DNA of 42,091 nt from the NCBI GenBank assembly GCA_903929315.1, contig CAIYUC010000108.1:1-42091 (forward strand). The letters run 5' to 3'. Each line of letters starts with the position of its first letter. Positions within the stretch are counted from its first letter, which is position 1. Source of the stretch: an uncultured Bacteroidales bacterium. Its GTDB lineage: Bacteria > Bacteroidota > Bacteroidia > Bacteroidales > FEN-979. This document shows positions 1-42,091 of the stretch, one piece after another. The position numbers and the translations under genes are program-made. The notes under the pieces are model-generated. The model saw only the letters and a program-made list of their open reading frames with translations. It had not been told where the DNA came from and made no database searches.

Positions 1-149
1 AATAAAGTGTCCACTACATTTTTTTAAAAATATAAATTTCTATTTTCTATAAAAATGAATATCAGTAAGTTATAAAATAAAAATATGCTAAAACGGCAAT
101 CTGCTGTCAAAGTCGGGAGTAAAATGTTAGAGTTGTATTCTTTGTGTTA

Positions 150-226
150 CTTTGTGCAATCCTTTGTGCCCATTGTGGTTAATTCTTTAAAGGTTAACCA
201 CAATGGGCACAAAGGATTGCACAAAG
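150..226. repeat. Perfect inverted repeat, 33-bp arms (150-182 / 194-226), 11-nt spacer
   Basis: ctttgtgcaatcctttgtgcccattgtggttaa pairs exactly with ttaaccacaatgggcacaaaggattgcacaaag; TTTGTG submotifs recur at about 10-12 nt in the left arm and its flank. Confidence 0.95.
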
Positions 227-279
227 GCGCACTAAAATCTTTTAGATAACCCATAAGGAGAGGTCTTAAAAAAAGTCTT

Positions 280-693
280 ATGGATAAGCAACAAATTCTG
301 GAATTTTTAAACGCTAATCCGGATTTTCAATTAGCAACTGTTGAAGGAAATATCCCGCATGTCCGCACACTTATGCTGCATAAGGCCGATGAAACCGGTA
401 TTTACTTCATGGTTGGAAAGTTCAAGGATGTTTACAGACAGTTATCATTAAATCCCAATATTGAGCTCTGTTTTCATAAAGATAATTTCCAGGTCAGGAT
501 CGCCGGACATGTCGAATCGCTGGATAAAGACCTTGAGCTTAAAAAAGAGATCCTTTCAGCCCGTCTATTTATGAAACCATGGATCGACAGTGCCGGGTTC
601 AAACACATGGCTGTTTTCAGGATTAAAAACGGAATTGCCACGACCTGGAGCCTCGAAACAGAGACACAACCAAAAACCTTCCTGGAACTGTAA
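280..693 (+). CDS. Pyridoxamine 5'-phosphate oxidase family (FMN-binding split barrel) protein
   Basis: 137 aa; N-terminal 'NPDFQLATVEGNIPHVRTLML' and 'NIELCFHKDNFQVRIAGHVE' typical of small PNPOx-like proteins. Confidence 0.8.
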   Translation: MDKQQILEFLNANPDFQLATVEGNIPHVRTLMLHKADETGIYFMVGKFKDVYRQLSLNPNIELCFHKDNFQVRIAGHVESLDKDLELKKEILSARLFMKPWIDSAGFKHMAVFRIKNGIATTWSLETETQPKTFLEL

Positions 694-731
694 TGATCAA
701 ATAAAAGATTTGGGTGACCCATTCCAAGTCT

Positions 732-2159
732 TCATAATAAGCCTTTCTTCATCCAATCTTTCCGGATCCTCAGCATCGTCCTGAACATCGGCTCATTCAG
801 GTTTTTGTTTGTTCTCAGTTCGATTGCTTCTTTCATCATTTCTGGCGGAGGACTGGTTTCGATCGCGGGTATGCAATTCGGACGGGTTTTTGATGCCTCT
901 TTAATGAGATGGTCAATCCTTGGTTTCTCCATGGTACCGGAAAAGTAAAAAACCGGCGGGTAAAATACCGATTGGCCTGGTTTGATCTTCCCCTCATCAA
1001 CAGCGATCGAATAGAGAGGAGTTTTTGGATAGATCCGTAAACCGGCCGTCATATAAACCAGGTCATCCGGGTTAACAAATTTATCAATGAAGTCAATGGT
1101 CTCCCGGAACGTCTGTTCGTCTTCACCAGGTCCGCCGAAAAGGAAAAACCACATAGTAGGAAGATCGAATTTGCGTATCAGCAAAGCCATCTTTTCAATT
1201 TCCTCCCGGTTGAATCCCTTGTCGAGTTTTTCCAGAACCGTTGACGATGCACTGTCAGGAGTTGCATCGATCTGTGTAAAACCGGCTTCCCTCATAAGGT
1301 TGAAGAGTTCTTCACTGGTATGTCGAGGGTTGATCCCCATAGTCCGTAGCCGGATCTTTATCTTTTTCTTAATAATCTCCCTGCATATGGCTTCGGCATG
1401 ACCCTCGGGATCATTAAACGTTGAATCTACAAACTCGAACATAATTTCCCCAAGTCTTTTATGCGCTTCTTCAATTTCATCAGCAATCCCGACCGGACTC
1501 CTCATCCGGAACCGGTTCCCTTCCAAAACCGGATAGGTGCAATAAATGCAACCATGGGAACATCCACGCTTGGTTTGAATGGAATAAGCGCCTCGCTGTA
1601 CATACGGCCTGAAATCGATGTGACGATCAATCCCGGAGAATTTCAGTTTTGCTATATCCCTGTATATATATTGGAAAATGTTTTCGGAAGTCTTTGAATT
1701 TGCAACAATGATATTTGGGATGTGCGAAATGTCCCCACCATTGTCAAGACATTTTAATAAGTAACGAAAACTTTCTTCCGCTTCACCTATAATCCCATAA
1801 TCGGCGCTTGTCCGTACCATTAATTCCTCCGGGAAAATACTGAAGCCACTACCACCGAGGATGATGGGAACAGATGTTACTTTTTTCACCGGCTCGATAA
1901 AATCGGAAATGATCTTATCCACATAAAATACCTGCCGGTCTGCCACAATATCATCAATGTTCCGGATACTGAAACCGATATAATCAGGATCGAATGTTAG
2001 TAGTTCGCTTATCAAATGCGTCCCTTCATCAAAAACCCCATCATAGATCTTTACATTATAATTATCATCCAGGCTGGAAGCAAGAAGACATAATCCCAGC
2101 GGTGGTACCGGATAAGGAGATTTTTCGGTGTTGGTATTTATCAAAAAAACTTTCTTCAT
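732..2159 (-). CDS. B12-binding domain/radical SAM protein
   Basis: 475 aa; N-terminal Rossmann-like cobalamin-binding-type region followed by CxxxCxxC in 'RGCSHGCIYCTYP'. Confidence 0.88.
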   Translation of the reverse strand: MKKVFLINTNTEKSPYPVPPLGLCLLASSLDDNYNVKIYDGVFDEGTHLISELLTFDPDYIGFSIRNIDDIVADRQVFYVDKIISDFIEPVKKVTSVPIILGGSGFSIFPEELMVRTSADYGIIGEAEESFRYLLKCLDNGGDISHIPNIIVANSKTSENIFQYIYRDIAKLKFSGIDRHIDFRPYVQRGAYSIQTKRGCSHGCIYCTYPVLEGNRFRMRSPVGIADEIEEAHKRLGEIMFEFVDSTFNDPEGHAEAICREIIKKKIKIRLRTMGINPRHTSEELFNLMREAGFTQIDATPDSASSTVLEKLDKGFNREEIEKMALLIRKFDLPTMWFFLFGGPGEDEQTFRETIDFIDKFVNPDDLVYMTAGLRIYPKTPLYSIAVDEGKIKPGQSVFYPPVFYFSGTMEKPRIDHLIKEASKTRPNCIPAIETSPPPEMMKEAIELRTNKNLNEPMFRTMLRIRKDWMKKGLL

Positions 2160-2168
2160 TTCTCGCAG

Positions 2169-3509
2169 TTATATAACATCATCTCCTTTCTTAATCAACC
2201 ATAACGCTCCTACCCTTTCGTGAAATTCGTCGTGAGGCAGAACGGTTTTCATTACCGAATTAAAAAAATTGTATTTTTTATAGTTATTATCGGTGATCTG
2301 ATTTTTTACCTGGTTGAAATAAACCGTTCCGGGCATTGGCGTGAGTATGGTATACCCGGCATAGACAACCCTGTTCCGGCCTGCATATTCAGCCAGGGCT
2401 TCAAAATCATCAACAACATAATCATTCGGAATGACATAATTTCCGCGAACCATAATACCGTTTTGCTCGAAAATTTTTATGGCTTCCTGGTTATATCTTG
2501 CCGGTGATTCCTTGTTGTATTTTTTCAGTTCCTTATCACGAAAAGACTCGAAACCGCAGATCACCACTTTCAATCCTCCTTTTGCAAGTTTCCCGATCAG
2601 TCCGGGTTGTTGCACTACGATATCTGCACGTATATCCATGATAAAGGTCTTTCTGATCCCTTCTTCAGTGATACGGTCGAAAAGACGGTTGATAAAGTCA
2701 AGGTCCACGATGGTATTGGCATCGGCGAAACGAACCACAGGATATTCATCGATTGATTTGAGCTCGTCGATCAGGCTTTCCACACTTCGCTGGAAATATT
2801 TTCCCCTGAATTGGGTCCAGATCGAACAGAATGTACATCTGTAAGGACAACCAAGAGAAGTATAAACATAAGTTGAAGGATCAGGACTTCCCCCGACTTT
2901 ATAAGTATTGATCCATCTTCTCAGGTGACTGCGATCGGGAAGCAGATACGCTCCATTTATAATGTCAATAACACGTGGTTTTCCATTTGTTCTGATCAAT
3001 CCGTCAGCAGAGTTAATCAGTATTCCCTGAATCAACGAAAAATCCTTTCCTGCTTCTTTTGCATCCACTACATCCCTGAAAATATGAGCACACTGACCGG
3101 GGATCACAATATCCACCGAAGGATCGGTGAAATCCATAGGACAAAGTGTGGCATGTAAACCGCCCGCGACCGTAAGAATTGAAGGATCAAATAATTTGGC
3201 TGTTTTACAGACTTCAGTAGCGTAATCAAATTCCGATGTTATGACTGTTACCCCAACAATATCAGGTTTGTGAATCGCAAGCAGATTTTGAATTAACAGC
3301 GTTAAAGTCGGAGTTTCCGGATCCAGGTCATACTCGCCTTTGGTATCAAATACAATAACATCATGGTCTTTCACTGCTGCGGCAATGGTGAGTAATCCCA
3401 AAGGCGGACCAATGAGTTTTTTATGAATAAAAGGCTTAGCCTCCTCAGGGGCAAACTTAAGGATATTATTTTCCGGAGACCGTGGTGGATTGATCAGTAA
3501 TATTTTCAT
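2169..3509 (-). CDS. B12-binding domain/radical SAM protein
   Basis: 446 aa; 'MKILLINPPRSPE...GPPLGLLTIAAAV' B12-binding-type N-terminus and 'LGCPYRCTFCSIW' CxxxCxxC; 9 nt from the next radical SAM gene. Confidence 0.9.
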   Translation of the reverse strand: MKILLINPPRSPENNILKFAPEEAKPFIHKKLIGPPLGLLTIAAAVKDHDVIVFDTKGEYDLDPETPTLTLLIQNLLAIHKPDIVGVTVITSEFDYATEVCKTAKLFDPSILTVAGGLHATLCPMDFTDPSVDIVIPGQCAHIFRDVVDAKEAGKDFSLIQGILINSADGLIRTNGKPRVIDIINGAYLLPDRSHLRRWINTYKVGGSPDPSTYVYTSLGCPYRCTFCSIWTQFRGKYFQRSVESLIDELKSIDEYPVVRFADANTIVDLDFINRLFDRITEEGIRKTFIMDIRADIVVQQPGLIGKLAKGGLKVVICGFESFRDKELKKYNKESPARYNQEAIKIFEQNGIMVRGNYVIPNDYVVDDFEALAEYAGRNRVVYAGYTILTPMPGTVYFNQVKNQITDNNYKKYNFFNSVMKTVLPHDEFHERVGALWLIKKGDDVI

Positions 3510-3539
3510 CCCGTCATTTCAACTGGTAAATTCTTCGTA

Positions 3540-3547
3540 CAAAAGTA
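3540..3547 (-). promoter_or_regulatory. Candidate Bacteroidota -7 element (TACTTTTG on minus strand) for the radical SAM pair
   Basis: TAnnTTTG match 31 nt upstream of the 3509 start; no clear -33 TTTG seen. Confidence 0.3.
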
Positions 3548-3620
3548 ACAAATAAAGGGTTGAGGCTTCAGGCTGCAGGCTTCATGTGGAATTGTAAATT
3601 CCCGGTCACTAATTTTTTTG

Positions 3621-3628
3621 TATTTTTG
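3621..3628 (+). promoter_or_regulatory. Candidate Bacteroidota -7 element (TATTTTTG) for the glycosyltransferase operon
   Basis: TAnnTTTG match 32 nt upstream of ATG at 3660; lies inside the over-extended ORF start at 3618. Confidence 0.35.
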
Positions 3629-3659
3629 TTCACATTCTAACTGTTCCGGATCTCAGGAA

Positions 3660-4859
3660 ATGCACGATTTTACAAGGATCAAACAACAATTCTCTGATTT
3701 GAAGTGTTGCGTTATTATTCCTACCTTTAATAATGACAAAACATTGGAGACGGTCATCCGGGATGTGCAAAATTATACCGATGCTATTATTATCGTGAAT
3801 GACGGCTCAACCGATAATACTTCAAGGATCCTTAATCATTACGGACATTTTTTTGTTCTGAGCCATGAACATAACAGAGGTAAAGGGCTTGCATTGAGGA
3901 CAGGCTTTACTTTTGCGATCAGCAGAGGTTTTCATTATGCCATCACGATCGACTCCGATGGACAACATTTCCCCGCTGACCTTCCTGAATTTGCTACCTG
4001 GATTGAAAAGGACCCCGACTCCCTGATCGTCGGAGCACGTAATATGACCCAATCGGGGGTTCCCGGAACCAGCAGTTTTGGTCATAAATTTTCGATCTTC
4101 TGGTTCAGGGTGGAGACAGGATTAAAGATCCCAGATGCCCAATCTGGTTTCCGGTTATACCCTCTCGATAAAATCAAAGATATCAGGTTTTATACAACAA
4201 AATATGAATTTGAGGTTGAAATTCTTGTTAGGGCAGCATGGAAAGGAATAAAAATCCTTTCTATTCCAATTAATGTCTATTACGCACCAAAAGAAGAAAG
4301 AGTAACACATTTCCGGAAATTCAGGGATTTCACTCGGGTTAGTATCGTCAATACCGTCCTTGTGCTCATGGCAATATTCTGGTTCAGGCCTTTCATGCTT
4401 TTCAGGGATCTTCGGAAAAAATCGTTGAAACAATTTATCAGGGAATATGTGCTCGATAGCAACGACTCGAACACAAAACTGGCAATATCTATTGCTGTCG
4501 GGCTCTTTATCGGTGTGACCCCGATCTGGGGCTGGCAAATGGTGGTCGCATTCGGAATTGCTCATATGGTAAAACTCAATAAATTCGTCACACTGGCAGC
4601 AGCAAATATAAGCCTCCCTCCTTTGGTGCCGCTGATCCTCTTTCTAAGTTACGTTTGCGGCGGACTTATTTTACGCAAAGAGACTTCACTTATGAATTAC
4701 CATTCAGGCCTTACGCTCGAATGGGTGAAACATAATCTTTTTCAATATATCATTGGCAGCTTTATCCTCGGTCTCTGTCTTGCAATGGTTTTTGGTGTTT
4801 CTTCTTATATTTTATTGAGAATTTTCAGGAAAAGAAGACCTGTAATGATAAAGGATTAA
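3660..4859 (+). CDS. Glycosyltransferase family 2 (dolichol-phosphate-mannosyltransferase-like) with C-terminal DUF2062 domain
   Basis: 'CCVIIPTFNNDKTLETVIRDV...IIVNDGSTDNT...ITIDSDGQHFPADLP' GT-A motifs; C-terminal 'GLFIGVTPIWGWQMVVAFGIAH' DUF2062-like; ATG 3660 preferred over track start 3618. Confidence 0.88.
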   Translation: MHDFTRIKQQFSDLKCCVIIPTFNNDKTLETVIRDVQNYTDAIIIVNDGSTDNTSRILNHYGHFFVLSHEHNRGKGLALRTGFTFAISRGFHYAITIDSDGQHFPADLPEFATWIEKDPDSLIVGARNMTQSGVPGTSSFGHKFSIFWFRVETGLKIPDAQSGFRLYPLDKIKDIRFYTTKYEFEVEILVRAAWKGIKILSIPINVYYAPKEERVTHFRKFRDFTRVSIVNTVLVLMAIFWFRPFMLFRDLRKKSLKQFIREYVLDSNDSNTKLAISIAVGLFIGVTPIWGWQMVVAFGIAHMVKLNKFVTLAAANISLPPLVPLILFLSYVCGGLILRKETSLMNYHSGLTLEWVKHNLFQYIIGSFILGLCLAMVFGVSSYILLRIFRKRRPVMIKD

Positions 4860-4895
4860 TTGGTTAATGTATTCTGAAAGAAGAATTGGTCTGCT

Positions 4896-7800
4896 ATGTC
4901 AAATTTTTTTGTTTGTTTGTATCGGTTCTTCCATCAACACAAAAAGCTGTATCTTATTTTTATTACCCTTCTATTCGCCTTCATACTTTTTTTTTCATCG
5001 CGGATAAGACTGGAAGAAAATATTTCCAGTATGTCAGGAAAGGGCCATGATTATGACTCTTTTGATTATGTCATTTCGCATTTCAAATTTTCCGAGAAGC
5101 TGGTCATCCATTTTATGAAGACCGATACGGTCTCCGCCCCGGAACCTGAGCTATTGATATCATCTGCTACCGGATTTATTGACCGGTTGTCTGCAAGGTT
5201 TGATTCTTCTTATATAACATCAATAACCGGAAAAGTTTCCGACACTATGATGTCTTATTTTTTCTCCTTCTTTAATGATCATCTGCCACTCTATCTCAAT
5301 GAGAGCGATTACAGTCATATTGACAGTTTGATCACTCCGGAAGGTATTGAGAATGTTCTCAGGAAGGATTATAAAATCCTGATCTCCCCGGCCAGCTTTG
5401 CATTAAAAAACAGGATCATGAAAGACCCCCTTGGTTTAACTGTTTTGGCTTTGCAAAAGCTCAAATCCCTTCAGACCGGTGACAACTTTATCATACGTAA
5501 TGGTTTTATCATGACCCCGGATAACAGAAATATCCTTCTTTTCATCATATCCGCCAATCCTGTCAATGAAACCTCCAAAAACACCCGGTTGATCCGGGGA
5601 ATCGACGAAATCCTGAAACTGATATCTGCAGAAAATAAGCAACGTGTCAAAGGTGAATATTTCGGTAGTGTGGCAATGGCAGTTGGTAACGCCGACAGAC
5701 TAAAAAAAGACATCATGCTGACACTTACCATTGCCTTGGTTCTTATCGTATTGTTTGTCGGGTGGTACTTTAAAAGCTTTAAAATTTCCATTCTCAGCTT
5801 TCTTCCCGCTTTATTTGGCGGCGGATTTGCCTTGTCCGTTCTTTTTCTTATCCAGGGAACGGTTTCCGCGATAGCTCTTGGTGTAGGTTCAGTGATCCTG
5901 GGGCTGATCGTGGATTATGCATTATATATTATCAATCATTTCAGGAAGAAAGGCGATTTTGAGATCGTTCTGAAGGAGATGTCATTGACCGTTGTCCTTT
6001 GCTTCCTTACTTCTGCCGGTGCATTTTTATGCCTCATCTTCCTCCGGTCCGGTGTATTGCATGATCTTGGATGGTTTGCTTCATTGAGTGTTGCCGGAGC
6101 CGCCTTCTTTGCATTGGTCATCCTTCCTCATCTTCTCAAAGACAAGGATGTCAGGAGCGACAAGATTCCCCGAAACACTTTTGTTGACAGGATCGCTTCA
6201 TTCTCCTTTGAAAAGAAATACTGGCTTATCATTGTCCTTGTTGTCATTGGTGGGATCAGTTTTATAACGATGAAAAAAGCAGAATTCGGGAAAGACATGA
6301 TGTCGATGAATTACACTACAAAAGAACTGCGGTTAGCTGAACAGAATCTCGACAAGATCAATTATGAATCGCTGAAAAACATATATCTCGTTTCAACAGG
6401 CAAGAACCTCAATGAAGCTCTGTTAAATCACGAAAAAACCGGGAAATATATACAGACACTGAAGGATAAAAAGTTGATTATGCAATCTTCAGGGATTGGG
6501 GACCTTTTACCATCCGATTCCGCGCAACAATTACGGTGGCAAAGGTGGAAACAATTCTGGACAAAAGAGAAAATAAAATTCCTGAAGAAAATGATCCTTG
6601 AATCGGGTAAAAAATACAAGTTCAGGGAGACTGCTTTCGGATCATTCTTTGCAATATTAGATAATCCATTCAGCACACTGATTGACTCCGAAAAAGATAA
6701 GATCAAAACTACTTTTCTTCGTGAATGGATCAATGAAACACCTGGTTTGATTATGGTTTCCACCATCGTAAAAGTACATCAGGCAGATAAGGATAAGGTT
6801 TACAAGGCATTAATGGGTTATCCCAATCTTTTGGCCTTTGATAAGCAGGTGATCACGAACCGGTTCGTTGCCGATGTCAGGCACGATTTTGATCTGCTTG
6901 TAAAACTCTCCATGATCTTTGTCACCCTTCTGTTAATTTTCTCATTTGGCAGGATTGAACTGGGACTCATATCTGCCCTCCCGATGTTTTTCAGCTGGTT
7001 GATCACCTTGGGATTCATGGGTTTGACTGGAATTGAATTCAATATTTTCAACATCATTATTTCTTCTTTTATTTTCGGTTTGGGTGTGGATTACAGTATA
7101 CTGATGATGCGTGGTTTGCTGTATGAGTATAAATACGGAAAGAATGAACTTGCAACTTATAAAGTAGCGATCTTTCTCTCCTCCACAACGACCCTTTTTG
7201 GGGTTGCAGCTTTATTTTTTGCGAAGCATCCCGCCCTTCATTCCATTGCAATGATTGCTGTCGTCGGGATCATTTCAGTAGTCCTTGTGGCCTATACCTT
7301 CCAACCATTGTTGTCAAACTGGGTGCTACTTGACAAGGTGAAGAAAAAGTCTTTCCCCGTTACAGGCAGGATTTTCATTAAAACCATGGTTACCTGGACC
7401 AATATTGTGCTAATAGCAATTGTAATGATGATCGCCGGTACTTTCATTTTTATCTTTTTCCCTGTATCGAAAGAAAAGAAACAATTCCTGTTTCATAAGT
7501 TATTTTCATGGTTATGCCGTGGTTATATAGCTTTCACATTCCCTGTAAAAAGAAAACTTTATAATCCCTATGGGGAAAATTTTCTGAGACCTGCGATTAT
7601 TATTAGTAACCATCAATCTCTCATCGAAACGCCTGCATTCCTCCGGTTATACCCTAAGATCCTCATTCTTACCGGCGATTGGATCTACAAAAACCCCGTT
7701 TTTGGCCCTATTGCGAGAATGGCAGGCTATATCAATGCAGAGTCAGGGATCGATTCTGTCCTTGAAAAATTAAAGAAAAAGGTAGAAGAAGGATATTCTA

Positions 7801-8750
7801 TCCTGATATTTCCGGAAGGACACCGGTCATCTGATGGGAAGATCCGGCGTTTCCACAGGGGAGCTTTTTATCTTTCTGAAAAATTAAAGCTTGATATCTT
7901 ACCGGTCCTTGTTTTTGGTTCCGGAGATTTCCTTGGTCGCGGATGGTTTTGGGGAAGACCGAATGCGCTTTATATGAGGATACTTCCAAGGATACCCTGT
8001 GACGATCCGGATTTCGGGAATACGGTTTCCGAGCGGACAAGGAAGTTCCGGGGATTTTATATTGAAAAATATAGTTGCTTTAAAACGGAACTCGGTACAT
8101 GTGATTATTACAGGCGAAAGTTAATGTTGAACTTTGTTTTCAAAGGTCCGGTCCTCGAATGGTATCTAAGAATCAAAATGAAACTGGAAAAAAACTATGC
8201 TGTTTATCATGAACTACTGCCAAAACAAGGAGATATTCTGGATATTGGGTGTGGGTATGGTTATATTGCATACATGCTTGCTCTCACCTCTGAAAACAGG
8301 AACATCACCGGGATTGACTACGATGAAGAGAAAATAGAGGTGGCCAATAATTGTTTCTCAAAAAACGAAAGCCTTCAATTTATTTCAGGGGATATTACCC
8401 AATTCATATTTGAGAAAAAAGATGCTTTTTTACTCTCCGATGTTCTTCATTATATTCCTGAGGACAGCCAGGAAAAGCTTCTGCGGCGATGTATCGGGAA
8501 TCTTCGAGATAATGGTATTATCCTGATCAGGGATGCAAACAGGAATATGAAAAAGCGGCACAAAAGGACAAAACTCACCGAACAATTTTCAACCCGGGCC
8601 GGATTCAATAAAACGATGAATTCAGCCGGGAGGCTGTATTTCACATCCGCAGAGAGGATTGAAAAGATCGTATCTGAATGTGGTCTGCAAATGGAAATCA
8701 TTGACGATAAAAAAGTAACTTCGAACCTTTTCTTTTTTATTCACATATAA
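4896..8750 (+). CDS. Trifunctional MMPL-family transporter / 1-acylglycerol-phosphate acyltransferase-like / class I SAM methyltransferase fusion
   Basis: 1284 aa; multi-TM MMPL/RND repeat (~aa 1-830), PlsC-like 'NHQSLIETP...FPEGHRSSDGKIRRFHRGAF', C-terminal 'DILDIGCGYGYIAYMLA...GIDYDEEKIEVA'. Confidence 0.92.
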   Translation: MSNFFVCLYRFFHQHKKLYLIFITLLFAFILFFSSRIRLEENISSMSGKGHDYDSFDYVISHFKFSEKLVIHFMKTDTVSAPEPELLISSATGFIDRLSARFDSSYITSITGKVSDTMMSYFFSFFNDHLPLYLNESDYSHIDSLITPEGIENVLRKDYKILISPASFALKNRIMKDPLGLTVLALQKLKSLQTGDNFIIRNGFIMTPDNRNILLFIISANPVNETSKNTRLIRGIDEILKLISAENKQRVKGEYFGSVAMAVGNADRLKKDIMLTLTIALVLIVLFVGWYFKSFKISILSFLPALFGGGFALSVLFLIQGTVSAIALGVGSVILGLIVDYALYIINHFRKKGDFEIVLKEMSLTVVLCFLTSAGAFLCLIFLRSGVLHDLGWFASLSVAGAAFFALVILPHLLKDKDVRSDKIPRNTFVDRIASFSFEKKYWLIIVLVVIGGISFITMKKAEFGKDMMSMNYTTKELRLAEQNLDKINYESLKNIYLVSTGKNLNEALLNHEKTGKYIQTLKDKKLIMQSSGIGDLLPSDSAQQLRWQRWKQFWTKEKIKFLKKMILESGKKYKFRETAFGSFFAILDNPFSTLIDSEKDKIKTTFLREWINETPGLIMVSTIVKVHQADKDKVYKALMGYPNLLAFDKQVITNRFVADVRHDFDLLVKLSMIFVTLLLIFSFGRIELGLISALPMFFSWLITLGFMGLTGIEFNIFNIIISSFIFGLGVDYSILMMRGLLYEYKYGKNELATYKVAIFLSSTTTLFGVAALFFAKHPALHSIAMIAVVGIISVVLVAYTFQPLLSNWVLLDKVKKKSFPVTGRIFIKTMVTWTNIVLIAIVMMIAGTFIFIFFPVSKEKKQFLFHKLFSWLCRGYIAFTFPVKRKLYNPYGENFLRPAIIISNHQSLIETPAFLRLYPKILILTGDWIYKNPVFGPIARMAGYINAESGIDSVLEKLKKKVEEGYSILIFPEGHRSSDGKIRRFHRGAFYLSEKLKLDILPVLVFGSGDFLGRGWFWGRPNALYMRILPRIPCDDPDFGNTVSERTRKFRGFYIEKYSCFKTELGTCDYYRRKLMLNFVFKGPVLEWYLRIKMKLEKNYAVYHELLPKQGDILDIGCGYGYIAYMLALTSENRNITGIDYDEEKIEVANNCFSKNESLQFISGDITQFIFEKKDAFLLSDVLHYIPEDSQEKLLRRCIGNLRDNGIILIRDANRNMKKRHKRTKLTEQFSTRAGFNKTMNSAGRLYFTSAERIEKIVSECGLQMEIIDDKKVTSNLFFFIHI

Positions 8751-8782
8751 AAGGATTTATCAGCGATGGGAAAACAAACCTT

Positions 8783-10315
8783 ATGAATGATTTCGACGTG
8801 ATCATTATCGGCAGCGGTCTTGGCGGTTTACTTTGCGGGTATATCCTAAGCAAAGAAGGGAAGAATGTGTGTATCCTTGAAAAGAATCATCAGCCGGGCG
8901 GTTGTCTTCAGTCATTTCGAAGGAATGGAGTGGATTTTGACACGGGAGTTCATTACATCGGTGCTCTCGATGAAGGCCAGATTCTCAACCGCTATTTTCG
9001 TTATTTCGGGCTCATCGGTAAAATTAAATTCCGGAAGCTGGATCAGAACGGTTTTGATATCATCGCTTTTGATGATGAAGAATACCCGATGGCCATGGGA
9101 TTTGATAACTTCATTGAAAATCTCCTGCCCTTTTTTCCTTCGGAAAAACCTGCGCTGCAAAATTTTGTGGATGCATTACAAAAAATAAGCAAGGCATTTC
9201 CTTTATACAACCTCGAAGTTCCAAAAGATCACAAGGAAGATATTTATTATAACCAAAGCGCATATGATTTTTTCAATTCTTTCTCAATCACCGGATCCGC
9301 TCTCCCGATCCGGCGGATGACAAATCGCAAAAGTTCAACTTCCCGGCATCTTCTCACTGATGTCCTGGCGGGTAATAACTTCCTCTATGCCGGAAATCCG
9401 GGAATAACACCTCTTTATATAGCTGCACTGATTAATCATTCTTTTATTTCCAGCGCTTGGCGTCCTGTTGATGGCAGCGCCCAAATTAGCGACCGGTTGA
9501 CCGATCAAATCCGTCTGGCAGGGGGAAAACTGTTAACCGGCAGGGAAGTTTCCAGGATAGGGATCAGGAACAATAGTTTCAATGTTACTACAAAAGCAGG
9601 AGAACAAATTACAGCCGATTGTCTGGTGTCTGCAATACATCCCGCACAGACCCTTGCAATGACAGACCCATCAACCCTCAGAAAAGTCTTTTCCGACAGG
9701 ATCATGAAACTGAAAAATACACCTTCCTGTTTTGCATTGTTTATTGTCCTGAAAGAAAATTCTTTCCCACAATTGAATTACAACTATTATTTTCATAGCG
9801 AGAACAGTGTTTGGACCGCTTTCCCGGAAAGCGCCTGGCCTGGAAGTTATATGCTTTATACTCCTTCCTGTTCCGGGAACAATAAATATGCTAAAAGTAT
9901 GGTTATCATGACCGTCATGAACTTCAATGAGGTAAGGAATTGGAAAAGGACGTCAAGTGGTCATCGTGGAATGGATTATCTTGATTTTAAGGATCAGAAA
10001 ACTGAAATATTGCTTACCCTGGTTGAAAAAAAGTTTCCGGGATTGCGGTCAAAAATAAATTTCCTTGACTCCTCAACCCCTTTGACCTGGCGTGACCATA
10101 CAGGCACTCCGGAAGGTTCAATGTACGGTATTCAAAAGGATTTCAATGATCCCCTTAAAACGACAATATTGCCGAGGACAAAAATCCCGAACCTGTATTT
10201 TACAGGACAAAATATAAATCTTCACGGTGTGCTTGGTGTGACGATCGGATCAGTACTGACATGTGGTGAAATGATTGGGCTTGATTCCCTTATTAAAAAG
10301 ATCCGGAATGCCTGA
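8783..10315 (+). CDS. Phytoene-desaturase/carotenoid-isomerase-like NAD(P)/FAD-dependent oxidoreductase
   Basis: 510 aa; 'DVIIIGSGLGGLLCGYILSKEGKNVCILEKNHQPGGCLQSF' dinucleotide-binding motif and C-terminal 'NLYFTGQNINLHGVLGVTIGS'. Confidence 0.9.
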   Translation: MNDFDVIIIGSGLGGLLCGYILSKEGKNVCILEKNHQPGGCLQSFRRNGVDFDTGVHYIGALDEGQILNRYFRYFGLIGKIKFRKLDQNGFDIIAFDDEEYPMAMGFDNFIENLLPFFPSEKPALQNFVDALQKISKAFPLYNLEVPKDHKEDIYYNQSAYDFFNSFSITGSALPIRRMTNRKSSTSRHLLTDVLAGNNFLYAGNPGITPLYIAALINHSFISSAWRPVDGSAQISDRLTDQIRLAGGKLLTGREVSRIGIRNNSFNVTTKAGEQITADCLVSAIHPAQTLAMTDPSTLRKVFSDRIMKLKNTPSCFALFIVLKENSFPQLNYNYYFHSENSVWTAFPESAWPGSYMLYTPSCSGNNKYAKSMVIMTVMNFNEVRNWKRTSSGHRGMDYLDFKDQKTEILLTLVEKKFPGLRSKINFLDSSTPLTWRDHTGTPEGSMYGIQKDFNDPLKTTILPRTKIPNLYFTGQNINLHGVLGVTIGSVLTCGEMIGLDSLIKKIRNA

Positions 10316-12017
10316 AAAAAAACTCAAAAGTTGGAAAAGAATAACTATTTTCCTGGGTGTCAGCTTAGGTTTTATCCTCTTAGTGGTCGTTGGATTTCAT
10401 TATGCTACATGCATACAACCTCCAGTCCCGGACGATCTGGGTTCTTTATCCTTAAAGATCGACAATCCCGAAAAGGATTTCTTTACCTGTGGGAACAACT
10501 GGTTAAAAAAAAGCAATTCCGGTCTTTGGGAGTTGTACCTTGAAGGAAAACCTTTTGAAAGAGGTGTTATAAACGGCAAATTGACAAAAGTTCTTATCGA
10601 AAAACAGGAAGAAGCTTTCACTGGCCGGATAAGGGAAATAATTCCGTCGCCAATGTATCTCCGGTTCCTGAAATATTTCATTTATTGGTTTAACCGTAAC
10701 CTGGATAAATACATCCCTGAAGAATATAAACTTGAGATCTATGGTATTTCATTATCCGCCTCAGAAAAATATTCTTTTATCGGCTCAAATTACCAGCGCA
10801 TGCTCAATTATCATTCTGCCCATGATATTGGTCATGCATTGCAAAATATGGGGTTGGTAGGATGTACTTCCTTTGGTGTATGGGGTGATAAATCCCTGGA
10901 TGGATCTCTTTTGATCGGCCGGAATTTTGATTTTTATGTCGGGGATCCATTTGCGGAAAACAAGCTCGTCTGTTTTGAAAAACCGGCTAAAGGTTATCCT
11001 TTTATGATGATTGGCTGGGGCAGTATGATCGGTGTTTTGTCAGGCATGAATGATAAAGGATTGACCGTTACCATTAATGCTGCAAGATCGGAAATACCTT
11101 ATTCAGCAAGGACACCTATTTCGATCATGGCCAGGGAGATTCTCCAGTATGCAAAGAATATCCATGAAGCTTGTGAAATTGCAAAAAAAAGTGAGACGTT
11201 CATATCGGAATCCATATTGATCGGGTCAGCAGAGGATAACAAAGCCGTCATTATTGAAAAGTCCCCTTCTCAGATCGCGATCAATGACCCAAAAGCGAAT
11301 TATATTGTCTGTGCAAATCATTTTCAAAATCCGGTTTTTTTCAATGACTCGAAAAACCGTAAAGACCGTCAGGAAAATGCATCTGTTTACAGGTATAAAA
11401 GGGTTTTGCAGGATATTACAGAGGAGCAGCCGCTCGACATAAGCAAGGTAGCAGCTATTTTACGTGACCGGTCAGGGTTGAACAATGCGAATATCGGTAT
11501 GGGTAACGAAAAAGCTATCAACCAGCTTATCGCGCATCATTCCGTGATTTTCGAACCGTCCAGACAGCTCGTCTGGATTTCCACGAATCCATGGCAACTG
11601 GGTAGTTATGTTTGTTATGACCTGAATAAAATTTTTCATACTTTTGCCGGGTTGCAGCGGAAGGTTGAAATAACGGCACAGGATAATATCCTTCCTGCAG
11701 ATCCCTTTATAGGTTCAGATGATTACTGTCATTTCCTCAGGTTCAGGCAAATGCGCAAGGTTATTAAAACCGTTACTGAATCTAATGAGATCCTGACGCT
11801 GCCGGATTCTTTTATCCGTGAATTTATTATGACCAATCCTGAATATTTTGAAGTATATTCAGTTACAGGTGATTATTATCAACATATAAACCGTCCGGAT
11901 AGTGGGATGATCAATTTCAGAAGGGCGCTTCACAAAGAAATACCACGCTGGAGTGAAAAGAAGAAAATTATTGAGAAGATGAGCGGTTGTGTTCTACAAA
12001 CTAAACGAATGAAATAA
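10308..12017 (+). CDS. C45 family Ntn-hydrolase/acyltransferase (acyl-CoA:6-aminopenicillanic acid acyltransferase-like)
   Basis: 'GLVGCTSFGVWG...LLIGRNFDF...GMNDKGLTVTINA'; candidate nucleophile Cys186 (codon 10863); N-terminal TM segment; ATG 10308 (MPEKK) overlaps the upstream stop, preferred over 10275. Confidence 0.87.
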   Translation: MPEKKLKSWKRITIFLGVSLGFILLVVVGFHYATCIQPPVPDDLGSLSLKIDNPEKDFFTCGNNWLKKSNSGLWELYLEGKPFERGVINGKLTKVLIEKQEEAFTGRIREIIPSPMYLRFLKYFIYWFNRNLDKYIPEEYKLEIYGISLSASEKYSFIGSNYQRMLNYHSAHDIGHALQNMGLVGCTSFGVWGDKSLDGSLLIGRNFDFYVGDPFAENKLVCFEKPAKGYPFMMIGWGSMIGVLSGMNDKGLTVTINAARSEIPYSARTPISIMAREILQYAKNIHEACEIAKKSETFISESILIGSAEDNKAVIIEKSPSQIAINDPKANYIVCANHFQNPVFFNDSKNRKDRQENASVYRYKRVLQDITEEQPLDISKVAAILRDRSGLNNANIGMGNEKAINQLIAHHSVIFEPSRQLVWISTNPWQLGSYVCYDLNKIFHTFAGLQRKVEITAQDNILPADPFIGSDDYCHFLRFRQMRKVIKTVTESNEILTLPDSFIREFIMTNPEYFEVYSVTGDYYQHINRPDSGMINFRRALHKEIPRWSEKKKIIEKMSGCVLQTKRMK

Positions 12018-13288
12018 TGAAGTTCAGACTCATTTATCCCCGATGGGAAAAGCTCGAAGGACAGACACTGTTTTCTCTTCCTCCACATGGTCCTGTTGTG
12101 ATGGCTGCTGCAATCCCCGGTGATGTTGAAATTGATTTTATTGACGAGAATGTTGAAGATCTTGTAATTGATGATACTTCTGATTTTATAGGGATCTCAA
12201 TGATGCTTACGACACAGGTCAAGAGAGGGTGGGCCATTGCAGATGAGTTCAGGAAATTAGGAAAGAAAGTTATCTTCGGAGGTATTTCTACCATGCTCCA
12301 TGCCGAAGAAACCCTGCCTCATGCAGATTCGGTATTCCTGGGGGAAGTGGAAGGACGGCTTAAGAACGTTTTTGATGATTTCCATGCGAATCGCCTTCAG
12401 AAGATTTACAATTACCTGAATAATCCCCCCCTCATGGAGCTTATCGGCCCGGCACGCAGGGATATCCTTAAAAAAGACCTTTATTATCACAAGGGATTCC
12501 GTATGGTCGATCTTTTCCATGCCTCCCGCGGGTGTATCTATGATTGTTATCCTTGTGCAGTACGTTATCTGGGTGGACGGGGTTTCCGTCCCAGACCGAT
12601 GGATAAGGTTATTGAAGAGCTGTCAGCGCTGGATAATAACCGGCTTTTCATCGTGGATAATTCACTGGCATTGGATTCCGGTTGGGAAAAAGAGCTTTTC
12701 AGGGCAATGATCCCGTTAAAAAAGAAATGGGTAAGCCATACCATAGAAGATAAGCCGGAAATTCTTGATCTTGCTGCACAGGCCGGCGCATGGTATGTTT
12801 ACCAGGCCATTTTCGATACTTCCGATTACATCAAAAACCGGATCAAACAGTATCACGATTATGGAATAGGTGTTGAAGGGACTATTCTTCTTGGCCTGGA
12901 TAACCAAACCGAAGATGATATCAAAAGACTGATCGATTTTCTGTTCGAAATCAATCTCGATCTTGCAGAATTTACGATTCTTGCACCATTTCCCCATACA
13001 AAAGCGTATACCGACCTCAGAAAACAAAACCGTATTTTCGATTATGACTGGGATCATTACAATGCCGGGAAAGTTGTTTATTATCCAAAAAATATGTCCC
13101 CTGAAAGGTTACAGGAGCTTTATCATTATGCCTGGGATGCATTCTATAAAAACGAACCCCAAACTCAAAAGATGTTTAACCTTCTCAGTGTCGTTTTACA
13201 ACGGGAAACAGATGATGGCACCTACCTTCCCAGGAGACGGGATCTGATAGACGAGAGCTTTGGGAAAAAAGTGGATAAAGTAGCATAA
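12017..13288 (+). CDS. B12-binding domain/radical SAM protein
   Basis: 423 aa; 'SRGCIYDCYPCAVR' CxxxCxxC, N-terminal B12-binding-type fold; TAATG overlap with the previous gene. Confidence 0.88.
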   Translation: MKFRLIYPRWEKLEGQTLFSLPPHGPVVMAAAIPGDVEIDFIDENVEDLVIDDTSDFIGISMMLTTQVKRGWAIADEFRKLGKKVIFGGISTMLHAEETLPHADSVFLGEVEGRLKNVFDDFHANRLQKIYNYLNNPPLMELIGPARRDILKKDLYYHKGFRMVDLFHASRGCIYDCYPCAVRYLGGRGFRPRPMDKVIEELSALDNNRLFIVDNSLALDSGWEKELFRAMIPLKKKWVSHTIEDKPEILDLAAQAGAWYVYQAIFDTSDYIKNRIKQYHDYGIGVEGTILLGLDNQTEDDIKRLIDFLFEINLDLAEFTILAPFPHTKAYTDLRKQNRIFDYDWDHYNAGKVVYYPKNMSPERLQELYHYAWDAFYKNEPQTQKMFNLLSVVLQRETDDGTYLPRRRDLIDESFGKKVDKVA

Positions 13289-13291
13289 AGA

Positions 13292-13678
13292 ATGGAGACA
13301 AACCCGGAATTCAGCAAATACATGAATTCATACTATGACTTTAAAGGTCTTTGGGATAGTCCTTCAAGGTGCGGCCTTTGTGTGATAAAGCGGACCGACA
13401 GGAATATCCTGGTTATTGTGACCGAGATCTATCGCCAGAACCCGGGTACAGCCGTAACGGAATGTGTTGCAACATTAGCAACCTGGCTATTAAAGGAATA
13501 CAAGGTCACCCCTGAAAATTTCATCTTCATTGAACATTCACCGGATTTGAAAAGTAAACTTACTTTCTACGGTGAAACCTTTGATCTTGTCAGTTTTGAC
13601 TGGGATGGGAATAATTTTACGAACCCGGTCTGGACAAGACTTTCCCAGGAAGTGGTAGATGTAATGATGAAGGCATGA
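13292..13678 (+). CDS. Conserved-looking hypothetical protein of 128 aa
   Basis: Good ORF tightly packed in the operon (3 nt after radical SAM gene, ATGA overlap with TonB receptor); no family recognised. Confidence 0.75.
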   Translation: METNPEFSKYMNSYYDFKGLWDSPSRCGLCVIKRTDRNILVIVTEIYRQNPGTAVTECVATLATWLLKEYKVTPENFIFIEHSPDLKSKLTFYGETFDLVSFDWDGNNFTNPVWTRLSQEVVDVMMKA

Positions 13679-16110
13679 AAGCAATAAGCTTCAAGCTTCA
13701 AAATAGGATCACGAAGCATTTTACTTCATTCTTTCCTTATGGAAAATCCCCATATTTTATTTTTATCATATTATTTCTTTTAGCCGGCTCCATGTCATCC
13801 GGACAGGTCTTTCTGCGGCAAACAATCAAAGGAACAGTAATAGACAAACAATCCCGGGTTCCACTCCAGGGAGCAACGGTTATTTTAATGAACTCCGATC
13901 CTTTGATTGGAACGGTTACAAATTCAGAGGGTATGTTCAGTATGGAGAATATTTCGGTTGGAAAACATCAGATCCGGGTGACCTATATGGGATATATTCC
14001 TTTTCAATCGGATGTGATAACTGTCAGTAGCGGAAAAGAAACGGTTTTGACGGTGGAATTGCAGGAAAGGGTTTATAATTCTCCCGAGGTTGAGGTTAAA
14101 GGTGATTACAGGAAATATGAGGCCATAAATAAAATGGCAACCGTGAGTATCCGGTCATTCAGCGTCGACGAGACCAATCGTTTCGCAGGAAGTTATGGAG
14201 ATCCCGCCCGGATGGCCGCAAATTTCGCAGGAATTACTTCAGGGATTGATAACAGGAACGACATCATCGTGCGTGGAAATTCCCCTATGGGATTACAATG
14301 GAGAATCGACGGTATGGAGATCCCTAATCCCAACCATTTTGCAGCGGTCGGAACAACAGGAGGACCGGTAACGATCATCAATGATAACCTTCTTACCAAT
14401 TCCGATTTTCTCAGCGGCGCTTTCCCTGCCCAATACGGAAATTCAATTGCCGGAATATTCGATATGAGAATGCGTACAGGGAACACTGAAAAACACGAAT
14501 ACTGGGGTCAGGTTGGCTGGAATGGAGTGGAATTGGGAGCCGAGGGTCCCTTTTCGAAAAATTCCAAGGCTTCCTATCTTATTGCATACCGTTTTTCTTT
14601 ATTGCAATTAATAAGTTACACAGGGATAAAGTTGAATGTAAATCCGCAATACCAGGATCTGAATTTTAAACTTAACATCCCGACGAAAAATGCCGGTACT
14701 TTTACCTTCACCGGGATTGGCGGAATCAGTTATATCGAGCTTTTTGATAGCCGGAAAGACCAGGGAAAATGGAATTTCCCCGAGTATGGCGAAGATCTTT
14801 CAAACGGATCAAATATGGGAGCACTGGGGGTTTCAAATACCTTTTTCTTCAATAAAACGCTTTGGCTGAAGAACAGCCTCTATCTCGTCGGATCAAGGGT
14901 TTATACAAAAATCGATTCCTTTACCGCCGTCCATCTTCAACCATCTCCGTGGGCAGGTGAAAATTCAACCGAAATGAAATATTCATTTTCTTCAATGATA
15001 ATGAAAAAATTCTCTGTAAAGAACACGGTCGATGGAGGGCTATTCCTGGACTGGTATCATATGCACTTTGCAGACAGTATAATGATGAAGGGCCGATTCA
15101 GGACAAATACCGGTTCAAAGGAAAATATGCAATTGATCCGGTTATTCGCCCAATGGCAGCATAAATTCTCAGATTATTTTACAATAACTTCCGGCCTTTA
15201 TTATCAATACCTGAGCTTGAATGGAAGCATGTCATTGGAACCACGTTTGGGATTTGACTGGATATTCAATGAAAGACACTCATTTGATTTTGGCGCCGGG
15301 TTATATAGTCAGACTCAACCACGGGTGATGTATTTTGTTCTATCCCCCTTGCCTGATGGCTCCTACCGTCAAACAAACCGGGATCTTGGCTTTACCCGTT
15401 CAGGACATCTGGCGGCCGGTTATAACTACCTGATATCGCATGATCTTCGGTTCAGGATGGAAGTCTATTATGAGTATCTGTTCGATCTGCCGGTCAAATC
15501 AACAATCCCGCAATATACAGTCATCAACCAGGGCCATGAATTCTTTGTCGACCGCCAGTACAGTGACAGCCTTGTCAATCGTGGCACAGGGAAGAACTAT
15601 GGAGTGGAATTCACCTTTGAAAGATTTTTTAGCAGCAATTACTTTTTCCTTCTGACAGCATCTATCTTCAATTCCACTTATCAGGCTTATGATAAGGTGA
15701 TCCGAAGCACGGCGTTCAATGGGAACTATGCAGTAAACGCCACAGGTGGTTATGAATTCAAGATCGGAAAACGGAAATTGGGTGTCATGTCATTCGGACT
15801 CCGGGCAACCTGGGCCGGGGGTGACCCGTATATTCCGTTTGATGTGGAAGCAACGAAAGCTACGCACCAGACAATCATGGACTGGCAACATTCTTTCGAG
15901 CCCAGGTATCCTGATTATAAGCGATTGTCTTTTCGCTTCGGGATCAAACGGAACCGTAAAAATTATTCCATTGAATTTCTCCTCGACCTCCAGTACCGAA
16001 CCAACTACACGAATGTATACCTTCAAAGGATCGACGTGATCACAGGTCAGATCTACAATTTCTACAACATGGGATTTTTCCCGATGGGAACGTGGAGGAT
16101 CCAGTTCTAA
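13675..16110 (+). CDS. TonB-dependent outer-membrane receptor with CarboxypepD_reg-like N-terminal domain
   Basis: 811 aa; 'IKGTVIDKQSRVPLQGATVILMNSDPLIGTVTNSEGMFSM', plug-like 'NRNDIIVRGNSPMGLQWRIDGMEIPNPNHF', beta-barrel C-terminus. Confidence 0.9.
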   Translation: MKAISFKLQNRITKHFTSFFPYGKSPYFIFIILFLLAGSMSSGQVFLRQTIKGTVIDKQSRVPLQGATVILMNSDPLIGTVTNSEGMFSMENISVGKHQIRVTYMGYIPFQSDVITVSSGKETVLTVELQERVYNSPEVEVKGDYRKYEAINKMATVSIRSFSVDETNRFAGSYGDPARMAANFAGITSGIDNRNDIIVRGNSPMGLQWRIDGMEIPNPNHFAAVGTTGGPVTIINDNLLTNSDFLSGAFPAQYGNSIAGIFDMRMRTGNTEKHEYWGQVGWNGVELGAEGPFSKNSKASYLIAYRFSLLQLISYTGIKLNVNPQYQDLNFKLNIPTKNAGTFTFTGIGGISYIELFDSRKDQGKWNFPEYGEDLSNGSNMGALGVSNTFFFNKTLWLKNSLYLVGSRVYTKIDSFTAVHLQPSPWAGENSTEMKYSFSSMIMKKFSVKNTVDGGLFLDWYHMHFADSIMMKGRFRTNTGSKENMQLIRLFAQWQHKFSDYFTITSGLYYQYLSLNGSMSLEPRLGFDWIFNERHSFDFGAGLYSQTQPRVMYFVLSPLPDGSYRQTNRDLGFTRSGHLAAGYNYLISHDLRFRMEVYYEYLFDLPVKSTIPQYTVINQGHEFFVDRQYSDSLVNRGTGKNYGVEFTFERFFSSNYFFLLTASIFNSTYQAYDKVIRSTAFNGNYAVNATGGYEFKIGKRKLGVMSFGLRATWAGGDPYIPFDVEATKATHQTIMDWQHSFEPRYPDYKRLSFRFGIKRNRKNYSIEFLLDLQYRTNYTNVYLQRIDVITGQIYNFYNMGFFPMGTWRIQF

Positions 16111-16128
16111 CTCTTTTTCTATTGTGAA

Positions 16129-16161
16129 TTGTGAAACAATGGAAAAAATCAAGTAAATTTG
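16129..16161 (+). promoter_or_regulatory. Candidate promoter TTG-N22-TAAATTTG
   Basis: Bacteroidota -33/-7-like spacing, about 49 nt upstream of 16211. Confidence 0.35.
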
Positions 16162-16210
16162 ACCTCGTATAGTTTACTATTCAATCCACCCAATATTATA
16201 TTCAGTTACA

Positions 16211-17176
16211 ATGACAGAAACAATTATTGAACCGATCGAAAAATATGGACTTCGCCAGCAAGCCCGACCTACAGTCCTATTTTCGAAAATTGGGATCGTC
16301 GGCTGTGGTACCGTCGGTCAGGAATTGGCTATTACCGCCTCAAAACATGGTATTGAAGTGATCTTTCTCGAACTCTCCGAACAATTGATCCATCATTCAC
16401 TTGATGAGATACGGAAGGAACTGGACAGACAAATCAACCATTGGGGGCTTACATCCAATGAGAAGACCATAATCTTATCCCGTATCAAGGGAACTCTTTC
16501 CTATGAAGACTTCCACGATTGTGAGCTGGTAGTTGAAGCCATTAAATCCAAACAAAGAGAATCAAGACTGGAAATCCGTAAAGAGGTTTTTAAGAATATT
16601 GAAAAACACGTTAGTAAAGAGTGTATTATCGCCACCAATTCCTCCACCCTGGTGATAACGGAGATGTCATCAGAGCTGGAGCACAATGAACGCTGCGTCA
16701 GCTTACATATTTCAATTACAGCGCCGGGAGCCAGTGTCGTGGAAGTAGCCAAAGGTTTACACACAAGTGATGATGCCTACGAAAAAGTGATGAAGTTTGT
16801 AAAACTACTGGATAAAATTGCGATCCCTGTCACTGAGTCCCCGGGACTTATCAGCGTTAGACTTTTTGTTGTGTTTCTCAATGAAGCTTGTGAAACTTTA
16901 ATGGAAGGGGTGAGCTCGATGGAGCATATCGACCAGACCATGCGTTATTGCTTTAATATGCCGTTGGGACCGTTTGAATTTGCCGATAAAGTCGGACTGG
17001 ATAAAGTGCTTCGCTGGACGGAAAACCTGTACAGCGAATTTGGGCTTTCCCGCTATATCGCCTCCCCTATGATTAAAAAATTAGCCAGGGCGAACAGGCT
17101 GGGAAGAATGACAGGGGCCGGTTTCTATGAATATAACAGCGAAGGGAACAAGATCGTTGAGGACACATGTTGTTAG
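16211..17176 (+). CDS. 3-hydroxyacyl-CoA dehydrogenase family protein
   Basis: 'KIGIVGCGTVGQELAITASKHGIEVIFLE' NAD-binding motif, 'TNSSTLVITEMSS', C-terminal 'GPFEFADKVGLDKVL'. Confidence 0.9.
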   Translation: MTETIIEPIEKYGLRQQARPTVLFSKIGIVGCGTVGQELAITASKHGIEVIFLELSEQLIHHSLDEIRKELDRQINHWGLTSNEKTIILSRIKGTLSYEDFHDCELVVEAIKSKQRESRLEIRKEVFKNIEKHVSKECIIATNSSTLVITEMSSELEHNERCVSLHISITAPGASVVEVAKGLHTSDDAYEKVMKFVKLLDKIAIPVTESPGLISVRLFVVFLNEACETLMEGVSSMEHIDQTMRYCFNMPLGPFEFADKVGLDKVLRWTENLYSEFGLSRYIASPMIKKLARANRLGRMTGAGFYEYNSEGNKIVEDTCC

Positions 17177-17222
17177 CAGCAGATGAAATTATAGTGATGA
17201 ACCATTAATTAGATAAAACTTT

Positions 17223-18434
17223 ATGAATATTCTCGTTTTGAACTGTGGCAGTTCATCTATTAAATACCAGTTGTTTAACATTGAAAGTCAAACCTTATTT
17301 GCAAAAGGGATTGTTGAAAAAGTAGGGTTAAAAGGTTCCTTCTTAAGACATGAGAAACAAAACGGGGATCAGGTCCGTTTAGAAGGCGAAGTAATAGATC
17401 ACCAGATCGGAATTGAATACCTCTTGGGTGTATTGATAAGCAAAGAACATGGTTGTATCAAAGCTCTGTCTGAGATCAATGCCGTCGGACATCGCATTGT
17501 TCATGGAGGGGAGCGGTTCCAGGAAAGCACCCTGATCAACGACAAGACCCTGAAAGATATAAAAATGTGCATCCCGTTGGCTCCCTTGCATAATCCCGCC
17601 AACCTGAAAGGTGTATTAGCTATGCAACATCTCCTTCCGGATGTTCCCCAGGTGGGTGTTTTTGATACCGCCTTTCACCAAACAATGCCCGATTATACCT
17701 ATATGTATGCGATCCCTTATTCTTTATATAAAAAATATGGGATACGCCGCTATGGATTTCATGGCACAAGCCATTATTATGTCGCCCGCCGTGCCTGTCA
17801 GATTCTTGGTGTAGACATGAATACACAAAAAATCATTACCTGCCATCTCGGGAATGGGTCATCAATGACCGCCATCCTGAATGGGAAATCGATAGATACA
17901 TCAATGGGCCTGACTCCTGTTGAGGGACTGATCATGGGAACCCGTTGCGGGGATATGGATCTGGGAGCGATGACATTCATAATGGAAAAAGAGGAACTCA
18001 GCCTGCAGACAGTGGACACCCTTATCAATAAATTTAGCGGGATGTTAGGTATAACCGGCGTTTCGTCCGATATGCGTGAAATTGAAAAAGCAGCTGACAA
18101 TGGTAACGAAAGAGCTATCCTCGGTTTGAAAATGTACCGCTACCGGATCAAAAAATACATCGGAGCCTACGCCGCTTCGTTGGAAGGGTTAGATCTGCTG
18201 ATCTTTACAGGTGGGATAGGCGAAAACGATCCTGTCACACGTGAAGAATGCTGCAAAGGCTTGGAATATATGGGGATTGAATTTGATAGTGTAGTAAATC
18301 AGAAGGTTCGCGGGAAAGAAGTGCTGCTTAACAAACCTAAATCCAAAGTAAAAGTCATGACCATCCCAACAAACGAAGAACTGATCATCGCTGAACATAC
18401 CTATAAAATTGTTACAGAGATGACACAATCCTGA
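17223..18434 (+). CDS. ackA: Acetate kinase
   Basis: 403 aa; 'MNILVLNCGSSSIKYQLF', 'NAVGHRIVHGGERF', 'YGFHGTSHYYVA', 'HLGNGSS', 'FTGGIGEN'. Confidence 0.97.
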   Translation: MNILVLNCGSSSIKYQLFNIESQTLFAKGIVEKVGLKGSFLRHEKQNGDQVRLEGEVIDHQIGIEYLLGVLISKEHGCIKALSEINAVGHRIVHGGERFQESTLINDKTLKDIKMCIPLAPLHNPANLKGVLAMQHLLPDVPQVGVFDTAFHQTMPDYTYMYAIPYSLYKKYGIRRYGFHGTSHYYVARRACQILGVDMNTQKIITCHLGNGSSMTAILNGKSIDTSMGLTPVEGLIMGTRCGDMDLGAMTFIMEKEELSLQTVDTLINKFSGMLGITGVSSDMREIEKAADNGNERAILGLKMYRYRIKKYIGAYAASLEGLDLLIFTGGIGENDPVTREECCKGLEYMGIEFDSVVNQKVRGKEVLLNKPKSKVKVMTIPTNEELIIAEHTYKIVTEMTQS

Positions 18435-18669
18435 TCACTCTTGATTCTTCATTCTTAATTTCCTTTCCCTATTTGCTGTGAGGCAGGTGTGTCTATAATG
18501 TAAAAACTATATTTAAAAGCGAAGGTGCTGAGAAGTTCCTATGGGGCTTTAGATTGATGTTGTTCTGTTTTACTTTTTAGTCCACCGCACAAAGTCTTTA
18601 TCATACCAGCAGTTCAAAATAAAATTTAACCATTTTTTTTCAATAGAACACAAAAAAAATAATTTTTTT

Positions 18670-18677
18670 TAACTTTG
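18670..18677 (+). promoter_or_regulatory. Candidate -7 element TAACTTTG preceded by A8-TAA-T8 tract
   Basis: TAnnTTTG 22 nt upstream of ATG 18700; A8 (18652-18659) and T8 (18663-18670) adjacent. Confidence 0.35.
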
Positions 18678-18699
18678 AGCTGCGAAGTTTTTGAGGGAT

Positions 18700-19542
18700 A
18701 TGTCAGAGAAAAGCAATTTCCTTTACAAGGCATATAAGAAAAAGGCGTATTCATTGCAGTCAAACCTGGTACAATCTTCTGCCCGGTTGGAGACCGGCCA
18801 GATCCATCGAATAAGGCTCGATATTAAGAGAATCAGGGCCATTTTTCAACTGATAGAGATCCTAAGACCAGAAGAGTTTTCAGAACAACGCGATGGTCAT
18901 TTTCTTAGAACCCTGTTTAAGACGGCAGGGAAAATAAGGGAACTCCAGGTTAACCTTCTTTCGCTGGAACAATTGGCAGAGAAATCGGATATTATTCTTC
19001 CATTCAAAGAATTCCTGATCCGGGAAGAAATAAAATACAGAAAGAATTTTAAATATGCAGCTACCCGGTTTGATTCCTCATATTTATCAGAGATTTCCTT
19101 AAAGATCAGTCAACTTGAGAAGGATATTCCCGCTGAGCAGATCATTGATCAAGCCATTGCCTTCATAACCACAGCCACTGTAGCCATTAGAAAATTGAAT
19201 ACAGGACCGGGAAGCACAGAAAGTATGCATAAAATCAGACAACAGCTGAAATCCTTAGGAGGGATTGCAGCACTGATCGCTACTACAAGACCGGATGAGA
19301 AGCTAAAAAATCTGATCAATGTGATAAAGAACACCGATTTCAGATTAGGACAGTGGCATGATCATGTTGTACTGGCAGCTTCGCTGGATTCTTTCCTTGA
19401 ACTGACGGAACAGGGTACGGGCGAAATAGCACTTACGTTGCAATTACTGTCAGAAAAAATGAAAAAGGAGAACCGGCATTGGGTACATGCGTTAAAACCA
19501 ACGGTACAATCGACAATTCGGGAAATCAAACTTTATATATAA
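18700..19542 (+). CDS. CHAD domain-containing protein
   Basis: Conserved His/basic helices 'HRIRLDIKRIRAIF', 'MHKIRQQLKSLGG', 'GQWHDHVVLAAS'; ATG 18700 (MSEKS) preferred over track start 18691. Confidence 0.85.
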   Translation: MSEKSNFLYKAYKKKAYSLQSNLVQSSARLETGQIHRIRLDIKRIRAIFQLIEILRPEEFSEQRDGHFLRTLFKTAGKIRELQVNLLSLEQLAEKSDIILPFKEFLIREEIKYRKNFKYAATRFDSSYLSEISLKISQLEKDIPAEQIIDQAIAFITTATVAIRKLNTGPGSTESMHKIRQQLKSLGGIAALIATTRPDEKLKNLINVIKNTDFRLGQWHDHVVLAASLDSFLELTEQGTGEIALTLQLLSEKMKKENRHWVHALKPTVQSTIREIKLYI

Positions 19543-19576
19543 ATATCTGTTTTACTAAAAGTTTCGTATCAATACC

Positions 19577-20011
19577 ATGGATAGTAAATCAATACTGTTC
19601 AGGTCTGAGAATATCGACTTTTATGCGGACTGTCCTGCACCGGAAGAATATTACAAATTGTTCCTGACGACAGACTGGAATAATGAATATTGTTTCACGA
19701 AAGTGGAAATTGAACAATCGATCCGGAACATCTGGTACACGATATCTGCTTATGCCGGAAAAGAACTTATCGGCAGTGGTAGTATCCTGTCTGACGGCAT
19801 ACATCATGCCCTTATTGTAAACATGATCGTACATCCAGATTATCAAAACCAGGGCATCGGAACAACTATTCTCAGGTTACTGGTAAAAAAATGCAGGGAA
19901 TGCAAGATCCGGGATATCCAGCTATTTGCAGTAGAGAATAAATGCAGGTTTTACAAAAAATTTGGTTTTGTTGCCCGCCCGGATAATGCCCCCGGAATGC
20001 AATTCAAGTAA
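19577..20011 (+). CDS. GNAT family N-acetyltransferase
   Basis: 'ALIVNMIVHPDYQNQGIGTTILRLLVKKCRE' acetyl-CoA-binding motif; 'FYKKFGFVAR'. Confidence 0.92.
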   Translation: MDSKSILFRSENIDFYADCPAPEEYYKLFLTTDWNNEYCFTKVEIEQSIRNIWYTISAYAGKELIGSGSILSDGIHHALIVNMIVHPDYQNQGIGTTILRLLVKKCRECKIRDIQLFAVENKCRFYKKFGFVARPDNAPGMQFK

Positions 20012-20023
20012 TAATATCTAACG

Positions 20024-20031
20024 TATCTTTG
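20024..20031 (+). promoter_or_regulatory. Candidate -7 element TATCTTTG
   Basis: TAnnTTTG 20 nt upstream of ATG 20052; -33 not evident. Confidence 0.3.
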
Positions 20032-20051
20032 CTACCCAAACTAAACACACT

Positions 20052-21149
20052 ATGAAAGATGCTCGTGAGGTACGGAAGCTTCCACCTGTCTGGTTCATCA
20101 GATTACTCAGTAGCTTCCGCCAGGCTTTACTTTCCTTTAGTAAGAAAATCTACCCCGCCAATGTGGTTCTCTCAGAACATATCCAATATTTCTGGCTTCT
20201 TTCCTGCATCCGGGTTGCGGCTGAATTGAACATTGCAGAGATCCTGAAAAACGGGCCAAAGACGATCGGGGAAATTGCACAACTGACCGGTGCACATAGT
20301 GAATCGCTTCATCGAGTGATGCGTGCTTTAGCCAGCCAGGGTATTTTCAGGAAGAACAGGAACAACAGGTTTGCCAACACTTCGCTTTCAAAACCACTGA
20401 TTGATGGGAAAGGATCTTTACGGAATATGATAATGCAACACCTTGGTAAACTGAACTGGTCGGTATTCAACGAGATCTCATACACTGTTAAAACCGGGAA
20501 AGATGCTTTTTCAAAAGTTAATGGCAAAAGGATCTATGATTACTTGTCAGAGCACGAGGAAGAATGCGCACTATTTGATAAATCCATGACAGAACTCACA
20601 GATTTCTCCATTGAGCCTTTATTGAATTCCTATGATTTTTCCGGATATAAGACCATTGCTGACATCGGGGGAGGCGAAGGATTGCTTCTCGCCAATATTT
20701 TATTTAAACATAAAAACTCAAAGGGAATACTTATTGATTTACCGGCCGGCCTGAATAACTCACAAATGATTTTTGAGAAATACGGGGTGATGAACAGGGT
20801 GCAGATTATTCCCGGGAATTTTTTCGAGTCAATACCTGCATTGGCTGATGCCTATATCGTTAAAAATATTATTCCTAACTGGAGTGATGAGGAGGGAGCG
20901 ATGATCCTCTCCAATATCCGGCAGGTTCTCCCTGACAATGGCAAAATATTGCTTATTGAAATGGTTGTGGAAGAGGATAATCGTCCGTCCTATGGAAAAA
21001 TTATAGATATCCAGATGATGGTTTGTATGCAGGCCGGGAAAGAAAGGACCCGGAAAGAATTCCAGGCCATCATTGAAAAAGCAGGTTTAAAGATCAAAAG
21101 GATCGTCCCGACAATTGCGCCATTCAGCATTATCGAATTAATGAAATGA
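20052..21149 (+). CDS. Class I SAM-dependent methyltransferase, O-methyltransferase (ASMT/Methyltransf_2)-like
   Basis: N-terminal winged-helix dimerisation region 'AAELNIAEILKNGPKTIGEIAQLTGAHSESLHRVMRALASQGIF' and 'IADIGGGEGLLLANIL'. Confidence 0.9.
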   Translation: MKDAREVRKLPPVWFIRLLSSFRQALLSFSKKIYPANVVLSEHIQYFWLLSCIRVAAELNIAEILKNGPKTIGEIAQLTGAHSESLHRVMRALASQGIFRKNRNNRFANTSLSKPLIDGKGSLRNMIMQHLGKLNWSVFNEISYTVKTGKDAFSKVNGKRIYDYLSEHEEECALFDKSMTELTDFSIEPLLNSYDFSGYKTIADIGGGEGLLLANILFKHKNSKGILIDLPAGLNNSQMIFEKYGVMNRVQIIPGNFFESIPALADAYIVKNIIPNWSDEEGAMILSNIRQVLPDNGKILLIEMVVEEDNRPSYGKIIDIQMMVCMQAGKERTRKEFQAIIEKAGLKIKRIVPTIAPFSIIELMK

Positions 21150-21241
21150 TAACCCCGGGTTCATGACCGGTCGATCATTCCTTACTCTGCCATTCAAATC
21201 CTTCCATTATTTTTCCACCTGCCTTTTACAGTTTAATTCCT

Positions 21242-21249
21242 TAACTTTG
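21242..21249 (+). promoter_or_regulatory. Candidate -7 element TAACTTTG, very close to the start codon
   Basis: TAnnTTTG ends 4 nt before ATG 21254, implying a leaderless or very short-leader transcript if real. Confidence 0.25.
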
Positions 21250-21253
21250 CTTC

Positions 21254-22444
21254 ATGCAGAAGCTCCTTGCTGCCCTTTATAAAGAAATCCTTATTCTTTA
21301 CCGGGACCTCCCCGGATTACTCATCCTTTTTTTAATGCCGGTTATCCTGATCCTGATCGTAACTGTTGCACAGGAAAATGCAATGAAATGGTCGAAAGAA
21401 TCAAAGAGTGAAATCCTTTTTGTTGACCAATCACATTCAGCGACTTCAAAAGCAATCGGGCAAAGTCTTGATAATTCCGGGTTCTACACGTTGATCAAAG
21501 AATATAAGCATCAATCCTTGAATGTGGACGCAGTCACGAAACTAATCGCAGAAGGTGATTATTCCATTGGCATCATAATAGCGCGAAAAGATTCAGCAAT
21601 TCAACTATTGATCGACCCGGTACTGCAGGAACAATTTAAGAATTCAATCATTGCCTCTCTGACCTTTATTATTAAAGGTGCCCAAAGCAGGATTGCCATA
21701 GAAACACTCCTTAAGGCCATGGTTCCCGGGATGAATCAGGCAGTTGACGGGATCATCAGGTCCTCTTTGGATCATAATACTCCGGTAACAGAAGTCTATC
21801 CGGCCAAGGACAGATCTTTCATTAAACCTTCATTATCACAAAACAGTATTCCCGGGTTTATTCTTTTTGCTATGTTTTTCATTGTAATCCCTTTGTCAGG
21901 GAGCATGATCAACGAGAAAAATGAAGGTTCTTTTGCCCGTCTGAAAACATTGCCAGTGCCTGTTTCCATCCTTTTAACATCCAAAGTGATCGGCTATCTT
22001 GCCGTTTGTCTTATTCAATTTGCCCTGATGCTGGCCATAGGTGTTTGGGTCCTCCCGGCATTTTTTGGACTGCCGGCATTCCATCCTGGAAATCAACACC
22101 TTGCTATTATACTCACAACCCTGGCTTCGAGCCTTGCGGCGATCGGTTTCGGCCTTATCGTCGGGGCCTGTTCTACCACCCATGGACAAGCGGCTTTGTT
22201 TGGATCTGTGATGGTAGTCATTCTGGGAATTATAAGCGGATCGTTTCTCCCGGTGCATCTGTTTCCGAAAGTTTTCCAGTACCTGAGCTCTATCTCCCCT
22301 GTCCGCTGGGGAATTGATAATTACCTGGACATTTTTGTCCGGGGAGAAACCCTTGCCAACATTGTTCCCAATATTTTATTATTACTTTTGTTTTTTGTTT
22401 TTGCATTGATCATTTCCATTTTTATTTTTGCAAAACCGAAATAA
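21254..22444 (+). CDS. ABC-2 type transporter permease
   Basis: 396 aa; N-terminal TM, large extracytoplasmic segment, five-plus C-terminal TMs, 'MINEKNEGSFARLKTLPVPVSILLTSKVIGYL'. Confidence 0.9.
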   Translation: MQKLLAALYKEILILYRDLPGLLILFLMPVILILIVTVAQENAMKWSKESKSEILFVDQSHSATSKAIGQSLDNSGFYTLIKEYKHQSLNVDAVTKLIAEGDYSIGIIIARKDSAIQLLIDPVLQEQFKNSIIASLTFIIKGAQSRIAIETLLKAMVPGMNQAVDGIIRSSLDHNTPVTEVYPAKDRSFIKPSLSQNSIPGFILFAMFFIVIPLSGSMINEKNEGSFARLKTLPVPVSILLTSKVIGYLAVCLIQFALMLAIGVWVLPAFFGLPAFHPGNQHLAIILTTLASSLAAIGFGLIVGACSTTHGQAALFGSVMVVILGIISGSFLPVHLFPKVFQYLSSISPVRWGIDNYLDIFVRGETLANIVPNILLLLLFFVFALIISIFIFAKPK

Positions 22445-22471
22445 ACACCAATTTTCAAGAAATCCTTTTCA

Positions 22472-22981
22472 ATGAAGGAAAAAGATGGTTATATCAATTG
22501 TCCGGAACAGCAGGTTATCCTGTACGTGGAGAAAGAAGACGGGCAATACGGGCCCATGCAGACAGGATCATACCTTTCCGGGAATTACCTTGACGATTAC
22601 GAAATAAAACGGGTTCACCTTGAAGAATCTTTACGAATCCGTGTAATGAAGGGTGAAATAAGCATGGTGAAGTATTATATGGTTCTTGAAGACCTTACAC
22701 TTTCTGAACTAGCCGCAAGAGTGGGCTTGAGTAAAACAAAAGTCAATAGACATCTTGATCCTGTTCATTTTGGCAAAGCGAAAGTTGAGACACTTAAAAA
22801 ATATGCAGACGTTTTCAATGTTCCCGTATCAAATATGTTGCAGGTCATAATGCTGAAAAAAGGTGATAACCTTGAATCCTATACTGTCCTCGAAGAGAAA
22901 AAACAAACCGAAGGCATTGAACAAGTGAAAACAGAAAACCCATATGTGATGCTGGTTATAATCGGTGAGAAAAGAAAATGA
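22472..22981 (+). CDS. Helix-turn-helix (XRE-like) domain protein
   Basis: 'LTLSELAARVGLSKTKVNRHLDPVHFGKAKVETLKKYADVFNVPVSNML' HTH-like; ATGA overlap with the next gene. Confidence 0.72.
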   Translation: MKEKDGYINCPEQQVILYVEKEDGQYGPMQTGSYLSGNYLDDYEIKRVHLEESLRIRVMKGEISMVKYYMVLEDLTLSELAARVGLSKTKVNRHLDPVHFGKAKVETLKKYADVFNVPVSNMLQVIMLKKGDNLESYTVLEEKKQTEGIEQVKTENPYVMLVIIGEKRK

Positions 22982-23985
22982 TTACCATCCCCTACAAGCA
23001 TAAAATGGCGGCACATTGTGAGTCGGGAAGTATCACTTCCCTTCTTAACAATGCAGGTCTTGATATTACGGAACCTATGGTATTCGGGATCTCCAGCGGT
23101 ATTTTCTTCGGGTACTTTCATAAAATGAAATCTTTCCCCTTTCCAACGTTTATTGTCAGGAACAAACCCGGAAAAATGCGCGAGAACCTGACCAAACGGG
23201 CAGGCATAAAATTCCATACCTATACATTCAAGGATCCTGAAAAGGGGCGGCAAATGCTTAACCGTTTATTGGAACAGAATATTCCTACCGCAGCCCAGGT
23301 CGATTTCTTTTATATGGATTACATCCCCTCCTGGGAAAGAGTTCATATCAATGTCCATTTTATTGTGGTTGTAGGCCTGAATACCTATCATTATCTTGTC
23401 AGTGACAGCTATTTCCCGGAGCTGGTGTCACTGAAAACGGAATCTCTGAACACGGCCCGATTTGCAGGCGGTAATATGTCGCCAAAAGGTTTTTTATTTC
23501 ATCCTGAATTCATACCTAAAGATATTGATTACGAAAAGGCCATTATCAAGGGAATTAAAAAATCATGTTTCAATATGTTAAAGATCCCTATCCCCTTCCT
23601 GGGTGTAAAAGGGATCCGTTTATTTGCGAAGAAGATCATAGAATGGCCTTCACTGGCAAGGGATACGGAACATCTCTCACATGAGATCATGAAAATCAAT
23701 ATTCTGCTGGAAGACCAGGGCACCGGTGGCGGAGGATTTCGTTTTATGTTTGCTACTTTCCTTCAACAAGCCGCAGGCATGATTAATGAACCTGAGCTTC
23801 TTGACTTCTCAAAAAAAATGATGGAGATCGGGGATGGTTGGAGAGAATTCTCCCTGTTGGCTGCCAGGTTTGGTAAGAATCGTGACCTGGGCCCGGAACG
23901 AATGAAAGAATTATCCGAAAAGCTGATGGATCGGGCACAGGTAGAACAGCAATTCTTCTCCCAACTTTATAAAACTATAAAATAA
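22978..23985 (+). CDS. BtrH N-terminal domain-containing (butirosin BtrH-like) acyltransferase
   Basis: 335 aa; 'MAAHCESGSITSLLNNAG' with Cys14 (codon 23017), 'VHINVHFIVVVG', 'LVSDSYF' consistent with a Cys-His-Asp arrangement. Confidence 0.85.
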   Translation: MITIPYKHKMAAHCESGSITSLLNNAGLDITEPMVFGISSGIFFGYFHKMKSFPFPTFIVRNKPGKMRENLTKRAGIKFHTYTFKDPEKGRQMLNRLLEQNIPTAAQVDFFYMDYIPSWERVHINVHFIVVVGLNTYHYLVSDSYFPELVSLKTESLNTARFAGGNMSPKGFLFHPEFIPKDIDYEKAIIKGIKKSCFNMLKIPIPFLGVKGIRLFAKKIIEWPSLARDTEHLSHEIMKINILLEDQGTGGGGFRFMFATFLQQAAGMINEPELLDFSKKMMEIGDGWREFSLLAARFGKNRDLGPERMKELSEKLMDRAQVEQQFFSQLYKTIK

Positions 23986-23995
23986 AACCAATCCA

Positions 23996-24292
23996 ATGAC
24001 TGAAATACCTTCTGCAGAACTGAAGATGGAGATCAAAAAACTCATCATGAATACCCTCAACATTAATGATGTTAACCCGGCAGAGGTGGATGATGAACTT
24101 CCTCTTTTCGGGGGAGGTAATAAGCTTTCACTGGATTCAGTCGATGCACTGGAAATAATTATGGCGATCCAGCGAACATATCAGGTCCGGATCGCCGATC
24201 AAAATCTGGCACGATATACACTCAGATCCATCAACAGTATCGCCGAATTTATTGAATCAGAAAAAGCCAAGCAACATCCTGAAACAAAATAG
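23996..24292 (+). CDS. Acyl carrier protein
   Basis: 98 aa; 'LSLDSVDALEIIMAIQRTYQVRI' with candidate phosphopantetheine Ser48 (codon 24137). Confidence 0.93.
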   Translation: MTEIPSAELKMEIKKLIMNTLNINDVNPAEVDDELPLFGGGNKLSLDSVDALEIIMAIQRTYQVRIADQNLARYTLRSINSIAEFIESEKAKQHPETK

Positions 24293-24295
24293 CTC

Positions 24296-25402
24296 TTGAA
24301 AAACTCCTATCTCACAGCAGGCATAAGTCTTCCTAATCTATTACGTCTGCTTCGCAGAAACGAGATCTCCTTCCGGCCAAAATATTTATTCAGGCTTCTT
24401 TTTTTACTTCAAAGTGCATTATGGTCATCTTTTTTTGCGCTCATCGAAAAAGTAAAGTATGAGAAAAAGATCCGGAAGGTTGCAATACCTGAAGATCCTG
24501 TTTTTATTATCGGGCACTGGAGGTCAGGGTCGACATTTCTTCACCAGCTGATGAGCCTGGATCCAAATTTCACTGTGCCAACCCTTTTCAAGGTGGCAAT
24601 TCCGGATAGTTTTCTTTCATCCCATAAATATTATAAACCAATCATGAGCTCCATGGTGAGTAAAATCAGACCCATGGACAAGGTAAGGCTTGGGATGGAT
24701 GAACCACAGGAAGATGAATATGCTGTTTATAGGATCACTCAATTCTCTCCTCTTGAAAGGCTTGTTTTTCCTAATAATTCTAATTATTTTCTGCTGGATC
24801 TCGCTTCTTTTCTTCCGGAAAATTCTCACCTGGCAGATTGGGAACAGAAACTCGTTTGGTATTTCAGGAAGTTATCTTTTAAATCGGGAAAACCTATTGT
24901 TTCCAAAAATCCTTTCAATTCTTTACGTATCAGGGAACTGAACAAACTTTTTCCTGAAGCCCGTTTTATCCATATTTACAGGAATCCCTTTGATGTCATC
25001 CCATCTACGATTCATATGTGGAATATTATTCAGCAACAGAATTCGCTCAACCGTCAGGGAAGAAAACCTGAACTGGATGAAGTTGTGACAGTCTTTGACC
25101 GGGTATTATCTGCCATACGTAAAGACAAGGAGTCATTGCCGGAAAACAGGTTCTACGAAATGCCATTCGAGGACCTGGAATCAGACCCAGTGAAAGAAAT
25201 AACCAAACTTTATAAAGCTTTTAACCTGAGCTATAACAATGAATTTGAGAAAAAGATGAAATCGTTCTTATCAGAAATGCAAGGATTCAAAAAAAATGTT
25301 TTTCAACTTACCCTTGAGGAAAAGACATTGATCTATGACAGACTCCGCCATCAAATGGAACATTATGGTTATAGTCAGAATTATATAGGATCGATCCAAT
25401 AA
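24296..25402 (+). CDS. Sulfotransferase family protein
   Basis: 'PVFIIGHWRSGSTFLHQLMSLDP' 5'-phosphosulfate-type loop and 'RFIHIYRNPFDVIPSTIHMW' 3'-phosphate-type motif; TTG start 4 nt after ACP stop. Confidence 0.88.
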   Translation: MKNSYLTAGISLPNLLRLLRRNEISFRPKYLFRLLFLLQSALWSSFFALIEKVKYEKKIRKVAIPEDPVFIIGHWRSGSTFLHQLMSLDPNFTVPTLFKVAIPDSFLSSHKYYKPIMSSMVSKIRPMDKVRLGMDEPQEDEYAVYRITQFSPLERLVFPNNSNYFLLDLASFLPENSHLADWEQKLVWYFRKLSFKSGKPIVSKNPFNSLRIRELNKLFPEARFIHIYRNPFDVIPSTIHMWNIIQQQNSLNRQGRKPELDEVVTVFDRVLSAIRKDKESLPENRFYEMPFEDLESDPVKEITKLYKAFNLSYNNEFEKKMKSFLSEMQGFKKNVFQLTLEEKTLIYDRLRHQMEHYGYSQNYIGSIQ

Positions 25403-25405
25403 TTT

Positions 25406-25428
25406 CTTATTTTTGAAACTAAAATAAG
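25406..25428 (+). other. Inverted repeat CTTATTTT-N7-AAAATAAG overlapping a TATTTTTG -7-like element (25408-25415)
   Basis: Perfect 8-bp arms 25406-25413 and 25421-25428, immediately after the sulfotransferase stop codon and before ATG 25456. Confidence 0.6.
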
Positions 25429-25455
25429 GTAAGAAAAGCTTCAAGTCAATCCCAT

Positions 25456-26166
25456 ATGAAGAAAGTTTTTCCTGTTTCTCTATTGCTATTGTGTAACTTA
25501 TATTTAAATTCCTTTAGCCAGGATACCATAGTAAAAAAATCATCATTGCATGAGAACTATATCCTTAACAGATCTTATCTTAAAATCGGGGCTTCATTAC
25601 CGGCGGGTTTATATGGGAAGGACCAATTATTCAAAGCGTACAATAATCCTGATCCCAATAATAATTACGTCATCTATCCGGCTGCAAAATTAGGCGGTGT
25701 TCTGGATGTGGGATGCCTGATTTACCTCGGGCCGGCATTCGCCGGAAATCGGCTGCGGGCAGGCATTGACGCGACTTTGTTTTCTTTAGCATTTAACCAA
25801 ACCGATCTCCCCTATTACCCTCAGGATGAGAATAATAAATGGAAATTCTGGTACTTCTATCTCGGTCAGAAATTCGGACCTGTTTTTACAATCAATCCCT
25901 TTGACCGGTTAATGATCGATTTGTCATATAAGTTGAATGCCTACATGTCATACTTGCATCATCAATTCGAAGGGGATTGGAAAGATGACTGGGGGAAAAA
26001 TCTGCTGCAAAGTGAAGTGAGTCTCAACATCAGATATCGTATCATCATTGCTTCCTTTCAGTACAACTTCGGTGAGTGCCTGTATAACAGGTTCGATACC
26101 AAAGACCCCAGCTACAAAATTGACAATTCAACATTTCGTGTCCTTGTCGGATTTGTTTTTCACTAA
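25456..26166 (+). CDS. Secreted/outer-membrane beta-barrel-like hypothetical protein
   Basis: Signal peptide 'MKKVFPVSLLLLCNLYLNSFSQ'; alternating amphipathic strands; ends in aromatic 'VLVGFVFH'. Confidence 0.7.
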   Translation: MKKVFPVSLLLLCNLYLNSFSQDTIVKKSSLHENYILNRSYLKIGASLPAGLYGKDQLFKAYNNPDPNNNYVIYPAAKLGGVLDVGCLIYLGPAFAGNRLRAGIDATLFSLAFNQTDLPYYPQDENNKWKFWYFYLGQKFGPVFTINPFDRLMIDLSYKLNAYMSYLHHQFEGDWKDDWGKNLLQSEVSLNIRYRIIIASFQYNFGECLYNRFDTKDPSYKIDNSTFRVLVGFVFH

Positions 26167-26184
26167 TAACTGTTGACATTAAGC

Positions 26185-27501
26185 ATGAATACTATCAACT
26201 TCTTCCCTGAAATTGAGAAGCAGACCGCTAGAAAGATCAATAGATTCCAGGATGAACTATTGCATAAGTTGTTGGTCTATCTTAATCGCAATTCGCGTTT
26301 CTATTCAAATCTTTTCAGGAAATTTCATATTGATCCAGGCAGTATAAATGGATTGACTGACCTTGTTCATATCCCTGTTACCACAAAGGACCACCTTCAG
26401 CAATACAATGAGGATTTTATCTGTGTTACCCGGGAGAAGATCATCGATTATATCACTACTTCCGGTACGATGGGAGATCCTGTAACTTTTGCTATGACCG
26501 ACAAAGACCTCGACCGGTTAGCTTATAATGAAGCGATTTCATTTACCTGTGCCGACGGGTTAAAAGGCGATATTTATCAACTGATGACCACTCTCGACCG
26601 TCGGTTTATGGCAGGACTTGCCTATTTTCTTGGCATTAGAATGATGGGGGCCAGTATTGTCCGTGTTGGGAATGGTATCCCTGAACTTCAATGGGATACC
26701 ATCCGTCGTATCCACCCAAATACCATAATTGCCGTTCCATCTTTTATTCTTAAGATCATTGAATATGCTGAAACAAATGGAATTGATTACCGGGCCAGCA
26801 GCATCAGGAAAGCAGTCTGCATCGGTGAACCTCTAAGAAACAATGATCTGTCATTGAATACACTGGGGCGTAAGATTACAGAGAAATGGCCCATTACTCT
26901 TTATTCTACTTATGCCTCCACTGAAATGGGAACTTCTTTTACGGAATGCGGCGAAGGGATCGGAGGGCATCACCATCCTGAACTGATCATTGTGGAATTC
27001 CTTGACGAAAACGATAAACCCGTAAAGGAAGGTGAACCCGGTGAAGTTACCGTCACCACCCTTGGAGTTGAAGGAATGCCCTTGCTCCGTTTTAAAACCG
27101 GGGATGTTTGTTATCATTATACCGGTTCCTGTAAATGCGGACGTACCACGATCAGGCTCGGCCCGGTCATCGGCCGTAAGAAACAAATGATCAAATACAA
27201 AGGAACGACCCTCTACCCGCCTGCTTTTTATGATGTCCTTGATAATATCGATTATATCACGAATTATTTCATAGAAGTCTATACCAATGAAATCGGGACA
27301 GATGAAATCCTGATCCATGTAGGTAGTAGCAGATCCATTGAAGATGCAGAGAAGGATATCAAAGACCATTTCAGGGCAAAGCTTCGTGTAGCGCCGTTGA
27401 TTAAATTCGAATCGGCAGAAACCATCCGGAAGATCCAATTTCCCGAAACCAGCCGAAAAACCGTTAAATTCATCGATAACCGAAAAAAAATAAAATCATA
27501 A
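26185..27501 (+). CDS. Adenylate-forming enzyme, phenylacetate-CoA ligase/CapK-like
   Basis: 'DYITTSGTMGDPVTFAMT', 'LYSTYASTEMGTSFTEC', 'LLRFKTGDVCYHY...CKCGRTTIRLGPVIGRKKQMIKYKGTTLYPP'; ATG 26185 preferred over TTG 26173. Confidence 0.88.
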   Translation: MNTINFFPEIEKQTARKINRFQDELLHKLLVYLNRNSRFYSNLFRKFHIDPGSINGLTDLVHIPVTTKDHLQQYNEDFICVTREKIIDYITTSGTMGDPVTFAMTDKDLDRLAYNEAISFTCADGLKGDIYQLMTTLDRRFMAGLAYFLGIRMMGASIVRVGNGIPELQWDTIRRIHPNTIIAVPSFILKIIEYAETNGIDYRASSIRKAVCIGEPLRNNDLSLNTLGRKITEKWPITLYSTYASTEMGTSFTECGEGIGGHHHPELIIVEFLDENDKPVKEGEPGEVTVTTLGVEGMPLLRFKTGDVCYHYTGSCKCGRTTIRLGPVIGRKKQMIKYKGTTLYPPAFYDVLDNIDYITNYFIEVYTNEIGTDEILIHVGSSRSIEDAEKDIKDHFRAKLRVAPLIKFESAETIRKIQFPETSRKTVKFIDNRKKIKS

Positions 27502-27512
27502 TTTTTTTTCAA

Positions 27513-27546
27513 TTTGTATTTCTTATTTAGAATTGATTTAAATTTG
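27513..27546 (+). promoter_or_regulatory. Candidate promoter TTTG-N22-TAAATTTG
   Basis: TTTG 27513-27516, TAAATTTG 27539-27546, 46 nt upstream of ATG 27593. Confidence 0.45.
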
Positions 27547-27592
27547 CAAAGATTAATTGAATGATTTTGTGTAACCTTAAAAAAAGATTCAT

Positions 27593-28213
27593 ATGAAAAC
27601 AAAGAGTATCCTTTTCATGATGGGCATTTTTCTAGCCTATTCAACCTCCATGTTCGCTCAATGTAAATTGACTTCCGGCGATATTAAAATGTTAAAAGGT
27701 CAATCTATGATCAACATGCAATACGATTATTCCAAAATGGCCATTGGTAAATTCAAAAGCGATGATGAATATGTAGAGAATAAAACAAAGGAAATGAATA
27801 AAAAGAAACCCGGGTCAGGGGATGATTGGGCCGGCAAATGGAAGAGCGACAGGGAATCAAGATTTCAACCCGCTTTTGAAAGAAGCCTGAACATGGCAAC
27901 CGAACATTTCAACTCAAGCTGCAGAGAGCTTGCTTCGGATGCAAAGTATACGCTTATTATTCATACTACATTCACAGAGATGGGATTTTCCACATTCGGA
28001 TATGGACCAAGAAAAAGTGCTTATATAAGTCTTGTTGTTGATTTGGTAGAAACTTCCAATCCCTCCAAGGTATTGGCATCCATTGAAATGAAAAGGGAAG
28101 AAGGGCATTATATGGGAGATCTCGAAGTCGATGCAGGGTTGCGAATTGAAAGTTGCTATGAAAGAGCTGGCGCAGACCTGGGAGGATTCCTGGTCAGAGA
28201 AGCTCTCAAATAA
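27593..28213 (+). CDS. Secreted hypothetical protein
   Basis: Signal peptide 'MKTKSILFMMGIFLAYSTSMFAQ'; 206 aa; preceded by a promoter-like sequence. Confidence 0.65.
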   Translation: MKTKSILFMMGIFLAYSTSMFAQCKLTSGDIKMLKGQSMINMQYDYSKMAIGKFKSDDEYVENKTKEMNKKKPGSGDDWAGKWKSDRESRFQPAFERSLNMATEHFNSSCRELASDAKYTLIIHTTFTEMGFSTFGYGPRKSAYISLVVDLVETSNPSKVLASIEMKREEGHYMGDLEVDAGLRIESCYERAGADLGGFLVREALK

Positions 28214-28250
28214 CCTTAACGTTTTTTTCAACCCTTGTAATTTTGTGTCT

Positions 28251-29891
28251 TTATTGCCCGAACACTTTTTGCCCATTTATATAGGTTGAAAGGACTTTGG
28301 CCCGCGGAATCTCTGAAACAGGGATGGTCATAATATCTTTATCCAGGATGACAAAATTTGCGTCTTTCCCCGGTTCAAGGCTTCCTTTCTCTTGTTCTTC
28401 AAAACACCCTTTGGCAGCCCAGATAGTTATGGAACGAAGGGCTTCTTCACGGGAAAGGGCATTTTCCATCTGAAATCCGGCTTCCGGAAAACCCTTACTA
28501 TCCTTTCTCGATATGGCTGCATAAAAAGTCAGTAAAGGACTTATTTTCTCAACTGGAAAATCAGTTCCATCAGGTAGCCAGCTGTTTTGATCTAACAATT
28601 TTTTATATGCATATGCATTTTTGATTCTGTCAGGACCCAAACGGTCACCGGCCCATCTCATATCCGAGGTAGCATGCGTAGCCTGGATGGAGGGAATTAT
28701 CGAATATTTTCCAAATAAAGGAAGGTCAACAGGATCAACTACCTGCGAATGCTCAATCCTCCATCGAAGGTCATTCTTACCTTTCAGGAATTCGCTGTAA
28801 ATATCAATGACAACTTTCACGGCAGAATCTCCTATGGCATGCGTATTAACCTGATACCCATTTTTAAACCCGATCGCACAGATCTCCTTAAGGGAATCAA
28901 CAGGTGTCACAAGGATCCCTGATTTACCCGGTTGATCGGAATAGGATTTTTTCAATAAGGCCGTCCTTGAACCAAGACTACCGTCGGCATAGATTTTAAT
29001 AGACCTTACATCCAGGTAAGGTGTTTTATATATGCCTTTTGATATGAAATTCCTGATATTTTCACGAGTGGGTGCCAACATAGCATAAATCCTCATTTTC
29101 AATTCACCATTGCGCTGGATCGAATCCATCAAACGAACCACCTTATAATCCAACCCTGCATCTGCAACACCGGTTAATCCGACAGCAAAACAATTGTCCT
29201 GTGCCTTTTTCAACAAAGTGATGAGAGTAGCCTTATCCGGAGTCGGGATACTGTTTTTCATATAATCTGCAGCATTTTCACTAAGAATTCCGGTTAGCCA
29301 TCCATTTCTTGTTTCTACCTCAGCAGGGTTGAAGTTGTGCTTAACCATCATTCCCGTTTTCACTAAAGCAGCCCCGTTTACAAGTACAACATGTCCGTCA
29401 ACCCTTTCTAATACGACCGGCCTGTCAGGGAATAAGCTGTCGAGTTTTGTCCTGTCAGGAAATGTCTTATCTTTCCAAATATTTTGATCCCATCCTCTTC
29501 CAACAATCCAGCCCCCGGGTATTTGATTTTTACCCTTCTTCAGGAGTGTCAGTATCGTATCAAATGATTGAATTCCTGATAAGTCAAACAATTGAAGACT
29601 AAGGCTATAACCATAGAAATGGCAGTGAGCATCAATAAAGCCCGGATAAATAAACTTTCCATTCGCGTCGATAATCTTATTTGACGTATAGGATGCAAGG
29701 ATCTCTTCAGATTTTCCAACGGCAAGAATTTTTCCATTTTTTACTGCAATGGCTTGAACCGTTTGAAAATTATTGTCAACACAATAAATCATTGAATGGC
29801 TGACAATCAGATCGGCTTTTATCTTCATTTGTCCGGATACTCTAAGAAAAGAGAAGATTAATAAGATTGACAGAAAAGAAATTCGGATCAT
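28251..29891 (-). CDS. Amidohydrolase family protein (YtcJ-like), exported
   Basis: 546 aa; signal peptide, 'GKFIYPGFIDAHCHFYGYS', 'QVNTHAIGDSAV', 'PDGTDFPVEKISPLLTFYAAISRK'. Confidence 0.92.
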   Translation of the reverse strand: MIRISFLSILLIFSFLRVSGQMKIKADLIVSHSMIYCVDNNFQTVQAIAVKNGKILAVGKSEEILASYTSNKIIDANGKFIYPGFIDAHCHFYGYSLSLQLFDLSGIQSFDTILTLLKKGKNQIPGGWIVGRGWDQNIWKDKTFPDRTKLDSLFPDRPVVLERVDGHVVLVNGAALVKTGMMVKHNFNPAEVETRNGWLTGILSENAADYMKNSIPTPDKATLITLLKKAQDNCFAVGLTGVADAGLDYKVVRLMDSIQRNGELKMRIYAMLAPTRENIRNFISKGIYKTPYLDVRSIKIYADGSLGSRTALLKKSYSDQPGKSGILVTPVDSLKEICAIGFKNGYQVNTHAIGDSAVKVVIDIYSEFLKGKNDLRWRIEHSQVVDPVDLPLFGKYSIIPSIQATHATSDMRWAGDRLGPDRIKNAYAYKKLLDQNSWLPDGTDFPVEKISPLLTFYAAISRKDSKGFPEAGFQMENALSREEALRSITIWAAKGCFEEQEKGSLEPGKDANFVILDKDIMTIPVSEIPRAKVLSTYINGQKVFGQ

Positions 29892-29926
29892 TTTGGGATC
29901 AATTTAAAACAATAAATAGTAAAAAT

Positions 29927-29950
29927 AAAAATAATTTTAAAAATAATTTT
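29927..29950. repeat. Perfect 12-bp x2 tandem repeat (AAAAATAATTTT)2
   Basis: 29927-29938 and 29939-29950 identical; second copy runs into the candidate -33 TTTG. Confidence 0.9.
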
Positions 29951-29978
29951 GAAATCTAAGGATCATATACTATTTTTG
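29948..29978 (+). promoter_or_regulatory. Candidate promoter TTTG-N19-TATTTTTG
   Basis: Close match to the Bacteroides consensus; 23 nt before ATG 30002. Confidence 0.55.
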
Positions 29979-30001
29979 TATTGCATATTCTATGATATAA
30001 G

Positions 30002-30562
30002 ATGAAATATAAAACCTTTACGCCTAAATTTATTGTTGTTCTTTCATTCATTGTAATCGCGGCTTTGCTGCGATTACTCCCGCACTGGCCAAACTTCACC
30101 CCTATTGCGGCAATGGCTTTGTTTGCAGGAAGCTATATTGACAAAAAGTCTTATGCTTTTATTGTTCCCATATCAGCTATGTTTATCAGCGACCTGGTAA
30201 TAGGCTTACATGCAAACATTCCTGCCGTTTATATGAGTTTTGCCATTACGGTGTTGATTGGGATGTCAATCCGGAGGTTTGTCAACCCTGGATCTGTATT
30301 TTTTGCGGCCCTTTCTTCATCGGTGATATTTTTCCTCATCACCAACTTTTCTTCCTGGCTCGCAAGCCCTTTTTATCCTCAAACTTATTCAGGATTGATC
30401 GGGTGTTATATTGCAGGTTTGGCATTCTTTCACAACCCATCACAGGGAATTTCATTTTTCATGAATGATATTCTTGGAACGACATTTTTTAGCGCTGTAT
30501 TCTATGGCGCTTTCTATCTTGCCGGGATGCGATTCCCGATGCTCGATAAATCCCGTCTTTAA
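30002..30562 (+). CDS. DUF6580-like multi-pass membrane protein (putative transport protein)
   Basis: 186 aa; several TMs; 'ALLRLLPHWPNFTPIAAMALFAGSYI'. Confidence 0.78.
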   Translation: MKYKTFTPKFIVVLSFIVIAALLRLLPHWPNFTPIAAMALFAGSYIDKKSYAFIVPISAMFISDLVIGLHANIPAVYMSFAITVLIGMSIRRFVNPGSVFFAALSSSVIFFLITNFSSWLASPFYPQTYSGLIGCYIAGLAFFHNPSQGISFFMNDILGTTFFSAVFYGAFYLAGMRFPMLDKSRL

Positions 30563-30571
30563 TCCATCACT

Positions 30572-30595
30572 TTTAATCCGTATAAACGGATTAGA
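30572..30595. terminator. Stem-loop between convergent genes, possible bidirectional terminator
   Basis: TTTAATCCGT-ATAA-ACGGATTAGA, 10-bp stem with one G-U; only weak T-rich tail. Confidence 0.5.
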
Positions 30596-30622
30596 TGGGG
30601 TTAATAATTTATTTGATTTTTA

Positions 30623-31006
30623 TCAATCGAATAAGTCTGCATCTCTTTCCAGTAAAAGGATTGAACTTTGGGGAACAATATAGTATTTCTCATCATTAAA
30701 GACGATTTCCGTAGCCCCTCTTTGCAGGAATATTGCAAGATCACCTTCTTTTACCTGTAGCGGGATATACTTTATTTGCTCTTCTGCGTTTTTCCAGGTT
30801 TCAGTGGAATCATCGGAGGATATAGGCAAGGGATAACCCGGACCACATTTAACAACAAAACCTGTTTGTATCTCTTCTTTCTCCTGATAACCCGGCGGCA
30901 GATAAAGACCTCCTTTTGATTTATTGGAGATTTTTTTCGGCTTTATCAATACCCTCTCTCCAATAACAATAAGGTTTTTCAATTTATTCTTATTCTCAAC
31001 ATCCAT
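30623..31006 (-). CDS. GroES-like co-chaperonin paralog
   Basis: 'LIVIGERVLIKPKKISNKSKGGLYLPPGYQEKEEIQTGFVVKCGPGYP...VKEGDLAIFLQRGATEIVFNDEKYYIV'; no groEL adjacent. Confidence 0.82.
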   Translation of the reverse strand: MDVENKNKLKNLIVIGERVLIKPKKISNKSKGGLYLPPGYQEKEEIQTGFVVKCGPGYPLPISSDDSTETWKNAEEQIKYIPLQVKEGDLAIFLQRGATEIVFNDEKYYIVPQSSILLLERDADLFD

Positions 31007-31082
31007 TTGGCTTCAATAGGAATTCCAAAAATACAAAATCCTTAAATAACAAGGAGACGCGCAGAATTTTAAAAATTATAGG

Positions 31083-31090
31083 TACTTTTG
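31083..31090 (+). promoter_or_regulatory. Candidate -7 element TACTTTTG
   Basis: TAnnTTTG about 78 nt upstream of the mutL ATG; -33 not evident. Confidence 0.3.
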
Positions 31091-31168
31091 CAGCACCTCT
31101 TCTTTTCATACATAACGCCTCTTCGAAAGTTGAACGACACTGAGGTAAATTGAGATATCACAATTAAT

Positions 31169-33013
31169 ATGTCTGACCTGATTCGATTATTACCGGATTC
31201 CGTTGCCAACCAGATTGCAGCAGGCGAAGTTATTCAGCGACCTGCTTCAGCAGTGAAAGAACTTCTTGAAAATGCTGTGGACTCCGGTGCGACATCTGTT
31301 AAACTTATCATAAAAGAAGCAGGAAAAACCCTGATTCAGGTGATCGACAACGGTTGCGGAATGTCAGACCGGGATGCCCGTATTTGCTTTGAAAGGCATG
31401 CCACATCAAAGATCCAGACAGCAAATGATCTCCTTGCAATCCGTACCCTGGGGTTCCGGGGAGAAGCTTTGGCTTCCGTCGCTTCAATAGCCCAGGTTGA
31501 AATAAAGACCAGAAAAACGGAAGATGAAATTGGAACTTCTCTACAAATTGATGGTTCAGAATTCAAAACACAAATTCCTGATCCCTGTCCTCAAGGGACA
31601 AATATATCTGTTAAAAACCTCTTCTTCAATGTACCTGCACGCCGTAACTTTTTGAAATCAAACACACTGGAGCTTAAATATATCATTGAAGAATTCTTCA
31701 GGATCGCCCTGGTCAGTCATTCTATTGCTTTTACTTTTTATAACAACGATAAGATCCTTTTCCAGGTAGCTCCTTCAACTTTGAAACAACGGCTGGTGGC
31801 ATTATTCGGGAACCCTTATAACCAAAGGCTTGTCCCTGTAAATCTGGAATCTGCCATTGTAAATATTTCCGGTTTTATCGGGAAACCCGAATTTGCAAAG
31901 AAAACAAGAGGAGAACAATACTTTTTTACCAATGGCCGGTTCATAAAAAGTGCGTACCTGCATCATGCCGTGGAAAATGCCTTCCAGGAATTGATACCCA
32001 AAGATGCTTTTCCTACTTATTTCCTATACCTCGATATCGATCCAAAAACAATAGACGTCAATATTCATCCTACCAAAACAGAGATCAATTTCCTGGATAG
32101 TAAAAGTATATATGCCATCCTTTTATCTGCCGTCAGACAGGCTATTGGTAAATTCAGCATGACACCTTCCCTTGACTTTGAAAAGGAACCGAGCATGGAT
32201 TTACCACCATTATCCAATGATCAGACAATCCGGGCACCCACAATCACGATCAACCCCGATTATAATCCATTTGAAAAAACCGTGAAACCACAGGGTGAGA
32301 TTCCTTTCTCCTCAAGGGAAAGATCGAACCAGGAGAACTGGCAAAAACTGTATGATCCTTTAAGGAATTTTCCACCACATGAACAATCAAAGGGAATTCC
32401 ATCATCCCAGCATATTATGGCAGATCTGGATCAGGAAGCTGCAAAAAATCCTCCACAGGGAGTGTTCCAGGTACAAAACCGTTTTATTGTCACCCAAACG
32501 TCGAATGGCATTGTCATAGTCGATCAGCAGAATGCACATGAAAGAGTGCTTTATGAAAAATTCGCAGCCTCTGATCCCAATCGCCAGAACGTTTCACAAA
32601 AATTATTGATCCCTCAAACAATATCGCTGAACCCCACCGATTCTGAACTTTACAGGGAATATCAAAAGGAATTCGAAGAATTAGGTTTTGAAATTACGGT
32701 TTTCGGTAAAAATAGTTACCTCGTAATCTCCGTTCCTTCTGAATGTCTCAATGCTCATTTGCCTGATCTGGTCGAACAAATGCTGGAAATCCTCAAGGAT
32801 AACCCCGATGATCTGAAGACCAAATCCCATTTTCATCTGGCAACATCACTGGCGAAAACACTTTCGGTGAAAAGGGGAGTAAAATTGCAGAAGGAAGAAA
32901 TAATATCACTTATTGAGAGTTTATTTTCCTGCAAGGTTCCTGACGTCACGATGGATGGTAAGCCGACCATGATAAAGGTAAGTTACGAAGAGTTACAGAA
33001 AACGTTCAGATAA
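31169..33013 (+). CDS. mutL: DNA mismatch repair protein MutL
   Basis: 614 aa; 'IRLLPDSVANQIAAGEVIQRPASAVKELLENAVDSGAT', 'DNGCGM', 'RHATSKI', 'TLGFRGEALASV'. Confidence 0.98.
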   Translation: MSDLIRLLPDSVANQIAAGEVIQRPASAVKELLENAVDSGATSVKLIIKEAGKTLIQVIDNGCGMSDRDARICFERHATSKIQTANDLLAIRTLGFRGEALASVASIAQVEIKTRKTEDEIGTSLQIDGSEFKTQIPDPCPQGTNISVKNLFFNVPARRNFLKSNTLELKYIIEEFFRIALVSHSIAFTFYNNDKILFQVAPSTLKQRLVALFGNPYNQRLVPVNLESAIVNISGFIGKPEFAKKTRGEQYFFTNGRFIKSAYLHHAVENAFQELIPKDAFPTYFLYLDIDPKTIDVNIHPTKTEINFLDSKSIYAILLSAVRQAIGKFSMTPSLDFEKEPSMDLPPLSNDQTIRAPTITINPDYNPFEKTVKPQGEIPFSSRERSNQENWQKLYDPLRNFPPHEQSKGIPSSQHIMADLDQEAAKNPPQGVFQVQNRFIVTQTSNGIVIVDQQNAHERVLYEKFAASDPNRQNVSQKLLIPQTISLNPTDSELYREYQKEFEELGFEITVFGKNSYLVISVPSECLNAHLPDLVEQMLEILKDNPDDLKTKSHFHLATSLAKTLSVKRGVKLQKEEIISLIESLFSCKVPDVTMDGKPTMIKVSYEELQKTFR

Positions 33014-33033
33014 TCCGCTTCTTAATTATTACT

Positions 33034-33864
33034 ATGAATAACCAATACAGCCCTGCCGGATTCCGATTTCTTCCTCCTGTGGTTAAGAACCTGCTTATCA
33101 TAAACGGGTTATTTTTCCTTGCTACCATGGCATTTCAATCGGCCTATAATTTGGATTTTGCGAACATTCTTGGGTTACATTATTTCAAATCACAATACTT
33201 CAAGCCCTATCAATTCATCACTTACATGTTCATCCATGCAGATTTTTGGCATATCTTCTATAATATGTTTGCATTATGGATGTTCGGATACCTGCTTGAA
33301 AATGTCTGGGGATCAAAACGGTTTCTTACCTATTATTTATTAACAGGCGTAGGAGCCGCAGCCGTACAGACCTTTGTGAACTGGTGGAGTTTCTCCTCTA
33401 TCGAGGCTGCTGCATTGGCTTATAGCCAGGCGCCCTCACTCGATTCTTTTATTACGTTTGTTAAAGATCATTTTTTCCAGTACTACGCATATCATGATAC
33501 AATCAAAAACTTCATTTCTTCCTGGTCATTGGACCCGAATAATCCTATGTTTCTTCAGCAATCGGTAGATTATGCCGGTCAACTTATAAAACTTCGTATG
33601 GATGTTCCTACGATTGGAGCATCCGGCGCTGTTTTTGGAATCCTCCTTGCCTTCGGCATGATGTTCCCTAATATGCTGGTTTATCTTTATTTTCTCGTAC
33701 CGATTAAAGCTAAATGGATAGTGATAGGTTACGGAGTTCTCGAAGTCTTTTCAGGGATATCAAACAACCCGAGCGATAATGTAGCTCATTTTGCCCATCT
33801 GGGTGGTATGTTATTCGGCCTCATCCTTATTTTATATTGGAGAAAAAAAAAATATCTCAATTGA
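33034..33864 (+). CDS. Rhomboid family intramembrane serine protease
   Basis: 'IGASGAVFGILLAFG' GxSG and 'NVAHFAHLGGMLFG' His motif; 'HADFWHIFYNMFALWMFG'. Confidence 0.93.
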   Translation: MNNQYSPAGFRFLPPVVKNLLIINGLFFLATMAFQSAYNLDFANILGLHYFKSQYFKPYQFITYMFIHADFWHIFYNMFALWMFGYLLENVWGSKRFLTYYLLTGVGAAAVQTFVNWWSFSSIEAAALAYSQAPSLDSFITFVKDHFFQYYAYHDTIKNFISSWSLDPNNPMFLQQSVDYAGQLIKLRMDVPTIGASGAVFGILLAFGMMFPNMLVYLYFLVPIKAKWIVIGYGVLEVFSGISNNPSDNVAHFAHLGGMLFGLILILYWRKKKYLN

Positions 33865-33898
33865 GTAAACTCTTTCATCCATAATATCTGACTAGCAT

Positions 33899-34828
33899 AT
33901 GAGCTATTATGCCTCAAGCCCATTGGACGAAGTTAAACGGATATTCAGGCAAAAGTCTATTCTTCCCACCCTGATATTGATCAATACCGGGGTATGGCTA
34001 CTGGTAAAGGTTCTACAGGTTCTGTTTTATTTGTTTAATCACCCGGATGTCGCAATAGCCGATGACTGGATTACTCATTATTTTGCCCTTCCTGCATACT
34101 TCCCTGCGCTGATTGCGCGTCCCTGGACTTTTATTACATACATGTTCCTCCATATTGACTTCTGGCACATCGTGTTTAATATGCTTTGGCTCTTCTGGTT
34201 TGGTAAAATTTTTCTTGAATTCTTGAATTCAAGGCAACTTGCATTAACCTATTTAATGGGTGGTTTGGCAGGAGGTTTATTTTATATTTGTGCCTTCAAT
34301 ATTTTTCCTGTTTTCCAGGGAATTCTCCATATGAGTATGGCCCTCGGCGCTTCAGCTTCTGTCATGGCAATTGTAATCGCAACCTCTTTTTATGTTCCAA
34401 ACTATTCCATTCAGCTCCTTTTTATAGGACGTGTAAAAATTATTTACCTGGCTCTTGCCCTATTTATTATTGATTTTTTTGCAATTCCATCAGGTAATGC
34501 GGGAGGACATTTAGCACATATAGGAGGAGCCCTTTGGGGTTTTATTTATGTTTTATTGATACGACAAGGGTTTGGTAAACAGTTTTTCAGATTTCCCGGT
34601 GATCTTACGAAGGGTATAATAAAATTCTTTCATTTCAGTAAATTGCATGTGTCAAGCCGGAATCCTGAATACAAACGCAGTATGACAGATGAAGAATATA
34701 ACTTTAATAAAAACTTACAGCAAAAGAAGATCGATGAGATCCTCAATAAAATAGCAAAAGGTGGTTATGATACCCTGACCCGGGAAGAAAAAGAGTTTTT
34801 GTTTAAATCATCCGGGAAAAACAATTAA
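33899..34828 (+). CDS. Rhomboid family protein (GASA variant)
   Basis: 'HIDFWHIVFNMLWLFWFGKIF', 'LGASASVMAIVIA', 'GGHLAHIGGALWG'. Confidence 0.9.
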   Translation: MSYYASSPLDEVKRIFRQKSILPTLILINTGVWLLVKVLQVLFYLFNHPDVAIADDWITHYFALPAYFPALIARPWTFITYMFLHIDFWHIVFNMLWLFWFGKIFLEFLNSRQLALTYLMGGLAGGLFYICAFNIFPVFQGILHMSMALGASASVMAIVIATSFYVPNYSIQLLFIGRVKIIYLALALFIIDFFAIPSGNAGGHLAHIGGALWGFIYVLLIRQGFGKQFFRFPGDLTKGIIKFFHFSKLHVSSRNPEYKRSMTDEEYNFNKNLQQKKIDEILNKIAKGGYDTLTREEKEFLFKSSGKNN

Positions 34829-34833
34829 GAGTT

Positions 34834-35961
34834 ATGGTAAAAGGAAAGACCGCAAAAAGATCTTTTTTTAAAACCCTGATGATCATCATCAATTTCTTTA
34901 GTGTTATATCCTTGCTATTGTCTTATGCTGCAGGATATATCAGCCCTGCAAAATTTTGGATATTTGCATTCTTTGGAATTGCATATCCTGTATTCCTTTT
35001 ATTAAATATTTTCTTCGTCCTCTTTTGGATTTTACTCTTGAAAAAATATTTCCTGCTCTCCCTGGTAACAATCTTAATCGGATATGACCAGATGCAGTCA
35101 TTGGTTCCTTTCCGTTTTACAGGAGAACGGAATTTACCTTCCGGGGCAATGAAAGTCCTTACTTTTAATGTTCATAGTTTATACGGAATGACAAACCATG
35201 ATTATAACCCTCATACTCCATCAAAAGTCATGGATTTCATCGCCAGTGAAAAACCGGATATTCTTTGTATACAGGAATTTTACGCTGTCGGCCAGGATTA
35301 TCAGAAAATTCTGGAGCACGTGACCTCAAAGATAAAGATTGATCATTATTTCTTTCACAATTACTTCGATGTTACCGATATGAAAAAGATCGATGCTCTC
35401 GCCATTTTTTCTAAATATCCGATTGTCAGGACGGGATCTGTGACATTTATGGATAGAAATACCATGGCCATCTTTACTGATATTATCGTGAACTCCGATA
35501 CTTTCCGTGTTTTTAACCTGCACCTCGAGTCGATCCGGTTTGGAGATGAGGATTATTCCTTTTACTCTCACCTGACCATTCCTAACGGTGAAAATGTAAA
35601 AATAACAAAAGGCTCTATGAAAATATTCGGAAAATTAAAGAAAGCTTTTATCCTCCGGGCAGAACAGGTGGATATCATGAAAGAACAGATCAGGAAATCC
35701 CCATATCCGGTGATCGTTTGCGGAGATTTTAACGATACGCCCTTTTCCTATACCTATCATATTTTGGAAAAAGGATTGAACGATTCGTACAGGAAAGCCG
35801 GTGAAGGCCTGTTTGGCAGTACATATGCAGGAAAGTTTCCTTCCTACAGGATTGATTATATCTTATTTGATGATCATTTTTCTGCATTTAATTACATCCG
35901 ATATAATACTGACTTATCGGATCATTTTCCTGTTGCAGTCTATTTAAAACCTGTAAAATAG
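34834..35961 (+). CDS. Endonuclease/exonuclease/phosphatase family protein with N-terminal TMs
   Basis: 'MKVLTFNVHSL', 'DILCIQEFYA', 'VIVCGDFNDTPFS', 'YRIDYILFDD...SDHFPV'. Confidence 0.93.
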   Translation: MVKGKTAKRSFFKTLMIIINFFSVISLLLSYAAGYISPAKFWIFAFFGIAYPVFLLLNIFFVLFWILLLKKYFLLSLVTILIGYDQMQSLVPFRFTGERNLPSGAMKVLTFNVHSLYGMTNHDYNPHTPSKVMDFIASEKPDILCIQEFYAVGQDYQKILEHVTSKIKIDHYFFHNYFDVTDMKKIDALAIFSKYPIVRTGSVTFMDRNTMAIFTDIIVNSDTFRVFNLHLESIRFGDEDYSFYSHLTIPNGENVKITKGSMKIFGKLKKAFILRAEQVDIMKEQIRKSPYPVIVCGDFNDTPFSYTYHILEKGLNDSYRKAGEGLFGSTYAGKFPSYRIDYILFDDHFSAFNYIRYNTDLSDHFPVAVYLKPVK

Positions 35962-35979
35962 ACCTTTAACATCTATTCA

Positions 35980-38001
35980 ATGGAATTTAAGCTTACATCA
36001 GAATTTCAACCGACAGGCGATCAACCGGAAGCTATCCATCAATTGGTGGAAGGGATAGAGAGAGGAGATCCGGCCCAGGTCCTTGTCGGGGTAACAGGTT
36101 CCGGAAAAACATTTACGATTGCCAATTTGATTCAGCAGGTCAATAAACCGACACTTGTATTTAGCCATAATAAAACCCTTGCTGCCCAATTATACGGTGA
36201 ATTCAGGCAATTTTTTCCTGAAAATGCAGTTGAATTTTTTGTTTCCTATTACGATTATTATCAGCCTGAAGCATATTTGCCCATCACCAATACTTACATT
36301 GAAAAAGATCTTTCCATCAATGAAGAATTGGAAAAACTGCGTTTAAGTACCACTTCCTCGTTGCTTTCAGGACGACGGGATATCATTGTGGTTTCCTCGG
36401 TATCCTGTATTTACGGTATCGGAAATCCGGATGATTTCAGTCAGAACATCATCCGTCTGAAACCGGGAGGTCTGATCAGCCGGAACAAATTTCTTTATGC
36501 TTTAGTGAATAGCCTTTATTCCAGAACGGAAAGCGATCTCACACGTGGGAAATTCAGGGTGAGGGGTGATACGGTCGATATTTTCCCGGCTTACCTGGAT
36601 GTTTGTGTTCGGGTCATTTTCCTGGGGGATGAGATTGAAATGATCGAATCTTTTGACCCCGTCACAGGTCATAAATTAGAGAAAATGGAACAGCTTACGC
36701 TTTTTCCCGCTAATATTTTTGTGACCTCTCAGGATAAAATGAAGCAGGCGCTTTTTGAGATCCAGGATGACATGGTAAAGCAGGTCCTCTACTTTAAGGA
36801 AAACGGAAAGGAACTTGAAGCAAAAAGGTTGGAGGAAAGGGTCGACTATGATATTGAAATGATGCGTGAGTTGGGATACTGTTCCGGGATTGAAAATTAT
36901 TCAAGATATTTTGATGGCAGAGTTTCAGGCTCAAGACCATTCTGTCTGTTGGATTATTTTCCGGATGATTATTTAATCGTCATTGACGAAAGTCATGTAT
37001 CGGTCCCTCAAATCAGGGCGATGTTCGGAGGCGATCGTTCACGTAAACAAACGCTGATAGAATTTGGGTTCCGCCTGCCATCTGCAATGGATAACCGTCC
37101 GTTAAAATTCGACGAATTTGAAAGCCTGGTGAATCAGGTCATTTTTGTAAGTGCAACACCTGCTGATTATGAACTGCAGAAATGTGAAGGAGTGGTGGTG
37201 GAACAGGTGATACGGCCAACCGGACTGCTCGACCCATTGGTGGAAGTCAGGCCCAGCCTGAATCAGATTGATGATTTACTTGAAGAGATCAATCAACGGA
37301 TCTCCAAAAACGAACGGGTTCTCGTAACAACCCTGACAAAACGCATGGCCGAAGAATTGTCAAAATATTTTTCCCGGTTGGATATAAAGTGCAGGTACAT
37401 TCATTCCGAGGTTGATACTCTGGAACGTGTAGAGATCATGAGGGATTTACGGTTAGGAGTTTTCGATGTACTGGTTGGCGTAAACTTGCTCAGGGAAGGA
37501 CTTGATCTGCCTGAAGTATCGCTCGTCGCCATACTCGACGCCGATAAGGAAGGTTTTCTGCGATCTGAGCGATCATTAACACAAACAGCAGGCAGGGCAG
37601 CCCGTAATATAAACAGCAGGGTAATAATGTACGCTGATAAGATGACCGATTCAATGAAACGGATGATCAATGAAACGAATCGCAGGCGGCAAAAACAAAT
37701 GGCATATAATGAAGTAAACAATATCACTCCTACTCAAATCAATAAAAGTATGCAGGATATCCTCGGGCAAACGGCTGTCGCAGATGTCAAGGGAAAAACT
37801 CAGAGAAGTTATGTTGAAAGGGAAAACATTGACATGGCCGCAGACCCTGTCATTCAATACATGCCAAAAGAAAAACTCCGGAAGCTTATTGCCCGAACCC
37901 GGAAATCCATGGAAGTTGCAGTAAAAGAGATGGATTTCCTTGAGGCTGCCAGACTAAGAGACGAACTGTTCAGTCTGGAGAAACTTCTGGAGTCTAAATA
38001 A
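35980..38001 (+). CDS. uvrB: Excinuclease ABC subunit B
   Basis: 673 aa; 'GVTGSGKTFTIANLI', 'YYDYYQPEAYLP', 'VLVGVNLLREGLDLPEVSLVAILDADKEGFLRS', C-terminal UvrBC-interaction region. Confidence 0.99.
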   Translation: MEFKLTSEFQPTGDQPEAIHQLVEGIERGDPAQVLVGVTGSGKTFTIANLIQQVNKPTLVFSHNKTLAAQLYGEFRQFFPENAVEFFVSYYDYYQPEAYLPITNTYIEKDLSINEELEKLRLSTTSSLLSGRRDIIVVSSVSCIYGIGNPDDFSQNIIRLKPGGLISRNKFLYALVNSLYSRTESDLTRGKFRVRGDTVDIFPAYLDVCVRVIFLGDEIEMIESFDPVTGHKLEKMEQLTLFPANIFVTSQDKMKQALFEIQDDMVKQVLYFKENGKELEAKRLEERVDYDIEMMRELGYCSGIENYSRYFDGRVSGSRPFCLLDYFPDDYLIVIDESHVSVPQIRAMFGGDRSRKQTLIEFGFRLPSAMDNRPLKFDEFESLVNQVIFVSATPADYELQKCEGVVVEQVIRPTGLLDPLVEVRPSLNQIDDLLEEINQRISKNERVLVTTLTKRMAEELSKYFSRLDIKCRYIHSEVDTLERVEIMRDLRLGVFDVLVGVNLLREGLDLPEVSLVAILDADKEGFLRSERSLTQTAGRAARNINSRVIMYADKMTDSMKRMINETNRRRQKQMAYNEVNNITPTQINKSMQDILGQTAVADVKGKTQRSYVERENIDMAADPVIQYMPKEKLRKLIARTRKSMEVAVKEMDFLEAARLRDELFSLEKLLESK

Positions 38002-38014
38002 TCTTCAGGTACCT

Positions 38015-39346
38015 TTATTTACCGGGCTTGGCATCCATTACATCCAGCAATTCGACATCAAAAACAAGTGTTGAATACGGCTGAATATCACCCATACTTC
38101 TTTCGCCATAAGCAATGCCCGATGGGATAACGAAGGTAGCTCTTCCACCTTTATTCATCATAGCAATACCTTCATCCCAGCCTTTAATTACCTGGCCGGC
38201 GCCTAAAGTAAATTCAAAATAAGGTGGTTTTTTATCTTTTGAAGAATCGAATACTTTCCCGTTCAGCAGGGTTCCTGTGTAATTAACTCTTACTTTCTTA
38301 CCTGCCATAGCCCTGGGGCCCGTTCCTTTTATCTTTTCAATATAATAGAGACCACTGGTCGTTGGCTTGACAGTTATCTTATTATCCTTCAAATATTTTT
38401 GCAACAAGCTGCTTTCTTCCTTTTTTGCATTTTCGGTTTTCATTTGGTCGTCTTTCTTTTTGGTTGCCTGTTCTTTTTCATAGTCTGCCTTTGAGAGTAC
38501 ATCCAGAATCTCTACATTGTAAATAACGATTGAATAAGGAGGAACAATGGTTCCCCTGCCTTGTTCTCCAAAAGCCATTTTGGAAGGAACGATGACCGTC
38601 CCTTTTGCACCTTTTTTCATCATACCAATAGCCTGTTCCAGACCGGGGGTATCAAATCTTTTACCATACTGGAAACTAACAGGTTCAGGACGGTCATAGG
38701 TGGAGAAAATCTGCTTGCCGTCGATCAGTGAGACCTTGAACTGAAGCTTGACCTGGCAACCTGAATCGATCTTCATCCCTTTACCTGGTGTACTTTCAAT
38801 ATAATAGATCCCGGATGATGTCGGTGGTGTCGTAATTTTGTTGGTTGCAATATAACTTTGCAAAGATTCACCTTCCTTTTTCTCAAGGCTTAGGGGTGAA
38901 TCCACGGTTAATAAATGAACATAAAAATTGATAAAACTGCTGCTGTCGATCATAGGAGGACGCTTAGCCATTTTAAATGTCTTCAGGAACAAGGAATCTG
39001 CGCTTATAATAAAAGCAGCGCTGTCACCTGCAGACATCATTCTTATCCCTTCATAAATATCGCCTTTGAAATCGGAACGCGGGATCTGAAACCTTACAGG
39101 TGTTCCCATTTGTTTTTTACTGTCAAACAGGGTAGTATCTTTACCCTTAATCTTATATGTGTATTTCATATCAAGAGAAACCCAGTCACCTATTTTTGGT
39201 TTTATGGTGTCCTTACTGATTTTAAACATCTTGTAGTACAAACCGGACTCAGTCTTATCATAGCCGGAAAATTTCGAACTACATGCAAATGAAGTCATAG
39301 CGACCAAGAGAAAGATCGCAAAAGGATTAAAAACTACTTTTTTCAT
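38015..39346 (-). CDS. FKBP-type peptidyl-prolyl isomerase with three FKBP-like domains, lipoprotein-like
   Basis: Signal/lipobox 'LLVAMTSFACSS'; C-terminal 'VRVNYTGTLLNGKVFDSS...GWDEGIAMMNKGGRATFVIPSGIAYGE', a second similar domain centrally and a degenerate N-terminal one. Confidence 0.9.
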   Translation of the reverse strand: MKKVVFNPFAIFLLVAMTSFACSSKFSGYDKTESGLYYKMFKISKDTIKPKIGDWVSLDMKYTYKIKGKDTTLFDSKKQMGTPVRFQIPRSDFKGDIYEGIRMMSAGDSAAFIISADSLFLKTFKMAKRPPMIDSSSFINFYVHLLTVDSPLSLEKKEGESLQSYIATNKITTPPTSSGIYYIESTPGKGMKIDSGCQVKLQFKVSLIDGKQIFSTYDRPEPVSFQYGKRFDTPGLEQAIGMMKKGAKGTVIVPSKMAFGEQGRGTIVPPYSIVIYNVEILDVLSKADYEKEQATKKKDDQMKTENAKKEESSLLQKYLKDNKITVKPTTSGLYYIEKIKGTGPRAMAGKKVRVNYTGTLLNGKVFDSSKDKKPPYFEFTLGAGQVIKGWDEGIAMMNKGGRATFVIPSGIAYGERSMGDIQPYSTLVFDVELLDVMDAKPGK

Positions 39347-39378
39347 AATTCAATTTTTAATGATTGTTTTCGGGATGA

Positions 39379-39933
39379 TTATTTTAACTTTATTAATTCG
39401 ATATCATAGACAAGTGTGGCACGCTGTGGTATCTTATCCTGGTCTCCAAGCAAACCGAAAGCGAGGTGCGAAGGTACAATAAATTTAACATGATCCCCGA
39501 CACGTAATAATAAAATTCCCTCTTCAAGCCCGCTTTCAACCCCTCCATGGCCGATCTCAAATTCTCTTGGCCCTGTTTGTTCTGAAGAATAAGCCAAATC
39601 ACCGTTGAGTAATCGCACGGAATACATAATGGTTGCATACTTACCTTTTGTCGCGAACGGACCATTACCCTTGTGATAAATCATGTATCTCAGACCTGTG
39701 GCGGTTTTTTTCATATTCCACTGATACCGGTTGATAAAATCCCCAATCTCCTCATCTTCCGTTTTGACTACCTTTTTATTGAAGTTGATAAGGGAATCCG
39801 TTGTCATTTTGTTATTATTTGAATCCCTGGAAGGTTGTGTATTTTCGGTACAAGTAATGACAAGAAAAAACAAAACCGGGAACAACAACCAAAAAGCTTT
39901 ATTTCTGATTTTAATGAATGGAATGGATTTCAT
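39379..39933 (-). CDS. FKBP-type peptidyl-prolyl isomerase, GldI-like lipoprotein
   Basis: 'FPVLFFLVITCTEN' lipobox-like; 'ESGLEEGILLLRVGDHVKFIVPSHLAFGLLGDQDKIPQRATLVYDIEL'. Confidence 0.82.
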   Translation of the reverse strand: MKSIPFIKIRNKAFWLLFPVLFFLVITCTENTQPSRDSNNNKMTTDSLINFNKKVVKTEDEEIGDFINRYQWNMKKTATGLRYMIYHKGNGPFATKGKYATIMYSVRLLNGDLAYSSEQTGPREFEIGHGGVESGLEEGILLLRVGDHVKFIVPSHLAFGLLGDQDKIPQRATLVYDIELIKLK

Positions 39934-40952
39934 TAATAAACCTTTTTTAACTGTTCGGTGTAAACCGGGAGTAAGGAAAGAAATTTACTGATCGTCTCCT
40001 GTAATGAAATATAGCTATAGGCTCCCGCGGCATTATTGTGTCCTCCGCCATCAAAATGCTTGCGTGCCAAGTCATTAACCGAGAAGTTACCCTTTGACCT
40101 GAAAGAAATTTTGACCAATCCTTCTCTTTCCATGAACAATGCGGCAAGATTGATATCTTTAATCGATAATCCGAAATTCACGATCCCCTCTGTATCCCCC
40201 ACCTGATGATTGAATCGTTGAAGATCATCCTTGGAAAGTGAAATATATGCTGTATGAGATTCATGCAGGACAATAAGTTTGTCACTCAGAGAATAGCCTA
40301 AAAGACGAAGCCTGTCCTCAGAATATGTGTCATAGACCATCCGGTGGATATGTTCACCGTCAATTCCTGCTGAAATCAGATGTGCGGTAATCTGATATGT
40401 TTTTTCATTATTGCATGAATAACTGAAAGATCCTGTATCTGTGATTATCCCGGCGTAAATACATGCAGCAATATTGGTGTCGATCAAGTCATGGTCTCCC
40501 GATTCAACAATCAAATCATAGATCAGTTCAGCTGTTGATGAGACCGTGATGTCGGATATCATCCAATGAAAACCAGAATCCGGATCCTTATGATGATCAA
40601 TCAATATCTTAATTCCTTTCGCTTTTTGCACGAATTCTGTGGCTTCTTCGAGCCTGTCAAGAGTATTATAATCAACTGAAATCAGTAATTCAGCCTGATC
40701 AATGGCCTTTATACAGATTTCCCGGTCTTTGTTAAAAACCAAAAGATTTTCGTGATATGGCATCCAATGCAGGAAAGCAGGATCTGGATCGGGGACCATA
40801 ATATACACTTCATGAAGTTTCTTTTTCAGGTAACCGAACAATGCAAGGCTTGAGCCAATTGCATCTCCATCAGGATTTGCGTGCGTAGTTATAAGGATTT
40901 TATGGTGTTTTCTTACTTCACCAATAATGTCCTTAAAGTTGGAATTTTTCAA
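39933..40952 (-). CDS. DHH family phosphoesterase (NrnA-like bifunctional oligoribonuclease/PAP phosphatase)
   Basis: 'ILITTHANPDGDAIGSSLALFGYL', 'ISVDYNTLDR', 'ILIDHHKDPD', 'FDGGGHNNAAGA'. Confidence 0.92.
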   Translation of the reverse strand: MKNSNFKDIIGEVRKHHKILITTHANPDGDAIGSSLALFGYLKKKLHEVYIMVPDPDPAFLHWMPYHENLLVFNKDREICIKAIDQAELLISVDYNTLDRLEEATEFVQKAKGIKILIDHHKDPDSGFHWMISDITVSSTAELIYDLIVESGDHDLIDTNIAACIYAGIITDTGSFSYSCNNEKTYQITAHLISAGIDGEHIHRMVYDTYSEDRLRLLGYSLSDKLIVLHESHTAYISLSKDDLQRFNHQVGDTEGIVNFGLSIKDINLAALFMEREGLVKISFRSKGNFSVNDLARKHFDGGGHNNAAGAYSYISLQETISKFLSLLPVYTEQLKKVY

Positions 40953-40980
40953 GGAGGAGTATTTATATCAATTTAAAGTA

Positions 40981-40988
40981 CAAAAATA
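40981..40988 (-). promoter_or_regulatory. Candidate -7 element (TATTTTTG on minus strand) for the DHH/FKBP genes
   Basis: CAAAAATA on plus strand, 29 nt upstream of the 40952 start; poorly spaced -33. Confidence 0.35.
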
Positions 40989-41077
40989 CAGATATTCTCC
41001 GAACAAATTAATGTCTTAACTTTACCACCAGATTTCTTCAGGATTAATGCCAGATGCCAGATGCTGTTACATTGTAT

Positions 41078-41095
41078 ATTATACGGTCGTATAAT
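41078..41095. promoter_or_regulatory. 18-bp palindrome ATTATACG-GT-CGTATAAT, possible operator or hairpin
   Basis: Perfect 8-bp arms around a 2-nt centre, 38 nt upstream of the ndk ATG. Confidence 0.5.
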
Positions 41096-41132
41096 TTTAA
41101 ATGTAGAATAACCTTAAATAGAATTGACGAAT

Positions 41133-41570
41133 ATGGCTACCAACCGAACTTTCACAATGATAAAACCAATAGCAGTATCCAATGGTTTTTCCGGAGCAAT
41201 CCTCAAAATGTTTCATGAGGCAGGGTTCAGGCTGATTTCGATGAAATACCTCCAGATGACTCCGGGACAAGCCGGAGCATTTTATGAAGTACATAAAGAT
41301 AAACCCTTCTATGCTTCCCTGGTTGAATTTATGTCATCCGGCCCTATTATAGCAGCAATACTTGAAAAAGAGAATGCGGTTGAGGAATTCCGGAAGCTGA
41401 TCGGAGCCACTGACCCTTCCATGGCTGCCCCCGGAACGATCCGTAATTTGTATGGTAAGAACCTCACGGAGAATGCAGTACATGGTTCCGACAGTGACGA
41501 AAATGCGGAATTGGAAAGTAGTTTCTTTTTCTCAGGAATTGAGCAATATCCGGTTGATCATTCAGGGTAA
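41133..41570 (+). CDS. ndk: Nucleoside-diphosphate kinase
   Basis: '[30 protein letters not shown]', '[19 protein letters not shown]' with active-site His; ATG 41133 preferred over 41124. Confidence 0.97.
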
Positions 41571-41950
41571 TATTCCCGGAATGTCTTATCTTTAAAGAAA
41601 TATACTATCTTTTCAACCGGTTTTCTTTCAATATCTGCAGATTTTTGTCTTTTTTGCCTCCCTTGATCCGATGTCTCCGGATCAGGAGTATTTTGTATCA
41701 CCTGTTCGTGGGTAAAATTCATATCCGGTTGAATGCCGCCGTCATTTATCATTGAACCTGTGCCGTTCAATATCCACTGTAAATTCATTTCCGGGTAACG
41801 GGCCACAATTCGCTGAATAAATTCCAAACTTGGTTTATTCCTTCCTGATATAAGGTGGGAGATACTTGAACGTTGCACACCGATTTCATCTGCAAATTGC
41901 GATGGAGTTAAATTCTTCGATTTAATGAATGATAAAATTCGTTCAACCAT
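41558..41950 (-). CDS. XRE-family HTH transcriptional regulator
   Basis: '[50 protein letters not shown]'. Confidence 0.93.
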
Positions 41951-41972
41951 AAAATGTTTCTAAGAATAATTA

Positions 41973-42003
41973 CAAAAGTAAAATTTTCGGCAAACAATAG
42001 CAA
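41973..42003 (-). promoter_or_regulatory. Candidate promoter TTG-N20-TACTTTTG (minus strand) for the XRE gene
   Basis: CAAAAGTA 41973-41980 and CAA 42001-42003 on plus strand. Confidence 0.4.
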
Positions 42004-42091
42004 GTTTACAGTTAAAATTGTTAAAGTACGATCAGCTTTAAAGCTTTTCATCAAATAGTCTATATATCATCCTGGTCTACATACTGTTAAA

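Follow-up and report, generated by a model that had tools for sequence, protein, structure and literature searches.

The window, that is, the whole stretch of DNA analysed here (42,091 nt, from an uncultured Bacteroidales bacterium), carries between positions 21,254 and 25,402 five open reading frames on a single strand, encoding an ABC-2 type permease, a DarG-family HTH protein, a DarH-type protein (DarHw), an acyl carrier protein (ACP) and a sulfotransferase; the last four are referred to as the quartet. A re-check of the ORFs reproduced the layout given in the first-pass annotation exactly, including the ATGA by which two genes overlap (22978-22981) and the spacings of 10 and 3 nt further on, and showed a gap of 27 nt between the permease and HTH genes. 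That annotation had described these genes as a mini-operon; they do form a real conserved functional neighborhood, but the unit is larger than described, belonging to the 3′ portion of a pigment-like lipid gene cluster of ~60 kb. The features in the window are:

732..2159, minus strand: B12-binding radical SAM protein of the ladderane-cluster type (TIGR04072, 320 bits, below the cut-off of 360), syntenic in relatives
2169..3509, minus strand: B12-binding radical SAM protein (PF02310 and PF04055), syntenic in relatives
3618..4859, plus strand: GT2 glycosyltransferase with DUF2062, with a counterpart in the canonical flexirubin locus L211
4896..8750, plus strand: MMPL exporter/PlsC acyltransferase/methyltransferase fusion, with a related protein in L211
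8783..10315, plus strand: phytoene-desaturase-like flavoprotein, with a counterpart in L211
10275..12017, plus strand: C45 (AAT-type) acyltransferase/hydrolase (NF040521, 228 bits, cut-off 85), with a counterpart in L211
12017..13288, plus strand: B12-binding radical SAM protein (weak Pfam scores, below cut-off)
13292..13678, plus strand: conserved small protein after the radical SAM gene, no Pfam match, 41-68% identical in relatives
20052..21149, plus strand: O-methyltransferase (PF00891, 141 bits), usually adjoining the permease in the family, where its position is conserved
21254..22444, plus strand: ABC-2 type permease (PF12698, 118 bits)
22472..22981, plus strand: DarG-family HTH protein, 169 aa, 4-nt overlap with the DarH gene
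22978..23985, plus strand: DarHw, predicted BtrH-fold acyltransferase (NF053550, PF14399, PF16169)
23996..24292, plus strand: ACP (PF00550)
24296..25402, plus strand: PAPS-dependent sulfotransferase (Sulfotransfer_3; PF13469, 113 bits), TTG start
25456..26166, plus strand: conserved protein, no Pfam match, often found between the sulfotransferase and FlxY, position conserved
26173..27501, plus strand: FlxY, putative 4-coumarate-CoA ligase (NF053551, 719 bits, cut-off 520); start candidates are the first TTG at 26173 and an ATG at 26185

The window forms the 3′ half of the cluster and contig C15 the 5′ half. Since C15 and the start of the window have ~119 bp in common, and the gene order across their junction is continuous in the relatives G032, G007 and G031, the two were taken as one cluster. 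C15 encodes the tyrosine ammonia-lyase FlxA (NF053541, 857 bits, cut-off 700), several ketosynthases (KS), ketoreductase, dehydratase and thioesterase functions, two DarG-DarH pairs, an ABC ATPase and permease, and a radical SAM protein scoring above the TIGR04072 cut-off of 360 (425 bits). The cluster carries many ketosynthases and five B12-radical-SAM genes, and the gene type at 12017..13288 lies directly 3′ of the quartet in most loci outside the family. The C15 ATPase (L004:12857-13609) is probably the partner of the ABC-2 permease; the genes directly upstream of DarG-DarH-ACP-sulfotransferase in L117, L124 and L133 encode an ATPase and a permease. The best NCBIfam matches of the HTH protein were DarG models, at 59 and 56 bits and both below cut-off (56 bits against 70 for NF053536), and a DarG-family HTH gene is found upstream of DarH in quartet loci.

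DarA was found in none of the 43 family genomes, in a searched set that held no positive genome and with a sensitivity that rests on the canonical DarA identity of 40-50%. The closest relative of DarB was a KSIII at C15:27001-28134, which was only 23-26% identical, compared with 53% among canonical DarB proteins. A PF08541 search had missed this divergent KSIII, which the DarB query picked up, and had thereby suggested that there was no DarB at all; the absence of DarB was therefore judged by identity and not by domain.

DarHw matched the DarH model NF053550 (322 bits, cut-off 300), PF14399 (132 bits, cut-off 29.7) and PF16169 (153 bits), and by a quick tree method it formed a clade of its own, apart from both the other DarH proteins of the family and canonical DarH. 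Residues C14, H127 and D143 were invariant (n = 21 sequences) and likely constitute a Cys-His-Asp catalytic triad. The predicted structure (pLDDT 82.5) matched the folds of AziU3, CtaG and CcbD, with AziU2-U3 as the top match and 10-15% identity in the alignments to CtaG/CcbD-type relatives; H127 and D143 aligned with CtaG residues taken as H128 and D144 (on an inferred numbering offset), while the match of Cys14 was by position only. DarHw is a plausible carrier-protein-dependent acyltransferase, as had been proposed. An amine acceptor, which had also been proposed, is not a given; that of BtrH cannot be transferred by homology alone. Given that CtaG and BtrH act on amines (the substrates of CtaG, CcbD and BtrH being amines in peptide or aminoglycoside-type pathways), ester formation by DarHw would be an extrapolation. 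For CtaG, the proposed reaction is a transfer of 4-hydroxybenzoate between carrier proteins, from the first onto a chain borne by the second (PMC6772006); a search of the BtrH literature returned no DarH assay.

In the sulfotransferase, the PAPS-binding loop motifs G73-H74-W75-R76...G78...T80 and R229...S237 were invariant, and an APS kinase is encoded elsewhere in the genome (C178:30332-30775), so that PAPS can be made. Its predicted structure (pLDDT 90.9) was closest to mycobacterial STF1/STF9 (TM 0.56-0.67), and the TM score to CurM was 0.41; its closest solved relatives include the sulfotransferase domains of CurM and OLS. No dedicated sulfotransferase-thioesterase pair was seen, the sulfotransferase being a stand-alone protein followed by the gene at 25456-26166 and FlxY. 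Sulfation may plausibly be the step that follows acyl transfer.

Co-occurrence of the genes in other genomes, a check suggested in the first-pass annotation, was supported by the finding of DarH directly upstream of the sulfotransferase in 42 of 45 testable members of the sulfotransferase clade (support 100/100), testable members being those with at least 1.5 kb of upstream sequence. The same gene order recurs in ~30 family genomes and in other lineages, where sulfotransferase identity is 39-58%, indicating that the arrangement is not due to chance; sulfotransferases at or below 36% identity were not adjacent to DarH. In three clade members (L112, L116 and L128) the sulfotransferase is apart from DarH, and in L116 it is near sugar genes. 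The ACP seemed to be missing from L109 owing to an ORF-calling artefact, and its frame is present. It had also been noted that sulfotransferases are not usual in flexirubin-type loci, and indeed an orthologue was present in none of the 31 other DarH-positive genomes of a 396-genome phylum sample. Six genomes (G006, G034, G018, G017, G016 and G024) lack the sulfotransferase between the ACP and the next gene while DarH-ACP is kept; five of them have no sulfotransferase match genome-wide, and G017 has only matches of 26-33%. The loss of this gene alone points to an optional tailoring enzyme.

The ACP attachment residue is Ser48, within the motif LDSVD; all 50 ACPs in the alignment have D47 and S48. 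The CapK-like ligase that had been placed at 26185 and proposed to load this ACP is FlxY, whose homologue in Chitinophaga pinensis is a 4-coumarate-CoA ligase (PMC3992019). Four genomes (G036, G037, G039 and G041; MAGs 83-95% complete) retain the quartet but have neither FlxA nor FlxY. Given this joint absence, FlxY is probably not the loader of this ACP, and a tyrosine-derived phenol is probably not the obligatory site of sulfation.

The reading we consider reasonably probable is that the quartet and the ABC-2 permease are a module for the late steps of acyl transfer, sulfation and export in a type II polyketide cluster that resembles those for flexirubin but has no dialkylresorcinol synthesis. 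It draws on the genes present with their motifs and predicted fold, on the conservation of their order, on co-occurrence at clade level and on absence patterns; from these we infer the substrates, the order of the steps and the chemistry. FlxA and FlxY would provide a 4-coumaroyl starter, which the 5′-half enzymes (ketosynthases, ketoreductase and dehydratases) would extend, and the chain may then be modified by the B12-radical-SAM enzymes. The phosphopantetheinylated ACP would present an acyl group to DarHw, which would form a thioester on Cys14 by means of its triad and pass the acyl group on to an acceptor with a hydroxyl or an amine. With PAPS as donor, the sulfotransferase would sulfate a free hydroxyl of the product; this decoration would probably be optional and come last. 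Export of the lipid would fall to the ABC and MMPL systems.

Sulfate might instead serve as a leaving group, as in azinomycin formation, where AziU3/U2 is described not as an acyltransferase but as an aziridine synthase that works by displacing sulfate (PMC12559475). The hydroxyl of an ACP-bound chain would then be sulfated and DarHw would displace the sulfate, closing a ring or forming a bond. The strict adjacency of ACP, DarH and sulfotransferase and the top rank of AziU2-U3 among the predicted fold matches favor such a role, but DarHw and ACP are kept without the sulfotransferase in six genomes, DarHw has a complete acyltransferase-like triad, and there are genomes with canonical DarH that lack this sulfotransferase, which makes the route unlikely. 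An extension of it, in which ACP-bound polyenes reshaped by the B12-radical-SAM enzymes are O-sulfated and then cyclized or coupled by the AziU3-fold DarHw to give an undescribed resorcinol-free lipid class, is a distinctly unlikely scenario. Sulfate could also activate a β-hydroxyacyl-ACP for thioesterase release with decarboxylation to a terminal alkene, a CurM/OLS-like mechanism (described in PMC3903477). The relatedness to CurM/OLS domains, the ACP directly upstream and a thioesterase-like gene in the 5′ half would fit this, but the predicted fold is nearer STF1/STF9, the gene that constantly flanks the ACP on its other side is DarH, no dedicated pairing with a thioesterase was seen, and otherwise intact loci lack the sulfotransferase; we downgraded CurM-like activation on this last ground and regard it as quite improbable.

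The sulfotransferase may, on the other hand, serve a different product, such as a surface polysaccharide or lipid, and be merely located at the cluster. The three clade members outside the cluster, one of them near sugar genes, and the six otherwise similar loci devoid of the gene agree with this, but it stays next to the ACP throughout the family as well as in divergent clusters whose order otherwise differs, and we hold a separate product to be improbable. The route of the first-pass annotation, in which an acid is adenylated by the CapK-like ligase and put on the ACP, then transferred to an amine in the manner of BtrH, sulfated and exported, is very unlikely: a ligase is indeed nearby in the window and BtrH has such chemistry in butirosin synthesis, but the ligase is FlxY, and loading by it was dropped in view of the genomes that lack FlxA together with FlxY.

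Flexirubins are tyrosine-initiated polyenes esterified to a dialkylresorcinol. The present cluster resembles the flx/dar clusters of Chitinophaga pinensis and Flavobacterium johnsoniae (PMC3992019) in having the initiation enzymes FlxA and FlxY above curated cut-offs and, as in the canonical loci compared, many KS genes, GT2, MMPL/PlsC, LolA, deacetylase, C45 and desaturase-like genes, and DarG-DarH with ABC genes. It differs from them in the lack of a detected DarA in the 43 family genomes, in having only the distant DarB-like KSIII, and in its distinct DarH-ACP-sulfotransferase module and five B12-radical-SAM genes. The polyene-ester arcuflavin dar locus of Azoarcus BH72 (PMC3949708) likewise contains a BtrH-like protein, an ACP and an ABC permease/ATPase, but unlike our cluster it has DarA and DarB; the main text of that paper does not contain the word sulfotransferase. 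Ladderane-type clusters of Kuenenia and Desulfotalea (PMC2649909) also hold several radical SAM, desaturase-like, phenylacetyl-CoA-ligase-like, glycosyltransferase and FabF-like genes, but FlxA and DarH set the present cluster apart, and PMC2649909 mentions neither an ammonia-lyase nor a sulfotransferase; sharing the TIGR04072 gene does not by itself imply ladderane production. Among single enzymes, DarHw shares a predicted BtrH fold with CtaG (closthioamide) and CcbD (celesticetin), with the triad His and Asp aligned to CtaG, and a BtrH_N domain with BtrH (butirosin). AziU3/U2 has the BtrH fold as well, but differs in being an aziridine synthase with sulfate chemistry and another gene order, and CurM/OLS share the sulfotransferase fold, but there as a megasynthase domain and in another gene order.

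The gene content suggests that uncultured Bacteroidales make a sulfated, resorcinol-free relative of the flexirubins that is so far undescribed. Within the literature searched, no paper joined flexirubin with sulfotransferase or flexirubin with radical SAM, and such a lipid, if it is indeed made, would be new to that literature. Because some genomes naturally lack single steps, the assignment can be put to the test by a comparison of genomes with lipids, and the combination of a polyene part without resorcinol genes and a dedicated acyltransferase, carrier and sulfotransferase extends across a whole Bacteroidales family and into more distant lineages.

Five open reading frames of the window were found, all on the + strand, at the positions that the first-pass annotation had given them:

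21254-22444, + strand: ABC-2 permease
22472-25402, + strand: quartet of genes for a DarG-like HTH protein, DarH, ACP and sulfotransferase
22978-23985, + strand: the DarH gene within this quartet, its product here named DarHw

The ATGA overlap at 22978-22981 and the 10- and 3-nt gaps described between the genes are exact in the sequence. Profile searches assigned the five ORFs to an ABC-2 permease, a DarG-like HTH protein scoring under the DarG cut-offs, DarH (the ORF previously described as BtrH-like, which exceeded the NF053550 cut-off), ACP and Sulfotransfer_3, and identified the ligase near the quartet as FlxY, a putative 4-coumarate-CoA ligase, with a score far beyond the cut-off. Our best reading is that these genes form a module in which DarHw would transfer an acyl group from the ACP to an acceptor, followed by optional sulfation and export, a chemistry that we infer, and that this module sits in a flexirubin-like, resorcinol-free cluster.

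The window spans an entire contig, and two further DarH genes were located on another contig of the same genome, C15, which also carries FlxA (tyrosine ammonia-lyase), ketosynthases, a reductase, dehydratases, a deacetylase, LolA, an ABC ATPase and permease, radical SAM genes, an ACP, FabD and, at the contig end, a transposase; C15 genes outside the profile scan were named from a reading of their sequences and matches. The terminal ~119 bp of C15, next to the transposase, are identical to the window start (1-119), and three genomes of the family (G032, G007 and G031) carry this series of genes on a single contig, uninterrupted between the FlxA end and FlxY. Thus, C15 and the window very probably represent a single cluster split by an insertion element. 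The flanking amidohydrolase, DUF6580, MutL, rhomboid and UvrB genes are likewise retained across the family, which points to vertical inheritance. None of the 43 family genomes, a searched set that held no positive genome, yielded DarA, and the best relative of DarB, at 23-26% identity, was a divergent KSIII that was not picked up by PF08541 (C15:27001-28134). Whereas flexirubin clusters are marked by resorcinol features, the window cluster lacks these, and it was therefore filed as a flexirubin variant rather than as a member. Five radical SAM genes, apparently B12-binding, occur in the one cluster, and one of them exceeds the cut-off of the ladderane-type model TIGR04072. At almost every locus, the radical SAM gene corresponding to window 12017-13288 is followed by a gene for a small conserved protein without a Pfam match. 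The positions are:

Window 732-3509, - strand: two radical SAM genes
Window 12017-13288: radical SAM
Window 13292-13678: small conserved protein
L004 (a stretch of C15) 8117-9475: radical SAM
C15 28073-29677: radical SAM

In a tree built by a quick method, DarHw fell in a separate clade, distinct from the other DarH proteins of the family and from canonical DarH. Residues C14, H127 and D143 of DarHw are invariant in the alignment, as is Ser48 in 50 of 50 ACPs. The structure model of DarHw (pLDDT 82.5) matched the fold of AziU3, CtaG and CcbD, and comparison with the CtaG structure aligned H127 and D143 with two CtaG residues, which we take, at an inferred numbering offset of six, to be the positions altered in the crystallised variants H128A and D144N; the CtaG D144N chain has an Asn at the column aligned with D143. 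Of these folds, AziU3 brings in one main rival to acyl transfer with optional sulfation, namely an AziU3-like chemistry in which sulfate would serve as a leaving group. The sulfotransferase carries both PAPS motifs, the genome encodes an APS kinase, and the sulfotransferase model (pLDDT 90.9) was nearest to mycobacterial STF1 and STF9, with tyrosylprotein sulfotransferases, OLS and CurM coming next. A CurM-like activation by the sulfotransferase is the second main rival.

The third, that the sulfotransferase acts on an unrelated substrate, has to be weighed beside the company that its gene keeps. An orthologue was found in 33 of the 43 family genomes (44-58% identity, the window's own counted), and the order permease-DarG-DarH-ACP-sulfotransferase is kept, with few exceptions, where contigs permit, the genomes compared being mostly MAGs with broken contigs. 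The sulfotransferase clade received full support in the tree (100/100), and DarH lies upstream in 42 of the 45 clade members with at least 1.5 kb of upstream sequence. The co-occurrence of DarH, ACP and sulfotransferase in other genomes, proposed earlier as a check, was found. Named genome contigs yielded orthologues in Bacteroidales MAGs more distant from the window genome, as well as under the record titles Chlorobiota, Fibrobacterota and Neomarinimicrobiota. At loci beyond the family, the genes after the quartet are usually the B12-radical-SAM gene, the small conserved gene and the TonB-plug-like gene. The clusters in two records, one titled Chlorobiota (L107) and one Alphaproteobacteria (L109), are Bacteroidales-like, and these records are probably mis-binned. 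DarH was present in 32 of 396 genomes of a phylum sample, the window genome included, and none of the other DarH-positive genomes of that sample had a sulfotransferase above 31% identity.

At six loci DarH and ACP are present but the sulfotransferase is missing; no match elsewhere was found in five of these six genomes, and the other (G017) gave only matches of 26-33%. A second pattern concerns four family MAGs, G036, G037, G039 and G041 (loci L253-L256), in which profile searches found neither FlxA nor FlxY above the cut-off, although these MAGs retain the quartet together with much of the other pathway. They are 83-95% complete, and incompleteness may account for part of the absences, but both genes are jointly missing in 4 of 4. 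This joint absence argues against FlxY, the CapK-like ligase, as the loader of the quartet ACP, as the first-pass annotation had proposed, and also against a tyrosine-derived phenol as a required sulfation site. With much of the cluster kept, it suggests that these four genomes use another starter unit.

Some loci depart from the usual arrangement. In one family genome (G013, locus L258) the cluster is rearranged, its DarG/DarH genes being interspersed with inserted KS1-like, LolA, MMPL, CrtI and C45 genes, and three members of the sulfotransferase clade lie outside a quartet, with the following neighbours:

L112: aminopeptidase/DUF2141 genes
L116: sugar genes
L128: lipocalin/cellulase genes
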